DNA of 64,000 nucleotides from Owenia fusiformis (lineage: Eukaryota > Annelida > Polychaeta > Sabellida > Oweniidae). This document shows positions 1 to 64,000 of this stretch, piece after piece (position 1 is the first letter of the stretch; each line of letters starts with the position of its first letter). Below the pieces are notes generated by a model. It was not told the origin of the DNA, made no database searches, and saw only the letters and a program-made list of their open reading frames with translations. Location: NCBI GenBank assembly GCA_903813345.2, contig CAIIXF020000006.1, positions 36,306,436 to 36,370,435 on the forward strand. Direction: 5' to 3'. The position numbers and the translations under genes were made by a program.

Positions 1-1301
1 CCATTTGCCGACGGAGGAGATCCCAAAAAGCATTGGGGTAGGAAAGTCTGTGGTGGATCGCTTTAATTGTTAACTGTACCCCAATGATATTGCTTCCAGG
101 CTTGCTTTAATTATTGCTTAATTGCAGACATCAGATTTCTATATACTTAAAGCTGCAAAAGTTGTCCTTAGAGTCTCAAGGAAATCCATGTGAAGCATTT
201 AACTATTTTAGGCATATGCATTTCCTGAAAAAATGTATTTAGTACTATATTGTTAAATAAAGTGTACTATTTTTTAGACCCATTACACATGTAATACGTA
301 TCCTACTTAAAAAAACTTAAGAGTCGTGCATATCCTCTCAAATTTTCTAATGACTTTTGGACAACTTTTTTGTAATTAATTTGCATGTATACGTAGTAGG
401 AGCATTACACTGTACTCATCCTTAAGATATACATCCAAACAGATCACTCAGATTGGTCAAATTTATTGTATATAAAGGGCTAGTAAAGTGTATTGCATAG
501 CTAGGATCTGCACAAAAACAACCCTTACATTTTCCCCCATCCTGACCAATTTGGAATTCATAAAAAATGTTGAAATCAACAAGATTCAGATAATTGGTAT
601 CAAATAACTTCCTGCCATTTCCTAATTACATTGCTAATGAATGAGTCGTTTTCCTAATTTTCCTATCAAATATCTGAAGCTGAATTTCCTGTTGACAAAC
701 ACTTGAAATTTTTAGAGATGTTTTCGTATTGATCATATACCAGCCTGCCATCTTTATGTGGATCAAGAAGTCTACAGCCATATAGATAAGCCATCGTGTC
801 CTGGACTATCAACAGATGTGGAATAACGAAGTTAGTTTCACAAGGACGGGAGGGGGTAAATGATGGTTAGTTGAGGGGAGGCGCGGGTCAAACCATGATA
901 TATTTAACATTGATTTTCCACGATTGTTGATAAGTAGACACCATCCCTAATTCTGGCAGTGGAGCTTACTTAGACCTCTGTCTGTGACAAGTGAAAAATT
1001 ATGACTTGATTAAACTTATTTTACCCTTTTTACAAATTAGATGATGTCAAGTCAGTTTCAGACCCCTTTTGATTGGTAAATTAGGTCTTTGAAAAAGAAT
1101 TATTTCATTCCGAGACTTATTTCCCAAACTGGGTCTGAAGCTGTGTTTGATGCCGATGATGTCACAATTAATTTCTAGGAACTTGTCATTAGATGCTTTA
1201 TTGCTGCTGTTGCTATGTTGTATCTGTGACCTTTGACCTTTACACTTGCTCCACCTTTCTATCAGCTTGCTAACTATGCCTCCTATCTGCTTTTTTCACA
1301 G
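1..1301. other. Stretch with no recognised gene
   Basis: AT-rich sequence. The first 66 bases are open in two + frames (one ending at TAA 64-66, one a little further on) and could be the tail of an exon, but I recognise no family. If the DDAH-like gene at 1302-4195 is real, this is probably its intron. Confidence 0.4.
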
Positions 1302-4195
1302 GATATGCAATATCATGCATCATATGGCAGTGAATTAATCCATGTTGAATCTAACCGAGCTGCAAATGTCATCTTTGCAAATGGTCACATGTGTCATATA
1401 TCTTCGGATGATGTTCGTGGTGTCGGGGTAAGTAGCGAACGTCAGGCCCGTAGCCAACTTTTGCCAATAGGTTTAAGTTTTTTCAGATTTTAATTTTTTT
1501 TTTTTTTATTTATTAAAATCAATGTAACATATTTACAGGTTTTAGTGGCTATGACCCCCAGGAGGGAGTATTAGGTACCACTTAATTTGATTTGACAATT
1601 TTTGCCAGAATCACTTGAAAATAACCCCCTGGCTACAGGCCTGAATGCAGTATCTGCAGCATGTAAATTTAGTATATTATCCTACACTTAGTGTACTAAA
1701 TGTATAATAACATGAAAAAATAAATTTGATATTTATTGGCAAAATGAATATCCGGAGGATATCGTAACGATATACTCCGGGCGGAGGATATCGTGACGAT
1801 ATACTCCGGAAAACCCAATATGCGGAGGATATTGTGACGATATACTCCGCTTGTTGATTTCCCGCCAAATTGACTCTATTTGGCATGAAATTCATTTTAC
1901 AATGATATTATACATTCAGTACACCCCTTGTAAGTGTAGAATAATAAGAACATCCTATGATTTTTTCAGAATATCATTTTAATCTACTCGGTGATATTGA
2001 TATATGCACTCGTTCGCTTCGCTCTCTCGTGCAGATATCAATATCACCTCGTAGATAAAAATGATATTCCTCAAAATCATAGGATATCCTATAAGTACTT
2101 TCCTATGGTAGTTTAGATAAATGTAGTTCTTTGGTGTGATTGTAACTTTTATGCATAGTAATCTCATGTATGGGTTCAGTTCTTCTTTATGCAGTTTATT
2201 TTTATGTCACCATCAGAAGTTGCGATGATTGGATATTGTAGTCACACAATCTGCTTGTTATCCCAACGAACAAAGTTCAATAGGGATATAGTGAAGCCCT
2301 TCCTTCCTCCATCCGTCAGTCAGTGTATATGTCAGTCCGTCTGTCTGGAAGAGAACTCGAATACTATCTAGTAGACAAATTTTCTCCATATTTGGTGGAA
2401 AGATGTATATTGTTAAAAAGTTTTGGCAAAAAAAAGATTTCAAGATGGCTACAGCTTTAAAAATGGCGGAAAATTTTAACAGGAATTTTGAGATATTTCT
2501 GAATTATACTCAAATGAAAGGCAATTTAGAGTAGATTGCAAATATTGTACAGTTTTTATTGGTTTAAACCTCGAGATATTTTGTCTATGATGTCATAATT
2601 ATATCTGACCAACCCTGGGATATCTCAGCTTTAAAAATGGCGGAAAATTTTAACAGGAATTTTGAAATATTTCTGAATTATACTCAAATGAAAGGTAATT
2701 TAGAGTAGATTGCAAATATTGTACAGTTTTTATTGGTTTAAACCTCGAGATATTTTGTCTATGATGTCATAATTATATCTGACCAACCCCGGGATATCTC
2801 GAGGTGGTATCCAAATATCGTCACACAATTTGTACCAATAATCTTACCAAATATTGTAGGGGTCACTAGAGAACATGATTGGTTGCAATTGAAATAAATT
2901 GTCATTGGCTTCATAATCACTTAGAACATAGCAAAATGTTAGTCTAAACATGCTATTTTGCTCAATTTTTCATCAAAGTGGCCAGTCACCAGCAGAAAAC
3001 CTCCAAAATAGCTTTGGCCAGCAATGAGTTATGGTGGTGTCTTTCCGATTTGTGCTTCAAAAAATTCAAAATAGCTGCTAAGCAGGAATTCTCTATTACT
3101 AAGAGATGTATTTACAAGTTACATTTTGACAAATACAGATTCTTGAATGTTGTGTGCCTTGGGATTTGCTACTCCATGGAGTTCATGATTTATCATTTGT
3201 CTACTTATTTTAACAAAATGAAAAGTAAAATTGATTTTGTAATATACAGGGTGTCCCGAAAGTATCATCCCCCTAGGCAGACATATACCCGGTTCTTCAT
3301 AGTATGTGTCATATATCATTTTAACGCTTATCCAAAGTTACATTGATTGGCCAAGTATCATGGTTCAACTCCCAAATGTGAGGGAATTACAGGCATTTCT
3401 AAATTTAGTGTTAGGTCAAAATCGGGCTCAATTTTACACCAAATCACTAGTCAATATGTCCTCCCGGGCTATCTTAATATTGGATGGATAATGAGTTGGA
3501 AAAAGAGAACAGTGAGGGTAGAAACCCTAAGGAAACTCCTCTAAAGTGCTTTAAAATGTTTTAAGAGGATTATAGAATTCCACACCCCTATTTGAAATGC
3601 TTTAAAGATCATATCTGAAAAGAATTGCTGCTGTTAACATGGCCAAGGTAGGACACAAATTTAAAATGACTAACTTTTCCTCATTTGAGAGTTGAACCAT
3701 GATACTTGGCCAATCAGTGTAACTTTGGATAAGCTTTAAAATGATATATGACATGACACATACTATGAAGAACCTGGTATATGTCTGCCTAGGGAGGGGG
3801 GAGGGGGCATACTTTCGGGACACCCTGTTCACTAAATAGGAAGAATATGATATTTTTTAAATAGCATTATTAACAGAATAAATGAATAAAGTAAAATAAA
3901 TAAAAAAGATAATAAATAAAATCATCAATAAAAGTGTTTCATTAAGTATTACCTTTTCATTCGGGACACTAATTTTGATTAAAAAAATTCATAAATACAT
4001 TGATCTTTCTGTTTTATTAAATCGACATGTACAAATAATATATGAATCTTTCAGGTGTATGAGAACAAAATTAACTACGATCGTAAAGTAGTTGCATTTA
4101 AAGAGATGTTGAAAGCAACCAATCGGCTATCATCGTCTGTGTTGCTCGTCTCAAAGATACGTCATCCGAAAAAGATCACATCAACGCTGCAATAA
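1302..4195 (+). CDS. Possible DDAH-like (dimethylarginine dimethylaminohydrolase) gene, last two exons
   Basis: Two exons with good splice sites join in frame. Exon 1302-1427 is preceded by TTTTTTCACAG and followed by GTAAGT. Exon 4055-4195 is preceded by CTTTCAG and ends at TAA 4193-4195. The joined 88 residues contain AANVIFANGH followed by a His, which resembles the AAN-x-Y-x-N core near the C-terminus of DDAH enzymes (hydrolysis of methylated arginines to citrulline, cytosol). The final exon reads EMLKATNRLSSSVLLVSK where DDAH usually has K-x-DG-x-LTCCS. If the alignment holds, the catalytic Cys is absent and this copy may be inactive. The 5' exons must lie before the window. The intron holds a 174-bp direct duplication and several inverted-repeat elements. 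The family call rests on short motifs and is uncertain; the exon structure itself is better supported. Confidence 0.42.
1443..1643. mobile_element. MITE of the CAGGCCCGTAGCC family, copy 1
   Basis: Begins CAGGCCCGTAGCC and ends GGCTACAGGCCTG, so the termini are inverted repeats. About 200 bp. It shares ends and an internal CCCCC-rich arm with copies at 6201, 35319, 37983, 49738 and 56487. It has no clear target duplication here and is probably an old insertion. It starts just after the exon ending at 1427. Confidence 0.75.
1676..2097. repeat. Palindrome-rich repeat, copy A
   Basis: Contains tandem imperfect palindromes of 27 nt that start CGGAGGATATCGT and end in ACTCCG. These are followed by a hairpin around 1980-2060, whose arms read ATCTAC and GATATTGATAT, and by the palindrome ATAGGATATCCTAT. 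The same module occurs in opposite orientation twice at 15.2-16.0 kb. Confidence 0.8.
2262..3190. repeat. Dispersed element with a 174-bp tandem duplication
   Basis: The start (ATCCCAACGAACAAAG, then GGGATATAG) recurs in related form at 7.2, 14.3 and 50.7 kb. Inside it, 2452-2625 and 2626-2799 are nearly identical direct copies. The right end reads GGGATTTGCTACTCC, the complement of the 14.3 kb element's left end. Superfamily unknown. Confidence 0.55.
3247..3827. mobile_element. MITE, mariner/Tc1-like ends (CAGGGTGTCCCGAAAG)
   Basis: The left end starts CAGGGTGTCCCGAAAG after TA. The right end is its inverse, CTTTCGGGACACCCTG. The inverted arms run for about 150 bp (to roughly 3400 on the left and from about 3660 on the right) around a unique centre. 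No open reading frame of note. Non-autonomous. Confidence 0.8.
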
Positions 4196-5120
4196 ATGAG
4201 AATAATGCATTCTGGGAACATTCGACGTAGTTCTAGACGGCTAGCTATTGTATATAGCAGAACATGGTATGATAACGGAGCATCAGACTATTCTACAAGA
4301 CAGAAAAGGACATACATTTAAAATGTACTGTGTAATAAATACAGCAAATACTGTAAACCTAGACTAATAGGCACAAGTTATTTTTCCCGAAAAATTCAAT
4401 TGTGCAAAATTTCCTAGGATTACAATATTTATGGTTTAAATTAATGAATTACTCAAAGAGGATAACCAGTGTCTTTGCGTAAGTTCAGGTTTTGTGGAAT
4501 TACAATGAGACGAGCCACTGCCATATATAGACATATTAAATCTATTAAAATATATTATATCAAAAATCAATGTACATTTAGGCTAGCTAGTTATATAGTT
4601 ATTAAAAACTGATTATTTTACGCTTTGTCAAAAATGATCTTAGAATTTAAAATTCTTTATGTATGATAACAGTCTTCGACTATATGCCTTCTTTTTGCAA
4701 ATGAAATCATGAAATTATGAATGATTTTGTCAGTAAATTAAATATTTTGTGAAACCTGCATATCTGTCCTTGAATTGGCTGATATTTTTGGGTTTATTTA
4801 TCTCATATAAGATAAACATAGAAGTACTTATCACTGTTATTTCATAAGGTGCTTTATAATTGTATTATGTTAACTTGTAAAAATTATATAATGTATTATA
4901 TTTTTACTTTTATTTTAAAACTAATGCAGGTTTTAGAGTGATATCGGTGTTAAGCAAGGGTGTGTATTTAAAGCACTCCTAGATCTTCAACAACTGGGGT
5001 AGTGTTATGACTTGTTGTTGAATCTCCTGTCGAGTATAAATGTATTTTGAGATCTTGTTACGAGGTTATGCATGCCATGATATGTCAAATCATACATAAA
5101 AGAGTTATTTCTAGGTCTAA
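4196..5120. other. AT-rich intergenic stretch
   Basis: Presumed 3' flank of the gene ending at 4195. I see no gene or clear repeat. Confidence 0.4.
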
Positions 5121-5645
5121 ATTCATTTGCCATAGGTTATATGCATGCCTTGATATATAAATCAACTATAAAAGAACATTTTTAGGACTTAATTCATTTG
5201 CCATGAGTTATATACATGCCATGATATCTTAAATGATAAAATACAAACATTTTTGGACTTAATTCATTTGCCATAGGTTATATGCATACATATGATATGT
5301 GAAATCATATGTAAGAGAAAATTCTAGGACTAAATTCATTTGCCATGAGTTATATACATGCCATGATATCTTAAATGATAAAATACAAACATTTTTGGAC
5401 TTAATTCATTTCCCATAGGTTATATGCATGCCTTGATATGTAAATCAACTATAAAAGAGAACATTTTTAGGACTTAATTCATTTGCCATGAGTTATATAC
5501 ATGCTATGATATCTTAAATGATAAAATACAAACATTATTGGACTTAATTCATTTGCCATAAGTTATATATGCATACATATGATATGTGAAATCATATGTA
5601 AGAGAAAATTCTAGGACTAAATTCATTTGCCATAAGTCATAATGT
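5121..5645. repeat. Tandem repeat, about 70-bp unit, 8 copies
   Basis: Each unit carries ATTCATTTGCCAT, starting near 5121, 5192, 5262, 5333, 5403, 5477, 5547 and 5621. Units differ by substitutions and small insertions, and two sub-types alternate. Confidence 0.9.
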
Positions 5646-6200
5646 TTCTAAAAAGTGTATGTAATGTATATGCAGGTAAAAAGATATAAACAGGCAGCAT
5701 CTGACTAAATTCAACAACAGGGTGAAGTCACCTGATTACAACTGGGTGAAATCACCTTTAAACTGTCCCCTTAGAAAAATGCATTTTTTCTTCAAAATTT
5801 TGCAAATAAGACTGTGGATTTTGCAATTTAAAAACTGGCTTTTGCGAGGATTATGGATCAACAACTTAATTTGCAAAAAGACCAGTCAAGAAGCAAGTAA
5901 AATATTTTTTGTGTTTTGCATCAATTCAAGTAAAAAACTCAAATTTCTTGCTTTTTGCATTTCTTTGCACCAGATTGGAAATTTTTCAAATGACGCCAAA
6001 TTTTGTGAAATTGCATTAATTGCAATCGCTGAAATACAAGTATCTATAGGGACAGTTTAAAACATGCAAAGTATGAATATTTGTAAAAACATACTTGTTA
6101 CATTGTCATAGCAACAGGAATATTAAGAATTATGGTCAATGCTGTCTGTTTCCAGCCTCTATTAACATGTCACATACCAACTGAAATATTTTATTTCATG

Positions 6201-6471
6201 CATGGGCGTAGCCTCGCCAAAATTTTGCAGAAAATATGAACTCCGACGTTTCTTTCATTTGAAAACGCCAAAATTTTGCAGAAAAAATATGAACTCAGAC
6301 GTTTTTTTTTCATTTGAAAATGCCAACATTTTGCAGAAAAAATATGAACTCGTCGTATTATTCAATTAAAACTTATATAATATGAGAGCATTATTTTTGC
6401 TTTTAAAACAAAATTGCCTTTTCAAATAAAATAATTGCCTCGTCAAATTTTAGCTCCTGGCTACGCCCCTG
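6201..6471. mobile_element. MITE of the CAGGCCCGTAGCC family, copy 2 (diverged)
   Basis: Ends CATGGGCGTAGCC and GGCTACGCCCCTG are inverted copies. The flanks TCATG and ACATG could be a decayed 5-bp target duplication. The centre has a local repeat of GCCAAAATTTTGCAGAAAA. Confidence 0.6.
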
Positions 6472-7882
6472 ACATGAGTACTCATCTTCAAATGTTATAG
6501 TCAATCAACATATGTGTTCGTCATTGCCCATTAAGTATGAAAAACTGTGTGTTTGAGGATAGAGAATGTTAAGGGAGTTGGAGCTTGTACACTAGAAAAT
6601 ATAAATGTAGAAGGTTTATACACACAGGGTTGGTTTTTATTAGTTGTAGTTTGTTTAAAAATGCTGATTTGTAAGCTTTATGCTTCTCGCTTACGTTCTA
6701 CGATGACTGTTAACGTTTGTCTGATTTAAATTTATTTTTATATGTGTCCGTAGATTGAAATTCTCGAATGACGTTCATTCATAGGGTAGTGTCTTTTTAA
6801 TCAACAGAAAAAAATCTAATAAAGGTGTAGCAATTAATCATTTAGATTATTTCGGGAATCAGTTTTCAAAAATATAATTTTGCTTTTCAAAAATATAATT
6901 TTGCTTTTCAAATTACCTCAATCAATAGCCATTCATACCTCAACCTCAATTTTAATGTTATTACTGAGAGTGTTAAAATTTTAAACCTGCACATGCGTAG
7001 TGTGTTAGAATCTTAAATAGAAGGCATACTTTTTAATGGATTCCATATAAATACACGTAGGTGAAATCCAAACTGCATTGTCATAAATTTTATAAAAAAT
7101 GCAATAAACTGTGTAAAAGCTTAAAACTGTTTTTAATTTTTATGGATAGTTTCATTTAAGCTCTGCGTAGAATGCAAGCCAGGTACAATTTTATTATTTC
7201 ACCAAACGAAATTTGTAGGGATATAGAGAAACCGTCCATTTGTTTGTGTGTCTGGGCGATAACTCAAATACCAGTTGACAAATTTGATTTTTATAGCCTG
7301 AAGGGTGTACATGTAGGACATCTGCTTCGAAGAACTTTCAATATGGCTGCTCAATTCAAAATGGATGCCACTTTTCGTAATCCACCTGCCTGTCAAAACA
7401 TTGTGGCCTTTTCAAAATTCTCCATGGCAATTGAAATAGTTTCAGGACCTTCTGATTCCTACATCAACTCTTTTTGGAGTAAACTGCACTACGGGAAATA
7501 ATACAATCAAAAATAATGTTATTCCATCTTAATTATCTGAATAAAAAAGTATTTTGCATTTTACACAAGATTCCGAAAAATTCCCTTAAAATAATCATGG
7601 GTATCTATTGGAAGCCCATGAAATAATTTGATATAGGTTGTGTCAGAAGAAAATTGTTATGATGTTGATTATAATCCAACCTGACGAACATAATTAGAAC
7701 CAACCCCAATCCTTTTCCTCAGTACTTTCCAAAAGAATATATAACCACATCATCTAATTGGTGCATGAACATTTCCTGTCTTTAAAAACTGTAAATCATT
7801 ACTAGTTTCTACTAATTAAACCTGAATTATATATTTTTTAAGATTAAGACAACATTTTAATGTTTACATGAAGGTACACTGT
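6472..7882. other. Intergenic stretch with a diverged dispersed repeat
   Basis: Around 7190-7370 the sequence resembles the GGGATATAG element seen at 2.26 and 50.7 kb. Open frames here are short and show no family resemblance. No gene seen. Confidence 0.4.
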
Positions 7883-8053
7883 ACAGTAAAATTTTAAATG
7901 TTTGGAACTATTTTGAATTTAAAAAATAAGCAATCAAATGACTATATTGCAACAGAATATAAGAAAATAGAAACATGTGTAGCTTCAATATGGTCCTTTG
8001 ATTGCTTATTTTTTAAATTCAAAGTTGTTCTAAACATTTAAAATTTTACTGTA
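7883..8053. mobile_element. Short foldback element (hairpin MITE)
   Basis: About 63-bp inverted arms (7883-7946 and 7990-8053) with few mismatches enclose a loop of about 44 bp. The arms read AAATTTTAAATGTTTGGAAC and, inversely, the matching sequence. No coding capacity. Confidence 0.8.
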
Positions 8054-8869
8054 ACATATTATTCATTATCCTTTAAAATGAGCATTAACATTATGAGTCC
8101 ATGTATGTCTCTGACAGTGTCCTCTTACTTATTCGTGAAAGAAAATCAAATCTAATGGTATTCCCTAATGTATCCGTTAATGTGACACTCTGCATCAGCC
8201 ACATTAACCTAATCTGACAATTTGATTTTTGGTGTGTCTCATAACATGTAATATCAATTGGCCCATTCTGTCCTATAATGCTATTGTGATTTGTTGTGAT
8301 GTTATAGTGAGCACATATAAACATTTGTTTAGCAACAAACAACAAGTAACAATACCAAACTTTTTTAGAAAAATGCATGATTTCCGCATGCTTTAAAATA
8401 ATTAAAATAACAAGTTATTTTGATATTTATATGTTATAATTAAATTGACCTGCCTACCCTTAATACAGGTTACCATGGCAGCCTTATCTCATTGATATTT
8501 TAAGATATAGCTTTAATATTTTAGCATTGTATGTGTAATTACATAATCTACATTTTCTGAAAAAATGAGAGGGATATGTGAAAAAATCACAAAATGAGAG
8601 CATTTTTATCAGAATATATGGATCGCCCCTTGTAATTGTCAAGACGTAGTAGTAATAAACTTGCAAGGCAAATGATTAATTGTTTTAACAATGAATGTCG
8701 CCCTGCTGTCCTTCCCAAGGTAATATATTGTACATGTATACCTTTACCATGTGGTGGATTCCACTATCCCGGGGGTTCACTGTATACAAAATTCTGCGTG
8801 GGTCCTAGGCTGAACCCTCAGATATCAATGTGTTCCCATACCAATCTGTCAAATTTCAATGTGTTCCCA

Positions 8870-9180
8870 TAGCTACCAAATAACAGCCAAAAGGCATACC
8901 AAATGTCCAAATATAGGTCCAATGCCATACTAAATGTCCAAATATTAGACCAATGCCATACTAAATATCCAAATATAAGACCAATGTCATACCAAATATC
9001 CAGACATAAGACCAATGCCATACTAAATGTCCAAATATAAGATCAATGCCATACCAAATGTCCAAATATAAGACCAATGCCATACCAAATATCCAGACAT
9101 AAGACCAATGCCATACCAAATGTCCAAATATAAGACCAATGCCATACCAAATATCCAGACATAAGACCAAGACCATTCAA
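8870..9180. repeat. 31-bp tandem array with 62-bp higher-order structure
   Basis: CCAATGCCATA recurs every 31 bp (8919, 8950, 8981, 9012, 9043, 9074, 9105, 9136). In the second half two sub-types alternate, one with TGTCCAAATATAAG and one with TATCCAGACATAAG, giving a 62-bp dimer. Frames that stay open through it on the - strand (YLVWHWS-like peptides) are a by-product of the repeat. Confidence 0.92.
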
Positions 9181-9688
9181 AATGTTTAAAGACCCGAGAA
9201 GAATGCATGGCTTTGAGCAAAATGAAGCAAAAAACCTCAGATTATAATATATGTGATTACTAGATCAATGCCATAGCACAAATGAGAGGGAACATATTTT
9301 ACACGACTATTCCGGGGACTATTCTCATACCAGAAAGTGGAAAAATCCGACCATTGCCATACCTCAAAAGTCATAGTTTGGAAGACATTCTCATACCAAT
9401 TGAAATCCTAAAATTTGGACCATTGCCATACCAAATGTCAAAAGAGGTACCCCACGTGAGCCCCACGAGGATCACTGTCAAGGTTTTTATACAGTGAACC
9501 CCCGGGTCCACGATGTATCTAGAATTACAGTCTCGTCGAGCATTGAAAAAGATGTCTAAACATAAATAACATTGAGGAATCGTCCACTGTAAAAGTATGA
9601 GATCTGCTCCATGGACTATTTCATAACATAGTTGAAGGATATACAATATAGGGCATTATCGAAGAGCCTTTAATCCTTGATATACAAA

Positions 9689-11014
9689 ATGCAGGGTATA
9701 AACCAAACATTGAATCAACTGCTCCTATTGATGTTGATCGGACTTGTCATCTTGTATAGCTATATTTGGATATGGCATGATCAAACTTGGACAGTTAACA
9801 CCACTCATTTAAACCACATACAAAACTACGAAACATCTAAACAAAGGAAAAACAATGGCAACCCCAAAAAATGGAATCAGATTCGATCTCATAACGATAT
9901 TAGAGAACCCTCAGTACACCACTATCAGGGGGAGTGCAAAGATGGGTCAATGTCATCACAGTTGTCATTGAGAATGTTCAAGTCAATTGAAACAATAATG
10001 AACCCACCGGACTGTTCAAAAGCAAAGTATCTATTGTGCGAATGGCCTTTTATGGCATGGGGGCTTGGATCAATGATGCACCAAATAAGTTATTGTTTCT
10101 CCGTTGCCTTGGCAACCAATAGAGTGTTGTTGATAAGTGCCCAATGGAAATTCATTCCTGAAAGTTGGTATTATTACTTGTTGCAACCAAGTACTAAATG
10201 CTGGGATTTTCAATACACAAACTATACCTTTTGGTATGACCTGGATAATAGTAGTATAGAAAAGAGCAATGTCCAAGTTGTGCGGTTAATACTTATGACC
10301 AATGCACTGATTAAGAATAAAACACGGCCAAGGCCACTTCCTGAAAACTTAATGGACAGTAGTGCGTTATGGAACAAACTCACCCAACTTCACCAATCAC
10401 CTGCTTTGTGGGTGATTGGGCAATTGATGGGATACCTCATCCAGCCTTCTCCGTCGTTCTCTCAACAATTAGAGGATCTTAAACGGGCGATAGGTTTCGT
10501 ACATCCAATAATTGGAGTTCACATACGACGCGGTGACAAGATCACTGAAGCCGATCCAATCCCCACTTACAAATACATTGAACGCATTGAAGCATATATT
10601 AACCAATTAGGTTACAGGACTTCTAACGACAAGGTGCCATCTATATTCTTCGCATCAGACAACAGAAAACTGATTGGTCAGATCAAACAACACTACACGC
10701 AGTATAACATCATTCATGTACCACATTACTTTTCTAAAACACATTTAGATCTTATCATGTTTGATATTCTGCTTCTGAAGGAATGTGATTATTTCATCGG
10801 AACATTTTCATCTAATGTTGGTCGTCTTGTATACGAGCTACAACAGAGCATGTACGCAGATGCAAGTTGTCTGGCAGAATCACTAGATGACAGTTACACT
10901 ACCGTCTATTGTTGTGGCCTAAGTCATAATCAACAAAAGATGGGACATTTTCAACCAAATTGTTCGTTTGAATCTACCAGACAACAATATGATATTATTG
11001 AAGCATGTAATTAA
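9689..11014 (+). CDS. FUT8-like (GT23) fucosyltransferase, copy A
   Basis: Single-exon gene encoding 441 residues. I chose the ATG at 9689 (MQGINQT) because it aligns with the starts of copies B and C; the frame remains open upstream without an ATG. Residues about 9-29 are a hydrophobic signal anchor, implying a type II Golgi membrane protein, followed by a polar stem. The catalytic region carries KYLLCEWP, WGLGSMMHQISYCF, VHIRRGDK (HIRRGDK at residues 278-284), IFFASDNR and CDYFIGTFSSNVGR (TFSS at 372-375). These match the GDP-fucose-binding motifs of alpha-1,6-fucosyltransferase FUT8 (VHVRRTDK and CTFSS-x-V-x-R). It is shorter than FUT8 (about 575): the N-terminal coiled coil is reduced and the protein stops soon after the catalytic domain, with no SH3 domain. 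The acceptor is therefore uncertain. Tandem paralogue at 12763; both share upstream sequence. Confidence 0.88.
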   Translation: MQGINQTLNQLLLLMLIGLVILYSYIWIWHDQTWTVNTTHLNHIQNYETSKQRKNNGNPKKWNQIRSHNDIREPSVHHYQGECKDGSMSSQLSLRMFKSIETIMNPPDCSKAKYLLCEWPFMAWGLGSMMHQISYCFSVALATNRVLLISAQWKFIPESWYYYLLQPSTKCWDFQYTNYTFWYDLDNSSIEKSNVQVVRLILMTNALIKNKTRPRPLPENLMDSSALWNKLTQLHQSPALWVIGQLMGYLIQPSPSFSQQLEDLKRAIGFVHPIIGVHIRRGDKITEADPIPTYKYIERIEAYINQLGYRTSNDKVPSIFFASDNRKLIGQIKQHYTQYNIIHVPHYFSKTHLDLIMFDILLLKECDYFIGTFSSNVGRLVYELQQSMYADASCLAESLDDSYTTVYCCGLSHNQQKMGHFQPNCSFESTRQQYDIIEACN

Positions 11015-11527
11015 GTTAGTATTCCTTTTTTGGACATTTTTCCAAGAAAAGTATAATGATTATGACATATCACTCAATCATATTCAATCACACTAAATAC
11101 AGTCAATGTGAATACATTAGAAATGAGCATTTTTTCTATAATTTGCAATGGATTTATTTATCCACAAAACAGCAATATAATGTAGCAAATGGAAAGCCTC
11201 TGTCTCAATGAATTTACGATTCAATAATTTTTACTTCCATTAATTTAATTTTTATAGCTGAAAACAAAATTCCAATGAGAATTTAACATGGTGTAAACAA
11301 AAATCAAAAATACGCAAATCGGGGAGTAAGTATGCTTATTGCAGTTACACCCAAATGTGTGAAGCTTTAAATATTCACTAGAAGTCTTGAACACTTTCAC
11401 TACTTGAATTTGTTTCGAGATTGATGATTACAGGGTCCATTTCCTCAATATGATAGATCTTTTCTCATACCTTTCTCTATGTAAACTGAATACAACTGGA
11501 TTTTAAATTATCATACAATAACATTAC
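11015..11527. other. 3' flank of copy A
   Basis: AT-rich sequence; I see no gene or repeat. Confidence 0.4.
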
Positions 11528-11760
11528 TGGGTATAGTTCAACGTCGTTAAACTCAATAACGGCGTTCTTTACTATTAGATATTTTCTATGCCGTTATTGG
11601 GCCATAGGACACGTCAGATAAGAAACGAGGCCCAGGCTAGGTCTAATGTTGTTGGACTACTGGTTATAGTTTAACGTCGTTAAACTCAATAACGGCGCTC
11701 TTTACTATTAGATCTTTCTTGGCCGTTATTGGGCCATAGGACACGTCAGATAAGATGCAA
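11528..11760. repeat. Direct duplication of an approximately 100-bp palindromic unit
   Basis: 11528-11631 and 11662-11760 share GTTTAACGTCGTTAAACTCA-type sequence, then AATAACGGCG, CCGTTATTGGGCC and GACACGTCAGATAAG. Each unit carries its own dyad (AATAACGGC and GCCGTTATT). Confidence 0.8.
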
Positions 11761-11840
11761 TGCATGAAGATGATTTTCATTGGTGTATGATTTGACATTG
11801 GTTGTTCACTTAAATAGGTACAGTCTGTTTTTACTTCATA

Positions 11841-12182
11841 GTCACCAGTTGAACCTAAAAAATAAGAAATATAAAGTATGGAAAAACATATTCATACTAT
11901 ACATGAATGACATTTGTATATCTTGGATTGCTTCTAAATTGGCTAATAAAGTCTGTAGCCTCTTATATTTTGATGCTTTTTCGCCATTTTAATTCTGAAA
12001 AAATTATGAAAAATTAACATGGCTGATAGACCTCAAATTATAAGAAGGCACAGGCTTATTGTACTAGAACTAAATAATCTGAAATATACAAATGTCATTC
12101 ATGTGCAGTATGAATATGGTTCCATATATCATTGCGCAATGGTCTTTGGATTTCTTATTTTTTAGGTTCAACTGGTGACAAC
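11841..12182. mobile_element. Foldback MITE with CAGTTGAACCTAAAAAATAAG ends
   Basis: The left arm from about 11841 and the right arm ending near 12182 are inverted copies over roughly 85 bp, including a CATGAATGACATTTGTATAT block. A fragment of the same family is at about 30640-30770. No coding capacity. Confidence 0.78.
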
Positions 12183-12267
12183 GAAGTAAATTTATAATCA
12201 CCTCAGATGGAAAAATTGAATAGATTGTGCAATGTTAAATTCTCATTGGAATTTTGTCTTTGATTTG

Positions 12268-12301
12268 ATCATGGGCTTTCAATTCTAGTTGAAAGCCCAT
12301 G
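12268..12301. repeat. Perfect short hairpin
   Basis: CATGGGCTTTCAA and TTGAAAGCCCATG face each other across a 7-nt loop. A near-identical hairpin lies at 47513-47543 between VPS52 exons 16 and 17, so this is a dispersed motif. Confidence 0.75.
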
Positions 12302-12762
12302 ATTTGATGAAAGCAAATATACGTTTGAGTTACGAGACCATCCGTCTAACCAATGAAGCAAGACGAGACTTATTCTTACACATTTAACATGTATTTTATG
12401 ACCATAGTAATGCTCAACCATATTGATTTTTCGTTTAATTCTAAATTTATGACTCTCTCCGGTGATCATCCTTTATATAACTCATACATCAATTTATTGA
12501 GCAGATGAAATAAAAGCCGATATCTCATATTTTTAAAGTAGATGATTCCTCTGTATAAATAATATACCACACTCTATCTAAAATTACAGTCTCAGTGTTC
12601 ACGCTATGGATAAACATAACATCTCATGTAATAAAGGATCATCTACTGTATGATATCTGCTCAATCTAAATTAATTCATTTAATATGTACAGTGAACTAA
12701 TACATAACATTGGATAATACGTATATTGCTTAATTAAAGTACATTTAAAGTGGATTTTTGGA

Positions 12763-14118
12763 ATGCGTGGTATGAGCCGAATATTGATTCAAGTGTTTCT
12801 TCTGTTTTTGATTGGACTTTCCATATTGTACAGCTATACTTGGATATGGGGTAATCACAGTTTGACAATGAAATCCAGTTACACCACCCCTTTAAGCCAA
12901 ATGCAAAACTACAAAACTTCACAACGAAGGAAACAAAATGGCAGCCAAAAGACTTGGAATCAATTTGGATCACATAGGAATATTGGAGACCCCTCAGTAC
13001 ATCAGTATCAGGGAAAGTGTGCGAAAGAGAGTTCTGAGTTATTTCAGCTGTCATTCAGACTGTTCCAGTCAATTGAAGCAATCATGAACCCAGTGGACTG
13101 TTCAAAAGCGAAGTATCTATTGTGCGAATGGCCTTTTAAGGATTGGGGCCTTGGATCAATGATGCACCAAATAAGTTATTGTTTCTCCGTTGCCTTAGCA
13201 ACCAATAGAGTGTTGTTGATAAGAGCCCAGGAGAAATTTATTCCTCAAAGTTGGGACTATTACTTGTTACATCCTAGTATTAAATGCTGGGATTATCAAT
13301 ATACCAATTACACATTCTGGTACGACCTTGAGAATTTTGAGAAGAGTAATGTTCAAGTCGTTCGGTTATTACTGACGACAAGTCGTGCAGCGTCTCAAAA
13401 TAAAACATGGCCAAGGCCGCTTCCTGAAAACCTAATGAAAAGTAGTGCATTATGGTACAAACTCGCCCAACTTCACCAATCACGTGCTTTGTGGGTGGTT
13501 GGACAACTGATGGGATACCTCATCCAGCCTTCTCTGTCCTTCTCTCAACAATTAAAGGATCTTAAACGGGCAATAGGTTTCATACATCCAATAATTGGAG
13601 TCCATATACGACGGGGTGACAAGATCACTGAAGCTGAACCTATCCCCACTTACAAATACATTGAACGCATTGAAGCATACATTAACCAATTAGATTACAA
13701 GACTTCTAACGACAAAGTGCCATCTATATTCATCGCATCAGACGACAGAAAACTGATTGATCAGATCAAACAACACTACACGCAGTATAACATCATTCAT
13801 GTACCACATTACTTTTTTAAAACACATTTAGATCTTATCATGTTTGATATTCTGCTTCTGAAGGAATGTGATTATTTCATCGGAACATTTTCATCTAATG
13901 TTGGTCGTCTTGTATACGAGCTACAACAGAGCATGTACGCAGATGCAAGTTGCCTGGCAGAATCACTAGATGACAGTTACACTACCGTCTATTGTTGTAC
14001 CTTAGACCATAATCAACGAAACATGGGTCATTTTCAACCAAATTGTTCGTCTGGAACTACGAGACGACAATACGATATAATTGAAGCATGCAAAAATGTT
14101 TCACTATTCCCTCCTTGA
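12763..14118 (+). CDS. FUT8-like (GT23) fucosyltransferase, copy B
   Basis: Single-exon, 451-residue paralogue of the gene at 9689, highly similar along its whole length and nearly identical in the last third (long stretches of DNA from about 13,500 to 13,990 match copy A). Start ATG at 12763 (MRGMSRIL). A hydrophobic anchor at about residues 7-27 is followed by a stem and the catalytic domain, with HIRRGDK at 281-287 and the TFSSNVGR motif. The predicted role is Golgi transfer of fucose from GDP-fucose. As in copy A the FUT8 SH3 domain is missing, so core alpha-1,6 activity cannot be assumed. It ends 12 residues later than copy A. AATAAA at 14134-14139, 16 bases after the stop, is a likely polyadenylation signal. 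The near identity of the 3' halves suggests recent duplication or gene conversion. Confidence 0.89.
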   Translation: MRGMSRILIQVFLLFLIGLSILYSYTWIWGNHSLTMKSSYTTPLSQMQNYKTSQRRKQNGSQKTWNQFGSHRNIGDPSVHQYQGKCAKESSELFQLSFRLFQSIEAIMNPVDCSKAKYLLCEWPFKDWGLGSMMHQISYCFSVALATNRVLLIRAQEKFIPQSWDYYLLHPSIKCWDYQYTNYTFWYDLENFEKSNVQVVRLLLTTSRAASQNKTWPRPLPENLMKSSALWYKLAQLHQSRALWVVGQLMGYLIQPSLSFSQQLKDLKRAIGFIHPIIGVHIRRGDKITEAEPIPTYKYIERIEAYINQLDYKTSNDKVPSIFIASDDRKLIDQIKQHYTQYNIIHVPHYFFKTHLDLIMFDILLLKECDYFIGTFSSNVGRLVYELQQSMYADASCLAESLDDSYTTVYCCTLDHNQRNMGHFQPNCSSGTTRRQYDIIEACKNVSLFPP

Positions 14119-14133
14119 ACATTTTTGATGAAA

Positions 14134-14139
14134 AATAAA
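14134..14139 (+). terminator. Polyadenylation signal of FUT8-like copy B
   Basis: AATAAA shortly after the TGA at 14116-14118. Confidence 0.6.
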
Positions 14140-14329
14140 ATATTACAAGTAACAAGGACGTATATTGTCTATCAAAGTCCTTGGTAACATTATCCATAAA
14201 CAAAAATAATGACTTTTTAGTCCTTTGACAATAAAATATGACATTATCCAATATCATAAATATTAACTTCAATACTTATGGTAACATAAATAATATTGAA
14301 CAATTCATGTAAAACAAGAAATCAGCTAC

Positions 14330-15190
14330 CGCTACACGGAGTAGCAAATCCCAACGAACAAAATTTTCAATGTAAACTAGACAACAGCAACGCCAAGGCG
14401 TAGCCAATCCCATCGAACAGCCATGGCTGGCAAAAAGTGTATATAAAAAATGGCCACCATTATAGCCAAATTGTCATCAGAAAGTGTAATATGTTATAAG
14501 AGAAAGTGTCTATGTAATATTTCAACAAAATCGGGCACACATACATGTCCATGCCGGCCATTTTTTAAAATGGCCGCCTACTTGCCATTTTGAAAAATGA
14601 CCGCCTTCTGCCAAAAGTGTCATTAGACAGTGTGCCATGCTTATAGTATTCACATACCAAATATGAACAAAATCGCTCCACTACTTTTCGAGTTATAGTA
14701 AAAAAGCGTTAAGATGGCGGCCATTTTGAAAAATGACCGCCTTCTGCCAAAAGTGTCATTATACAGTGTACCATGCTTATAGTATTCACATACCAAATAT
14801 AAACAAAATCGCTCAACTAGTTTTCAAGTTACAGGAAAAATCGTAAAATAGCGTGTAATGGCCGCCATTTTTCAAGATGGCTGCCATGTGCTTCTTCGAT
14901 ATCTACATTTTTAGCTTTATTAATGTCCTAAATATTTTTTACATTTAAAACATATTGCTATTACAGTTTTACATATTGACCTAAATTACTGTAAAATCGC
15001 ACTAAAATGGCTGCGATTTTTAAATGAGCGGCCAGTTTGAAAATCGACTTTCGAGCAGAACTTCTATCCCCATAGGGTATATGTGTACAAAATATGAACA
15101 AAATCGGGCCAGTTATTGCCCGGACGGGCGGACGGGTGGACGGACGGACAGACGCAGGCGTTCCCTATATCCCTCCGATTTAACTTCGAT
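14330..15190. repeat. Dispersed repeat with CGGAGTAGCAAATCCCAACG end
   Basis: Starts near 14330 and ends near CGATGGGATA (about 15190). Inside, a roughly 150-bp unit with AAATGACCGCCTTCTGCC is duplicated, and the right part holds a (GGAC)n-rich stretch at 15120-15150. Related ends occur at 2.26-3.19 kb and 50.68-50.99 kb. Origin unknown. Confidence 0.55.
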
Positions 15191-15194
15191 GGGA

Positions 15195-15560
15195 TAATTA
15201 TAGGATATCCTATGATTTTGAGGAATACCATTTTTATCTACGAGGTGATATTGATATCTGCACGAGAGAGCGAAGAGGAGTGTACTAAATTACAAGGAGT
15301 GTACTTACAAGGAGTGTACTAAATGTATAATATCATTGCAAAATGAATTTCATGCAAAACAGAGTCAATTTGGCGGGAAATCAACAAGCGGAGTATATCG
15401 TCACAATATCCTCCGCATATTGGGTTTTCCGGAGTATATTGTCACGATATCCTCCGCCCGGAGTATATCGTAACGATATCCTCCGGATATTCATTTTGCC
15501 CATAAATATCAAATTTATTTTTTAATGTTATTATACATTTAGTACACTAAGTGTAGGATA
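15195..15560. repeat. Palindrome-rich repeat, copy B
   Basis: Opposite orientation to copy A at 1676. Starts at the palindrome ATAGGATATCCTAT and carries three 27-nt imperfect palindromes bounded by CGGAG and CTCCG (15391-15485), then the conserved TTAGTACACTAAGTGTAGG. Confidence 0.82.
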
Positions 15561-16075
15561 ATTATAGGATATCCTATGATTTTGAGTAATATCCTTTTTA
15601 TCTACGAGGTGATATTGATATCTGCACGAGAGAGCAAAGCGAACGAGTGCATATATCAATATCACAGAGTAGATTAAAATGATATTCGGAAAAATTATAG
15701 GATGTACTTATTATCCATTCTTACACTTACAAGGAGTCAACTAAATGTATAATATCATTGCAAAATGAATTTCATGCCAAATAGAGTCAATTTGGCGGGA
15801 AATCAACAAGCGGAGTATATCGTCACAATATCCTCCGCATATTGGGTTTTCCGGAGTATATCGTCACGATATCCTCCGCATATTGGTTTTCCAGGTGTAC
15901 ATCGTGGCGATATCCTCCGGTTATTCATTTTGCCAATAGATATCAAATTTATTTTTTAATGTTACCATACATTTAGCACACTAAGAGTAGCATAATAAAG
16001 GATATCCTTTGATCTTTGACGGATAGCATTTCTATCCATGAGTGGATATCGCTCATCAGATGGCCTGGGCGATAT
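15561..16075. repeat. Palindrome-rich repeat, copy C
   Basis: Second head-to-tail copy of the same module. It contains the complete hairpin (arms near 15600 and 15670, ATCTACGAGG-type) and three 27-nt palindromes, the last one diverged. The end near 16010 carries another GGATATCC palindrome. Confidence 0.82.
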
Positions 16076-16099
16076 CCATGACGTTTAGGACCCGACACT

Positions 16100-16375
16100 A
16101 GTATCAGGGGAAGTGCAAAAAAAGAGAGTTTTATGTCATCAAAGTTGTCTTTTTGAATGTTCCAGTCAATTGAAGCAATAATGAATCCAGTGGATTGTTC
16201 AAAAGTGAAATGTCTTTTGTGCGATTGGCCTTTTTAGGCATGGGGCCTTGGATCCTTGATTCACCAAATAAGTTATTGTTCCTCCGTTGCCTGTATTAAA
16301 TGCTGGGATTTTCAATATACTGATTATACATTCTGGTTCGACCTGGAGAATTTTGAAAAGAGTAATGTTCAAGTC
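16100..16375 (+). pseudogene. FUT8-like gene fragment
   Basis: Matches the region of copies A and B from the TATCAGGG-GAGTGCAAA stem to the AATGTTCAAGTC segment. It has an in-frame stop (CCTTTTTAGGCA where intact copies read CCTTTTATGGCA or CCTTTTAAGGAT). About 60 bp between GTTGCC and TTAAATGCTGG are missing. A short match (GCTTTGTGGGTGATT) at 16907-16921 may be the next part of the same gene, displaced by about 530 bp. A dead partial copy. Confidence 0.82.
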
Positions 16376-17813
16376 ACTGGCAGATCCAGAAGTTAACAAG
16401 GGGCCAAATTTTGAGTCAGCGAAAAAACTTCCGCGCAAAAAAAATGTTTGGGCCCCTGAAGCCAAAAGTTCACTCTTAAAAATGAATTACTTGAGTATTT
16501 CCCCAGTATTTCCCAAGTATAAAAATTACTTAAAGTTAAATACTTAGTTTTACTTCATTTTACTTAGGTTTAACTTATATTGTCATTTTGAGTTTTTTAA
16601 TTGCTTAATTATGTAAATGAGTATTACAATTACTACAGTAAGTATTTCAATTTCTCTCCTTGCATTAGTAAATTCACCATAAATGAATTACTTAAAAATT
16701 ACTTAAAGATTATTCAGTATTTCAAGATTATTTAAATAATTTTTGACTTAAAATGAGTAGTACAATTTCTCAATATAAGGAAATCCAAGTAATAATTTTT
16801 AAGAGTGTTGGGACCAACTTATACCCAAAAAGGCCAATTTCTGGCCCCTACAAAATTTTTGGGCCCTAAAATTATTTTCTGGGCACACAAAAAGGGGGAG
16901 GTGGGTCCTATGCTTTGTGGGTGATTCACACTACCCTACCTCGATCGCGCATGCGCGAGATTTTTGGCTTTCAACCAGGTCGCTTTTGAGTATATCGACT
17001 GCTTAGTCAACAGGTTGATACATTTGGTGCTCGAATTTAAGTCAATATTGTTATTCGCTGAACTTCAATGGTGAAATAGTGAAGTCCATGTTCAAAGTTA
17101 TACGATGGTTGAAGGAAGAATATAAATAATATCGTTTTACATTTTAAAATATTTGAGATGTCATAGTACAGGGTACAAACGTTTCAAAAGTTGATCAATA
17201 CAGGGTGCAAGGAATGTAAATTGTTCAATAGTACAGGGAGCGAGAAAGTAAGCTGATTATACACAACGATTCGCTGGTTTTATACAAAAACCAATTCTGA
17301 GATAGTAAGTAATATACTAGAATCATGTTTTGCACAATAGTGTGATAGTATATTTTTGAATTACTTTATGTAATTGATCTAATCTTTATTTTCATACGAG
17401 TACAATAACAACGTACATGTGCCAATCATTATTTCTAATGCGCTTGATATCCTAATCCAGCGCGCGGTACATGGAGCTGTATTTGACATTCAAAACCAGA
17501 ATATAATGAATAATAGAAGGAATGATACGTTCCATTGGAGTACATTGATGCATGAATGCATACAAGGGCCTCATTGGAATATTTCAAATGCTGTATATAT
17601 GGAAATGCTTGCCAAAAACTGCAAAATAACTATATGTTAACTATGCGTTACGCGGAATATGGCATATATTCATGGTTGTGCGGTATTTGTGATACGGGTG
17701 AATATACCATACCCACCTGCAGTATATGGCATATTCCGCAGGTTATTATGGCATATTCTGCAGTCAATATAAGGTTGAGTGATGTCATATTTAATTTTTT
17801 CATCAAAACACGT
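16376..17813. other. Stretch with no recognised gene
   Basis: Includes repeated TACTTAAAGTTAAATACTTA-like AT-rich sequence (16480-16810), a GGGCCCC-rich patch, and a hairpin at 17655-17755 whose arms read GCGGAATATGGCATAT and the inverse. A 73-codon frame at 17419-17640 shows no family resemblance. Confidence 0.4.
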
Positions 17814-19165
17814 TCAAGGACTGAACATTGACACATTATTGCATGCTTCAATTATATCATATTGTCGCAAGGTAGTTCCAAACGACCAATTTGGTTTAAA
17901 ATACCCCATTCCTTGTTGATTACTGGCTAAGTAACAACAATAGACATTAGTGTAACGATTATCTAATGATTCTGCCAGGCAACTTGCATCTGCATACATG
18001 CTTTGTTGTAGCTCGTATACAAGACGACCGACATTAGATGAAAATGTCCCGATGAAATAATCACATTCTTTCAGTAGCAGAACATCAAGCATTATGAGAT
18101 CTAAATCTGAAGAAAAGTAATTTGGTATATAAATTATGTTATACTGCGTGTAGTGTTCTTTGATCTGACCAATCAGCGTTCTGTCGTCTGATGCGATAAA
18201 TATAGATGGCAGTTCGTGACTGGTCATCCTGAAACCCAATTGGTTGATATATGCATCAATGCGTTCAATGTATTTGTACGTTGGAATTGGTTCGGCTTCT
18301 CTGATCTTGTCACCGCGTCGTATGTGGACTCCAATAATTGGATGTACGAAACCTATCGCTCGTTTAAGATCCTCTAATTGTTGATAGAAGGACGGGGAAG
18401 GCTGGATGAGTATCCCATCAATTGCCCAATTACCCACAAAGCAGGTGATTGGTGAAGTTGGGTGAGTTTGTACCATAATTCACTATTGACCATTAAGTTT
18501 TCAGGAAGTGGCATAGGCCATGTTTTACTATTAGGGGCCCCACTCATCGTCAGTGATAACCACACGACTTGAACATTACTCTTCTCAATATTCTCCAGGT
18601 CATACCAAAATGTATAGTTTGTGTATTGGAAATCCCAGCATTTAGTACTAGGTTGCAACAAGTAATAGTCCCAACTTTGAGGAATGAAATTCTCTTGGGC
18701 TCTTATCAACAACACTCTCTTGGTCGCTAAGGCAACGGAGAAACAATAACTTATTTGGTGAATCATGGATCCAAGGCCCCATGCCGCAAGAGGCCATTCG
18801 CACAATAGGTACTTCGCATTTGAACAGTCCGCCGGGTTCATTATTGCTTCCATTGACTGGAACATTCTAAATGACAACTGAGATGAAATAGAATTGTCTG
18901 TTTGGCACTTTCCCTGATACTGATGTACTGAGGGGTCTCCAATATTCCTATGTGATCCAAGTTGATTCCAAGTATTTTGGCTGCCACTATGTGTCCTTTG
19001 TTGTGAAGTTTTGTAGTTTTGCATTTGGCTTAAAGGTGTGGTGTAACTGGATTTCATTGTCGGAATGTGATCACCCCATGTCCAAGCATAGCTGTACAAT
19101 ATGGTAAGTCCAAGCAAAACTAGAAAGAACACTTGAATCATCAATATTCGGCCAATACTCTGCAT
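17814..19165 (-). pseudogene. FUT8-like (GT23) copy C, inverted, one-base frameshift
   Basis: Full-length third paralogue on the opposite strand. It starts at ATG 19163-19165 (MQSIGRIL, with the same anchor and stem as copies A and B). The frame runs to about 18411, where copies A and B have GGATACCTCATCC and this copy has GGATACTCATCC. The loss of one C shifts the frame just after GQLMGY and would end the protein about 11 residues later. The remaining catalytic half (HIRRGDK, TFSSNVGR) is open in the next frame down to the stop at 17814. Apart from the one base the gene looks intact, so a sequencing or assembly error, or a very recent inactivation, are the alternatives. The 5' flank (about 19200-19320) resembles the flanks of copies A and B. 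Confidence 0.85.
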
Positions 19166-20173
19166 TTCAGAAATTAACAATCAAAGGTATTTAATTAAGC
19201 ACTATACATGTATAGGTATCAATGTATGTATTATCCTTCAACAATGTTATGCATGAGTTCTATGTGCATATTAGAATAAAGCAGATCTCAAACATATGCA
19301 GTAAATAATTCCTCAATCCTCATTTAGTATATTCAAATATCTTGCTCATTCACAAACATGACAATGCATGTCCCATTATAATGACTGTAGAGTCATAAAT
19401 GTCATAAACAAAGAAAAATCAATATATGATATAATATATGTATTTTCTAGGGAATTTACTATCTAATAGACTAACTTTCTCACGGCTTATCATTGACTAC
19501 ATACAGTGACAGAATAAACGGGTGTACACTTTAGATGACAGTACGTTGTTATTTCCGCTATTTTGGACCGCCATTTTATTTGTGTTGCATGATTTTAAGG
19601 TGACGTCCCCAAAAACTCATTGTGTACGAGTATCGTTTATTTGACCGTATTGAAAAACATTTGTTTTATTGGAAAGAGTTTATGCTTTTATGCTAAATAA
19701 TTTGTTGATAGTTTCCCCTAGCTCGTACCTAATAATTCCAATATAAAAATATGACTTACAATACATGATTCGTTATTGCAATTCAAACATGACTCTGGTC
19801 AATGATGAAGTATGGTTGACAAATAAATGATCTAAAGAATTTACCAAACCCACATAGACATGATAGATATACTTGTATCATATCTTAATGTCCTTTTATA
19901 TTTCAATTTTATCATATCACTCAAAGCCCCGCTTCTAACATGAGCTCATTACTCGGGATGTCAGCGGGGCCTACTGGATGGTCCCTGTGTAATTGACAAA
20001 CTGTACATTGCTTTAATTTGATTAATTCGATTGAGTGTAATACATGTTTGAGGAAAATAGATGCAACAATCTCTCCAAAAATGATGGACGGACAGTAATC
20101 TTTTAAAAATGTGTAACACAGCCTCCCTTTTGTCTGGATTATGACCACTTCCACTGCTTCTCTATGATATCCC
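19166..20173. other. Intergenic region, 5' side of copy C
   Basis: 19200-19320 is homologous to the 5' flanks of copies A and B, so promoter DNA was copied with the genes. The rest shows nothing recognisable. Confidence 0.45.
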
Positions 20174-20402
20174 TTAAGGTCAGGGCCACTTTGATGAAAT
20201 TTCATGACCATGTGCTATTTTCAGATAAGCAACTAATTCCACACATCATCTACATCTTTCATTCTTGCACAAAAGATGCATTAGTGCACCTAGACTATTA
20301 ATTGAGGGTTGATAATTCTTAGAGAATGTTTGAATAACTAGAATATTCAGTGGTTTACTTTTCAAAAATGCAAAAAAATTCCAAAGTGCACCCTGGCCTT
20401 AA
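20174..20402. mobile_element. TTAA-flanked MITE, copy 1
   Basis: Starts TTAAGGTCAGGG and ends CCCTGGCCTTAA. A 372-bp relative is at 24081-24452 inside an RPS18 intron. TTAA at both ends suggests a piggyBac- or Kolobok-type target site; this is an inference. Confidence 0.65.
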
Positions 20403-20436
20403 CAAACTCAGCAGTACTGTGGAATACTGATCTATA

Positions 20437-21381
20437 CAGTGCGTATCAAAAAAACGCAACAGATTGTTATCTCGGAAAAGCACAAAACCAGTGATAACAG
20501 CATTGATTTTATTCTAGCACCATAAAGCCATGTGTACTTTACAATGATATATCATTCATTGATATTTGGTGATGGTTGGGCCGCGGGCGAGTAATCATTC
20601 CATTTGCAAAGTGGGCCAAAATTAGCTTGGGACCAAGTTATAAACATCGCAAAAGTCAGTGTACGGAGCCCGATACAATATTTGAAGAAAATATATAAAC
20701 AATGCCGACTGCATCATTTTCATTCAATGTACCAAAAAGCCAAATTACTCCTCTTTGCAATGGAATATCATTCATTCACAGGGAGCCATCTCTGGCCGAA
20801 TAATCATTAATTTTGCAAAGTGGGGCAAAATTCAGCTCGGACCCAAGTTTGAAACATTGCAAAAGTCAGTACAAGGGGCATAGGGGCTATTCGAAGAAGG
20901 TGTGGCACAGACCCTATACCCCTCCAAATTGCCACCACTTCCTTCCACATAAAGATGCGCTCATCTGTCCACGTCATACATGGTTCAGCCCTGAGTCATC
21001 TGTGGGTTAAAGCAGAGAAAAGCAGCCCATAGGAAGTTCTTTCTCGAGGTTTTGCTATATCTGGTGGAGGAATTGTGAGCACAGATGCTCCTGAGATAGC
21101 TCCAAAAGAAAAAGTGACAACAATTCAAGTCAGGGGAACTTCCATTGGCACTTAGCCCTTGCACTGATTTTTTCAATATCTAAAACTTGGCGCAGAGCCG
21201 ATTTTGACCCACTGTGCAAATGGAAGGATTTCTCGCCCAACCATTACCACATGTGAATGAATGACATATCATTGCAGAGGAGAGACGTGGCTTTATGATA
21301 CGTTGAATGAAATTGATGTTGTCATCACTAGTTTTGTGATTTTACGAGATAACTACTTGCGTTTTTTTTTGATACGCCCTG
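20437..21381. mobile_element. 945-bp non-autonomous element with TA target duplication
   Basis: Left end CAGTGCGTATCAAAAAAACG follows TATA; right end is the inverse (GATACGCCCTG) and is followed by TATA. The inverted arms extend for about 200 bp with moderate divergence. The centre contains two direct copies (about 20598 and 20803) of a unit with TTTGCAAAGTGGGGCAAAAT. Tc1/mariner-like by its ends; no transposase recognised. Confidence 0.8.
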
Positions 21382-21514
21382 TATAGGAATAATTTACGAT
21401 TAATATTTTGACAAGCAACCTGCCTTAGGATGCAAGTTTAAAATCCAGTTTTACACATTACTGCTTAAGCCATTCAACATCAAAACATTGATTCTCGTTC
21501 CAGACTGTTTTTAA

Positions 21515-21520
21515 TTTATT
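21515..21520 (-). terminator. RPS18 polyadenylation signal
   Basis: AATAAA on the - strand, about 35 bases after the RPS18 stop codon. Confidence 0.65.
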
Positions 21521-21554
21521 TTGTATAATATTGTACAGAGAAAGATGAAAATGT

Positions 21555-25449
<3,895 letters not shown>

Positions 25450-25454
25450 GATGG

Positions 25455-25500
25455 CGACTAAACCGGAAAAGGAAGTTACTACACTGCGCATGCGCGAGGG
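25455..25500 (-). promoter_or_regulatory. RPS18 core promoter: 5' TOP-like start and NRF-1-type palindrome
   Basis: On the - strand the sequence before the ATG reads ACTTCCTTTTCCGG, a pyrimidine run typical of ribosomal protein 5' TOP transcripts. It overlaps an ETS-type CCGGAA (25463-25468 on +). The palindrome TGCGCATGCGC (25485-25495) lies about 20 bases further upstream and matches the NRF-1 consensus. The transcription start near 25471 is inferred. Confidence 0.65.
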
Positions 25501-25816
25501 GAAGATCTCTGAAAATATTTAGAAAATGTCAATAAACTCTGCTATTTTGACGACTTAGCCACTCACACACGGGTTAGTTAGCATTAAAGAGTGCCTTTCA
25601 TATATGGGCTGATGAACAATTTTAAGATGAGTTAAGTTCAATAAGTCAGAAGTCATAATGATGGTTTCGATCAACGTTTCAGAAATTTATTTCTTTTTCT
25701 TTCACTCAGTTTCAATCTTTCTTTCAATGTCCATCTTTCCTACTTGATCGGTTCAAGTAAATAACCTATGGACGCAGTAATTTGACTTTTAATACGGCAA
25801 ATATTTTTCACTTGAT

Positions 25817-25960
25817 CCGGGGAGACCTTATCTGTTGCAAGACTAACGCCTGGCGTAACCGTCACCATGTTATTAAGTAGCGCAAGGATCCTGCCATAAC
25901 CGTGGTAATGTTATCGTGAAAGCCTGGTATAACCGCGACAATGCTGTATTATATTGCAAT
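25817..25960. repeat. Left arm of a large inverted repeat (about 4.1 kb apart)
   Basis: Reverse complement of roughly 29780-29958, including GCAAGACTAACGCC, AAGGATCCTGCCAT and GTAATGTTATCGTG. The two arms enclose the 1.5-kb TIR element and the mariner-like element. Confidence 0.7.
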
Positions 25961-26345
25961 GCCTGCCATGACCATGACAATGTAATATAGTTCCGCAAGG
26001 CTTGGCATGACCGTGACAATGTAATATAGTACTGCAAGGCCTGGCATGACCATGACAATGTAATATACTGTAGTACTGCAAGGCCTGGCATGACTGTGAC
26101 AATGTTATATAGTTCTGCAAGGCCTGGCATGACAATGTAATATAGTATTGCAAGTTCAGGTATGAGAGTGGTAATGTAGAAATTTATGATTGCTTTAAGT
26201 GACCGTGACAATGTGTATTTGAAAACCTGGCATGACCGTGACAATGTATCATGGGATCACAAAGGCTGGTATGACCTTGACAATGTAATATAGTATTGCA
26301 AGGTCAGGTATGAGGGTGGTAATGTAGAAATTTAGGCTTAGTCCT
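25900..26345. repeat. Tandem array, about 40-bp unit
   Basis: GCCTGGCATGACCATGACAA and TGTAATATAGT recur about every 40 bp (for example 26003, 26043, 26087, 26127), decaying to the right. The open - frames are repeat by-products. Confidence 0.85.
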
Positions 26346-26823
26346 ACTATGACCATTATAATGTATTGCAATGACTAGTAAATATGTATGACATTAATGC
26401 CAGGAATATCCTTAACAGTTTCAAGTGATCGACATAACAATTAGTGTATAACATGAAATATTGCCGTGGATATAAAGTTGCCGATTGCCGAATGTAAAAG
26501 AGAAACGGCAACATAAAATTCGGAAATATAATTAAGTATAATTGAAGATCGATCTTAATGGGCGATAATATGGTAGTTGTCTAACGTGCGTCAACTTACT
26601 GTAATTGTGTAATTTTCGAACGAGTATCAATGATAAAATCAAAGCTTTATTCCCCAGCATAAAATTACAATAAAAAGTTAATAATAAAAATGTTGCAATT
26701 AAAATGCATGCAGTAAAATCTATAAAATATTAAAAGGATTGTCATCACGGTGTATAACCCAAACGCTCCTACATGCACGACGGAGCGTTTCATTTACGCG
26801 GAAACGCTCCGGAGCGAAATAAA

Positions 26824-27568
26824 ATGGCGGCTAATGAAGATTCTACTATGACCGTAAGTATTGTTTCTCTCGTTTCTCTTACATATCATATGTCATGGTG
26901 AAATATTATGTAGTGTTCTCCCCAAAAAAAATTTTCAACTGGGTGCAAGATTTCAAGTCTAAAAAAATCAGCACTTGCTACGCTCACAATATCTCAGTGT
27001 AGGTGCTTACTTCACTCATTCTTTAAATCAGAAGTTGAAGTGCAGATGCCAACTGGGTGCCAACTGGGGGGCCTTTGGTTTCAAGTAGGGGGAGCCCCCG
27101 GTAAAAGTGACATGGGGAGATCACTGTATTCGATGAACGATACTGTGAGCAAAGATCTTATTTATTCAACTTCTGGTGGTAAACTGTTATTTGCTTGATC
27201 AAAGCTCCGTAGTGTAGATCGAACGAATCTGAAGATGACGATTTGACCACAAATTACGAATTAAACTAGTATTTCTATGAAAACGTTAATCTTTCTGTTT
27301 AAGTAGTAGATCACAAACTCGTATATTCTCATTTCCTAAAATCCCAGTCCAAATCCATTACTTGTTCTCGAGAAATCGCTTGTTTTCCTCGAAACGCTCC
27401 GTCGATTTAGAACACAATTTTAGAAACGCTCTTACCATTTTGTTTTGATATCATTTTCAGATTATTAGAGAAAAGTTCCGAATCGAATCTATCTCTCAAA
27501 AACGTGTTGTACTTGTTAGGCAAATTGAAACATCTGAACCTGGTGGTGCTAAACGTGCAACTAGCTGA
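26824..27568 (+). CDS. Possible two-exon micro-gene inside the 1.5-kb transposon
   Basis: ATG at 26824 opens ten codons (MAANEDSTMT) ending at a strong donor, ACC|GTAAGT (26853/26854). A strong acceptor, CATTTTCAG (27460), begins a second open segment in the same phase, 27461-27568, ending TGA. The joined product is 45 residues; the second part is basic (contains REKFRIESISQKR and ends GGAKRATS). I recognise no family. The intron contains a nested MITE. It could be a captured host gene fragment, the remnant of a transposase gene, or chance: each piece is short. The good splice sites and the phase match are the only support. Confidence 0.28.
26913..27128. mobile_element. MITE with CTCCCC ends, copy 3, nested
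   Basis: GTTCTCCCC at left and GGGGAGATCACTG at right, with AACTGGGTGCAA inside. It sits within the 1506-bp element, so that element is the older of the two. Confidence 0.6.
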
Positions 27569-28256
27569 TTAAAGCCTATACATTAGATGATGTCATGCCT
27601 ACATATGTGCTAAATCATAAAACTATAGAAAAAACGAAAAGTTATATGTGAATTAATCTTTCTTCTATAGATGCCAAGGGGTATAATAGATCTTTTCTTT
27701 CTCTTCTTGAAAAGGAAAGGCAAGCTATATATTTCCTTAACTGATCTAGACTACCGGAGCGTTTCCAATTCACTGTGTTAACCAGATCGGAGCGTTTCTT
27801 GAATATGAGAATGTCATCATTTTTAAGACTGGATTTTCGGTCATCAAATCACTATTACGATAATGTATGGTGCGTTGAAGCATTGGAATTTGACTAAAAT
27901 ATACGTTTGTGCTCTAATCTTGGCTCAACTAATCACATGTATCGACAAAAGGGGTTTTGACCGGTAGAATGACAAATACGTTTTTGAATTTTGATAACTA
28001 TACTGCTTCGTACAGCTCTTCCTAATTGCTTCAAACGTCAACAGCCAGCCACGTACAACATGAAAATCACACCCATCGAATGGTATACTCGAAATATGTA
28101 ACTCATACCTCTTATTCCCATTATTGGGGAAATTGTCAGACGGCTCATCATTCCCGCCAGACAGTTTTCCTACTCCGGAGCGTTTCTTTGTTTAATTTCA
28201 GTAATGAAACGCTCCGTCGTGCATGTAGGAGCGTTTGGGTTATACACCGTGGTCAT

Positions 28257-28703
28257 GTTAAAGAGTTAAAATGTCAGAAGATGTAATTGTATCCAAGTGC
28301 TTTGGAAATCCCAGTATTAAAAGTTTTTAATCCCAATATTAAAAGTTTTTAATCCTGGTATTAATTTTCCTGAGTCTATCAAATGTGGGTATTATGTGAA
28401 TAAATCACTCAAATTGTCACTCATAATGTCAGGATGTCAGGTTTTCTGAGTCAGTCAAATGAAGGTGATTAAAATTCAATTGTAAATCAAAATTATATTA
28501 GGGGTGTCAGCTTAGCAATATTTTATTTGGCTTTACATTTAGGGGTGTCAGGTCAGCAAACTTTTATTCGGCAATAACAATTTTAATCCAATTCGGAAAA
28601 TAAATCATCCGGATTTAATACATGTTATACAGTAAACAGTTTAATACTATGATCATGGTGTTTAACTACCTGAATCATGTCAAAATCAAAATTACTACTA
28701 TAC
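28257..28703. other. Short intergenic stretch between transposons
   Basis: Contains small direct repeats (CCCAGTATTAAAAGTTTTTAAT twice with changes at 28310-28350; AGGGGTGTCAG twice). No gene. Confidence 0.4.
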
Positions 28704-29599
28704 CAGGTCGTTCAATAAGTTCACGGAAAAACGCTCTCATTTCAAGGATTTTTGATATTTTCTCATGAAATTTTCACACTTGTATAAAAAATACTTTCTG
28801 ATTGATTCTTAAAATATCAGCATCTCTTATTCGATTGGTCAAAAATAAGGGTTACTATGGTAACTTGACTTTTGGGTAGGCGGGGCACTTTTTACGTCAC
28901 ATTATTCATTAGAAAAACAATAGAATAGTAGGCAATTTATGAGTATATCACATGAATTTCTTCTCCGCTTTCTACTTGTACATGATATTACTTAATGTAA
29001 TAATAGTAACAACTATTGTCCCATAAGGTTTTAGAAATATTCTCCCTCATGTTAGTGCACAGTAGGTTGCATTCAAGCCATTGACGAGACAATGCTCTGA
29101 AGTCGAAAACTTGTTTGAAGGGCAATCTGGACTGCAGTCGAAAGTAGTTTCATTGTTTCATAAAGTGCACCTCTTACCTGATCCTTCATCCTAGTGAAAA
29201 CAGCAAAATCAAAGTTGTCTCATATGGAGAGCATGTAACTTGGGGCAGCTTTGCCATCTATTTTGCCAGTTATTTGTGATGGTTTCCTGCACAATATTAG
29301 CAGTGTAATTGGCTGCATTATTCTGATGGAAAAATTTAGAGTTCGGCTGAATGGAAGTTTTAATCAACTTACCATAGCATTACTTTGTTGATTTTCTGGT
29401 CCACTGGTACAGCATTGACTAGCACAATTTCAGAAATGTTAGTGAAAACAATGAACATCAATTATCTCCCTAAAAATTTTTAAAGATTTTGAGAATCGAT
29501 CAGAAAGTATTTTTTAAACATTGTGTGAAAATTTTATGGGAAAATATCAAGAATCTTTGAAATGAGAGCATTTTTACGTGAACTTATTGAACGACCTGG
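28704..29599. mobile_element. Mariner-like element, decayed, 896 bp
   Basis: TA-flanked. Left end CCAGGTCGTTCAATAAGTTC, right end its inverse; arms of about 100 bp. On the - strand at about 29219-29079 a frame reads DFAVFTRMKDQVRGALYET, which resembles the C-terminal D-F-x-x-F-x-R-x-K-x-x-x-RG segment of mariner transposases. The rest of the transposase is gone or unreadable. Confidence 0.72.
29079..29219 (-). pseudogene. Mariner transposase C-terminal remnant
   Basis: About 47 codons, recognised only from the DFAVFTRMKDQVRG-type motif and its position within mariner-like TIRs. Confidence 0.5.
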
Positions 29600-29639
29600 T
29601 ACATTAATATTCACATTTGCTTATAAACCACAATATAGG

Positions 29640-29958
29640 CTACAGTCACGCCAGGCTTCCACGATAACACTTCCAGGGTCATGACAGCCCTTGCAATATA
29701 ATACAGCATTGTCACGGTTATACCAGCCTGTCACGGTTATACCAGGCTTACACGATAAAACTTCCAGGGTCATGACAGCCCTTGCAAAATAATACAGCAT
29801 TGTCACGGTTATACCAGCCTGTCACGGTTATACCAGCCTTACACGATAACACTACCACAGTCATGGCAGGATCCTTGTGCTACTTAAAAACACAGATTAA
29901 CATGGCGACGGTTGTGGCAGGCGTAAGTCTTGCAATAGATAGCATGTGGATCCGGGCT
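29640..29958. repeat. Right arm of the large inverted repeat, with local duplication
   Basis: Complement of 25817-25960. In addition, a segment of about 110 bp (CACGATAACACTTCCAGGGT, ATGACAGCCCTTGCAA, CATTGTCACGGTTATACCAG) is tandemly duplicated at 29650-29830. Confidence 0.7.
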
Positions 29959-30330
29959 CTTGTGTGTCCAGATCTCATTGTAATTCTGACGTCACATTTC
30001 TGGAATCACGGGACCACCATTCAGATTTGGACAGACAAGAGCCTGACAATATAATTATAAATATCACTATTTTGACCTCTTATCAACGCAGAATTGCTTG
30101 AATATCGTTCATTGGTGATCAGAAAGGTTAAAGAATAACAAGACGCTTCGGATGAGGTATGATTTGTCTCATATTTTTCTGAATTGGCTGCACAATCGTC
30201 ATTTTAAAATTTCGAATTTTTTTAGTGTCTCATCTGGAGGAATATTAATTGAGCTACTGATTCTACTACAAAAGAATCTGGCCGGGATCTATGCTTGCAC
30301 TTAAGATACCTACTTCAATAGATTCCTGGG

Positions 30331-30638
30331 TATTTTAGCATTCTTTTCATGTAGTTGAATCCCCAATTATCTGGGTTTATCGGTAGAATGGAAACATTTT
30401 TCTTTTTCATCGAGAAAGATTCCATCACTTTTCAAGATGGCTGTTGGATTTAAAAGGGGATTCCCCGTTTGACTGGCCCAGAAGTGGCCCGGAAGTACCA
30501 ATAGATATAGAGGAATTTGATGGTTGAAATAAGTTAAATATTACATGCAAATATTGCGATTAAAAACAAAAATTTCTTCATTCTGCCGATAAACCCAGAT
30601 AATTGTGGATTCAACTACATGTAAAGAATGCTAAAATA
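30331..30638. mobile_element. Foldback MITE, about 308 bp
   Basis: Left TATTTTAGCATTCTTTTCAT and right ATGTAAAGAATGCTAAAATA are inverted; matching arms include AATTATCTGGGTTTATCGG on the left and its inverse on the right. Confidence 0.75.
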
Positions 30639-31586
30639 GCCAAACTAGAAGCAATCCAAGATATACAAATGTAATTTATGTACAATAGGAATATTTTTTT
30701 CCATATATTATTCCACAATGATCTTTTGATTTCTTATTTTTTAGGCTTTACTGACAAAATAAAACAATGAAATGGGCTGTATGTCCCCCGCCTTTGTTAG
30801 CTTATATGGCAAACTATCAAGGCAACTTCCAAGTCGTCAAATGATGTGATTGTGATTTGAGATTTGACGAATCACATAAACTATGACGTCAGTCACAAAA
30901 TTATTTACTCCATCCAGCAACTATAAACAAACAAATAATCGTAACGTCACACATCTCTGTTGGTTCTATATTAACATGTGATGTCATTAAAGAGGCTCTA
31001 TGCCATAGGATAGCACAATCAAGACCCCTCTGGACTTTTTTTCCATATTGAGTTTCACCGCATATTCACCCATCTACTTACCATAGAAAAAGTCCCAAAT
31101 CCCCCTTTCAGTGTAAATTTTGCGATTGTGCTGGCCAATCTAATTATTTTCGCGGAAATTAATCAATCTGAAGTTTGAATATACTGGGAAAGTCCTCCTA
31201 TTATCTGATTGGTTGTTGAATTTGTTTATCATGAACCTGATTGGGTGCCTGGTTCAAGGCGCTTGCGTGACTCAATGGGGATCCCCCTCGCTAGCCAAGG
31301 AATCGATAGTGTTTAATTCTGGAGGTTGGTTGTTCTGTTGATTATTACAATATTTCGGCAATAATATACCCAAAAGTTATTCTCAAGATATATCCATGTA
31401 ATGGTATGTAAGATATTATATGAGCAATAACAATCGGACATCATTGATTGTCTGGGGGAGAAACCTATGGTATAATGCATCTTTAACATGTTACCTAACC
31501 AACAACAAAACAAGCATTTACTTTGTTCATTGCTGTTCTCCGTGATCTTTTCATAAGAAGTGGATCAGTTTTCTCCATTAGCATAT
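30639..31586. other. Stretch with no recognised gene
   Basis: 30640-30770 is a fragment of the 11841-12182 element family. The remainder shows nothing I can name. Confidence 0.4.
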
Positions 31587-32501
31587 TAGAGGCTGACGGT
31601 AATTCCAATTATACGGTTTCGGTACGGAATTGAGCATTTACCGGTATTGAAATTATTAACCGGTTAACCGACGATAATCCCCGGGGAAATAGAAGACACG
31701 TCGTTTTTTAACTATTTAGTTAATTTCCACTTTCACGATGCGTACATTTACATAGACATTTAGATGTCCATGTTTGGCAGTTCAGGTGTGATTTCCATGT
31801 TTGGCAGTTCAGGTGTGATGTCCATGTTTGGCAGTTCGGGTGTAGTAGCTTCATGCTGATCAGGCTCAGATTTGGTTGTAGTTATGTTTGGCAGTTGCGG
31901 TGTTGTTGTAGTGTCAATGTCAGATCCAGAAACTGAATTATGTTTGTAAGCTTAATAGTCATTTACGAACAACAAGGCATTGACAACCTCAGGTTGAAGT
32001 CGTGCCCGTTTTTAAGTGATGGTGTTGCCAGCTGCACTGAACTGGTGTTCACTTGACACGGATGACGCAGGAATAGCATGATATGTTTCAGCCAAACTCG
32101 CCACATCAGGATGTTTTCCTCCGTTTACTTTCCAGAACTCAAAACAGTCAATAAAATCTATTTTACCTACCCCACCCCCAAGTATACTGCACGTCGCTTG
32201 CTATTGATACAGTTGAGAAATGGTTTGAAATGTGTAATACATTTAATTTAAAACTAAAAATACATCTTGATTCGTAAGATAGTTAAATACTATTTCCTGA
32301 AGTTCATCAGTATGGGTTCAAATCGGTCTTGCACCATGTATGCATATAAACTTGAGAAGCTACGGAGAGAGTTAGGAACAAAAGTGGGGGTGGCAGCGCA
32401 ATGGCATTTTATCTTACATATTTTTACCGGTATTTCGGTAACGGTACGGTTATTAGCGTGACGGTTACCGGTACTGGTTTTCAGTACCGTTGCGACCTCT
32501 A
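31587..32501. mobile_element. hAT transposon, 915 bp, 8-bp TSD (TAGCATAT)
   Basis: Ends TAGAGGCTGACGGTA and, inverted, TAGAGGTCGCAACGGTA are flanked by identical 8-mers TAGCATAT (31579-31586 and 32502-32509). An 8-bp duplication is the hAT hallmark, and a hAT transposase tail lies inside on the - strand. Both ends carry repeated ACCGGT/GGTACGG motifs. Confidence 0.93.
31952..32160 (-). pseudogene. hAT transposase C-terminal dimerisation domain, broken
   Basis: Reads FWKVNGGKHPDVASLAETYH, then IPASSVSSEHQFSAAGN, then a stop (TAA) where the conserved K-R-x-R-L helix follows, and ends VVNALLFVNDY. This is the typical hAT C-terminal block (W..., P-x-L-A, S-x-x-S-E-x-x-F-S-x-x-G). Downstream, a nine-residue ELPNMDITP-type repeat is encoded by a 27-bp tandem (31770-31850). 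Only the tail of the gene remains. Confidence 0.88.
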
Positions 32502-32767
32502 TAGCATATGGCCTTCGTATTTTTCTCGTGAAATTCACTGGATAATCTTGTTTCAGTTTTTTCAGAAAATTTTCTGTTCCAGTGCCTGAAAAATCAAATT
32601 ATACCTCGCTTATCTTAAAAAATATTATAATATTTAGTTTACATTTTTAGAATCACACACTTAAATTTTCCAGATAATGCTATGAAGTACAGTGTATACT
32701 GCTTGAATACTAGAAACTGATGCACTTCAAAACTTACATATAGTATAGTATACATCACAACCTCACA

Positions 32768-35700
32768 ATGGCCAGTGACGATACAGAACAGGAGGTACAT
32801 GTTAGATTTTATATCAAATTTCCACATCATTCCTTTGATAATTGCATATAATTTGACATTACATAATAATATAGTAAGTTTTCAGAAATGTATCGAAAAT
32901 AATGTAACAAATCACCTAAAATAAAAACTGGAGAGAGAAAATGAAAAGGATTGAACTTGTTTTTGTCCACCCTGTATTCATCAATTTTTGTGAGGTCATT
33001 GAAATATATATAAACCTGTATAAGATTGCTTTTACAAAGAAAAATTATCTGCTAAAATAACTATTAAAGTCATGAAAAATACACGTCTGGTGATCCACTC
33101 GATTAAGCTGGTTACCAAAACGGTTCATTTTGGTAACAAAATGTCGGAACGTCGAAGGTACGATTTTTCTTTTTTCCTTAATTCACGCGTTGTAGGCAGA
33201 ATCCCCACGACGTTTTTGATTTAATTCCTCACTTAAGTTACATAAACGGTTTTAGTTAAAAGTGCAGATCTTAACTGTTTTTCGAAAAACTGTTTATGTA
33301 ACTTAAGTGAAGAATTAAATCGACGATTCTGTTGTCTTCTGAACTATTTGTTCGCACATATGTACATTTTCTTAAACATATGATACTGATACACGTTTGT
33401 GTTAAAAAATGTCGTGGGAATTCTGCATACAACGTGTGAAATAAGGAAAAGAAAAAAATCGTACCTTCGACGTTCCAACATTTTGTTACCAAAACGAACC
33501 GTTTTGGTAACCAGCGTAATCGAGTGGATCACCAATGAAATAGCTAATGAATGATGAAACATATTTTCAAAGTTTGTTGATATTTTTAGACCCTGGATGT
33601 AAACAACCTTAACTTCAGTGACCTTGACATCACATCTGAGGACTTTTGGCTTGAAGAGGTTGATGGTAAGACCTAACTTTACTTTGGAGCATTGTAGTTT
33701 ATGTTTTAGTTGCCATATACAGGGTGATCATATAGTAAGATCAAAAGTGCTTCACTATTTGTAAACATTATGAACCTGGCTCATTTTCTCACATAATGTT
33801 GATCTAATAATCAATTATACATACACAAGATAAATTCAGTGTTCTATGGTAACCATGTCGACCCAATAGTTAGAGCACTTTTGATCTTACTTCATGGTCA
33901 CCCTGTATGTAGTAGAACCCAGTGGTTGAAATGAATAGTAAATTCTCTCCTATGCATTACAACAAAGTAGTTAACATTTCATTTCACCCTTCCTATTTCA
34001 CCCTAATGTGAACATGTAATGAAATTTATTTGAATTGAATGTCATACTCGTAGTCTATGAATTCCAATGTAATTCAATGAACTATGCTGTTAAAATTATT
34101 TTTTTCAAATATTTTATGCACTAAAACGATTTCTTGACTATGGTATGGATTATCTTGTTTCAGTTCACATACAAAAAAATCTTGAGGATGAAATAGTTAA
34201 AGAGGCATTGAAAACAGTAAGTATGACATGGATATCTTGTTCAAATAATCCCTTCGGGTATATGCTCTTTCAATTTTGAGAAATAATATCCTCCCATATT
34301 AAAAATCAAGATTAAAATCCATCGATAATTTTCGAATGATAGCTCATTCGTCCAATGTTACTTCTTTCTATGCTTGCTGTGGGTTGTTGATTTTATGGAA
34401 TTGTGTTTCTCCATTACCATGGTTACCTTATGATTGCCACATTGTACTTTATGATTGCCACATTGTTTATCATAATTGCAACATTGTACATTATACCATA
34501 TAATTGCCCCTTTGTACCTTATAATTGCCAAATTGTATCTTGTAATTGCCACATTGTACCTAATGACTGCCACATTGTTTATCATAATTACCACATTGTG
34601 TGTCATTGCTTAAATCTGGACATTTTGTATTGTTATTACCACATTGTGAATGCTGATTGCCACATTGTATTTTACTATTTAGTTGGCATCTTGCACATTG
34701 TTACTGGCGCATTGTGTAATATTATATTTGCCACATTGTATGTTTCAGGGAGTGGACCTTCGCCAGTACTCCAGAGAAGTTGAGAAAGAACTCCTTGATG
34801 TTGAGAATGCATCAATTCAAGATTGTATCCTTTGTAAAGTTCATGTAAAGTTTTCCTCAAAACTCAGACCACTAACTTATTACATATAATCCCTAAGTGT
34901 GTATGTCTTGATTTAGGAATAAAGATTGTAAGATTTATGTTATAATATTTGACCCCCCTGGCCCAAAACCAAAATGTTGTAGGGCCTCAATAAGTGGGCA
35001 TTACTTGGCCTTTCTTGGGCCAAATTATTTTAAAATTTGCCTTAAATTTTCAAAAATTTTTCAAAAAAATCTCTCCTCCAATTTTTTTTATTTTTTGAAA
35101 TGTGCTCCCCCTTATTAGCTTCTTGACCTGCCAGTGTGACGCCTGTTTAAATGTCACCACAAAGAAGTATTGACATCGTAAGATTGTTATTGACACTATT
35201 TTTTGCCAAACATGCATTTAGGGATTTTTACACTTGTAAAAACAATAAGGTGGTATTTGGTCATGATACTCAGATTTGTTTCTGATTGATGTTAAAATAA
35301 TGTCAAATAGAACGTACTCAGGCCCGTAGCCAGGATTTGCCAAGGGGGGGTTCAGTTTTCAAAAATTTCCAGGGGGGGTTCACATTTGACAATTTTGGCC
35401 CAAATATGGCTAAAATCACTTGAAAAGTGCTCAAAATGGTGAAAAACTGCATGATTTTGAAAGAATTTTTGGCCAGGGGGGGGGTTCGCCCGAACCCTGC
35501 GAACCCCCCCTGGCTACGGGCCTGGTACTTGAAAGTTCCTTGACTGACTTAAGATATCAAAGAGGGGCAGAATATTGCAAGCCTCCACAAACAGATTGCT
35601 GCCTGTGATACTATTCTGGAGGTTAGAACAAATAAAGCTTTAATTTACAACATTATAAATTCATTTGCAAGTCTAGTTATTACAAGTGACCCCCACTACC

Positions 35701-38700
35701 CACTCATTGAGTAGTGGGGGGTCAGTGGGTATTGGGGGGTAGTGGGGGTAGATTTACACAAAATCAAATTACTATATGGACATACCAGTTGTTTGCGTTA
35801 TTTTTTTCTCTATTTGAAACTAAGATTGAAACTAAGATTGACTGGATTTCTTTAGCACCTTGACAAATACCTAGTTTTCAATTGAAGAGTTTGGCTCTTA
35901 TTAATTGTTTTCTGAAATCAGATTTATGCAGTCTTAACCCACATTTTTAAAGGAGGTTTGTGATTATTTTCAACTGCTATTACTTATATTGCACAAACTC
36001 CCTGTTATTATTCCAGAGAATGGAGTCAATGCTGCACACATTCCAAAATGATTTAGGGAGTATAAGCAATGAAATACAAAGTCTTCAGGAGCAGTCAATA
36101 GCAATGAATGTGAAGTTGAAGAATCGACAGGCTGTAAGAGGAGAGCTGAGTGAATTTGTTGATGAAATGGTTGTCCCTGAATCAATGATTACGTGAGTCG
36201 AGTTTTGGAATATTTAGGTCAGCTGTACAAATTAAGGGTCTAACGGTCAACCGAAACTGAGGGACTCCGCAGTTCTTTGGCCTCGGTCTGTACATTCGGT
36301 TCGAAAATGTTATGGTTTGGTTTTTCAACAGTTCGTTAATTCAGAAAAAGATTGCCGTTCGCAAAAATATTGACTTTCGCTAAAGTGATAAATCCCGTTC
36401 ATAAAGCTTTTTTTCTACTAAAAACATGGTCAGAATAGAAGAATAAAAAGTGATGAACAATTTTAAGTGAAATAGCGAGATAATCATCAGTATTTGGAAA
36501 AAAACACTGAACAATCATTTCAATTTTACCGTGTGCAGAAACGTACGGAGCTGGGCAATTCTTAGGAGGCTATTTAGTACTTTTTGAATTGACCGCACTG
36601 CCATCTTTATAACTTCATGAAAATATTTTGAAGTCCAAATTCATTCATATAACTAATAACAATCAGACACCTGTACTGTTTACAACTGCATAAAATTGAT
36701 TCTACAGATATATTTGAATAATATATATTGATTTATTTTAATGTTCATTAATAATTAATATTGTATTATTTGTTGATCCTCATTGTCAATAGACTTAAGA
36801 AGTTCATTATGTTCCCTTTAAAGAAGTTCAATTCAAAAGATATGCAAAGTTCCCCTTTTAAAATACTGATCTCTACAAACTCTGAAAAAAGCTTGTAGGT
36901 TAATACATAGTCTAGCAGTAATAACAGTATTTTTTTTTATTCCAATGTTATGTAGTATTCTGCACATTCGATGACCAATTTTATAAACAGGCCTCATTTG
37001 CCATTGACAAAATGTTCGCTGTTGTTTTATGAGTATTCTCTACAAGTTTGGATCGAGTAACCTTAATAGTATTACCGTAGTTTTTAAATGATGATGTTGA
37101 AATGATATTAATTGAAATAAACACCTTTTCCACGATTTCAAATGTTACTTTACGCATGCGCAGCACTGTATGAGCACGTGCTCATGATTGTTCACATGAT
37201 CACATCCTGCAATTTGATTGGACGTCATATAATGGGGAATCCCCGAATACAATATAATCTGAAAGAATTGTCGGAGCTACTCACTTCTTCTGGTTATTAA
37301 GCATACAGGTTTATTGGGAAATCTAACAAACTCGACACCTACTGACAATGCAATGAATGACTCCCAATTGATTGTTACCACCACAAGTGATGACAATTAT
37401 TGTTATTGTGGATGGTTTTCAGTGGTTTGTGTTCGATGGTTGGCATCTGTAACAAATGGCAGGTGGTTACATTTTGCCGATGCTAACCACCCTTGAAATA
37501 TTTCTGTTTGAATTGTTGCAATGCATCATTAATAGTGTTTATGTGCTAAAATCAACCTACTGCATTATAGGCACATCCTTGAGACACCAGTGACTGAGAG
37601 AGGCTTTTTAGAACAACTACAGGAGCTCAATCACAAGATCACTTTTGTCAAGGAACAGTCATTCAAGGAAGCCAGATCATGTGGGGATGTCAAGGACATA
37701 TTAGAAAAACTCAAAATGAAGGTACAGGGACGTATATTTCTGGAGCACACCATTTCTGTAGCACACCATTTTTGTAGCACACCACTTTTATTGCACTTTT
37801 TCAATGTATTATATTGTTCATCTTGACCTAGGGGGTGTGCGTGTTCCTTGAATTTTGATACTTCTACATTGAAACCTGTCCTTTCAGAAAGTCACTAGGA
37901 TTGGGAAAAATTGTTCCATATGAGATTAGAAAAGAGATTAGAATAATACAGGTACAGTAGATGGTAGAACCGGTATATCTGACAGGCCCGTAGCCAGGAT
38001 TTGCCAAGGGGGGGTTCATTTTTCAAAAAATATCCAGGGGGGTTCACATATGACAAATTTGGCTCAAATATGGCTAAAATCACTTGAGAAGTGCTCAAAA
38101 TGGTGAAAAACTGCATGATTTTGAAAGAATTTTTGGCCAGGGGGGGTTCGCCCGAACCCTGCGAACCCCCCCCCCCCTGGCTACGGGCCTGTCTGAGCAC
38201 CTGGCTAATCCGAATCCTCCCAATCTGAACACCTTTCTTCTGTCCAACTTTTTCCTCCCATTGACTTTGAATTGAATTGAATCCCATTGAATTAACATAT
38301 CTAATCTGAACACTTTTCATAAAATTTCACATGTTTCATACTAAATTGCTCAAATATTGTTGTGATATCAAAACTTTGGGAAAATAGACAGGTTTTATTG
38401 TATATGTTTATTTTATTGATCAATTTATTGTATATTGTATATGTTTCTTTAATTGATCAATTTATTGTATATGTTTATTTTATTGATCAATTTATTGTAT
38501 ATGTCTATTTTATTGATCAATTTATTGTATATTGTATATGTTTATTTTATTGATCAATTTATTGTATCTTGTATATGTTTATTTTATTGATCAATCCTAA
38601 ATACATTAACTCAAGAAAATCATACTCACTAATTCCCTTCTGTCATTCCAGGCCATATCAAAGATAAGAGAATACCTACTCAACAAGATATACACGTTTA

Positions 38701-41700
38701 AGAAGCCGATGACCAACTACCAAATACCACAAAATGCCATGTTAAAATTCAGGTAATTTTATCTTGCAATATACAAAAGGATAAGTCACATGTCAGAGTA
38801 GAGAAGGCTGAGTCGGTTTGAGACACGATGAAAATAACTGGTTGTGTTCAGTTATGAAAATCCATCATTAAGGAAATTTATACCATTCATGACTTTATGT
38901 CAGGGGAATTAGTCCTGTATTTTTTTTTTTTTATTTCAAAGGTTTTTCAATGAGTTCCTAATGACGAATGAACGACATGTAGCGAGAGAGATTCGGGATG
39001 AGTACGTCGACACAATGTCCAAGATTTATTACTCATATTTCAAGTCTTATACTAGTCGACTTATGAAGCTACAAGTAAGTGAGGGTCTCTAATTAAAGAG
39101 ATTCTAAGGCAATAGTAAAATTAGTAAGGCAATTGACTTTAGCCAAAAATACCTGTGGAATTAAGTATGCACATTAGCAAAATCCCAAATTTTAGTATTT
39201 GGACCTTTCTGAAAGTGTTCAATAGACTTTTTTGTCAATGTATGTGAATTTAAATTCTCTTTATTCCACTCAACATTTAAAAAACTGAGCTAACCTTCAG
39301 TAATTTTAAAATGGATTATTTTCATTGCGTATTGGTAGTTTTGATAGATGTTGTGGTATGGATGCAGTACAGTATAGTCAGGAAGGCAATTTGCCCCCCA
39401 ACCCCTAACTTTGCTTTTGAATTTAAAAAATTGATTCCTTTAATTTTGCCTATTCAGTTTGAAGAGCTAGCAGACAAAGATGACCTCATGGGCGTTGAAG
39501 ACACCGCCAAACGAGGATTCTTCTCCTCTAAACCCTCGCTAAAGAACCGCTCCACTATATTCACCCTGGGTCAGAGGGGCGTTGTCCTGGCAGCTGATCT
39601 AGAGGCCCCTATCATCGTACCCCATGCAGCACAGAAGAATGAGGCAAAGGTACTGTAAAGCTTAAGAGGAGGGAAAACCCCATGATTCAATTGATGACAT
39701 AAGATTTCCTCCTTCGAGCACCTCCTTTCCCGGAAGTACTTACCCTCCATCTTGGTTTTCAAAGTTTTCAAATTGACCTAGTTTTAAACCAATCAACGAT
39801 CGACTCGCTAAACCAATCAGCTTAAAACAGATTTACATTATAAGCGTATGTCATCTTTGAACCCTGGGGTTTCTCCCCCTCTTGTAAAGCTTGTATATTC
39901 AAGTTGAAACATCTCTCTAATTCAAACACATTTCAATGTTAACATATCTTAATCCAAATTTTGCTATTTCCCATTGGCTTACATATTAAGAGAACTTGAA
40001 AAGTGAACATCTACTAATCCAAACATTTTTAGTCAGTCCTTTTTTTATAAAATCAAACTTTATTAATAAACTTATTTTACAATGCATGCATACAATTAGA
40101 TGAAATACAATTATAAATATTTCAAGTTACATAGTTACATCTTTCTTATCATTATTTCAGTATCAAATATAGCTTTTAAATTACCAGCTGTATTGACCCT
40201 TTTTTAAAATCATATATAGCTTTTGAAATTACCAATGTTTTAAGTAAATCTTCCTTTTTAACAATTGCATTTCCAATTTTTTGATCATATGTAACATTTA
40301 CATCATTCCAAATTGATTTAATTTTCAGCCAGTCCTAGTGGCAATCAAAGTAGAAAGGTGTTGATATGTTTTTTTAAATGTATGGTTGAAAACAGCTTTA
40401 ATAAGCAAGTTCTGAGAAGGGCTCAGTATTCAAGAGGCCCTATTTTTTCACTAAGTTGTCTACATCATATGAGGATGATGTACATAAAGCTCTCAGAAAG
40501 TTTTAAAACATATCAAAGTTCACAAACCTATTACAGTTATGTTTTCATTATTTAAGAAATATAGACCGAATAGCAGGGGTAATATTGTCGAATACATCCC
40601 GCAGGGCTAGGCACAAACGTTTTCTGTACCCTGAACGACCGAAGGGAGTAAGGGGTTCGAAAGCTTTTGTGCCTAGCCCTAAGGGGTGTATTCGACGGGA
40701 TTACCCCTGCTCTGAGGTCTATATTACGATTCGAACATGAAAACTCACCCAAAATGTTTCGAATATTCATTATGGTCCGCCATTACTACGTTCCGCCGTT
40801 ATGACGTCACACATTACAAGTATTACCAGGGGCAATGTTTGCGAATATACCCCGAGTGAAATGGTGACTTTGTTTACAGTTTATAGAAGGCCTGAATACA
40901 GTCATGTTCGAATTTATTTTATAACCCTATGATTGACAAACAGGTCAAAAACTTCGGAATTGTCATATTTGCAGAAAATGTAGTGTATATTTACACAAGG
41001 CAAATTTATCCAATATTCTGAGTTGCAGAGTCCGGCTCCTAATCTGTCATTAATTAGTCAGAGTCATATCCATAATTTTTATTATTCTTGTAGCATTTTT
41101 CGGAGAAAGCATATTGTGTTATAAAATATGGACAGAAAATATTCAAAATCAAATACAAATGTTCAGCATCACTTGGCATTTCCTGCTCCTTTATGAAATC
41201 TTTAATATCTAAAATCTGTACCATTGCAGCATTCCTTTGAGAGCCTGTTCCGCAGCCAGCAGTACGCCTTGCTCGACAATTGCTGCAGAGAATTTCTGTT
41301 CCTCGTTGACTTCTTCATGGTGCAACAGTCGTCGGCCCAAGACCTCTTCAATGCCATCATGGGAAAGACACTGTCCATGTTTCTGGTAATTATTATCACC
41401 AAATATTATTAATACGAAATTCCAGTAAAATCTGTGTTTAGTGATCACCGTGAAGCCACAAAAAGTGTTCACTGTAGGTAGGTGTTCCTTACAGAGAGGG
41501 GATTTTATACAGAAATCAATGTTAAATGTGTCCTTAAGTGGTACTCACTAAACACAGGTGTTCACAAGAGAAAGGTGTTCACTTAGACAGGTTTTACTGT
41601 AATGTTGAATTACATATACATGTAGTATCTGTTGTTAAAAGTCATTCGCTATAGCAACCAACTGTATGCTAGCAAAGGGCAAAACTTTGATATAATAGCT

Positions 41701-44700
41701 TGATTTTATCAGTTTTCAGCACTTGTTGCCTCTATTCTACTTGTACTTGTTCTGCAAAATGCATACCTTAACAGTCGCATAAGAAGTTTTCCAACCTCAC
41801 AAAGTGAGATAAAACTAACCCCAATATAGAGACCCAAAGCGCCACCTATATCGCATAAAAGTTGCGCTCCTTCGTACTCAACTTTTTGTTTCGTAACTTC
41901 CGTACTCAGATCACCGAAAGATATACTCAAGGATACCATGTTTTTTCGGATGGTGTCAGCGTGCGTTCGATTGGTTATTTGATAATGGTTTCTCTCAATC
42001 TCGGAAAAGTTAATATACTTTTGTATCATCTGCTGTCCCCGGGTATTTCTCTCGGGTGATTGTAGTATCATTTTTAAGATAAAACCCTGTATCACCTCAT
42101 CCGGCCAGTATGCTTGAGAAATACTTTTCGAGTAGGATATTTCCTTGCACGCTGGCAGACATTCTTCGCAGTTCAGTGGGGTTTCCATCTTTTCATTCAC
42201 TGTTTTGGTTAAACAACCTAAATGTGTAAAGTCTTTTGATAAAATATCCATGTTTCCACGAGAGGTTGATAAATTCATGAAATAAACCATTTCTTTGTAA
42301 ATGTTTTCGCTATCTAGTTTTGTGCATATCTTAAGTGTGTTATTTGGAGGTATGGGGTGCCAGCTCGATACGCAACCACAAGTTTTCATTAAGTTCTTTT
42401 GAAAACATTGCGCTTGACAGCCTGCTTGGGTGTAGGCATATTTGGTTCCTTCCAGTAGCTTTCGGTTGGTACATTCACTATAGGGCAGTCCCAGTCTTTC
42501 TATCTTGTGTTGCTTTAAAGTGATAGTTGAAGCGTATCCCGGTGGAATGTCAAAACCAGTAGCTTTCGGGAAAGTTATAGTGTCTTTTGGGTGTACTGTT
42601 ACGCGAAGGCCGATGTTGCCACTTGTAATGACATCTTCGTTAAAGTACGAACCATATGGTAAAATCTCTGGGATAAAGGCATCAAGAAATATCTTAAGGT
42701 GGAGACCAGCATCCGTAGTGCTTGCCTTAATCCGTGTGTCAATATCCATGTTGACATCTTTGCCATTGAAAGTATAACAGTGGTTCAATTCAGGATGTAG
42801 AAATTGACCGAAGTGACTAGTATTACAATCTCTACCTGCAAAACGGCATTTGATTATTAAACCATCTAGATCATGGCCAACGTCAAGTCTGTCCTCTGTC
42901 AACATATTGTCTAGTGCTATTGACCCAGTAATAAATAAGTCCTCAAATTGTGAGAAGTTTTCATGGCTATGGTCCTTTAACAGTTGGTAGTTTATAGGGA
43001 TTGCACTCCATATATTCACACTTGTTTCTCCACTAAAGTTGTAGCTTATGTATTTCATCCTTGAAAACCCTAATGTAGGACATATTGTGACAGACGGCAT
43101 CTCAATGACTACGTTGTCAACTTGGATAGTATCTTTGTACTGGAACTTAAAAAAAGAGTTCAGTTGAAAGCCAATATTTACGACAGCAGCTCCCGTACAT
43201 GTTAACAATATGCAAACGGAAATAAGCTTTCCGACTGTCGTTTTTGAGTTAGCAATCAGTCCAGGCCCATGCGGTGTTGCATTCTCAGAAAATTCACGCA
43301 GAATCTCCTTAGGGTTAAATTGTTTTTCTGTCTTTGCCATGTTAGAAGCGTGACACTGGAAGCAGCCCACTTTTTGTGTATCTCTTATTTTGATCAGTTC
43401 ATGTAAATAGTTCTATAATTCAGCTCAACATTTCATTTCATTAAACCCAGAACATTAAGTTCATTTCCGACTAGTCTTTGTGCTTGTTAATGCTTTTGCC
43501 GCAATATTATCATTTCTTCTTACTGGTTTAATTTTTGTTTGACATTGGGCGAATTTAAGGGCTTAATCTGAAACAAAAATTTAATATCCTTCCACAAATC
43601 TGTCTGAATGACTTATGAAACGTGCATTCAATCAGTGATTTGGTGTTGTGCAGTAGTCATTACTTACTTATACATTTAGACTATTATAGGCTTTCAGACC
43701 CTATTATTGAGATTCAAGGAGCTATTAGCCATTTTAAGTGATAAGTGGGCTGCTATGGTGTTTACTCAATCTTAATTTGTCAATAATTTAGATTGTTATG
43801 GAGCTTTATAACATTTGGTCAATTTTTCTTAATTGCAAATGGCATAAGTACATCTACCCATATATTTGCTGTAAATGGGTTTATTAGCCTCTTCCAATTT
43901 ATTAATGTAGATGTATTATGTCTATTGTATTTCTAATATATGTAAGAGAGCAGAAAATCAATTTTTATTGATGTTACAAAATCACATTAATTCTGTCATT
44001 AACATAACTAATTGCAAAGATTGATATTTTCATGTTTGCTCTCAACAGCAATATAATACAACTCAATATTAAATTTGTTGTGAAATTGCATTTATTCTGT
44101 AATTTATGTAATTTATTGCTGAAATTGAGCTAATGGAACTCAAGAACTCGTAAAATTCCCAATGGTTTACCAAAAATGCACAATATTTTAAAGGTTGTGT
44201 TTGTAGTTTCATTTAAAGATCCTGTATTAAGTTTGAAAATATAGTTGAATCATGAAAATATGAATTTTTCTTAACTTTTAACAATTTGAGACCTTTTTTT
44301 TATTTTATTTTAATTTAATGTATTTTACTCTTGTTATATGTAAAGAATTGTTTGGATGTACCACTTAAATTCATTATGTAATTAAATAAATATATGAAGT
44401 CCAGGACCCGAAAGGATAACCATAAAATGATGTGACTCTACTAATATTTGCAGAAGCACATGGACACCTATACTAATGATTGCTTCGACAGTATCGCCAT
44501 TTTCCTTTGTATCCACATCATCTTCCGCTTCCAAGTGATTATGCATAAACGCAATGTACCAGCATTGGACAAGTAAGTCATTGGCATTCTCCTGTGTATA
44601 TCCATATCATAGATACTGAACATTGGTTGAGATGTTGTGGTCTTGTTGCCATAGATACTAAATAAGTGTATATTCTTGCTTAGATACTTGGAGACATTGC

Positions 44701-47700
44701 CTGAAATGCTGTGGCCTTGTTGCCATAGATACTTAATATTGTTTATTCATTGCCTAGATACTGGGAAACATTGCTGGAGATGCTGTGGCCAAGACTTGAG
44801 ATGATACTCGAGATGAATATACAAAGCATCAGAGAATGCGAACCTTCTAAACTTGGACACATAGATGTTAGGCCTCACTATGTAAGTTCAGTTTTGCGTC
44901 ATACCAAAATGACCTATAAACAATTTGGAAACTAACACCATTCCCAACAAGTATATAGGTTATTAACTAAGAATATATAGCATATCAATAACTTGAAAAC
45001 GAACACCATTCCCAAAGAATAGCCTATTAAACAGTTTGAAATCAAAACCATTCCCAAAATAGCCTATTAACAGTTTGGAAACAAACACCATTCCCAAAGA
45101 ATAGCCTATTAAACAGTTTGGAATCAAAACCATTCCCAAAATAGACTATTAACAGTTTGGAACAAACACCATTCCCAAAGAATAGCTGATTCATTTTGAA
45201 GCTAATTTGATCTGAGTATGTTACCTGAGCTACATTGCATAAAAAGTTTTTAAAGCTGAACCTATAGATCTCTTCTCTGTTTCCATGGTTACAACATGTT
45301 TACTAAAAGTTAAGAATTTTCTGATCATGTATCACTGATTCAACATGAATTTCAGTTTCATCGATGAAGATATATTTCTCAAGAAAAAAACTACTTTTTT
45401 CCAGATTACACGTCGCTATGCAGAGTTCTCCGGGGCCATTGTTAGTATCAATGAGAATTTTCCAAATGACCGTGTTAATAAATTACTCGCCAAACTGCAG
45501 ACTGAAGTGGACAATTTTGTGCTGAGAATGGCTGCAGAATTCCCACTAAGAAAAGAACAGCTGATTTTCTTAATTAATAACTATGACATGATGCTTGGTG
45601 TCATAATGGTGAGAATTCATTTTGTTTTTATTAATAACTATGACATGATGCTTAGTGTCATAATGGTGAGAATTTATCTTGTTTTTATTAATAACTATGA
45701 CATGATGCTTAGTGTCATAATGGTGAGAATTTATTTTGTTTTTATTAATAACTATGACATGATTCTTAGTGTCATAATGGTGAGAATTTATTTTGTTTTT
45801 ATTAATAACTATGACATGATGCTTGGTGTCATAATGGTGAGAATTTATTTTGTTTTTATTAATAACTATGACATGATGCTTGGTGTCATAATGGTGAGAA
45901 TTTAGTTTGTTTTTATTAATAACTATGACATGATGCTCAGTGACATAATGGTGAGAATTTATTTTGTTTTTTATTAATAACTATGACATGATGCTTAGTG
46001 TCATAATGGTGAGAATTTATTTTGTTTTTATTAAAAACTATGACATGATGCTTAGTGTCATAATGGTGAGAATTCATTTTGTTTTTATTAATAACTATGA
46101 CATGATGCTTGGTGTCATAATGGTGAGAATTTATATTGTTTTAATGTCAAGTGGTGACAGATTGTAACAGTTATTATTATGCACTTTTTAAATGGTGTCA
46201 TTTTGTCATGTTAATCTCTTGTTTGTATGTCACCAACATATATAGTCTCCAACTTTTTTGTGGATGATGTTTAGCATTAGGCAGTCTGTGTTCAACAGTC
46301 TGTAACAAATGGCAGGTGGTGAAATTTTGTGTGTTAATGCCTTGTTGATTCTATTATCAATGCAACAACGAGAGAAATCTGAATTGCATGGTGTCTGTAT
46401 TCCAGGAAAGGACCAATGAGGACTCGGCAGAATCAGAGAGTTTCAAACAACTATTGGCTGCCAGGACGCAGGAGTTTATAGAGGAGATACTAGCGCCACA
46501 TTTTGGTGGGATGATGATGTTTGTGAAAGAGGTTGAGGCCGCGGTGGAGAAAGGGAATATGGACTCACTCAAGAACCAGAATCAAGAAAGTATGAGTAAC
46601 TTTACCGTTTGATATTTATAGAGCTGCAGAACTTATTGTTTTATAGAACAAAGTTTGAGAAGGAATATAGAGAAAATGTTCGTTGATTTGTGTGTAGGTA
46701 ATTAACTCAAATGCATATTGACATGGAAAGTTGATTATCATAAAAATAGACGTCAGTATATAGACTACCATCATTATGTCACTACCGGTGTGAAAGAAAT
46801 TATGGTCCCCTGGGGATTATGGTCCCCTTTCCAAACGGCCCTTATTGGCCCTGATTGTGTATAAGATAATTAAGGGAAAGGGTTGTATTTAGGTCACCAT
46901 ATAAATCAATGGAGAGTAGGACCATAATTTGATAGGACCTCCTACCCTTTTACACCTGCACCAGAAGTGGTGACAAATTGTTATAGTCTCCAACTTTTTT
47001 GTGGCTTGTATTTGGCGGTTGGTGTTGGGTGCTCAGTGAACGGTAGTTGACATGTAATAAATGTCAGCTGCTGACATTTTCTCATAATGCCTTGTTGTGT
47101 GACGTTTTCCCATAATGCCTTGCTGTGTGACGTTTTCCCATAATGCCTTGTTGTGTGACATTTTCCCATAATGCCTTGTTGTGTGACATTTTCCCACAAT
47201 GCCTTGTTGTGTGATGTTTCCCATAATGCCTTGCTGTGTGACGTTTTCCCATAATGCCTTGTTGTGTGACATTTTCCCATAATGCCTTGTTGACTGTTGT
47301 GTATTTGTAGGGAGAGTCCAGCAGTTGGTAAGAGGGTTTAACAATGATTGGAAGAAAGCTATTGACCTCATCAACCAAGATGTCATGAGATCTTTCACCA
47401 ACTTCAAAAATGGAACACAAATACTCCAGGTTACTATGGTTACATACATAAATATAGCTACTTACCTGGGGGCCATTAACAGAAGCTTCATAAAGTTAAG
47501 AATTCGTAAAACCATGGGTTTTCAACTCTAATTGAAAGCCCATGGTAAAACCCATTGTTCTCTAACTGTGACATCATTATATCCATGGTTACAACAATTG
47601 ATTTACGAATTCGTAACTTAACTAAGTTTCTGTTAATGACGCCCTGTATAACATAATTGAAATACAAGGTGATCCAGAAGTAAAATTAAAAAATTAACCA

Positions 47701-48601
47701 ATCAAAGAATTGAGGCTCAAATTATTTTTGCTAAATAAATGAAGACAACAGGTAAAATTAATGGAAACCATAAATTTAACATGGAAAAGTTGAAAAGTCC
47801 CTAAAAACAACAGACGATTTGGTGAAAACAATTAGTCAAAATCGCCTGTCGCCTGCTGCCAATGAAACCCCCGAGGTGTCAACTCAGAAATGCTTGGGGA
47901 ACATCTGTTCCAATTTTCAAGAAGATTTCATGCTGAATGTACATAGCGATCTGATCCAGTTGATTATTAACAGTATATGTTTGTCATAATAATATCATAT
48001 TGAATGTTAATATGTGATAGGTTATCCCGACTGAGATGTTGTTGAGTGGTTTAAATATTTGATTGATACTCCCTCGTGGTCACTTTAGCCCAAGACTTCT
48101 GTATCTGAATGATTTACTTGTAATTGAGGTTGATCTTACCCAGTTGATCATTTGTTTAATTGATATTTGACAAATTGCCAACTGTTGTAATAATTGTTTA
48201 ATACACTCTTCAATCCCTTCAAGCCAATACTTTACTCTATATGGATGATTTATCTGTAGTTTTGTATATATTCAAGGGTGCCATGACCCAGTTGACAATA
48301 TGTATATTTGCCATATGACAGGATGCCCTGAGTAACTGTTGTTGGGTGGTTTAGTAATATTTGATTGATAATCCTTCGTGGTCCCTTCAACCCAAGACCA
48401 TTCTGCACGTGGATGATTTATCTGTTTCATTAAAACTTAGTATGTATATTCCAGGGAGCCCTGACCCAGTTGATCCAGTACTTCCACAGGTTCTCGAAGG
48501 TCCTCTCTCAAGGCCCATTTAGAAACCTGCCAATCAGGAATGAGCTCATTAACATACATCATGTTATGGTTGAAGTGAAGAAGCATAAACCAACATTCTA
48601 A
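32768..48601 (+). CDS. VPS52: Vacuolar protein sorting-associated protein 52 (GARP/EARP subunit)
   Basis: Seventeen coding exons: 32768-32794, 33590-33665, 34164-34216, 34749-34824, 35554-35621, 36017-36192, 37571-37721, 38652-38752, 38942-39074, 39458-39649, 41230-41385, 44454-44572, 44758-44881, 45405-45608, 46406-46589, 47311-47429 and 48455-48601. All are GT-AG and the phases close exactly: 2106 bases, 701 residues (human 723). The product is collinear with human VPS52 throughout: LEDEIVKEALKTGVDLR, NRQAVRG, KKPMTNYQIPQ, EKDDLMGVEDTAK-like, RSQQYALLDNCCRE, RRYAEFSGAIVSIN, INNYDMMLGV, QDVMRSFTNF and the end VKKHKP. VPS52 is the shared coiled-coil subunit of the GARP (with VPS51, 53, 54) and EARP (VPS50) tethers for endosome-to-Golgi and recycling traffic. 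Intron 11 contains a DEG/ENaC gene on the opposite strand. Tandem arrays touch several exon borders. An untranslated first exon nearer RPS18 is possible. Confidence 0.97.
33088..33534. mobile_element. Foldback element in VPS52 intron 1
   Basis: TGGTGATCCACTCGATTA at the left end and its inverse at 33517-33534. Inverted arms extend about 150 bp (GGTTACCAAAACGG, AACGTCGAAGGTACGA). The arms also contain an inner palindrome around CTTAAGTTACATAAACGG / GTTTATGTAACTTAAG. It ends 55 bases before exon 2. Confidence 0.85.
33720..33905. mobile_element. MITE with CAGGGTGATCA ends, TA duplication
   Basis: 186 bp in VPS52 intron 2. TA flanks both ends; inverted arms run from CAGGGTGATCATATAGTAAG to the inverse, and include GATCAAAAGTGCT. 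Confidence 0.82.
34423..34742. repeat. Minisatellite (ATTGCCACATTGT unit) abutting the VPS52 exon 4 acceptor
   Basis: Irregular units of about 20-24 bp sharing ATTGCCACATTGTA fill the end of intron 3 and stop six bases before exon 4 at 34749, so the polypyrimidine and branch region of this acceptor is repeat-derived. Confidence 0.85.
35319..35524. mobile_element. MITE of the CAGGCCCGTAGCC family, copy 3, TSD GTACT
   Basis: Perfect 5-bp duplication GTACT (35314-35318, 35525-35529). The element ends 29 bases before VPS52 exon 5, leaving very little native sequence for a branch point. Confidence 0.9.
37440..37495 (+). repeat. Dispersed 110-bp repeat, third copy (partial)
   Basis: Contains ATCTGTAACAAATGGCAGGT and ACATTTTGCC; lies in VPS52 intron 6. 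Confidence 0.55.
37983..38191. mobile_element. MITE of the CAGGCCCGTAGCC family, copy 4, TSD TCTGA
   Basis: 5-bp duplication TCTGA at 37978-37982 and 38192-38196; very similar to copy 3, both with a run of ten or so C near the right end. In VPS52 intron 7. Confidence 0.9.
38391..38597. repeat. AT-rich minisatellite in VPS52 intron 7
   Basis: TTGATCAATTTATTGTATAT recurs six or seven times with a spacing of about 30-45 bp. Confidence 0.88.
40558..40725. mobile_element. Hairpin MITE (AATATAGACC ends)
   Basis: 168 bp in VPS52 intron 10. Arms carry AGCAGGGGTAAT, GTCGAATACA and GGGCTAGGCACAAA and their inverses. A partial relative follows at about 40825-40855. Confidence 0.82.
41709..43340 (-). 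CDS. DEG/ENaC (amiloride-sensitive sodium channel) family protein
   Basis: Intronless gene of 543 residues nested in VPS52 intron 11 on the opposite strand. I start at ATG 43338-43340 (MAKTEKQF); the frame is open ten codons further but with no ATG. The cytosolic N-terminus has the family His-Gly motif (NATPHGPG). TM1 (about residues 37-57) is followed by MPSVTICP. The extracellular loop has the Cys-rich segment AGCQAQCFQKNLMKTCGC and CLPACKEISYSKS. TM2 contains GALGLYIGVSFISLCE, where the selectivity filter usually reads G-A/S-S; here it is G-V-S (507-509). The short C-tail has several Ser/Thr. Expected to be a trimeric, sodium-selective, amiloride-sensitive channel in the plasma membrane, gated by acid, peptide or force depending on the subfamily; the subfamily cannot be told here. 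Lack of introns suggests origin by retroposition or a lineage-specific intronless expansion. Confidence 0.93.
   Translation of the reverse strand: MAKTEKQFNPKEILREFSENATPHGPGLIANSKTTVGKLISVCILLTCTGAAVVNIGFQLNSFFKFQYKDTIQVDNVVIEMPSVTICPTLGFSRMKYISYNFSGETSVNIWSAIPINYQLLKDHSHENFSQFEDLFITGSIALDNMLTEDRLDVGHDLDGLIIKCRFAGRDCNTSHFGQFLHPELNHCYTFNGKDVNMDIDTRIKASTTDAGLHLKIFLDAFIPEILPYGSYFNEDVITSGNIGLRVTVHPKDTITFPKATGFDIPPGYASTITLKQHKIERLGLPYSECTNRKLLEGTKYAYTQAGCQAQCFQKNLMKTCGCVSSWHPIPPNNTLKICTKLDSENIYKEMVYFMNLSTSRGNMDILSKDFTHLGCLTKTVNEKMETPLNCEECLPACKEISYSKSISQAYWPDEVIQGFILKMILQSPERNTRGQQMIQKYINFSEIERNHYQITNRTHADTIRKNMVSLSISFGDLSTEVTKQKVEYEGAQLLCDIGGALGLYIGVSFISLCEVGKLLMRLLRYAFCRTSTSRIEATSAEN
44609..44757 (+). 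repeat. Two decoy copies of the VPS52 exon 13 acceptor and start
   Basis: The acceptor plus the first ~33 bases of exon 13 (real exon at 44758, TAG|ATACTGGGAAACATTG) occur twice in intron 12: TAG|ATACTGAACATTGG at 44613 and TAG|ATACTTGGAGACATTG at 44684. Spacing is 71 and 74 bp. The second decoy still encodes YLETLPEMLWP where the exon encodes YWETLLEMLWP. An array of three units, of which only the last is exon. Confidence 0.85.
44925..45190. repeat. Tandem repeat in VPS52 intron 13
   Basis: ACACCATTCCCAAAGAATAG and TAGCCTATTAAACAGTTTGG alternate over about five units of 40-60 bp. Confidence 0.85.
45567..46138 (+). repeat. 57-bp array made from the VPS52 exon 14 end and its splice donor
   Basis: Ten copies: the first is the last ~40 bases of exon 14 plus its donor; nine more follow in the intron. 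CTATGACATGATGCT occurs at 45581, 45638, 45695, 45752, 45809, 45866, 45923, 45981, 46038 and 46095. Every unit repeats ATAATG|GTGAGAAT, the authentic donor (45608/45609), and 57 is a multiple of three. The frame stays open through five more donors until TAG at 45903-45905. Confidence 0.95.
46235..46345 (+). repeat. Dispersed 110-bp repeat, fourth copy
   Basis: AGTCTCCAACTTTTTTGTGG through CTGTAACAAATGGCAGGTGG to GTTAATGCCTTGTTGATTC; ends about 60 bases before VPS52 exon 15. Confidence 0.7.
46978..47300 (+). repeat. Dispersed repeat copy five with a 28-bp minisatellite at its end
   Basis: Starts as the 110-bp dispersed repeat (TATAGTCTCCAACTTTTTTG). Its last segment, CATAATGCCTTGTTGTGTGA, is then repeated about eight times with a 28-bp period (47084, 47112, 47140 ...). 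The array stops ten bases before VPS52 exon 16. Confidence 0.9.
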
Positions 48602-48619
48602 GACTATAGGGTAATAGGA

Positions 48620-48990
48620 GATATGATGCAGGATTTAGATGAACTGCAGCATGATAGGTGTGATGCAGCACAATAAAGACTTGATGCAGCACTATCTAGA
48701 AGTGCTACAGCACAATTAAGAATTGATGCAGTGCAGTCTAGATGTGCTGCAACACATTAAAGATTTGATGCAGCACTATGTAGAGGTGCTACAGCACTAT
48801 TAAGAATTGATGCAGTGCAGCCTATATGTGCTGCAGCACAATAAAGACTTGATGCAGCACTATCTAGAGGTGCTACGGCACAATTAAGAATTGATGCAGT
48901 GCAGTCTAGATGTGCTGCAGCACAGTTAAGACATGATGCAGCACTATCTAGATGTGCTGCAGCACAAATAACATGCAGCATAGTCTAGAT
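48620..48990 (+). repeat. 42-bp tandem array in the VPS52 3' end, carrying AATAAA
   Basis: GATGCAGCACTATCTAGA and TGCAGCACAATAAAGACTTG alternate. AATAAA hexamers lie at 48672-48677 (71 bases after the stop) and 48840-48845, so the probable VPS52 polyadenylation signals are inside the repeat. Confidence 0.85.
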
Positions 48991-49246
48991 TTGGTGCAGC
49001 ATGTTAAATCATATGATGTATTACAATTTACAACATTTCCAAATAATAACACACACCCTATATTGCCAATTCTTCACTGTGCCAATTTTGGTTCGATAAG
49101 CACCAATAGATTGTTCCGCTAAATCCTGTCAACTTTTGAGGTAATAGAAAAACTATGATATATCGGCTAAATTGATGATGTCATTGGTTCTAGATATAAA
49201 TCTGATCATGCAAAAAGATAATTTTTTTTGTTCAAAAAATACAACC

Positions 49247-49349
49247 TATGACATCATTAAGCTAGCCAACATATGACATCATTAAGCTAGCCAACATATG
49301 ACATCATTAAGCTAGCCAACATATGACATCATTAAGCTAGCCAACATAT
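49247..49349. repeat. 25-bp tandem repeat, four copies
   Basis: TATGACATCATTAAGCTAGC followed by CAACA, at 49247, 49272, 49297 and 49322, nearly perfect. Confidence 0.92.
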
Positions 49350-49737
49350 CAAAGTTTCTCTGATATCAAAATGTGGCAGAATTTATCTGAAAAATATATT
49401 ACATTATAGCCCTTTTAAGAAGTACACTCCCCTCTGTAAATCTAGCAACTGGGAGGCCCCATTGGATAGCCTGTTTATGTTAAAAGGGGACTTCCATTTG
49501 TCACACTTTTGGGGAGGGTGTACAATGAACAGGATCAAGGCACACTATTGAGCAAATCTTATTTATATGTGCAATATCTCTTTTTCCTAAATAATTGATA
49601 TAATACATAAATTGTACTGCAAAAATTCAAACATTGAAGTAGCCTACAGTATGTGGATGTCTGGATTTTGTTATGATCCTTGAACTTGGATATCTCAGAG
49701 TATTGAGATATCTCAGAGTATTGAGATATAATCATTA

Positions 49738-49898
49738 CAGCCCCGTAGCCAGCTCATATCCCCCCACCCCGGCCATAAGTCTTTCAAAATAATGCAGTTC
49801 TTCACCATTCTGAGCACTTCTTAATCGATTGTCAAAAGTGAACCCCCCTGGAATTTTTCAAAAAGTGACCCCCTTGACAAATCCTGGCTATGGGCCTG
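49738..49898. mobile_element. MITE of the CAGGCCCGTAGCC family, copy 5, TSD CATTA
   Basis: CATTA flanks both ends (49733-49737, 49899-49903). Shorter than copies 3 and 4. Confidence 0.88.
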
Positions 49899-49915
49899 CA
49901 TTATGTTAGAGTAAT

Positions 49916-50053
49916 GCGGTGGACACATTTACTCGATCTTCAACACCGCGCCTGGCTTATGAGTATTTTGTTCAAAACTGAATGCAATTTTGAACAAAAT
50001 ACTCATCTGCCTTGGTGCCAGTTCTGAAAATCAAAGTAAATATGACCACGGTA
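49916..50053. mobile_element. Foldback MITE, GAGTATTTTGTTC family, copy 2
   Basis: GCGGTGGACACATTTACT at left and its inverse at right; the centre is GAGTATTTTGTTCAAAACTG / CAATTTTGAACAAAATACTC. Confidence 0.78.
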
Positions 50054-51052
50054 TACAGGAATAAGAAACCAACTTGATGGTTGTTAATTGGTTTTGAGTG
50101 GTCCACAAATGAAGGGAGATATTTGAGTATTTCATAAACAATTATCCCAAATTCATTGAGTTTACCCATCTTCGCATGCTCGGTCTTCACTGCGATCGAC
50201 GGGAGCCGAGTGAACGAAGATGGAGTTTACCTTGAATCACATTAAAAGGTGGATGTATGTTGTGCAAGAATTTGTAATGCTGGGAGTTATTTATGAAACA
50301 ATTGTTAATTAATTAAATGGAGAAATAAATTAATATATGATGTACATGTAGTCAATTTTTATTTTAATTCCAACTATGTTGTTGGATCTAATTTGATACA
50401 TAAGGATAATTTGTTGACAATATTCAAACTCCATCTTGGTAATAATTCCATTATCTTATTGTACGGTAGTTAACATCATAATAGGTAAGTTATAAATCGT
50501 TTATGTCACTATTGTGAAACAATATATTCTCGGTTCACAGAGAGCAATGGGCCTCCCAACAAGGTCGAGTCATATATCACTGTCTGAGAACCTCGGGGGA
50601 TATGATGATTAAGTGTTTGCATATATTTTTCCAATAAGACTATATTCTCATATTTCATGAATTAAAAAATTGGTTTCAAGTGCATTTTATCGGGATATAG
50701 AGAACGGCTTCGTCCGTAATCAGTCCGTCTGGAATATAACTCGAATATCAGAAGACGGATTCACTTCATATTTAGTAGAGAGATTATTGGTGAATAGTTT
50801 TGCTAAAAATATTCAAGAGGGTCGCCACTTTAAAAATAACAATAAAGTTGAGTCTGCTGTCATGGGCTTTCTCTTGTAAATCAAAGGTAGAGTTAGCGGC
50901 AGATAGTAAATATTATATTTTGACATACAGATTCTGAACATTTTATTTGTTGGGATATGCTACGCCGTCGAGTTGTCGTTTTGTAGTTATACATCTTCTA
51001 GCTCTGTATTCGTAAGTCTATACAAAGTTAAAACAAGATTTTAGAATAAGAT
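50054..51052. other. Upstream region of the sulfotransferase gene
   Basis: 50683-50985 is related to the GGGATATAG dispersed element of 2.26 and 14.3 kb (ends GGGATATGCTACGCCG). No other feature seen; no promoter motif I can defend. Confidence 0.45.
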
Positions 51053-52225
51053 ATGAAACACAAAGTCAGGTTTTCATTTTATTTTTTCACAGTAAGTCTT
51101 AGTTGGATTTTAGTCATACAACATCGGCGAAACTTGACACAAACAATGTTGGGTTCTAATATGGCACAAACAAAGTACAACGCTACTGGCAAATGGACTC
51201 AAAATACTGAAGATGTAATCAATAAAAAAGTTGGAGCAATATGCCAACCGGTGAGGAACCTCGTGTTTGTTAAGGTAGCAAAGTGTGGAGGGTCAACGTT
51301 GACAAATATTTTCCAACGATATGGCGAAGCACATAATTTAACCTTCCTCCTACCTAAACCCAATACGTCCTCTATAAAACAAGAAGACATTCTTGAACAT
51401 ATTGGTAAGCCTGTCAATATGATTGTACAGCATGCGCAATACAATGAAGAACTTATGAAGAAGCTCATGCCGAATGACACTGTCTACATCGGATTGATAC
51501 GAGAACCACTACGTCACCTGAAATCCTTATATAATTATAAAAAATTGGGAAATATTCCGTCAATGCCCACTTTGGCCGAATTTGAGGAGAATCCGTGGAA
51601 ATACACGCACACGAATCGGATGAAAAGTCTCATGAATAACCAAAGTAGATGGTACGGATTGAAAAATTTTATTAAAGGAAAACTCAATAAAGACGTCAAC
51701 CTGACCGCTAAATTTGTTGAAAAGATTGCCAAACAATTTGATCTAATCCTGGTGACAGATCACATGAAGGAATCTCTAGTACTGCTAAAGGATGTACTCT
51801 GTTGGACATTGGATGATATGTTATTTGTATCTCATAAGGTAGCAAATGAAAATATTGTTAACTTTAATACAGGAGGGCTCCAAGAATCTAACGAACACAC
51901 CCCAAATATGGATATCGCCGTAAAGAATATGCGCCGCTACAGCAGAGTCGACTACGGTATGTTTGACTTCTTCAACTATACACTGTGGGAACGGATCAAA
52001 ACAAAGGGAGATGCATTTCGAAATGACTTAAGACAATTTGAAGATAAACTGCGTTTTCTTCATAGTACCTGTTACTACGCAAAGGAAAGCCTGGCTCTCT
52101 CAGAGGAATACATTGAGAAAGTTGTCCACGAGGATACTTCATCGGCTGACTATAAATGTCATCGTATGCTTCTTCCACCTACACAGTATGGTCATTACAT
52201 CATTCGCCCAAAACAGGACAATTAG
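51053..52225 (+). CDS. Galactose-3-O-sulfotransferase family protein
   Basis: Single-exon, 390-residue type II membrane protein; ATG 51053, with an anchor at about residues 7-22 (FSFYFFTVSLSWILVI). It matches the Gal3ST/cerebroside sulfotransferase family: NLVFVKVAKCGGSTLTNIF (residues 68-86) is the 5'-phosphosulfate-binding loop, VYIGLIREPLRHLKSLYNY (about 144-162) the 3'-phosphate-binding strand and helix. FDLILVTDHMKESLVLLKD and FDFFNYTLWERI are family C-terminal blocks. A normal member would transfer sulfate from PAPS to the 3-OH of galactose on glycolipids or glycoproteins in the Golgi; the acceptor cannot be read from sequence. Several N-x-S/T sites are present. The usual loop sequence K-T-x-K-x-x-S-S-T is K-V-A-K-C-G-G-S-T here. 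The full length and clean frame suggest a functional gene; the lack of introns is notable. Confidence 0.92.
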   Translation: MKHKVRFSFYFFTVSLSWILVIQHRRNLTQTMLGSNMAQTKYNATGKWTQNTEDVINKKVGAICQPVRNLVFVKVAKCGGSTLTNIFQRYGEAHNLTFLLPKPNTSSIKQEDILEHIGKPVNMIVQHAQYNEELMKKLMPNDTVYIGLIREPLRHLKSLYNYKKLGNIPSMPTLAEFEENPWKYTHTNRMKSLMNNQSRWYGLKNFIKGKLNKDVNLTAKFVEKIAKQFDLILVTDHMKESLVLLKDVLCWTLDDMLFVSHKVANENIVNFNTGGLQESNEHTPNMDIAVKNMRRYSRVDYGMFDFFNYTLWERIKTKGDAFRNDLRQFEDKLRFLHSTCYYAKESLALSEEYIEKVVHEDTSSADYKCHRMLLPPTQYGHYIIRPKQDN

Positions 52226-52309
52226 ATACATGGTTACATGCATTCTATTTTCACATTTGACTTGACAGAAGACATTCAACACGCAGAGATGTTACAAATC
52301 AACACTATT

Positions 52310-52405
52310 GTTATAGTCTTTTTGTGGACTGTATTCGGCGTCTGTAACAAATGTCGTCTGTGACAAATGGCAGGTGGTGACATTTTGCATGTTAATGCCT
52401 TGTTA
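52310..52405 (+). repeat. Dispersed 110-bp repeat, sixth copy
   Basis: TATAGTCTTTTTGTGGACTG, then CTGTAACAAATGTCGTCTGT, ACAAATGGCAGGTGGTGACA and GTTAATGCCTTGTTATTC; 85 bases after the sulfotransferase stop, possibly in its 3' UTR. Confidence 0.68.
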
Positions 52406-53330
52406 TTCTTTTATCATATGAACTATTTTGCTTGATGATTGACATACATTACCATAAGTTCAATCTAAATCAATGTAAGACACCAAAACGAATGACTTCG
52501 AACTGTTTTATGTTTTGTGTTTATGTGGCTACGATCTGTTCTATGTTTTTATGTGGCTACGAACTGTTCTATGTGTTTATGTGGGTACGAACTGTTGTAT
52601 GTCTTTATGTTTTTTGCACTGTATAGTGGATTATTTGTGATTAAAAAATTAAAACATTTATTCGAAAAATGGGAGGAAATTTGAATATTTGAAAAATAAA
52701 AAGCTGAGGACTTCATCTTTTTCAAAAATCTCTAAAATAACCCGAGGCCTTTAAGCTTAAAGTACAAAATGGGGGTAAAAATGAATGCATTGTAAAAAAT
52801 CTTAAGCTTTCTTCAAATGAATAGAAATGACAAGGAATGATAATAGCCCAAAATATATTTTAAAATGAAGCAATTTCAGTCAAGGTTGCTCGCTTGTACC
52901 AGTGCTATTACTTACTAGTGCTAAAAATCCATTTGCAACGTCCAGTAGTTAGGATTTCTAACTAAATTTCTAAAATTATAACAATCTGTTTTACGTCCAA
53001 TCGTTTTCATAATCTGAGTCAGAACATATTTCTTAAAGAACTCAACTCATTTTTCTGATCTGTTGTAAGACGCTGTTATACGAGGCATATTAGCCAATTA
53101 CACGTTTTAAAACGCGTGGAAATTTTCGCTGTTTATGATTAGTCATTAAAAGTATACGAACTTGTTGAGACGTTTGCGAGCGCGTTTTGATTGTCCTACC
53201 TTGTTTATAATTAGCGATTTGAATTTTAAAAAAGTGATTGAAAAAATAAGATTACTAGCTATAGCCGGTTCATGTTCATTCAAGCAAAATATTACAATAA
53301 CTATTACATTTTTGAGCAGTTTTGACACCT
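52406..53330. other. Intergenic stretch
   Basis: A short tandem (TGTTCTATGTTTTTATGTGG-like, 52500-52620) then AT-rich sequence. No gene seen. Confidence 0.45.
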
Positions 53331-53640
53331 AGGCAGGGTAGCCTCGTGGCTTAGAGAGACTACTTTGTGGGTTGAACGTCCGATGGGATACGGAGGTCCC
53401 GCGTTCGAGCCCCAGGTACGGAGTTTTTGATCATTGCACTACGGACACCCGGTCCGAAGGTCCAACCGTATACTGGCCCTTGGCATGGGTTGGTTCTCTG
53501 GCCGCTCTTGCCGGAGACAGATTGTGAGACTGTGGTTGGTTCCTCCACTAACGTGCATTAGTAGACCCCGGGAGTCATACAGTATGGTAGCGGGCCCCCA
53601 CCAAGGGCAGTAGTGGAACGACGCGATTCGGTCCCAGTAT
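53331..53640 (+). mobile_element. Probable tRNA-derived SINE
   Basis: The 5' part has an RNA polymerase III type 2 promoter: A box TGGCTTAGAGAG (53349-53360) and B box GTTCGAGCCCC (53403-53413), spaced as in a tRNA gene. It lacks a foldable complete tRNA and continues as a GC-rich body of over 200 bp, unlike its AT-rich surroundings. The 3' end is not clear. Confidence 0.65.
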
Positions 53641-53759
53641 GGTTGCCTTGCAACTGAAGAGACTCGAGGAAATCATGCCATTCGCAGTGACCCAGAAAAG
53701 ACTTTTGCTGTTTGATACACACAGTCAATTTTTATTTAATTTATTCATTGAAAACAAAA

Positions 53760-53830
53760 TGAACACACTTATCATGCAAAACATCACCACTTGCCATTTG
53801 TTACAGACGTTCAAAATAGTATGAGTCTCA
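53760..53830 (-). repeat. Dispersed 110-bp repeat, seventh copy (partial)
   Basis: ATCACCACTTGCCATTTGTT and ACAGACGTTC are the reverse complement of the family core. Confidence 0.55.
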
Positions 53831-54465
53831 CACAATGCGTAAACCTGTACGTAAAACAGTAACACTAGTAAAAAACTTATACTTGAGTAGTATTGCGAGG
53901 TTTTTATATTTTATTTCATCTGCATTCAAAAGTATTGTTTCCAATTTTATGTACTTCTTTACACTGTATCACCATCTATTTATTACGATTTATTAGAATT
54001 TACAGAGCACGGATAATTCGTTGGAATGTGCTAAAGAGTGATATAAATAAATTTTGAAATAAAGATGGCAGGCCAATCTATCTTAGTATAGAGAAAGGTT
54101 AATTAGGATTCTACCGCTGCTGCCATCTTTGTATCGGTCCAAAACCTATATTCGTTGGTCTCTGGAATGAATTTTTTCAGTACAAGTTTTTATTTAAAGA
54201 ACGCAAAATCAACACAAAATAATAATGTCAAATGGTAGTTTTGACATATTCACAAAAAAGAAATAAAAAAACAAAAACTTGGCTGGAAGATGAGTGTAAG
54301 ACAACTGATGATGGCGAAAGATTAAATTTTGTTGATGATAAGGAGGTAGGCCTAACGGTCGAAGAGCGAGCTTTTTGAAAATGGAACACAAAATATTTTT
54401 GGGAATTTATTTTGGCGTCCCGTTTTTTTGGTTACCCAATTGTCAATATTAAGGGACCCTTCACA

Positions 54466-55220
54466 ATTCAAAACCCGGAATACCCCCTCCAGTAAAACCC
54501 TGAATACCCCTTACAGTAAAACCCTGAATACTCCCTACAGTAAAACCCTGAATACTCCCTATAGTAAAACTATGAATACCCCCTACACTAAAACCCTTAA
54601 TACTCCCTACAGTAAAATCCTGAATACCCCTATAGTAAAACCCTGAATACTCCCTACAGTAAAACCCTGAATACTCCCTATAGTAAAACTATGAATACCC
54701 CCTACACTAAAACCCTGAATACTCCCTACAGTAAAACCCTGAATACTCCCTATAGATAAAACCCTGAATACTCCCTACAGTAAAACCCTGAATACCCCCT
54801 ACAGTAAAACCATGAATACTCCCTACAGTAAAACCCTGAATACCCCCTACAGTAAAACCCTGAATACTCCCTACAGTAAAACCTTGAATACCCCCTACAG
54901 TAAAACCCTGAATACTCCCTACAGTAAAACCCTGAATACCCCCTACAGTAAAACCATGAATACTCCCTACAGTAAAACCATGAATACTCCCTACAGTAAA
55001 ACCCTGAATACTCCCTACAGTAAAACCCTGAATACTCCCTACAGTAAAACCATGAATACTCCCTACAGTAAAACCCTGAATACTCCCTATAGTAAAACCC
55101 TGAATACCCCCTACAGTAAAACCATGAATACTCCCTACAGTAAAACCATGAATACTCCCTACACTAAAACCCTGAATACTCCCTACAGTAAAACCCTGAA
55201 TACCCCCTACAGTAAAACCT
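54466..55220. repeat. 24-bp minisatellite, about 31 copies
   Basis: Unit CCTGAATACTCCCTACAGTA followed by AAAC, with C/T variation (ACTCCC/ACCCCC) and CCATGAAT variants. One + frame is open over long stretches as NTPYSKTL repeats because 24 is a multiple of three. I do not regard it as a gene. Confidence 0.95.
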
Positions 55221-56145
55221 GTAAAATCTTAACATGACTGGGACTCACAAAGTGTTCAGATTAGCAGGTGTTCACATTTCAAGGTTTTATAAACATGCGA
55301 GTCAATGGGGGAAAACAAAGATGGGACAGAGAAAAAGTATTCACATTGAGAGGTGTTCGGATAAGAGAAATGTTTCACTGTACATACATTGGAAAAACAG
55401 CCAAGTTAGCCAGTTATCTGAGGTATCATTCAATGAATTGAAACATATTTACAAAACAATCATGCCACTTGATAACAGAATCTTTTTAATTCATTTCTCT
55501 GAAACCTAAGTGAAAAACACATATAGTATTTCGTATCAATATCGTTTATTCAAATATGTCAAAAAAGAAATGTGTTCCAAGGTGAGTATTGAACAGGTAG
55601 AAAGAATATAATTTTTCCATTTGACCTATAGAGTCTTAGTACATAAGAGGTGCTAACATAGCCGTCCTCCAATCACAGGGCTTCAAAATCCAGAATGTAT
55701 TCTTTCTTTTTACCCCCTGCAATAAGGAGTGCTGAGCATTTCCCCGATTAGGAACTCGCAATCTGATTGGCTGTCGACACTGTGACAGAAATCATGTATA
55801 CAGTATAAGTCATTGCACATTATTAGATCGCGTGATTCAGTTTAATCGGGTTATAGCAGGGGGAAGAAGGAGGTACGGATTCTGGATACCTGCTTAAGAG
55901 GATGTAACATAGCTTGAAATAGATTTTTAGGCAATGATTTTTAACGATACTTACAGACTTAGTCAGTGTGTCCTGCACAATTATTTATTAATACGCTATT
56001 TTACTATTTTAATCAATTAAATAATATATGTTTAAATATAAAATATATCCATCAGTCAGTCTATAGTCAAATTTGATTGGCTCAGGTTTGAAAAAGTTAT
56101 TCAAATATTTCCACCGTCTGGGTTGGTTAAGATCAGTGCTGCCAC
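55221..56145. other. 3' flank of the vWA/chitin-binding gene
   Basis: AT-rich, no gene. TTTATT at 55984-55989 (AATAAA on -) is a possible polyadenylation signal for the gene ending at 56146. Confidence 0.4.
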
Positions 56146-59100
56146 CTATGGCCAGTTACATGTGAGTATGCTTTGGTCCCACTCCAAGCCAGGGGGGCAT
56201 GGCATCACGAATGAACCTCCCCATTCATCACACTGACAGAAATGGTACGCATCAGGGCCAGGGAAATAAAAGTTGCCTTTGTCTATGTTATCCTGTGTGC
56301 AAGGGTTCGGGTCGCAGGTCCCAGGGACTTTTTCTGGTGGTTTGTTGGGGTCTTCAATGCACGTCTTCTTTGCTTGGTCCCATAATTTCCATTCACCGCA
56401 AGGGATGATCCAACTAAAACGACAATCACCGATTTAGTGACATATTGAAGATTCAAATGTTATTCCAGTTATGACCACATCAAGGTCAGGCCCAAAATAA
56501 ACTTTTGTCAAGGGGGTTCACTTTTCAAAAAATTCCAATGGGGTTCACATTTGACAATTTGGCCTGAAATCACTTGTGCTAAAAATGGTGAAAAACTGCA
56601 TGATTTTTAAAGATTTTTTAACCAAAGTCCAGACCCCCGAACCCCCCTGTCTACGGGTCTGGAGAAACAGTTTGTTTTTCCATTATGATGGAAATTATAT
56701 ATCCTTTAATCTTATTCCGTAAATATGGGTTGCCCTTTTTCATTCTATTTCTAATCATAGTATTTGTATTTCATGAGCTATGACTTGTTATTGCAATTGC
56801 ATGTTATGAGATGGTGAAATGTGTGTAATACAACCTTAAGTCAACCTTAATCCTACCATTACTTTTAACAAACAAACAAACAAACAAACAAACAAAAAAG
56901 AAACCTACCCATTTCCACACTCATCACACTTGATATATTTGCTGTTATCCTCCGGATGTTCATGAAATATTTCTCCATTTTCTACACCATCAAGAGAACA
57001 CACTGCCATAGCAGAGGCTGGGATCACTCCAGGTACAAGGGATCTGCCATTCTTTGGTGTATTAACACAGACCTAATCAGAGATGTATAAGTATATTGTA
57101 TATGTTTCTACATTTTCAAAATTGATATTGAAAAATCCCTCCTAAAATATTCACATGGATCCCTGTGATCCCTGTATTTTATTCTTTGGCAGTTTTTAAT
57201 TTTTCAAAAATCATTAAAATTTAATATTAATGTTACATTTATTTAACCTATCAATAAAAATAATGTTACATTTATTTAACCTATCAATAAAATGATAATC
57301 AAACATGTGTAATTTATACCATAACTGACTGATCCCAAAATTGGTTTTCTGGGCAATCCTTCTCAAACTGTTGGCCGTGTGCGTCACACTGTATGAACTT
57401 GGTGGGGTCAATATGGGGGTGGTAGAAGATATTGTGCTCCATGGCTGTCTGAGTACAGGGGTTACACTGGCGAACCTTTGGGATTTCTGGAATATAATAG
57501 GTATAGCAAGGTTACCATAGTAACCAATGAACATGAAGTCATTTGTTGATTTAACTGTGAAAGTTTAACTGTGACCAAGTAATACTGATTTATAAATGTT
57601 TTGAAGCAAAATTATCTGTACTTATTTCACACTCTGTTTTATAGCTTATATGCAAGAACACATCGTACTCCTGCAGCTCGCTTCTTTTTTGGCTTGTTAG
57701 TCAATGACCCGGGAATTTAACTATACACCAGGTAGTAATTTCAGCATCTTTAGAATAGCACAAACTTGAAAGTGGTTTCATTTTGACTTGCCCTTCTGAA
57801 ACCCTTGTTACTAGTACGTCTAATGTTTGTCAAGCAAATCATAATGGTGCATAACAATCTAAACTTTATACAGGGTCTTTAAAGATCATTGTCAACCACC
57901 AACCTTTGCAGACATCACGTTGGATAGAGTAAACAACATCAGCAACTTCATCAAATGAGAACAGATGAGATGTATGGGTGCAATCTGGGTTGGATGCTAT
58001 CTGTGTTAGCTCTTCCTCATTCACTTCTGCAAAATACAACATGATACTGTTTAATTTTTGGGTTTGAGGCTATCTGGGTGCAATCTGGGTTGGATGCTAT
58101 CTGTGTTAGCTCTTCCTCATTCACTTCTGCAAAATACAACATGATACTGTTTAATGTTTGGGTTTGAGGCGATCTGGGTGCAATCTGGGTTGGATGCTAT
58201 CTGTGTTACCTCTTCCTCATTCACTTCTGCAAAATACAACATGATACTGTTTAATTTTTGGGTTTGAGGCTATCTGGGTGCAATCTGGGTTGGATGCTAT
58301 CTGTGTTAGCTCTTCCTCATTCACTTCTGCAAAATACAACATGATACTGTTTAATTTTGGGTTTGAGGCTATCTGGGTGCAATCTGGGTTGGATGCTATC
58401 TGTGTTAGCTCTTCCTCATTCACTTCTGCAAAATACAACATGATACTGTTTAATTTTTGGGTTTGAGGCTATCTGGGTGCAATCTGGGTTGGATGCTATC
58501 TGTGTTAGCTCTTCCTCATTCACTTCTGCAAAATACAACATGATACTGTTTAATTTTTGGGTTTGAGGCTATCTGGGTGCAATCTGGGTTGGATGCTATC
58601 TGTGTTAGCTCTTCCTCATTCACTTCTGCAAAATACAACATGATACTGTTTAATTTTTGGGTTTGAGGCTATCTGGGTGCAATCTGGGTTGGATGCTATC
58701 TGTGTTAGCTCTTCCTCATTCACTTCTGCAAAATACAACATGATACTGTTTAATTTTTGGGTTTGAGGCTATCTGGGTGCAATCTGGGTTGGATGCTATC
58801 TGTGTTAGCTCTTCCTCATTCACTTCTGCAAAATACAACATGATACTGTTTAATTTTTGGGTTTGAGGCTATCTGGGTGCAATCTGGGTTGGATGCTATC
58901 TGTGTTAGCTCTTCCTCATTCACTTCTGCAAAATACAACATGATACTGTTTAATTTTTGGGTTTGAGGCTATCTTGGTGCAATCTGGGTTGGATGCTATC
59001 TGTGTTAGCTCTTCCTCATTCACTTCTGCAAAATACAACATGATACTGTTTAATTTTTGGGTTTGAGGCTATCTGGGTGCAATCTGGGTTGGATGCTATC

Positions 59101-60656
59101 TGTGTTAGCTCTTCCTCATTTACTTCTGCAAAATACAACAAGATACTGTTTAATGTTTGGGTTTGAGGCTATCTGGGTGCAATCTGGGTTGGATGCTATC
59201 TGTGTTACCTCTTCTTTATTTACTTCTGCAAAATACAACATGATACTGTTTAATGTAGGGAAGCTCTTCCTCGTCATTTCTGCAAAATACAACATATTAC
59301 TGTTTAATGTTTGGGTTTGAGGCTATCTGGGGCAATCTGGGTTGGATGCTATCTGTGTTAGCTCTTCCTCATTTACTTCTGCAAAATACAACATGATACT
59401 GTTTAATGTTTGGGTTTGAGGCTATCTGGGTGCAATCTAGGTTGGATGCTATCTGTGTTAGCTCTTCCTCATTTTCTTCTGCAAAAAACAGCATGATACT
59501 GTTTAATGTAGGCAAGCTCTTCCTCGTTCATTTCTGCGAAATACAACAGATTACTGTTAAATGTTTGGGTTTGAGACTATCTGGGTGCAATCTGGGTTTG
59601 AGGCTATCTAAGCAAGCTTTTCCTCATTGACTTCTGCAAAATACAACATGTCTACAAAATACAACATGTTACTTGTAAATGTTTGGGTTTGTATGAATGT
59701 ATGTATCTGGGTACAATCTTAGGTTGAAAGGATATCTAGTTGAGCTCTTTCTCATTTATTACACTACAATAGAGACTAAGTGTATTGAATCTTAATACTC
59801 GACTGATGTCTTCTAATTCGAGATTTAACACATGTTCTCACGAAAAGGTACTGATTACAAAACTACCTGATCCAATTCCAATGGCGTAAATTCTGATATC
59901 AAAACTTTTGGCCAATCTTGCTGCAGCCACGGTTCCATGATAGTCTTGCGATTTCCCATCAGTGAGAACGATAGCGACTCTTGGACGATTCTCCGATTTA
60001 GGACGTGCCCCATGGCTCTCCGTAAAACTATCCTGGTACATAATGGTCAAGGCTGCTCCAGTGTTTGTGTGCCCTCCCTCCTCATAAGTAACCTTCAAAT
60101 GACACATTGATAGAATAAAATTATGAAATCCATTAAACACTTCTAATGTGTGAATATTCCATAGTGGCCATGCACTTAGTTACAACATATAAAGGTTCCA
60201 CCAATGTCTACACTGATCAAGCAGATGTCAGTCGTATTTGTATTCCCTAAAAATTGTGTATAAATGTATAGTTTGAATAATTTCAAAATCTGCTTTGTCA
60301 TACTTTCCAAAGAGTTCAGTGTGACAGCAAACAAAACTCATTGACAGAACAACCAAACATACAAACCAAACAAACAAACCAAACAAACAACCAAACCAAA
60401 CCAAACAAACAAACCAAACAAACCTGGTTTATAGCAGAAATGAGGCTATATTTATCAAGATGAGTATTCAATTGGAATTCCTCTGTCGCATGGTTACTGA
60501 AATGGATCAAGCCAACACGATTCTTCTCTGGACCAATTTCGAAGGCTTCAACGACCTTTCTGGTGAACTCCCTGATCTTCTCAAAGTTGTTGCTCTTAAT
60601 GCTGCCAGAGGCATCGAGAATGAATACAAGGTCCACCCCAGCGAGTTTGTCACATA
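56146..60656 (-). CDS. vWA domain plus three chitin-binding type 2 domains, secreted matrix protein (5' end outside window)
   Basis: Six exons in transcript order: 60656-60424, 60092-59867, 58026-57904, 57486-57320, 57072-56909 and 56413-56146 (stop TAG). All are GT-AG and in phase; the first exon seen enters at phase 1, so upstream exons, presumably including a signal peptide, lie beyond the visible part. The vWA domain is complete: VDLVFILDASGSIKS (MIDAS D-x-S-x-S), HTNTGAAL and VAIVLTDGKS supply the metal-binding residues. Three Cys-rich CBM14/peritrophin-A repeats follow (CNPCTQTAMEHN..., CSLDGVENGE..., CDPNPCTQDNID...), with the usual aromatic and W/Y-x-C spacing. The order vWA then CBM14 is that of Pif-type matrix proteins of mollusc shells. 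Predicted to be extracellular and to bind chitin or related polysaccharide, with vWA for protein contact. The intron before exon 58026-57904 is filled by a ~100-bp array copying that exon's acceptor. Confidence 0.92.
56487..56661. mobile_element. MITE of the CAGGCCCGTAGCC family, copy 6 (diverged)
   Basis: CAGGCCC at left and CTACGGGTCTG at right with the family interior (AAAACTGCATGATTTT). Target duplication no longer clear. In the last intron of the vWA gene. Confidence 0.7.
56866..56896. repeat. (AAAC)n microsatellite
   Basis: Seven or so AAAC units ending just before the exon border at 56909 (its donor side on the - strand). Confidence 0.9.
57968..59640 (-). repeat. 100-bp array made from a splice acceptor and the start of an exon
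   Basis: The true exon start (TTTTGCAG|AAGTGAATGAGG, exon 58026-57904) and 58 bases of its coding sequence form the first unit. GCAATCTGGGTTGGATGCTA recurs at a 100-bp spacing: 57980, 58080, 58180, 58280, then 99, then 100 again up to 59179, and finally three degenerate units to about 59640. Each unit contains the same acceptor and EVNEEELTQIASNPDCT coding, fused to a second partial copy (QIASNPK). Confidence 0.95.
60344..60423 (-). repeat. (GTTT/GTTTG)n microsatellite at a splice donor
   Basis: On the - strand the donor of the first vWA exon reads CAG|GTTTGTTTGG and runs straight into a CAAAC/AAAC-type microsatellite of about 80 bp, so the donor's +3 to +6 bases are themselves part of the repeat. 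Confidence 0.85.
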
Positions 60657-62106
60657 CTGTAAAAAATAAGAACACAGTTTTTAAAATCACTGGACAGGAA
60701 TGAGACCATATTTAGCTAAAAAGGAAGTGGAGACAAGGTAACGCTGGATGGAAATTCTGAATAAGAAGCTTTTCCAAAATGCAAAATGGGATAAACTTTA
60801 TGTGGCTACTTATCTACTGGCATCAAATGGCCTCAAACATTCTTATCCATTATTCATCAATTCTGCTATTTTATCATTTTTATCTATTTTTTTCACTTGA
60901 AGCCAATGTCAAAATATTACATAGCAAGTTTTAGACATACACAGAGGGAAATGAATTATAAAATTTTCTCAATTTGAGGTAAGTTTAAAAAATGCCCTTT
61001 TGACCTTTCTGACCTTCATTATGTTGCCATGGTGACAGATATTGACAGAAATATATTGGACCTCCTCATTACATGTTCATATATATCAGTGTATATTGAC
61101 AATAAAAATTCTGAACCAGTCTAAAGAGTGTGTTATTGGAAGTGCCAGATGCCAAACTCCCAAAATTGAATGCTGACTGCCACCAAACAATATGTCACCA
61201 CTTGTGGTAGTGACATAAAAATGGAATATTACACTTGCCTGCTCTGGTCAATAAGTCTAATCAACCAAATGAACAATCTAACTAGACAATCACGTTGGGC
61301 CCATTTCAACACTTCTAAGAGCATAATACTTCAAAATGTCTTAAAACCTTTCATAAGGGCGTTAAAAGTCAGAAGTCATTAGGATAATCAATTATATAAA
61401 AGTACAAATGTTTCGCAATTGATCCCGGGACAAAGTCGAGGTGACAACGTATGACCCTTAAATCTTGAGAAAAAGGGACCTAAATTTAAGGTCAACAATA
61501 CATGCAAACAACAAAAGGTGAAAATCTATTAGTACCAATCACACACATGTGGAGAGAGTGTGATTTGAAACGTTGTTGCAATCCATCATTTTTGACATAA
61601 TTTAGGAGGAACAGTTTCACAGTGAGTTGATCTGTACATAATTAATACATTCAACTTCTTCTTAATGTCAAGCAGTAGCTCTTACGGATCATGTAAATTA
61701 AATTGTTAAAATATCAACATGCTAGAACATTGTCACATTCTTATTTGATACATCGTTTTGTAGTCAGTTAAGTGCAGTTTGGTGTACCATATTTAAGTAC
61801 CAAAAATTTGAAAACAAGAAAAACGTAGTAATTCTAAAGTAGCACTTAGAAAATATAGGTTACATGCCCTTGCATGAGAGACCCACCCATCTGAGCAATT
61901 TATATTGTTTAAGTAGAACTTATTTAATAATACATTCTTACGTCAACCATGAACTTATTAATTTTCATTTGGTAACAAATATAGGTGTCACAACGACACA
62001 AAATCAACCCAAACCTCGTGTTGGAAGGCTCGGGTCGGGTCACAAACAACTACTTACCAATTTCAAACAAACAACTACTTACCAATTTCAAGTCGGGTCA
62101 GCACCA
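60657..62106. other. Presumed intron of the vWA gene, no exon recognised
   Basis: I found no further exon with a signal peptide or vWA motif. A short direct repeat (ACAACTACTTACCAATTTCA) occurs twice at about 62045-62090. Confidence 0.4.
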
Positions 62107-62947
62107 CCCTATGCAGACAGAGCCTGTGGGAAATATTGGGTGCGGAGCAAATGAGCGGAGGGTGCGGAGCTAACGGTTATTTTTGAATTTAAATTTGGGA
62201 TATTTCTGAAACTAAGCCGTTTTGGGACTTCAAATATACCAAGATATGTGTATTTGACACCAAATATCAATACAATTGTGAAAATAGTAGCGCAATTCAT
62301 TCTATAGTGACGCAGTGTGCCTTAAACCTTTCCCAGACCTATATATTTTGAAATTATCCTTTTAATACTGAGTCCCCAGCATTCATAAAAAATGGTGTTC
62401 AAGGTGGACTATCTATACAAATTATTTTTGCATCTTGGAAGCCAGGCAGTATCTGTGATTTTATAAAAATTCGGAAATTTTTTCAGATATGAGCCCCCTC
62501 TAAATATTGGGTGCGGAGCAGCTCCATAAACGTAGCTCCGCACCCAATATTTAGAGGGGCTCATATCTGAAGAACATTTCCGAATTTTTATAAAATCACA
62601 GATACTGCCTGGCTTCCAAGATGCAAAAATAATTTGCATGGGTAGTGTATCTTGAACACCATTTTTTATGAATGCTGGGGACGCAGTATTAAAAGGATAG
62701 TCTCAAAATATATAGGTCTGGGAAATGTTTAAGGCACACTGCGTCGCTATAAAATGAATTGCACTACTATTTTCACAATTTTATTGATATTTGGTGTCAA
62801 ATACACATATCTTTGTATATTTGAAGTCCCAAAACGGCTTAGTTTCAGAAATATCCCAATTTTAAATTCAAAAATGACCGTTAGCTCCGCACCCTCCGCT
62901 CATTTGCGCCGCACCCAATATTTCCCACAGGCTCTGTCTGCATAGGG
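62107..62947. mobile_element. 841-bp palindromic foldback element
   Basis: Starts CCCTATGCAGACAGAGCC and ends with the inverse. The two halves (about 410 bp each) are near-perfect inverted copies meeting around 62520-62540, where GGGTGCGGAGC and GCTCCGCACCC flank a short loop. Further GGTGCGGAGC motifs lie near both outer ends. No coding capacity. Confidence 0.9.
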
Positions 62948-64000
62948 TGAGTACACTCAGGAATATCGTAAATCGTAAAATGCTTGATATTCCCGGCAAA
63001 AATGTCAAACATCTAGCTGGGCTATTTCTTGTATACATATAAATTATGAATGGAAAATAATTTACAGTTTTTCCCGAATGATTCAATGATAAGTTTCTAT
63101 CATTTTTCTTAAATCAAGGCATAATATGCAGTAATGCAGGCTTAATGAGTCTCATAATGAGCTATTTGTGGTTTGACAATAAAGTCAGATTCATTTTCCA
63201 TTTGTTTTGCCCCAACCCTAAATTACCTCATGTTCTGCACACTTTTTTGCCCGATCCAACCTGACTCATGACACCTCTAGTAACAAATAGGACAACAACA
63301 GAAGACTCTTATCTGACCCTTTTGTACTACTAAATACTGAGCTTGAATTCTATTGTCATTTCTAAAATATAATTTATGTGGTTGTCCCATCCCTCTGAGA
63401 TCTTAATCGGTTTATTTATGGCAACTTAAACTCTTATGAAGTCTGCAATCACTCTTAAAAACAATTTGTGAGTACAAAACTAAGCATTTCAATTATGAAA
63501 AAACCTACTTCAAAATCATAAAAATCAAAAAGTTGTCATATTATCAAAATATATGTGCTTGTTTATAAAAACAATCAATTTCAATCACTTATATATGACT
63601 ATTAATCAATAAATATGTTTACAATTGGTGCGGTTTTAGAAAAAAATATTTTCTGAATAAATCTTGAAAAGTCAAGATGACTTTTTAGTGTGACGTACGT
63701 ATGTAAAATCTATAAACATTTTTTCAAAATTGTCAGTTTTATGGTCACTTGATCTCTTGATTCAATTGTTAACTTCTTTCGATTCTCCTTGTTGCTAGGC
63801 AGTTTGTTTGCCCATTCTTACATCACAGATTTTGTAACCAATTAGAGATCGCACTTAAACATGATCATACTTCAAATAATGTACTTCTTATAAGCTTGCA
63901 TTTTTGAGAAATATAAATCAAAACAATTCAGAACAATTGATTATATAAGTAAATTTGACCTCATTACAACTGTTTGATACAAAATCCTTGACAAAGAACA
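62948..64000. other. Stretch with no recognised gene
   Basis: AT-rich sequence to the window end; I see no exon, RNA gene or clear repeat. Confidence 0.4.

Follow-up and report, generated by a model that had tools for sequence, protein, structure and literature searches.

The window, a stretch of 64,000 nucleotides, contains a VPS52 gene in which successive exons between 36011 and 45608 gave Pfam matches to Vps52_CC and then to Vps52_C. Each of these domains matches at this one place in the 498-Mb assembly. The gene model is partial and the exon numbers used here are those of the first-pass annotation. Exon 14 (45405-45608, plus strand; 68 codons in 204 nt, starting and ending in phase 0) was delimited by its Vps52_C match, an AG at 45403-45404, the GTGAGA at 45609 and its translation. 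The next exon (ERTNEDSAESESF..., 46406-46589, plus strand) was placed by its acceptor (TTCCAG/GAAAGG) and by the Vps52_C join. Joining 45405-45608 to 46406 onwards gave a continuous Vps52_C match (E = 2.5e-30), which confirms the earlier assignment of the exon to VPS52, and since this join restores the domain, the donor after 45608 yields the conserved product. A comparison of the protein encoded by exons 14 and 15 with solved structures gave no match. A single open frame of 567 codons (41709-43412, minus strand) encodes an ASC/ENaC-type sodium channel; it runs antisense to VPS52, between exon matches of that gene, and is apparently nested in one of its introns. Elsewhere in the window, three FUT8-like fucosyltransferase genes or pieces of genes (9674-11014, 12718-14118 and 17814-19180) form a local family expansion; the third, on the opposite strand, is spread over two overlapping frames and may be broken.

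The last 36 bases of exon 14 are also the first copy of a tandem array (45573-46142, plus strand), for which TRF reported a period of 57, 10.0 copies and 95% matches. Ten 57-bp copies of a VPS52 exon end with its splice donor had been described from a first reading, and both TRF and a unit-by-unit alignment bore this out; the exon share of the unit had been put at about 40 bases, whereas the alignment gave 36 bp of exon end (ATTAATAACTATGACATGATGCTTRGTGTCATAATG) followed by 21 bp of intron start (GTGAGAATTYATTTTGTTTTT). The units straddle the exon-intron boundary of VPS52, as the structural definition of the amphioxus "mirages" has it. By alignment, the last exon-like bases of the ten units lie at 45608, 45665, 45722, 45779, 45836, 45893, 45950, 46008, 46065 and 46122, and each is directly followed by GTGAGAATT (10 of 10 units). 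The donor ATG/GTGAGA is the same in all ten units, nine of which are spare sites, and this repetition of the splice signal is again that of the mirages. Copy 7 carries a 1-bp insertion, and the unit spacing is 57 throughout except for one of 58 after that copy; such a spacing and the per-copy differences are typical minisatellite features. All ten units share the 15-mer ATAATGGTGAGAATT unchanged, an invariance that says little, as the whole array holds about 11 independent changes and the 15-mer was picked post hoc. Neither a second copy nor a second allele of the 57-bp array was found in the 498-Mb assembly.

Arrays of this class recur at other exon edges, where they multiply both donors and acceptors. 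Within VPS52 itself, an acceptor array (44594-44790, plus strand) with a 74-bp unit and about 2.7 copies repeats an acceptor (CTTAG/ATACT-type) and the first ~33 exon bases of the preceding exon (44758-44881; KYWETLLEMLWP...). This array is older, with 80% matches, and its spacings of 71 and 74 shift the frame. A globin donor array (locus L033, positions 1690-2030) consists of two 171-bp copies, each with about 46 exon bases and a GTAAGT donor, and reading through it meets stops. A kinesin acceptor array (locus L067, C2:23265700-23270200) holds 17.9 copies of 159 bp that carry the acceptor and more than 100 exon bases of a motor exon; the upstream copies that were read close with PVAL-stop, and the final one continues into the full exon, VVNRDPQAAEILRLKQL. 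A different arrangement was seen in a myosin heavy chain gene (C9:37986009-37994334, minus strand, of which locus L068 is a part), where the exon for Myosin_head positions ~27-80 is present about 12 times in tandem. The spacing of these copies is irregular, and the protein sequences of the five that were read have diverged; the copies look like a large group of alternative exons, which may be mutually exclusive.

Minisatellites are dense in this DNA. The window has 11.9% of its length in arrays with a period of at least 15, and the interval 35000-49000 has 13.4%; one of the window's many minisatellites is a 100-bp array (57975-59254) of 12.8 copies with 98% matches. Nine VPS52 exons were located, and of their 18 edges two (11%) are covered by an array, as expected from a coverage of ~13%; these edges were taken from Pfam matches, and several are accurate only to within some bases. 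Across 52 globin, linker and kinesin loci, with a flank coverage of 6.0%, one of about 104 edges (that of the globin donor array) is crossed, where free hitting of edges would give about 6; here too the edges of the matches are approximate. Arrays at exon edges are thus no more frequent than density predicts, with no enrichment and perhaps a depletion.

The closest counterparts of the VPS52 donor array are the mirages of amphioxus (Adh3, BflGb6/BflGb9, TnC and PGBD5), minisatellite-like duplications of an exon-intron boundary, on the donor or the acceptor side, in which the splice signals are repeated. Adh3 data and globin RT-PCR suggest that regular splicing is undisturbed there (PMC3087553), and the same has been suggested for PGBD5 and TnC (PMC3902484). 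The present case differs in that its host is an annelid, in its unit of 57 bp compared to 10-72 bp in Adh3 and 150-160 bp in the globins, and in that regular splicing and length polymorphism or somatic instability belong to the description of the amphioxus mirages, whereas the VPS52 array is known from the sequence of one assembly. A cephalochordate host is where mirages have been described so far and is not part of their structural definition. Matches above cut-off to the C-terminal domain of haemoglobin linkers (PF16915) lie near the globin genes on C6, and this linker family is annelid. GFP, which is common in amphioxus, has no match in the assembly, a weak negative. As these signs point away from a cephalochordate, the VPS52 array was classed with the mirages by structure only, and on that basis it would add an annelid case to a class known from amphioxus. 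A search of the assembly for mitochondrial COX1 gave no match. A literature search, which was not made by gene name, returned no earlier report of the array.

We consider that the donor array is most probably a boundary minisatellite of the mirage type that the gene tolerates, with splicing mainly or only via the first donor, after 45608. A 57-bp segment that by chance straddled the VPS52 exon-intron junction would have been duplicated in tandem, and the array would then have expanded and been partially homogenised by slippage or unequal exchange. The first donor, which alone leads to the conserved sequence of VPS52, would be the one mainly or solely spliced; the remaining nine would be intronic decoys.

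The donor sites by themselves give no reason for the first to win, since their local scores are equal: with a simple approximate donor matrix all ten score 8.7 bits, and no further site above 5 bits was found by the same matrix in 45300-46450. Masking of the decoy donors by RNA hairpins was considered and rejected, as modelled folding does not single out donor 1. Folds of single units improved only slightly on shuffled sequences (z = -1.6 and -1.3). A two-unit fold did better (z = -3.5), which is what near-palindromic tandem copies should produce; accessibility in the model was similarly low at donors 1-5 and 8-10 and higher at donors 6 and 7. The equal scores leave room for splicing noise, in which some transcripts would use decoys and mostly be disposed of or be non-functional, and array length could mildly regulate VPS52 output. 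Donors 7-10 sit past an in-frame TAG (45903-45905, plus strand) that closes the frame ahead of donor 7 in translation, as had been noted for the seventh donor, and their use would send transcripts to decay. Mixed transcripts also have a precedent in human segmental duplications, where 66% of the intron changes driven by tandem repeats also have support from repeat-retaining transcripts (PMC2812944), so that minor VPS52 isoforms are plausible. The regular splicing reported for amphioxus genes with such arrays, however, argues against this noise, as it does against a functional role for the decoys, and we regard such noise as possible but rather unlikely; it can coexist with a tolerated minisatellite.

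A productive use of the decoys is harder to reconcile with the sequence. The frame of exon 14 continues open through copies 2-6 (45609-45902, plus strand), and translation agreed with the first-pass annotation that the identical donors at 45665, 45722, 45779, 45836 and 45893 keep the frame and would add 19, 38, 57, 76 or 95 residues without a stop. From this the array had been proposed as an isoform generator; the identity of the donors and the frame arithmetic behind that proposal hold, whereas the functional claim has no support beyond the open frame. An open frame of this kind has a chance probability of about 0.24, as a period is divisible by three in one case out of three and a run of seven intron codons is stop-free in about 70% of cases, so that about one array in four would have such an open, frame-keeping unit. 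The exon-like parts of the copies differ from the true exon by G to S (six copies), M to I, V to D and N to K, with only one synonymous difference, and the copies bear no mark of coding constraint. The insert is also strongly hydrophobic, with a mean hydropathy of 1.2 per unit (exon 14, 0.08; exon 15, -0.69), and with one added unit the Vps52_C match is kept but split at profile position 285 of 310. Judged from sequence, this would be an awkward addition within a conserved domain. Finally, the extra sites of the VPS52 acceptor, globin and kinesin arrays would not add a clean in-frame segment; as these three shift the frame or carry stops, frame-keeping is not a trait of the class, and as decoy use meets a stop in the globin and kinesin arrays, tolerance would be independent of coding content. 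VPS52 isoforms longer by multiples of 19 residues, made by productive use of donors 2-6, are accordingly improbable to our reading, despite identical donors and a frame open to donor 6. Very unlikely, too, is the broader proposal that an expanding minisatellite serves as a ladder of in-frame donors, by which the length of VPS52 would vary with array length between individuals in a non-cephalochordate animal.

It is very unlikely that the array is an assembly artefact: tandem arrays are prone to misassembly, and the amphioxus draft had one mirage assembled wrongly (PMC3087553), but the copies here differ by private substitutions and one insertion and similar arrays occur at other loci, so that a wrong copy number is possible whereas an artefactual origin of the array as such is unlikely.

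A tolerated boundary minisatellite in VPS52 can also be set beside other systems. In human segmental duplications, minisatellites likewise lie on exon-intron boundaries and such repeats can create introns (PMC2812944); those are recent paralogues with transcript-backed intron change, whereas VPS52 is a single-copy conserved gene. Duplications of the fourth exon of an earthworm metallothionein gene are missing from the final transcript (PMC12783039). In the potato RdRp gene, intron gain by tandem genomic duplication also involved a duplicated segment carrying a splice signal (PMC4974935), whereas the VPS52 array lengthens an existing intron with decoys and no new intron is evident. The intronic VNTR of ABCA7 is a tandem repeat in an intron of a protein-coding gene with a potential effect on splicing (PMC5954066); a splicing effect has been reported there, whereas for VPS52 the evidence is genomic sequence.

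Ten equal donors in a row offer a natural test both of the choice among identical splice sites and of the extent to which a conserved gene can tolerate expanding boundary repeats. Boundary arrays bear as well on intron lengthening and on intron gain via tandem duplication. The presence of four of them in a small sample of an annelid genome suggests that mirages, rather than being confined to amphioxus, follow from a minisatellite-rich genome.
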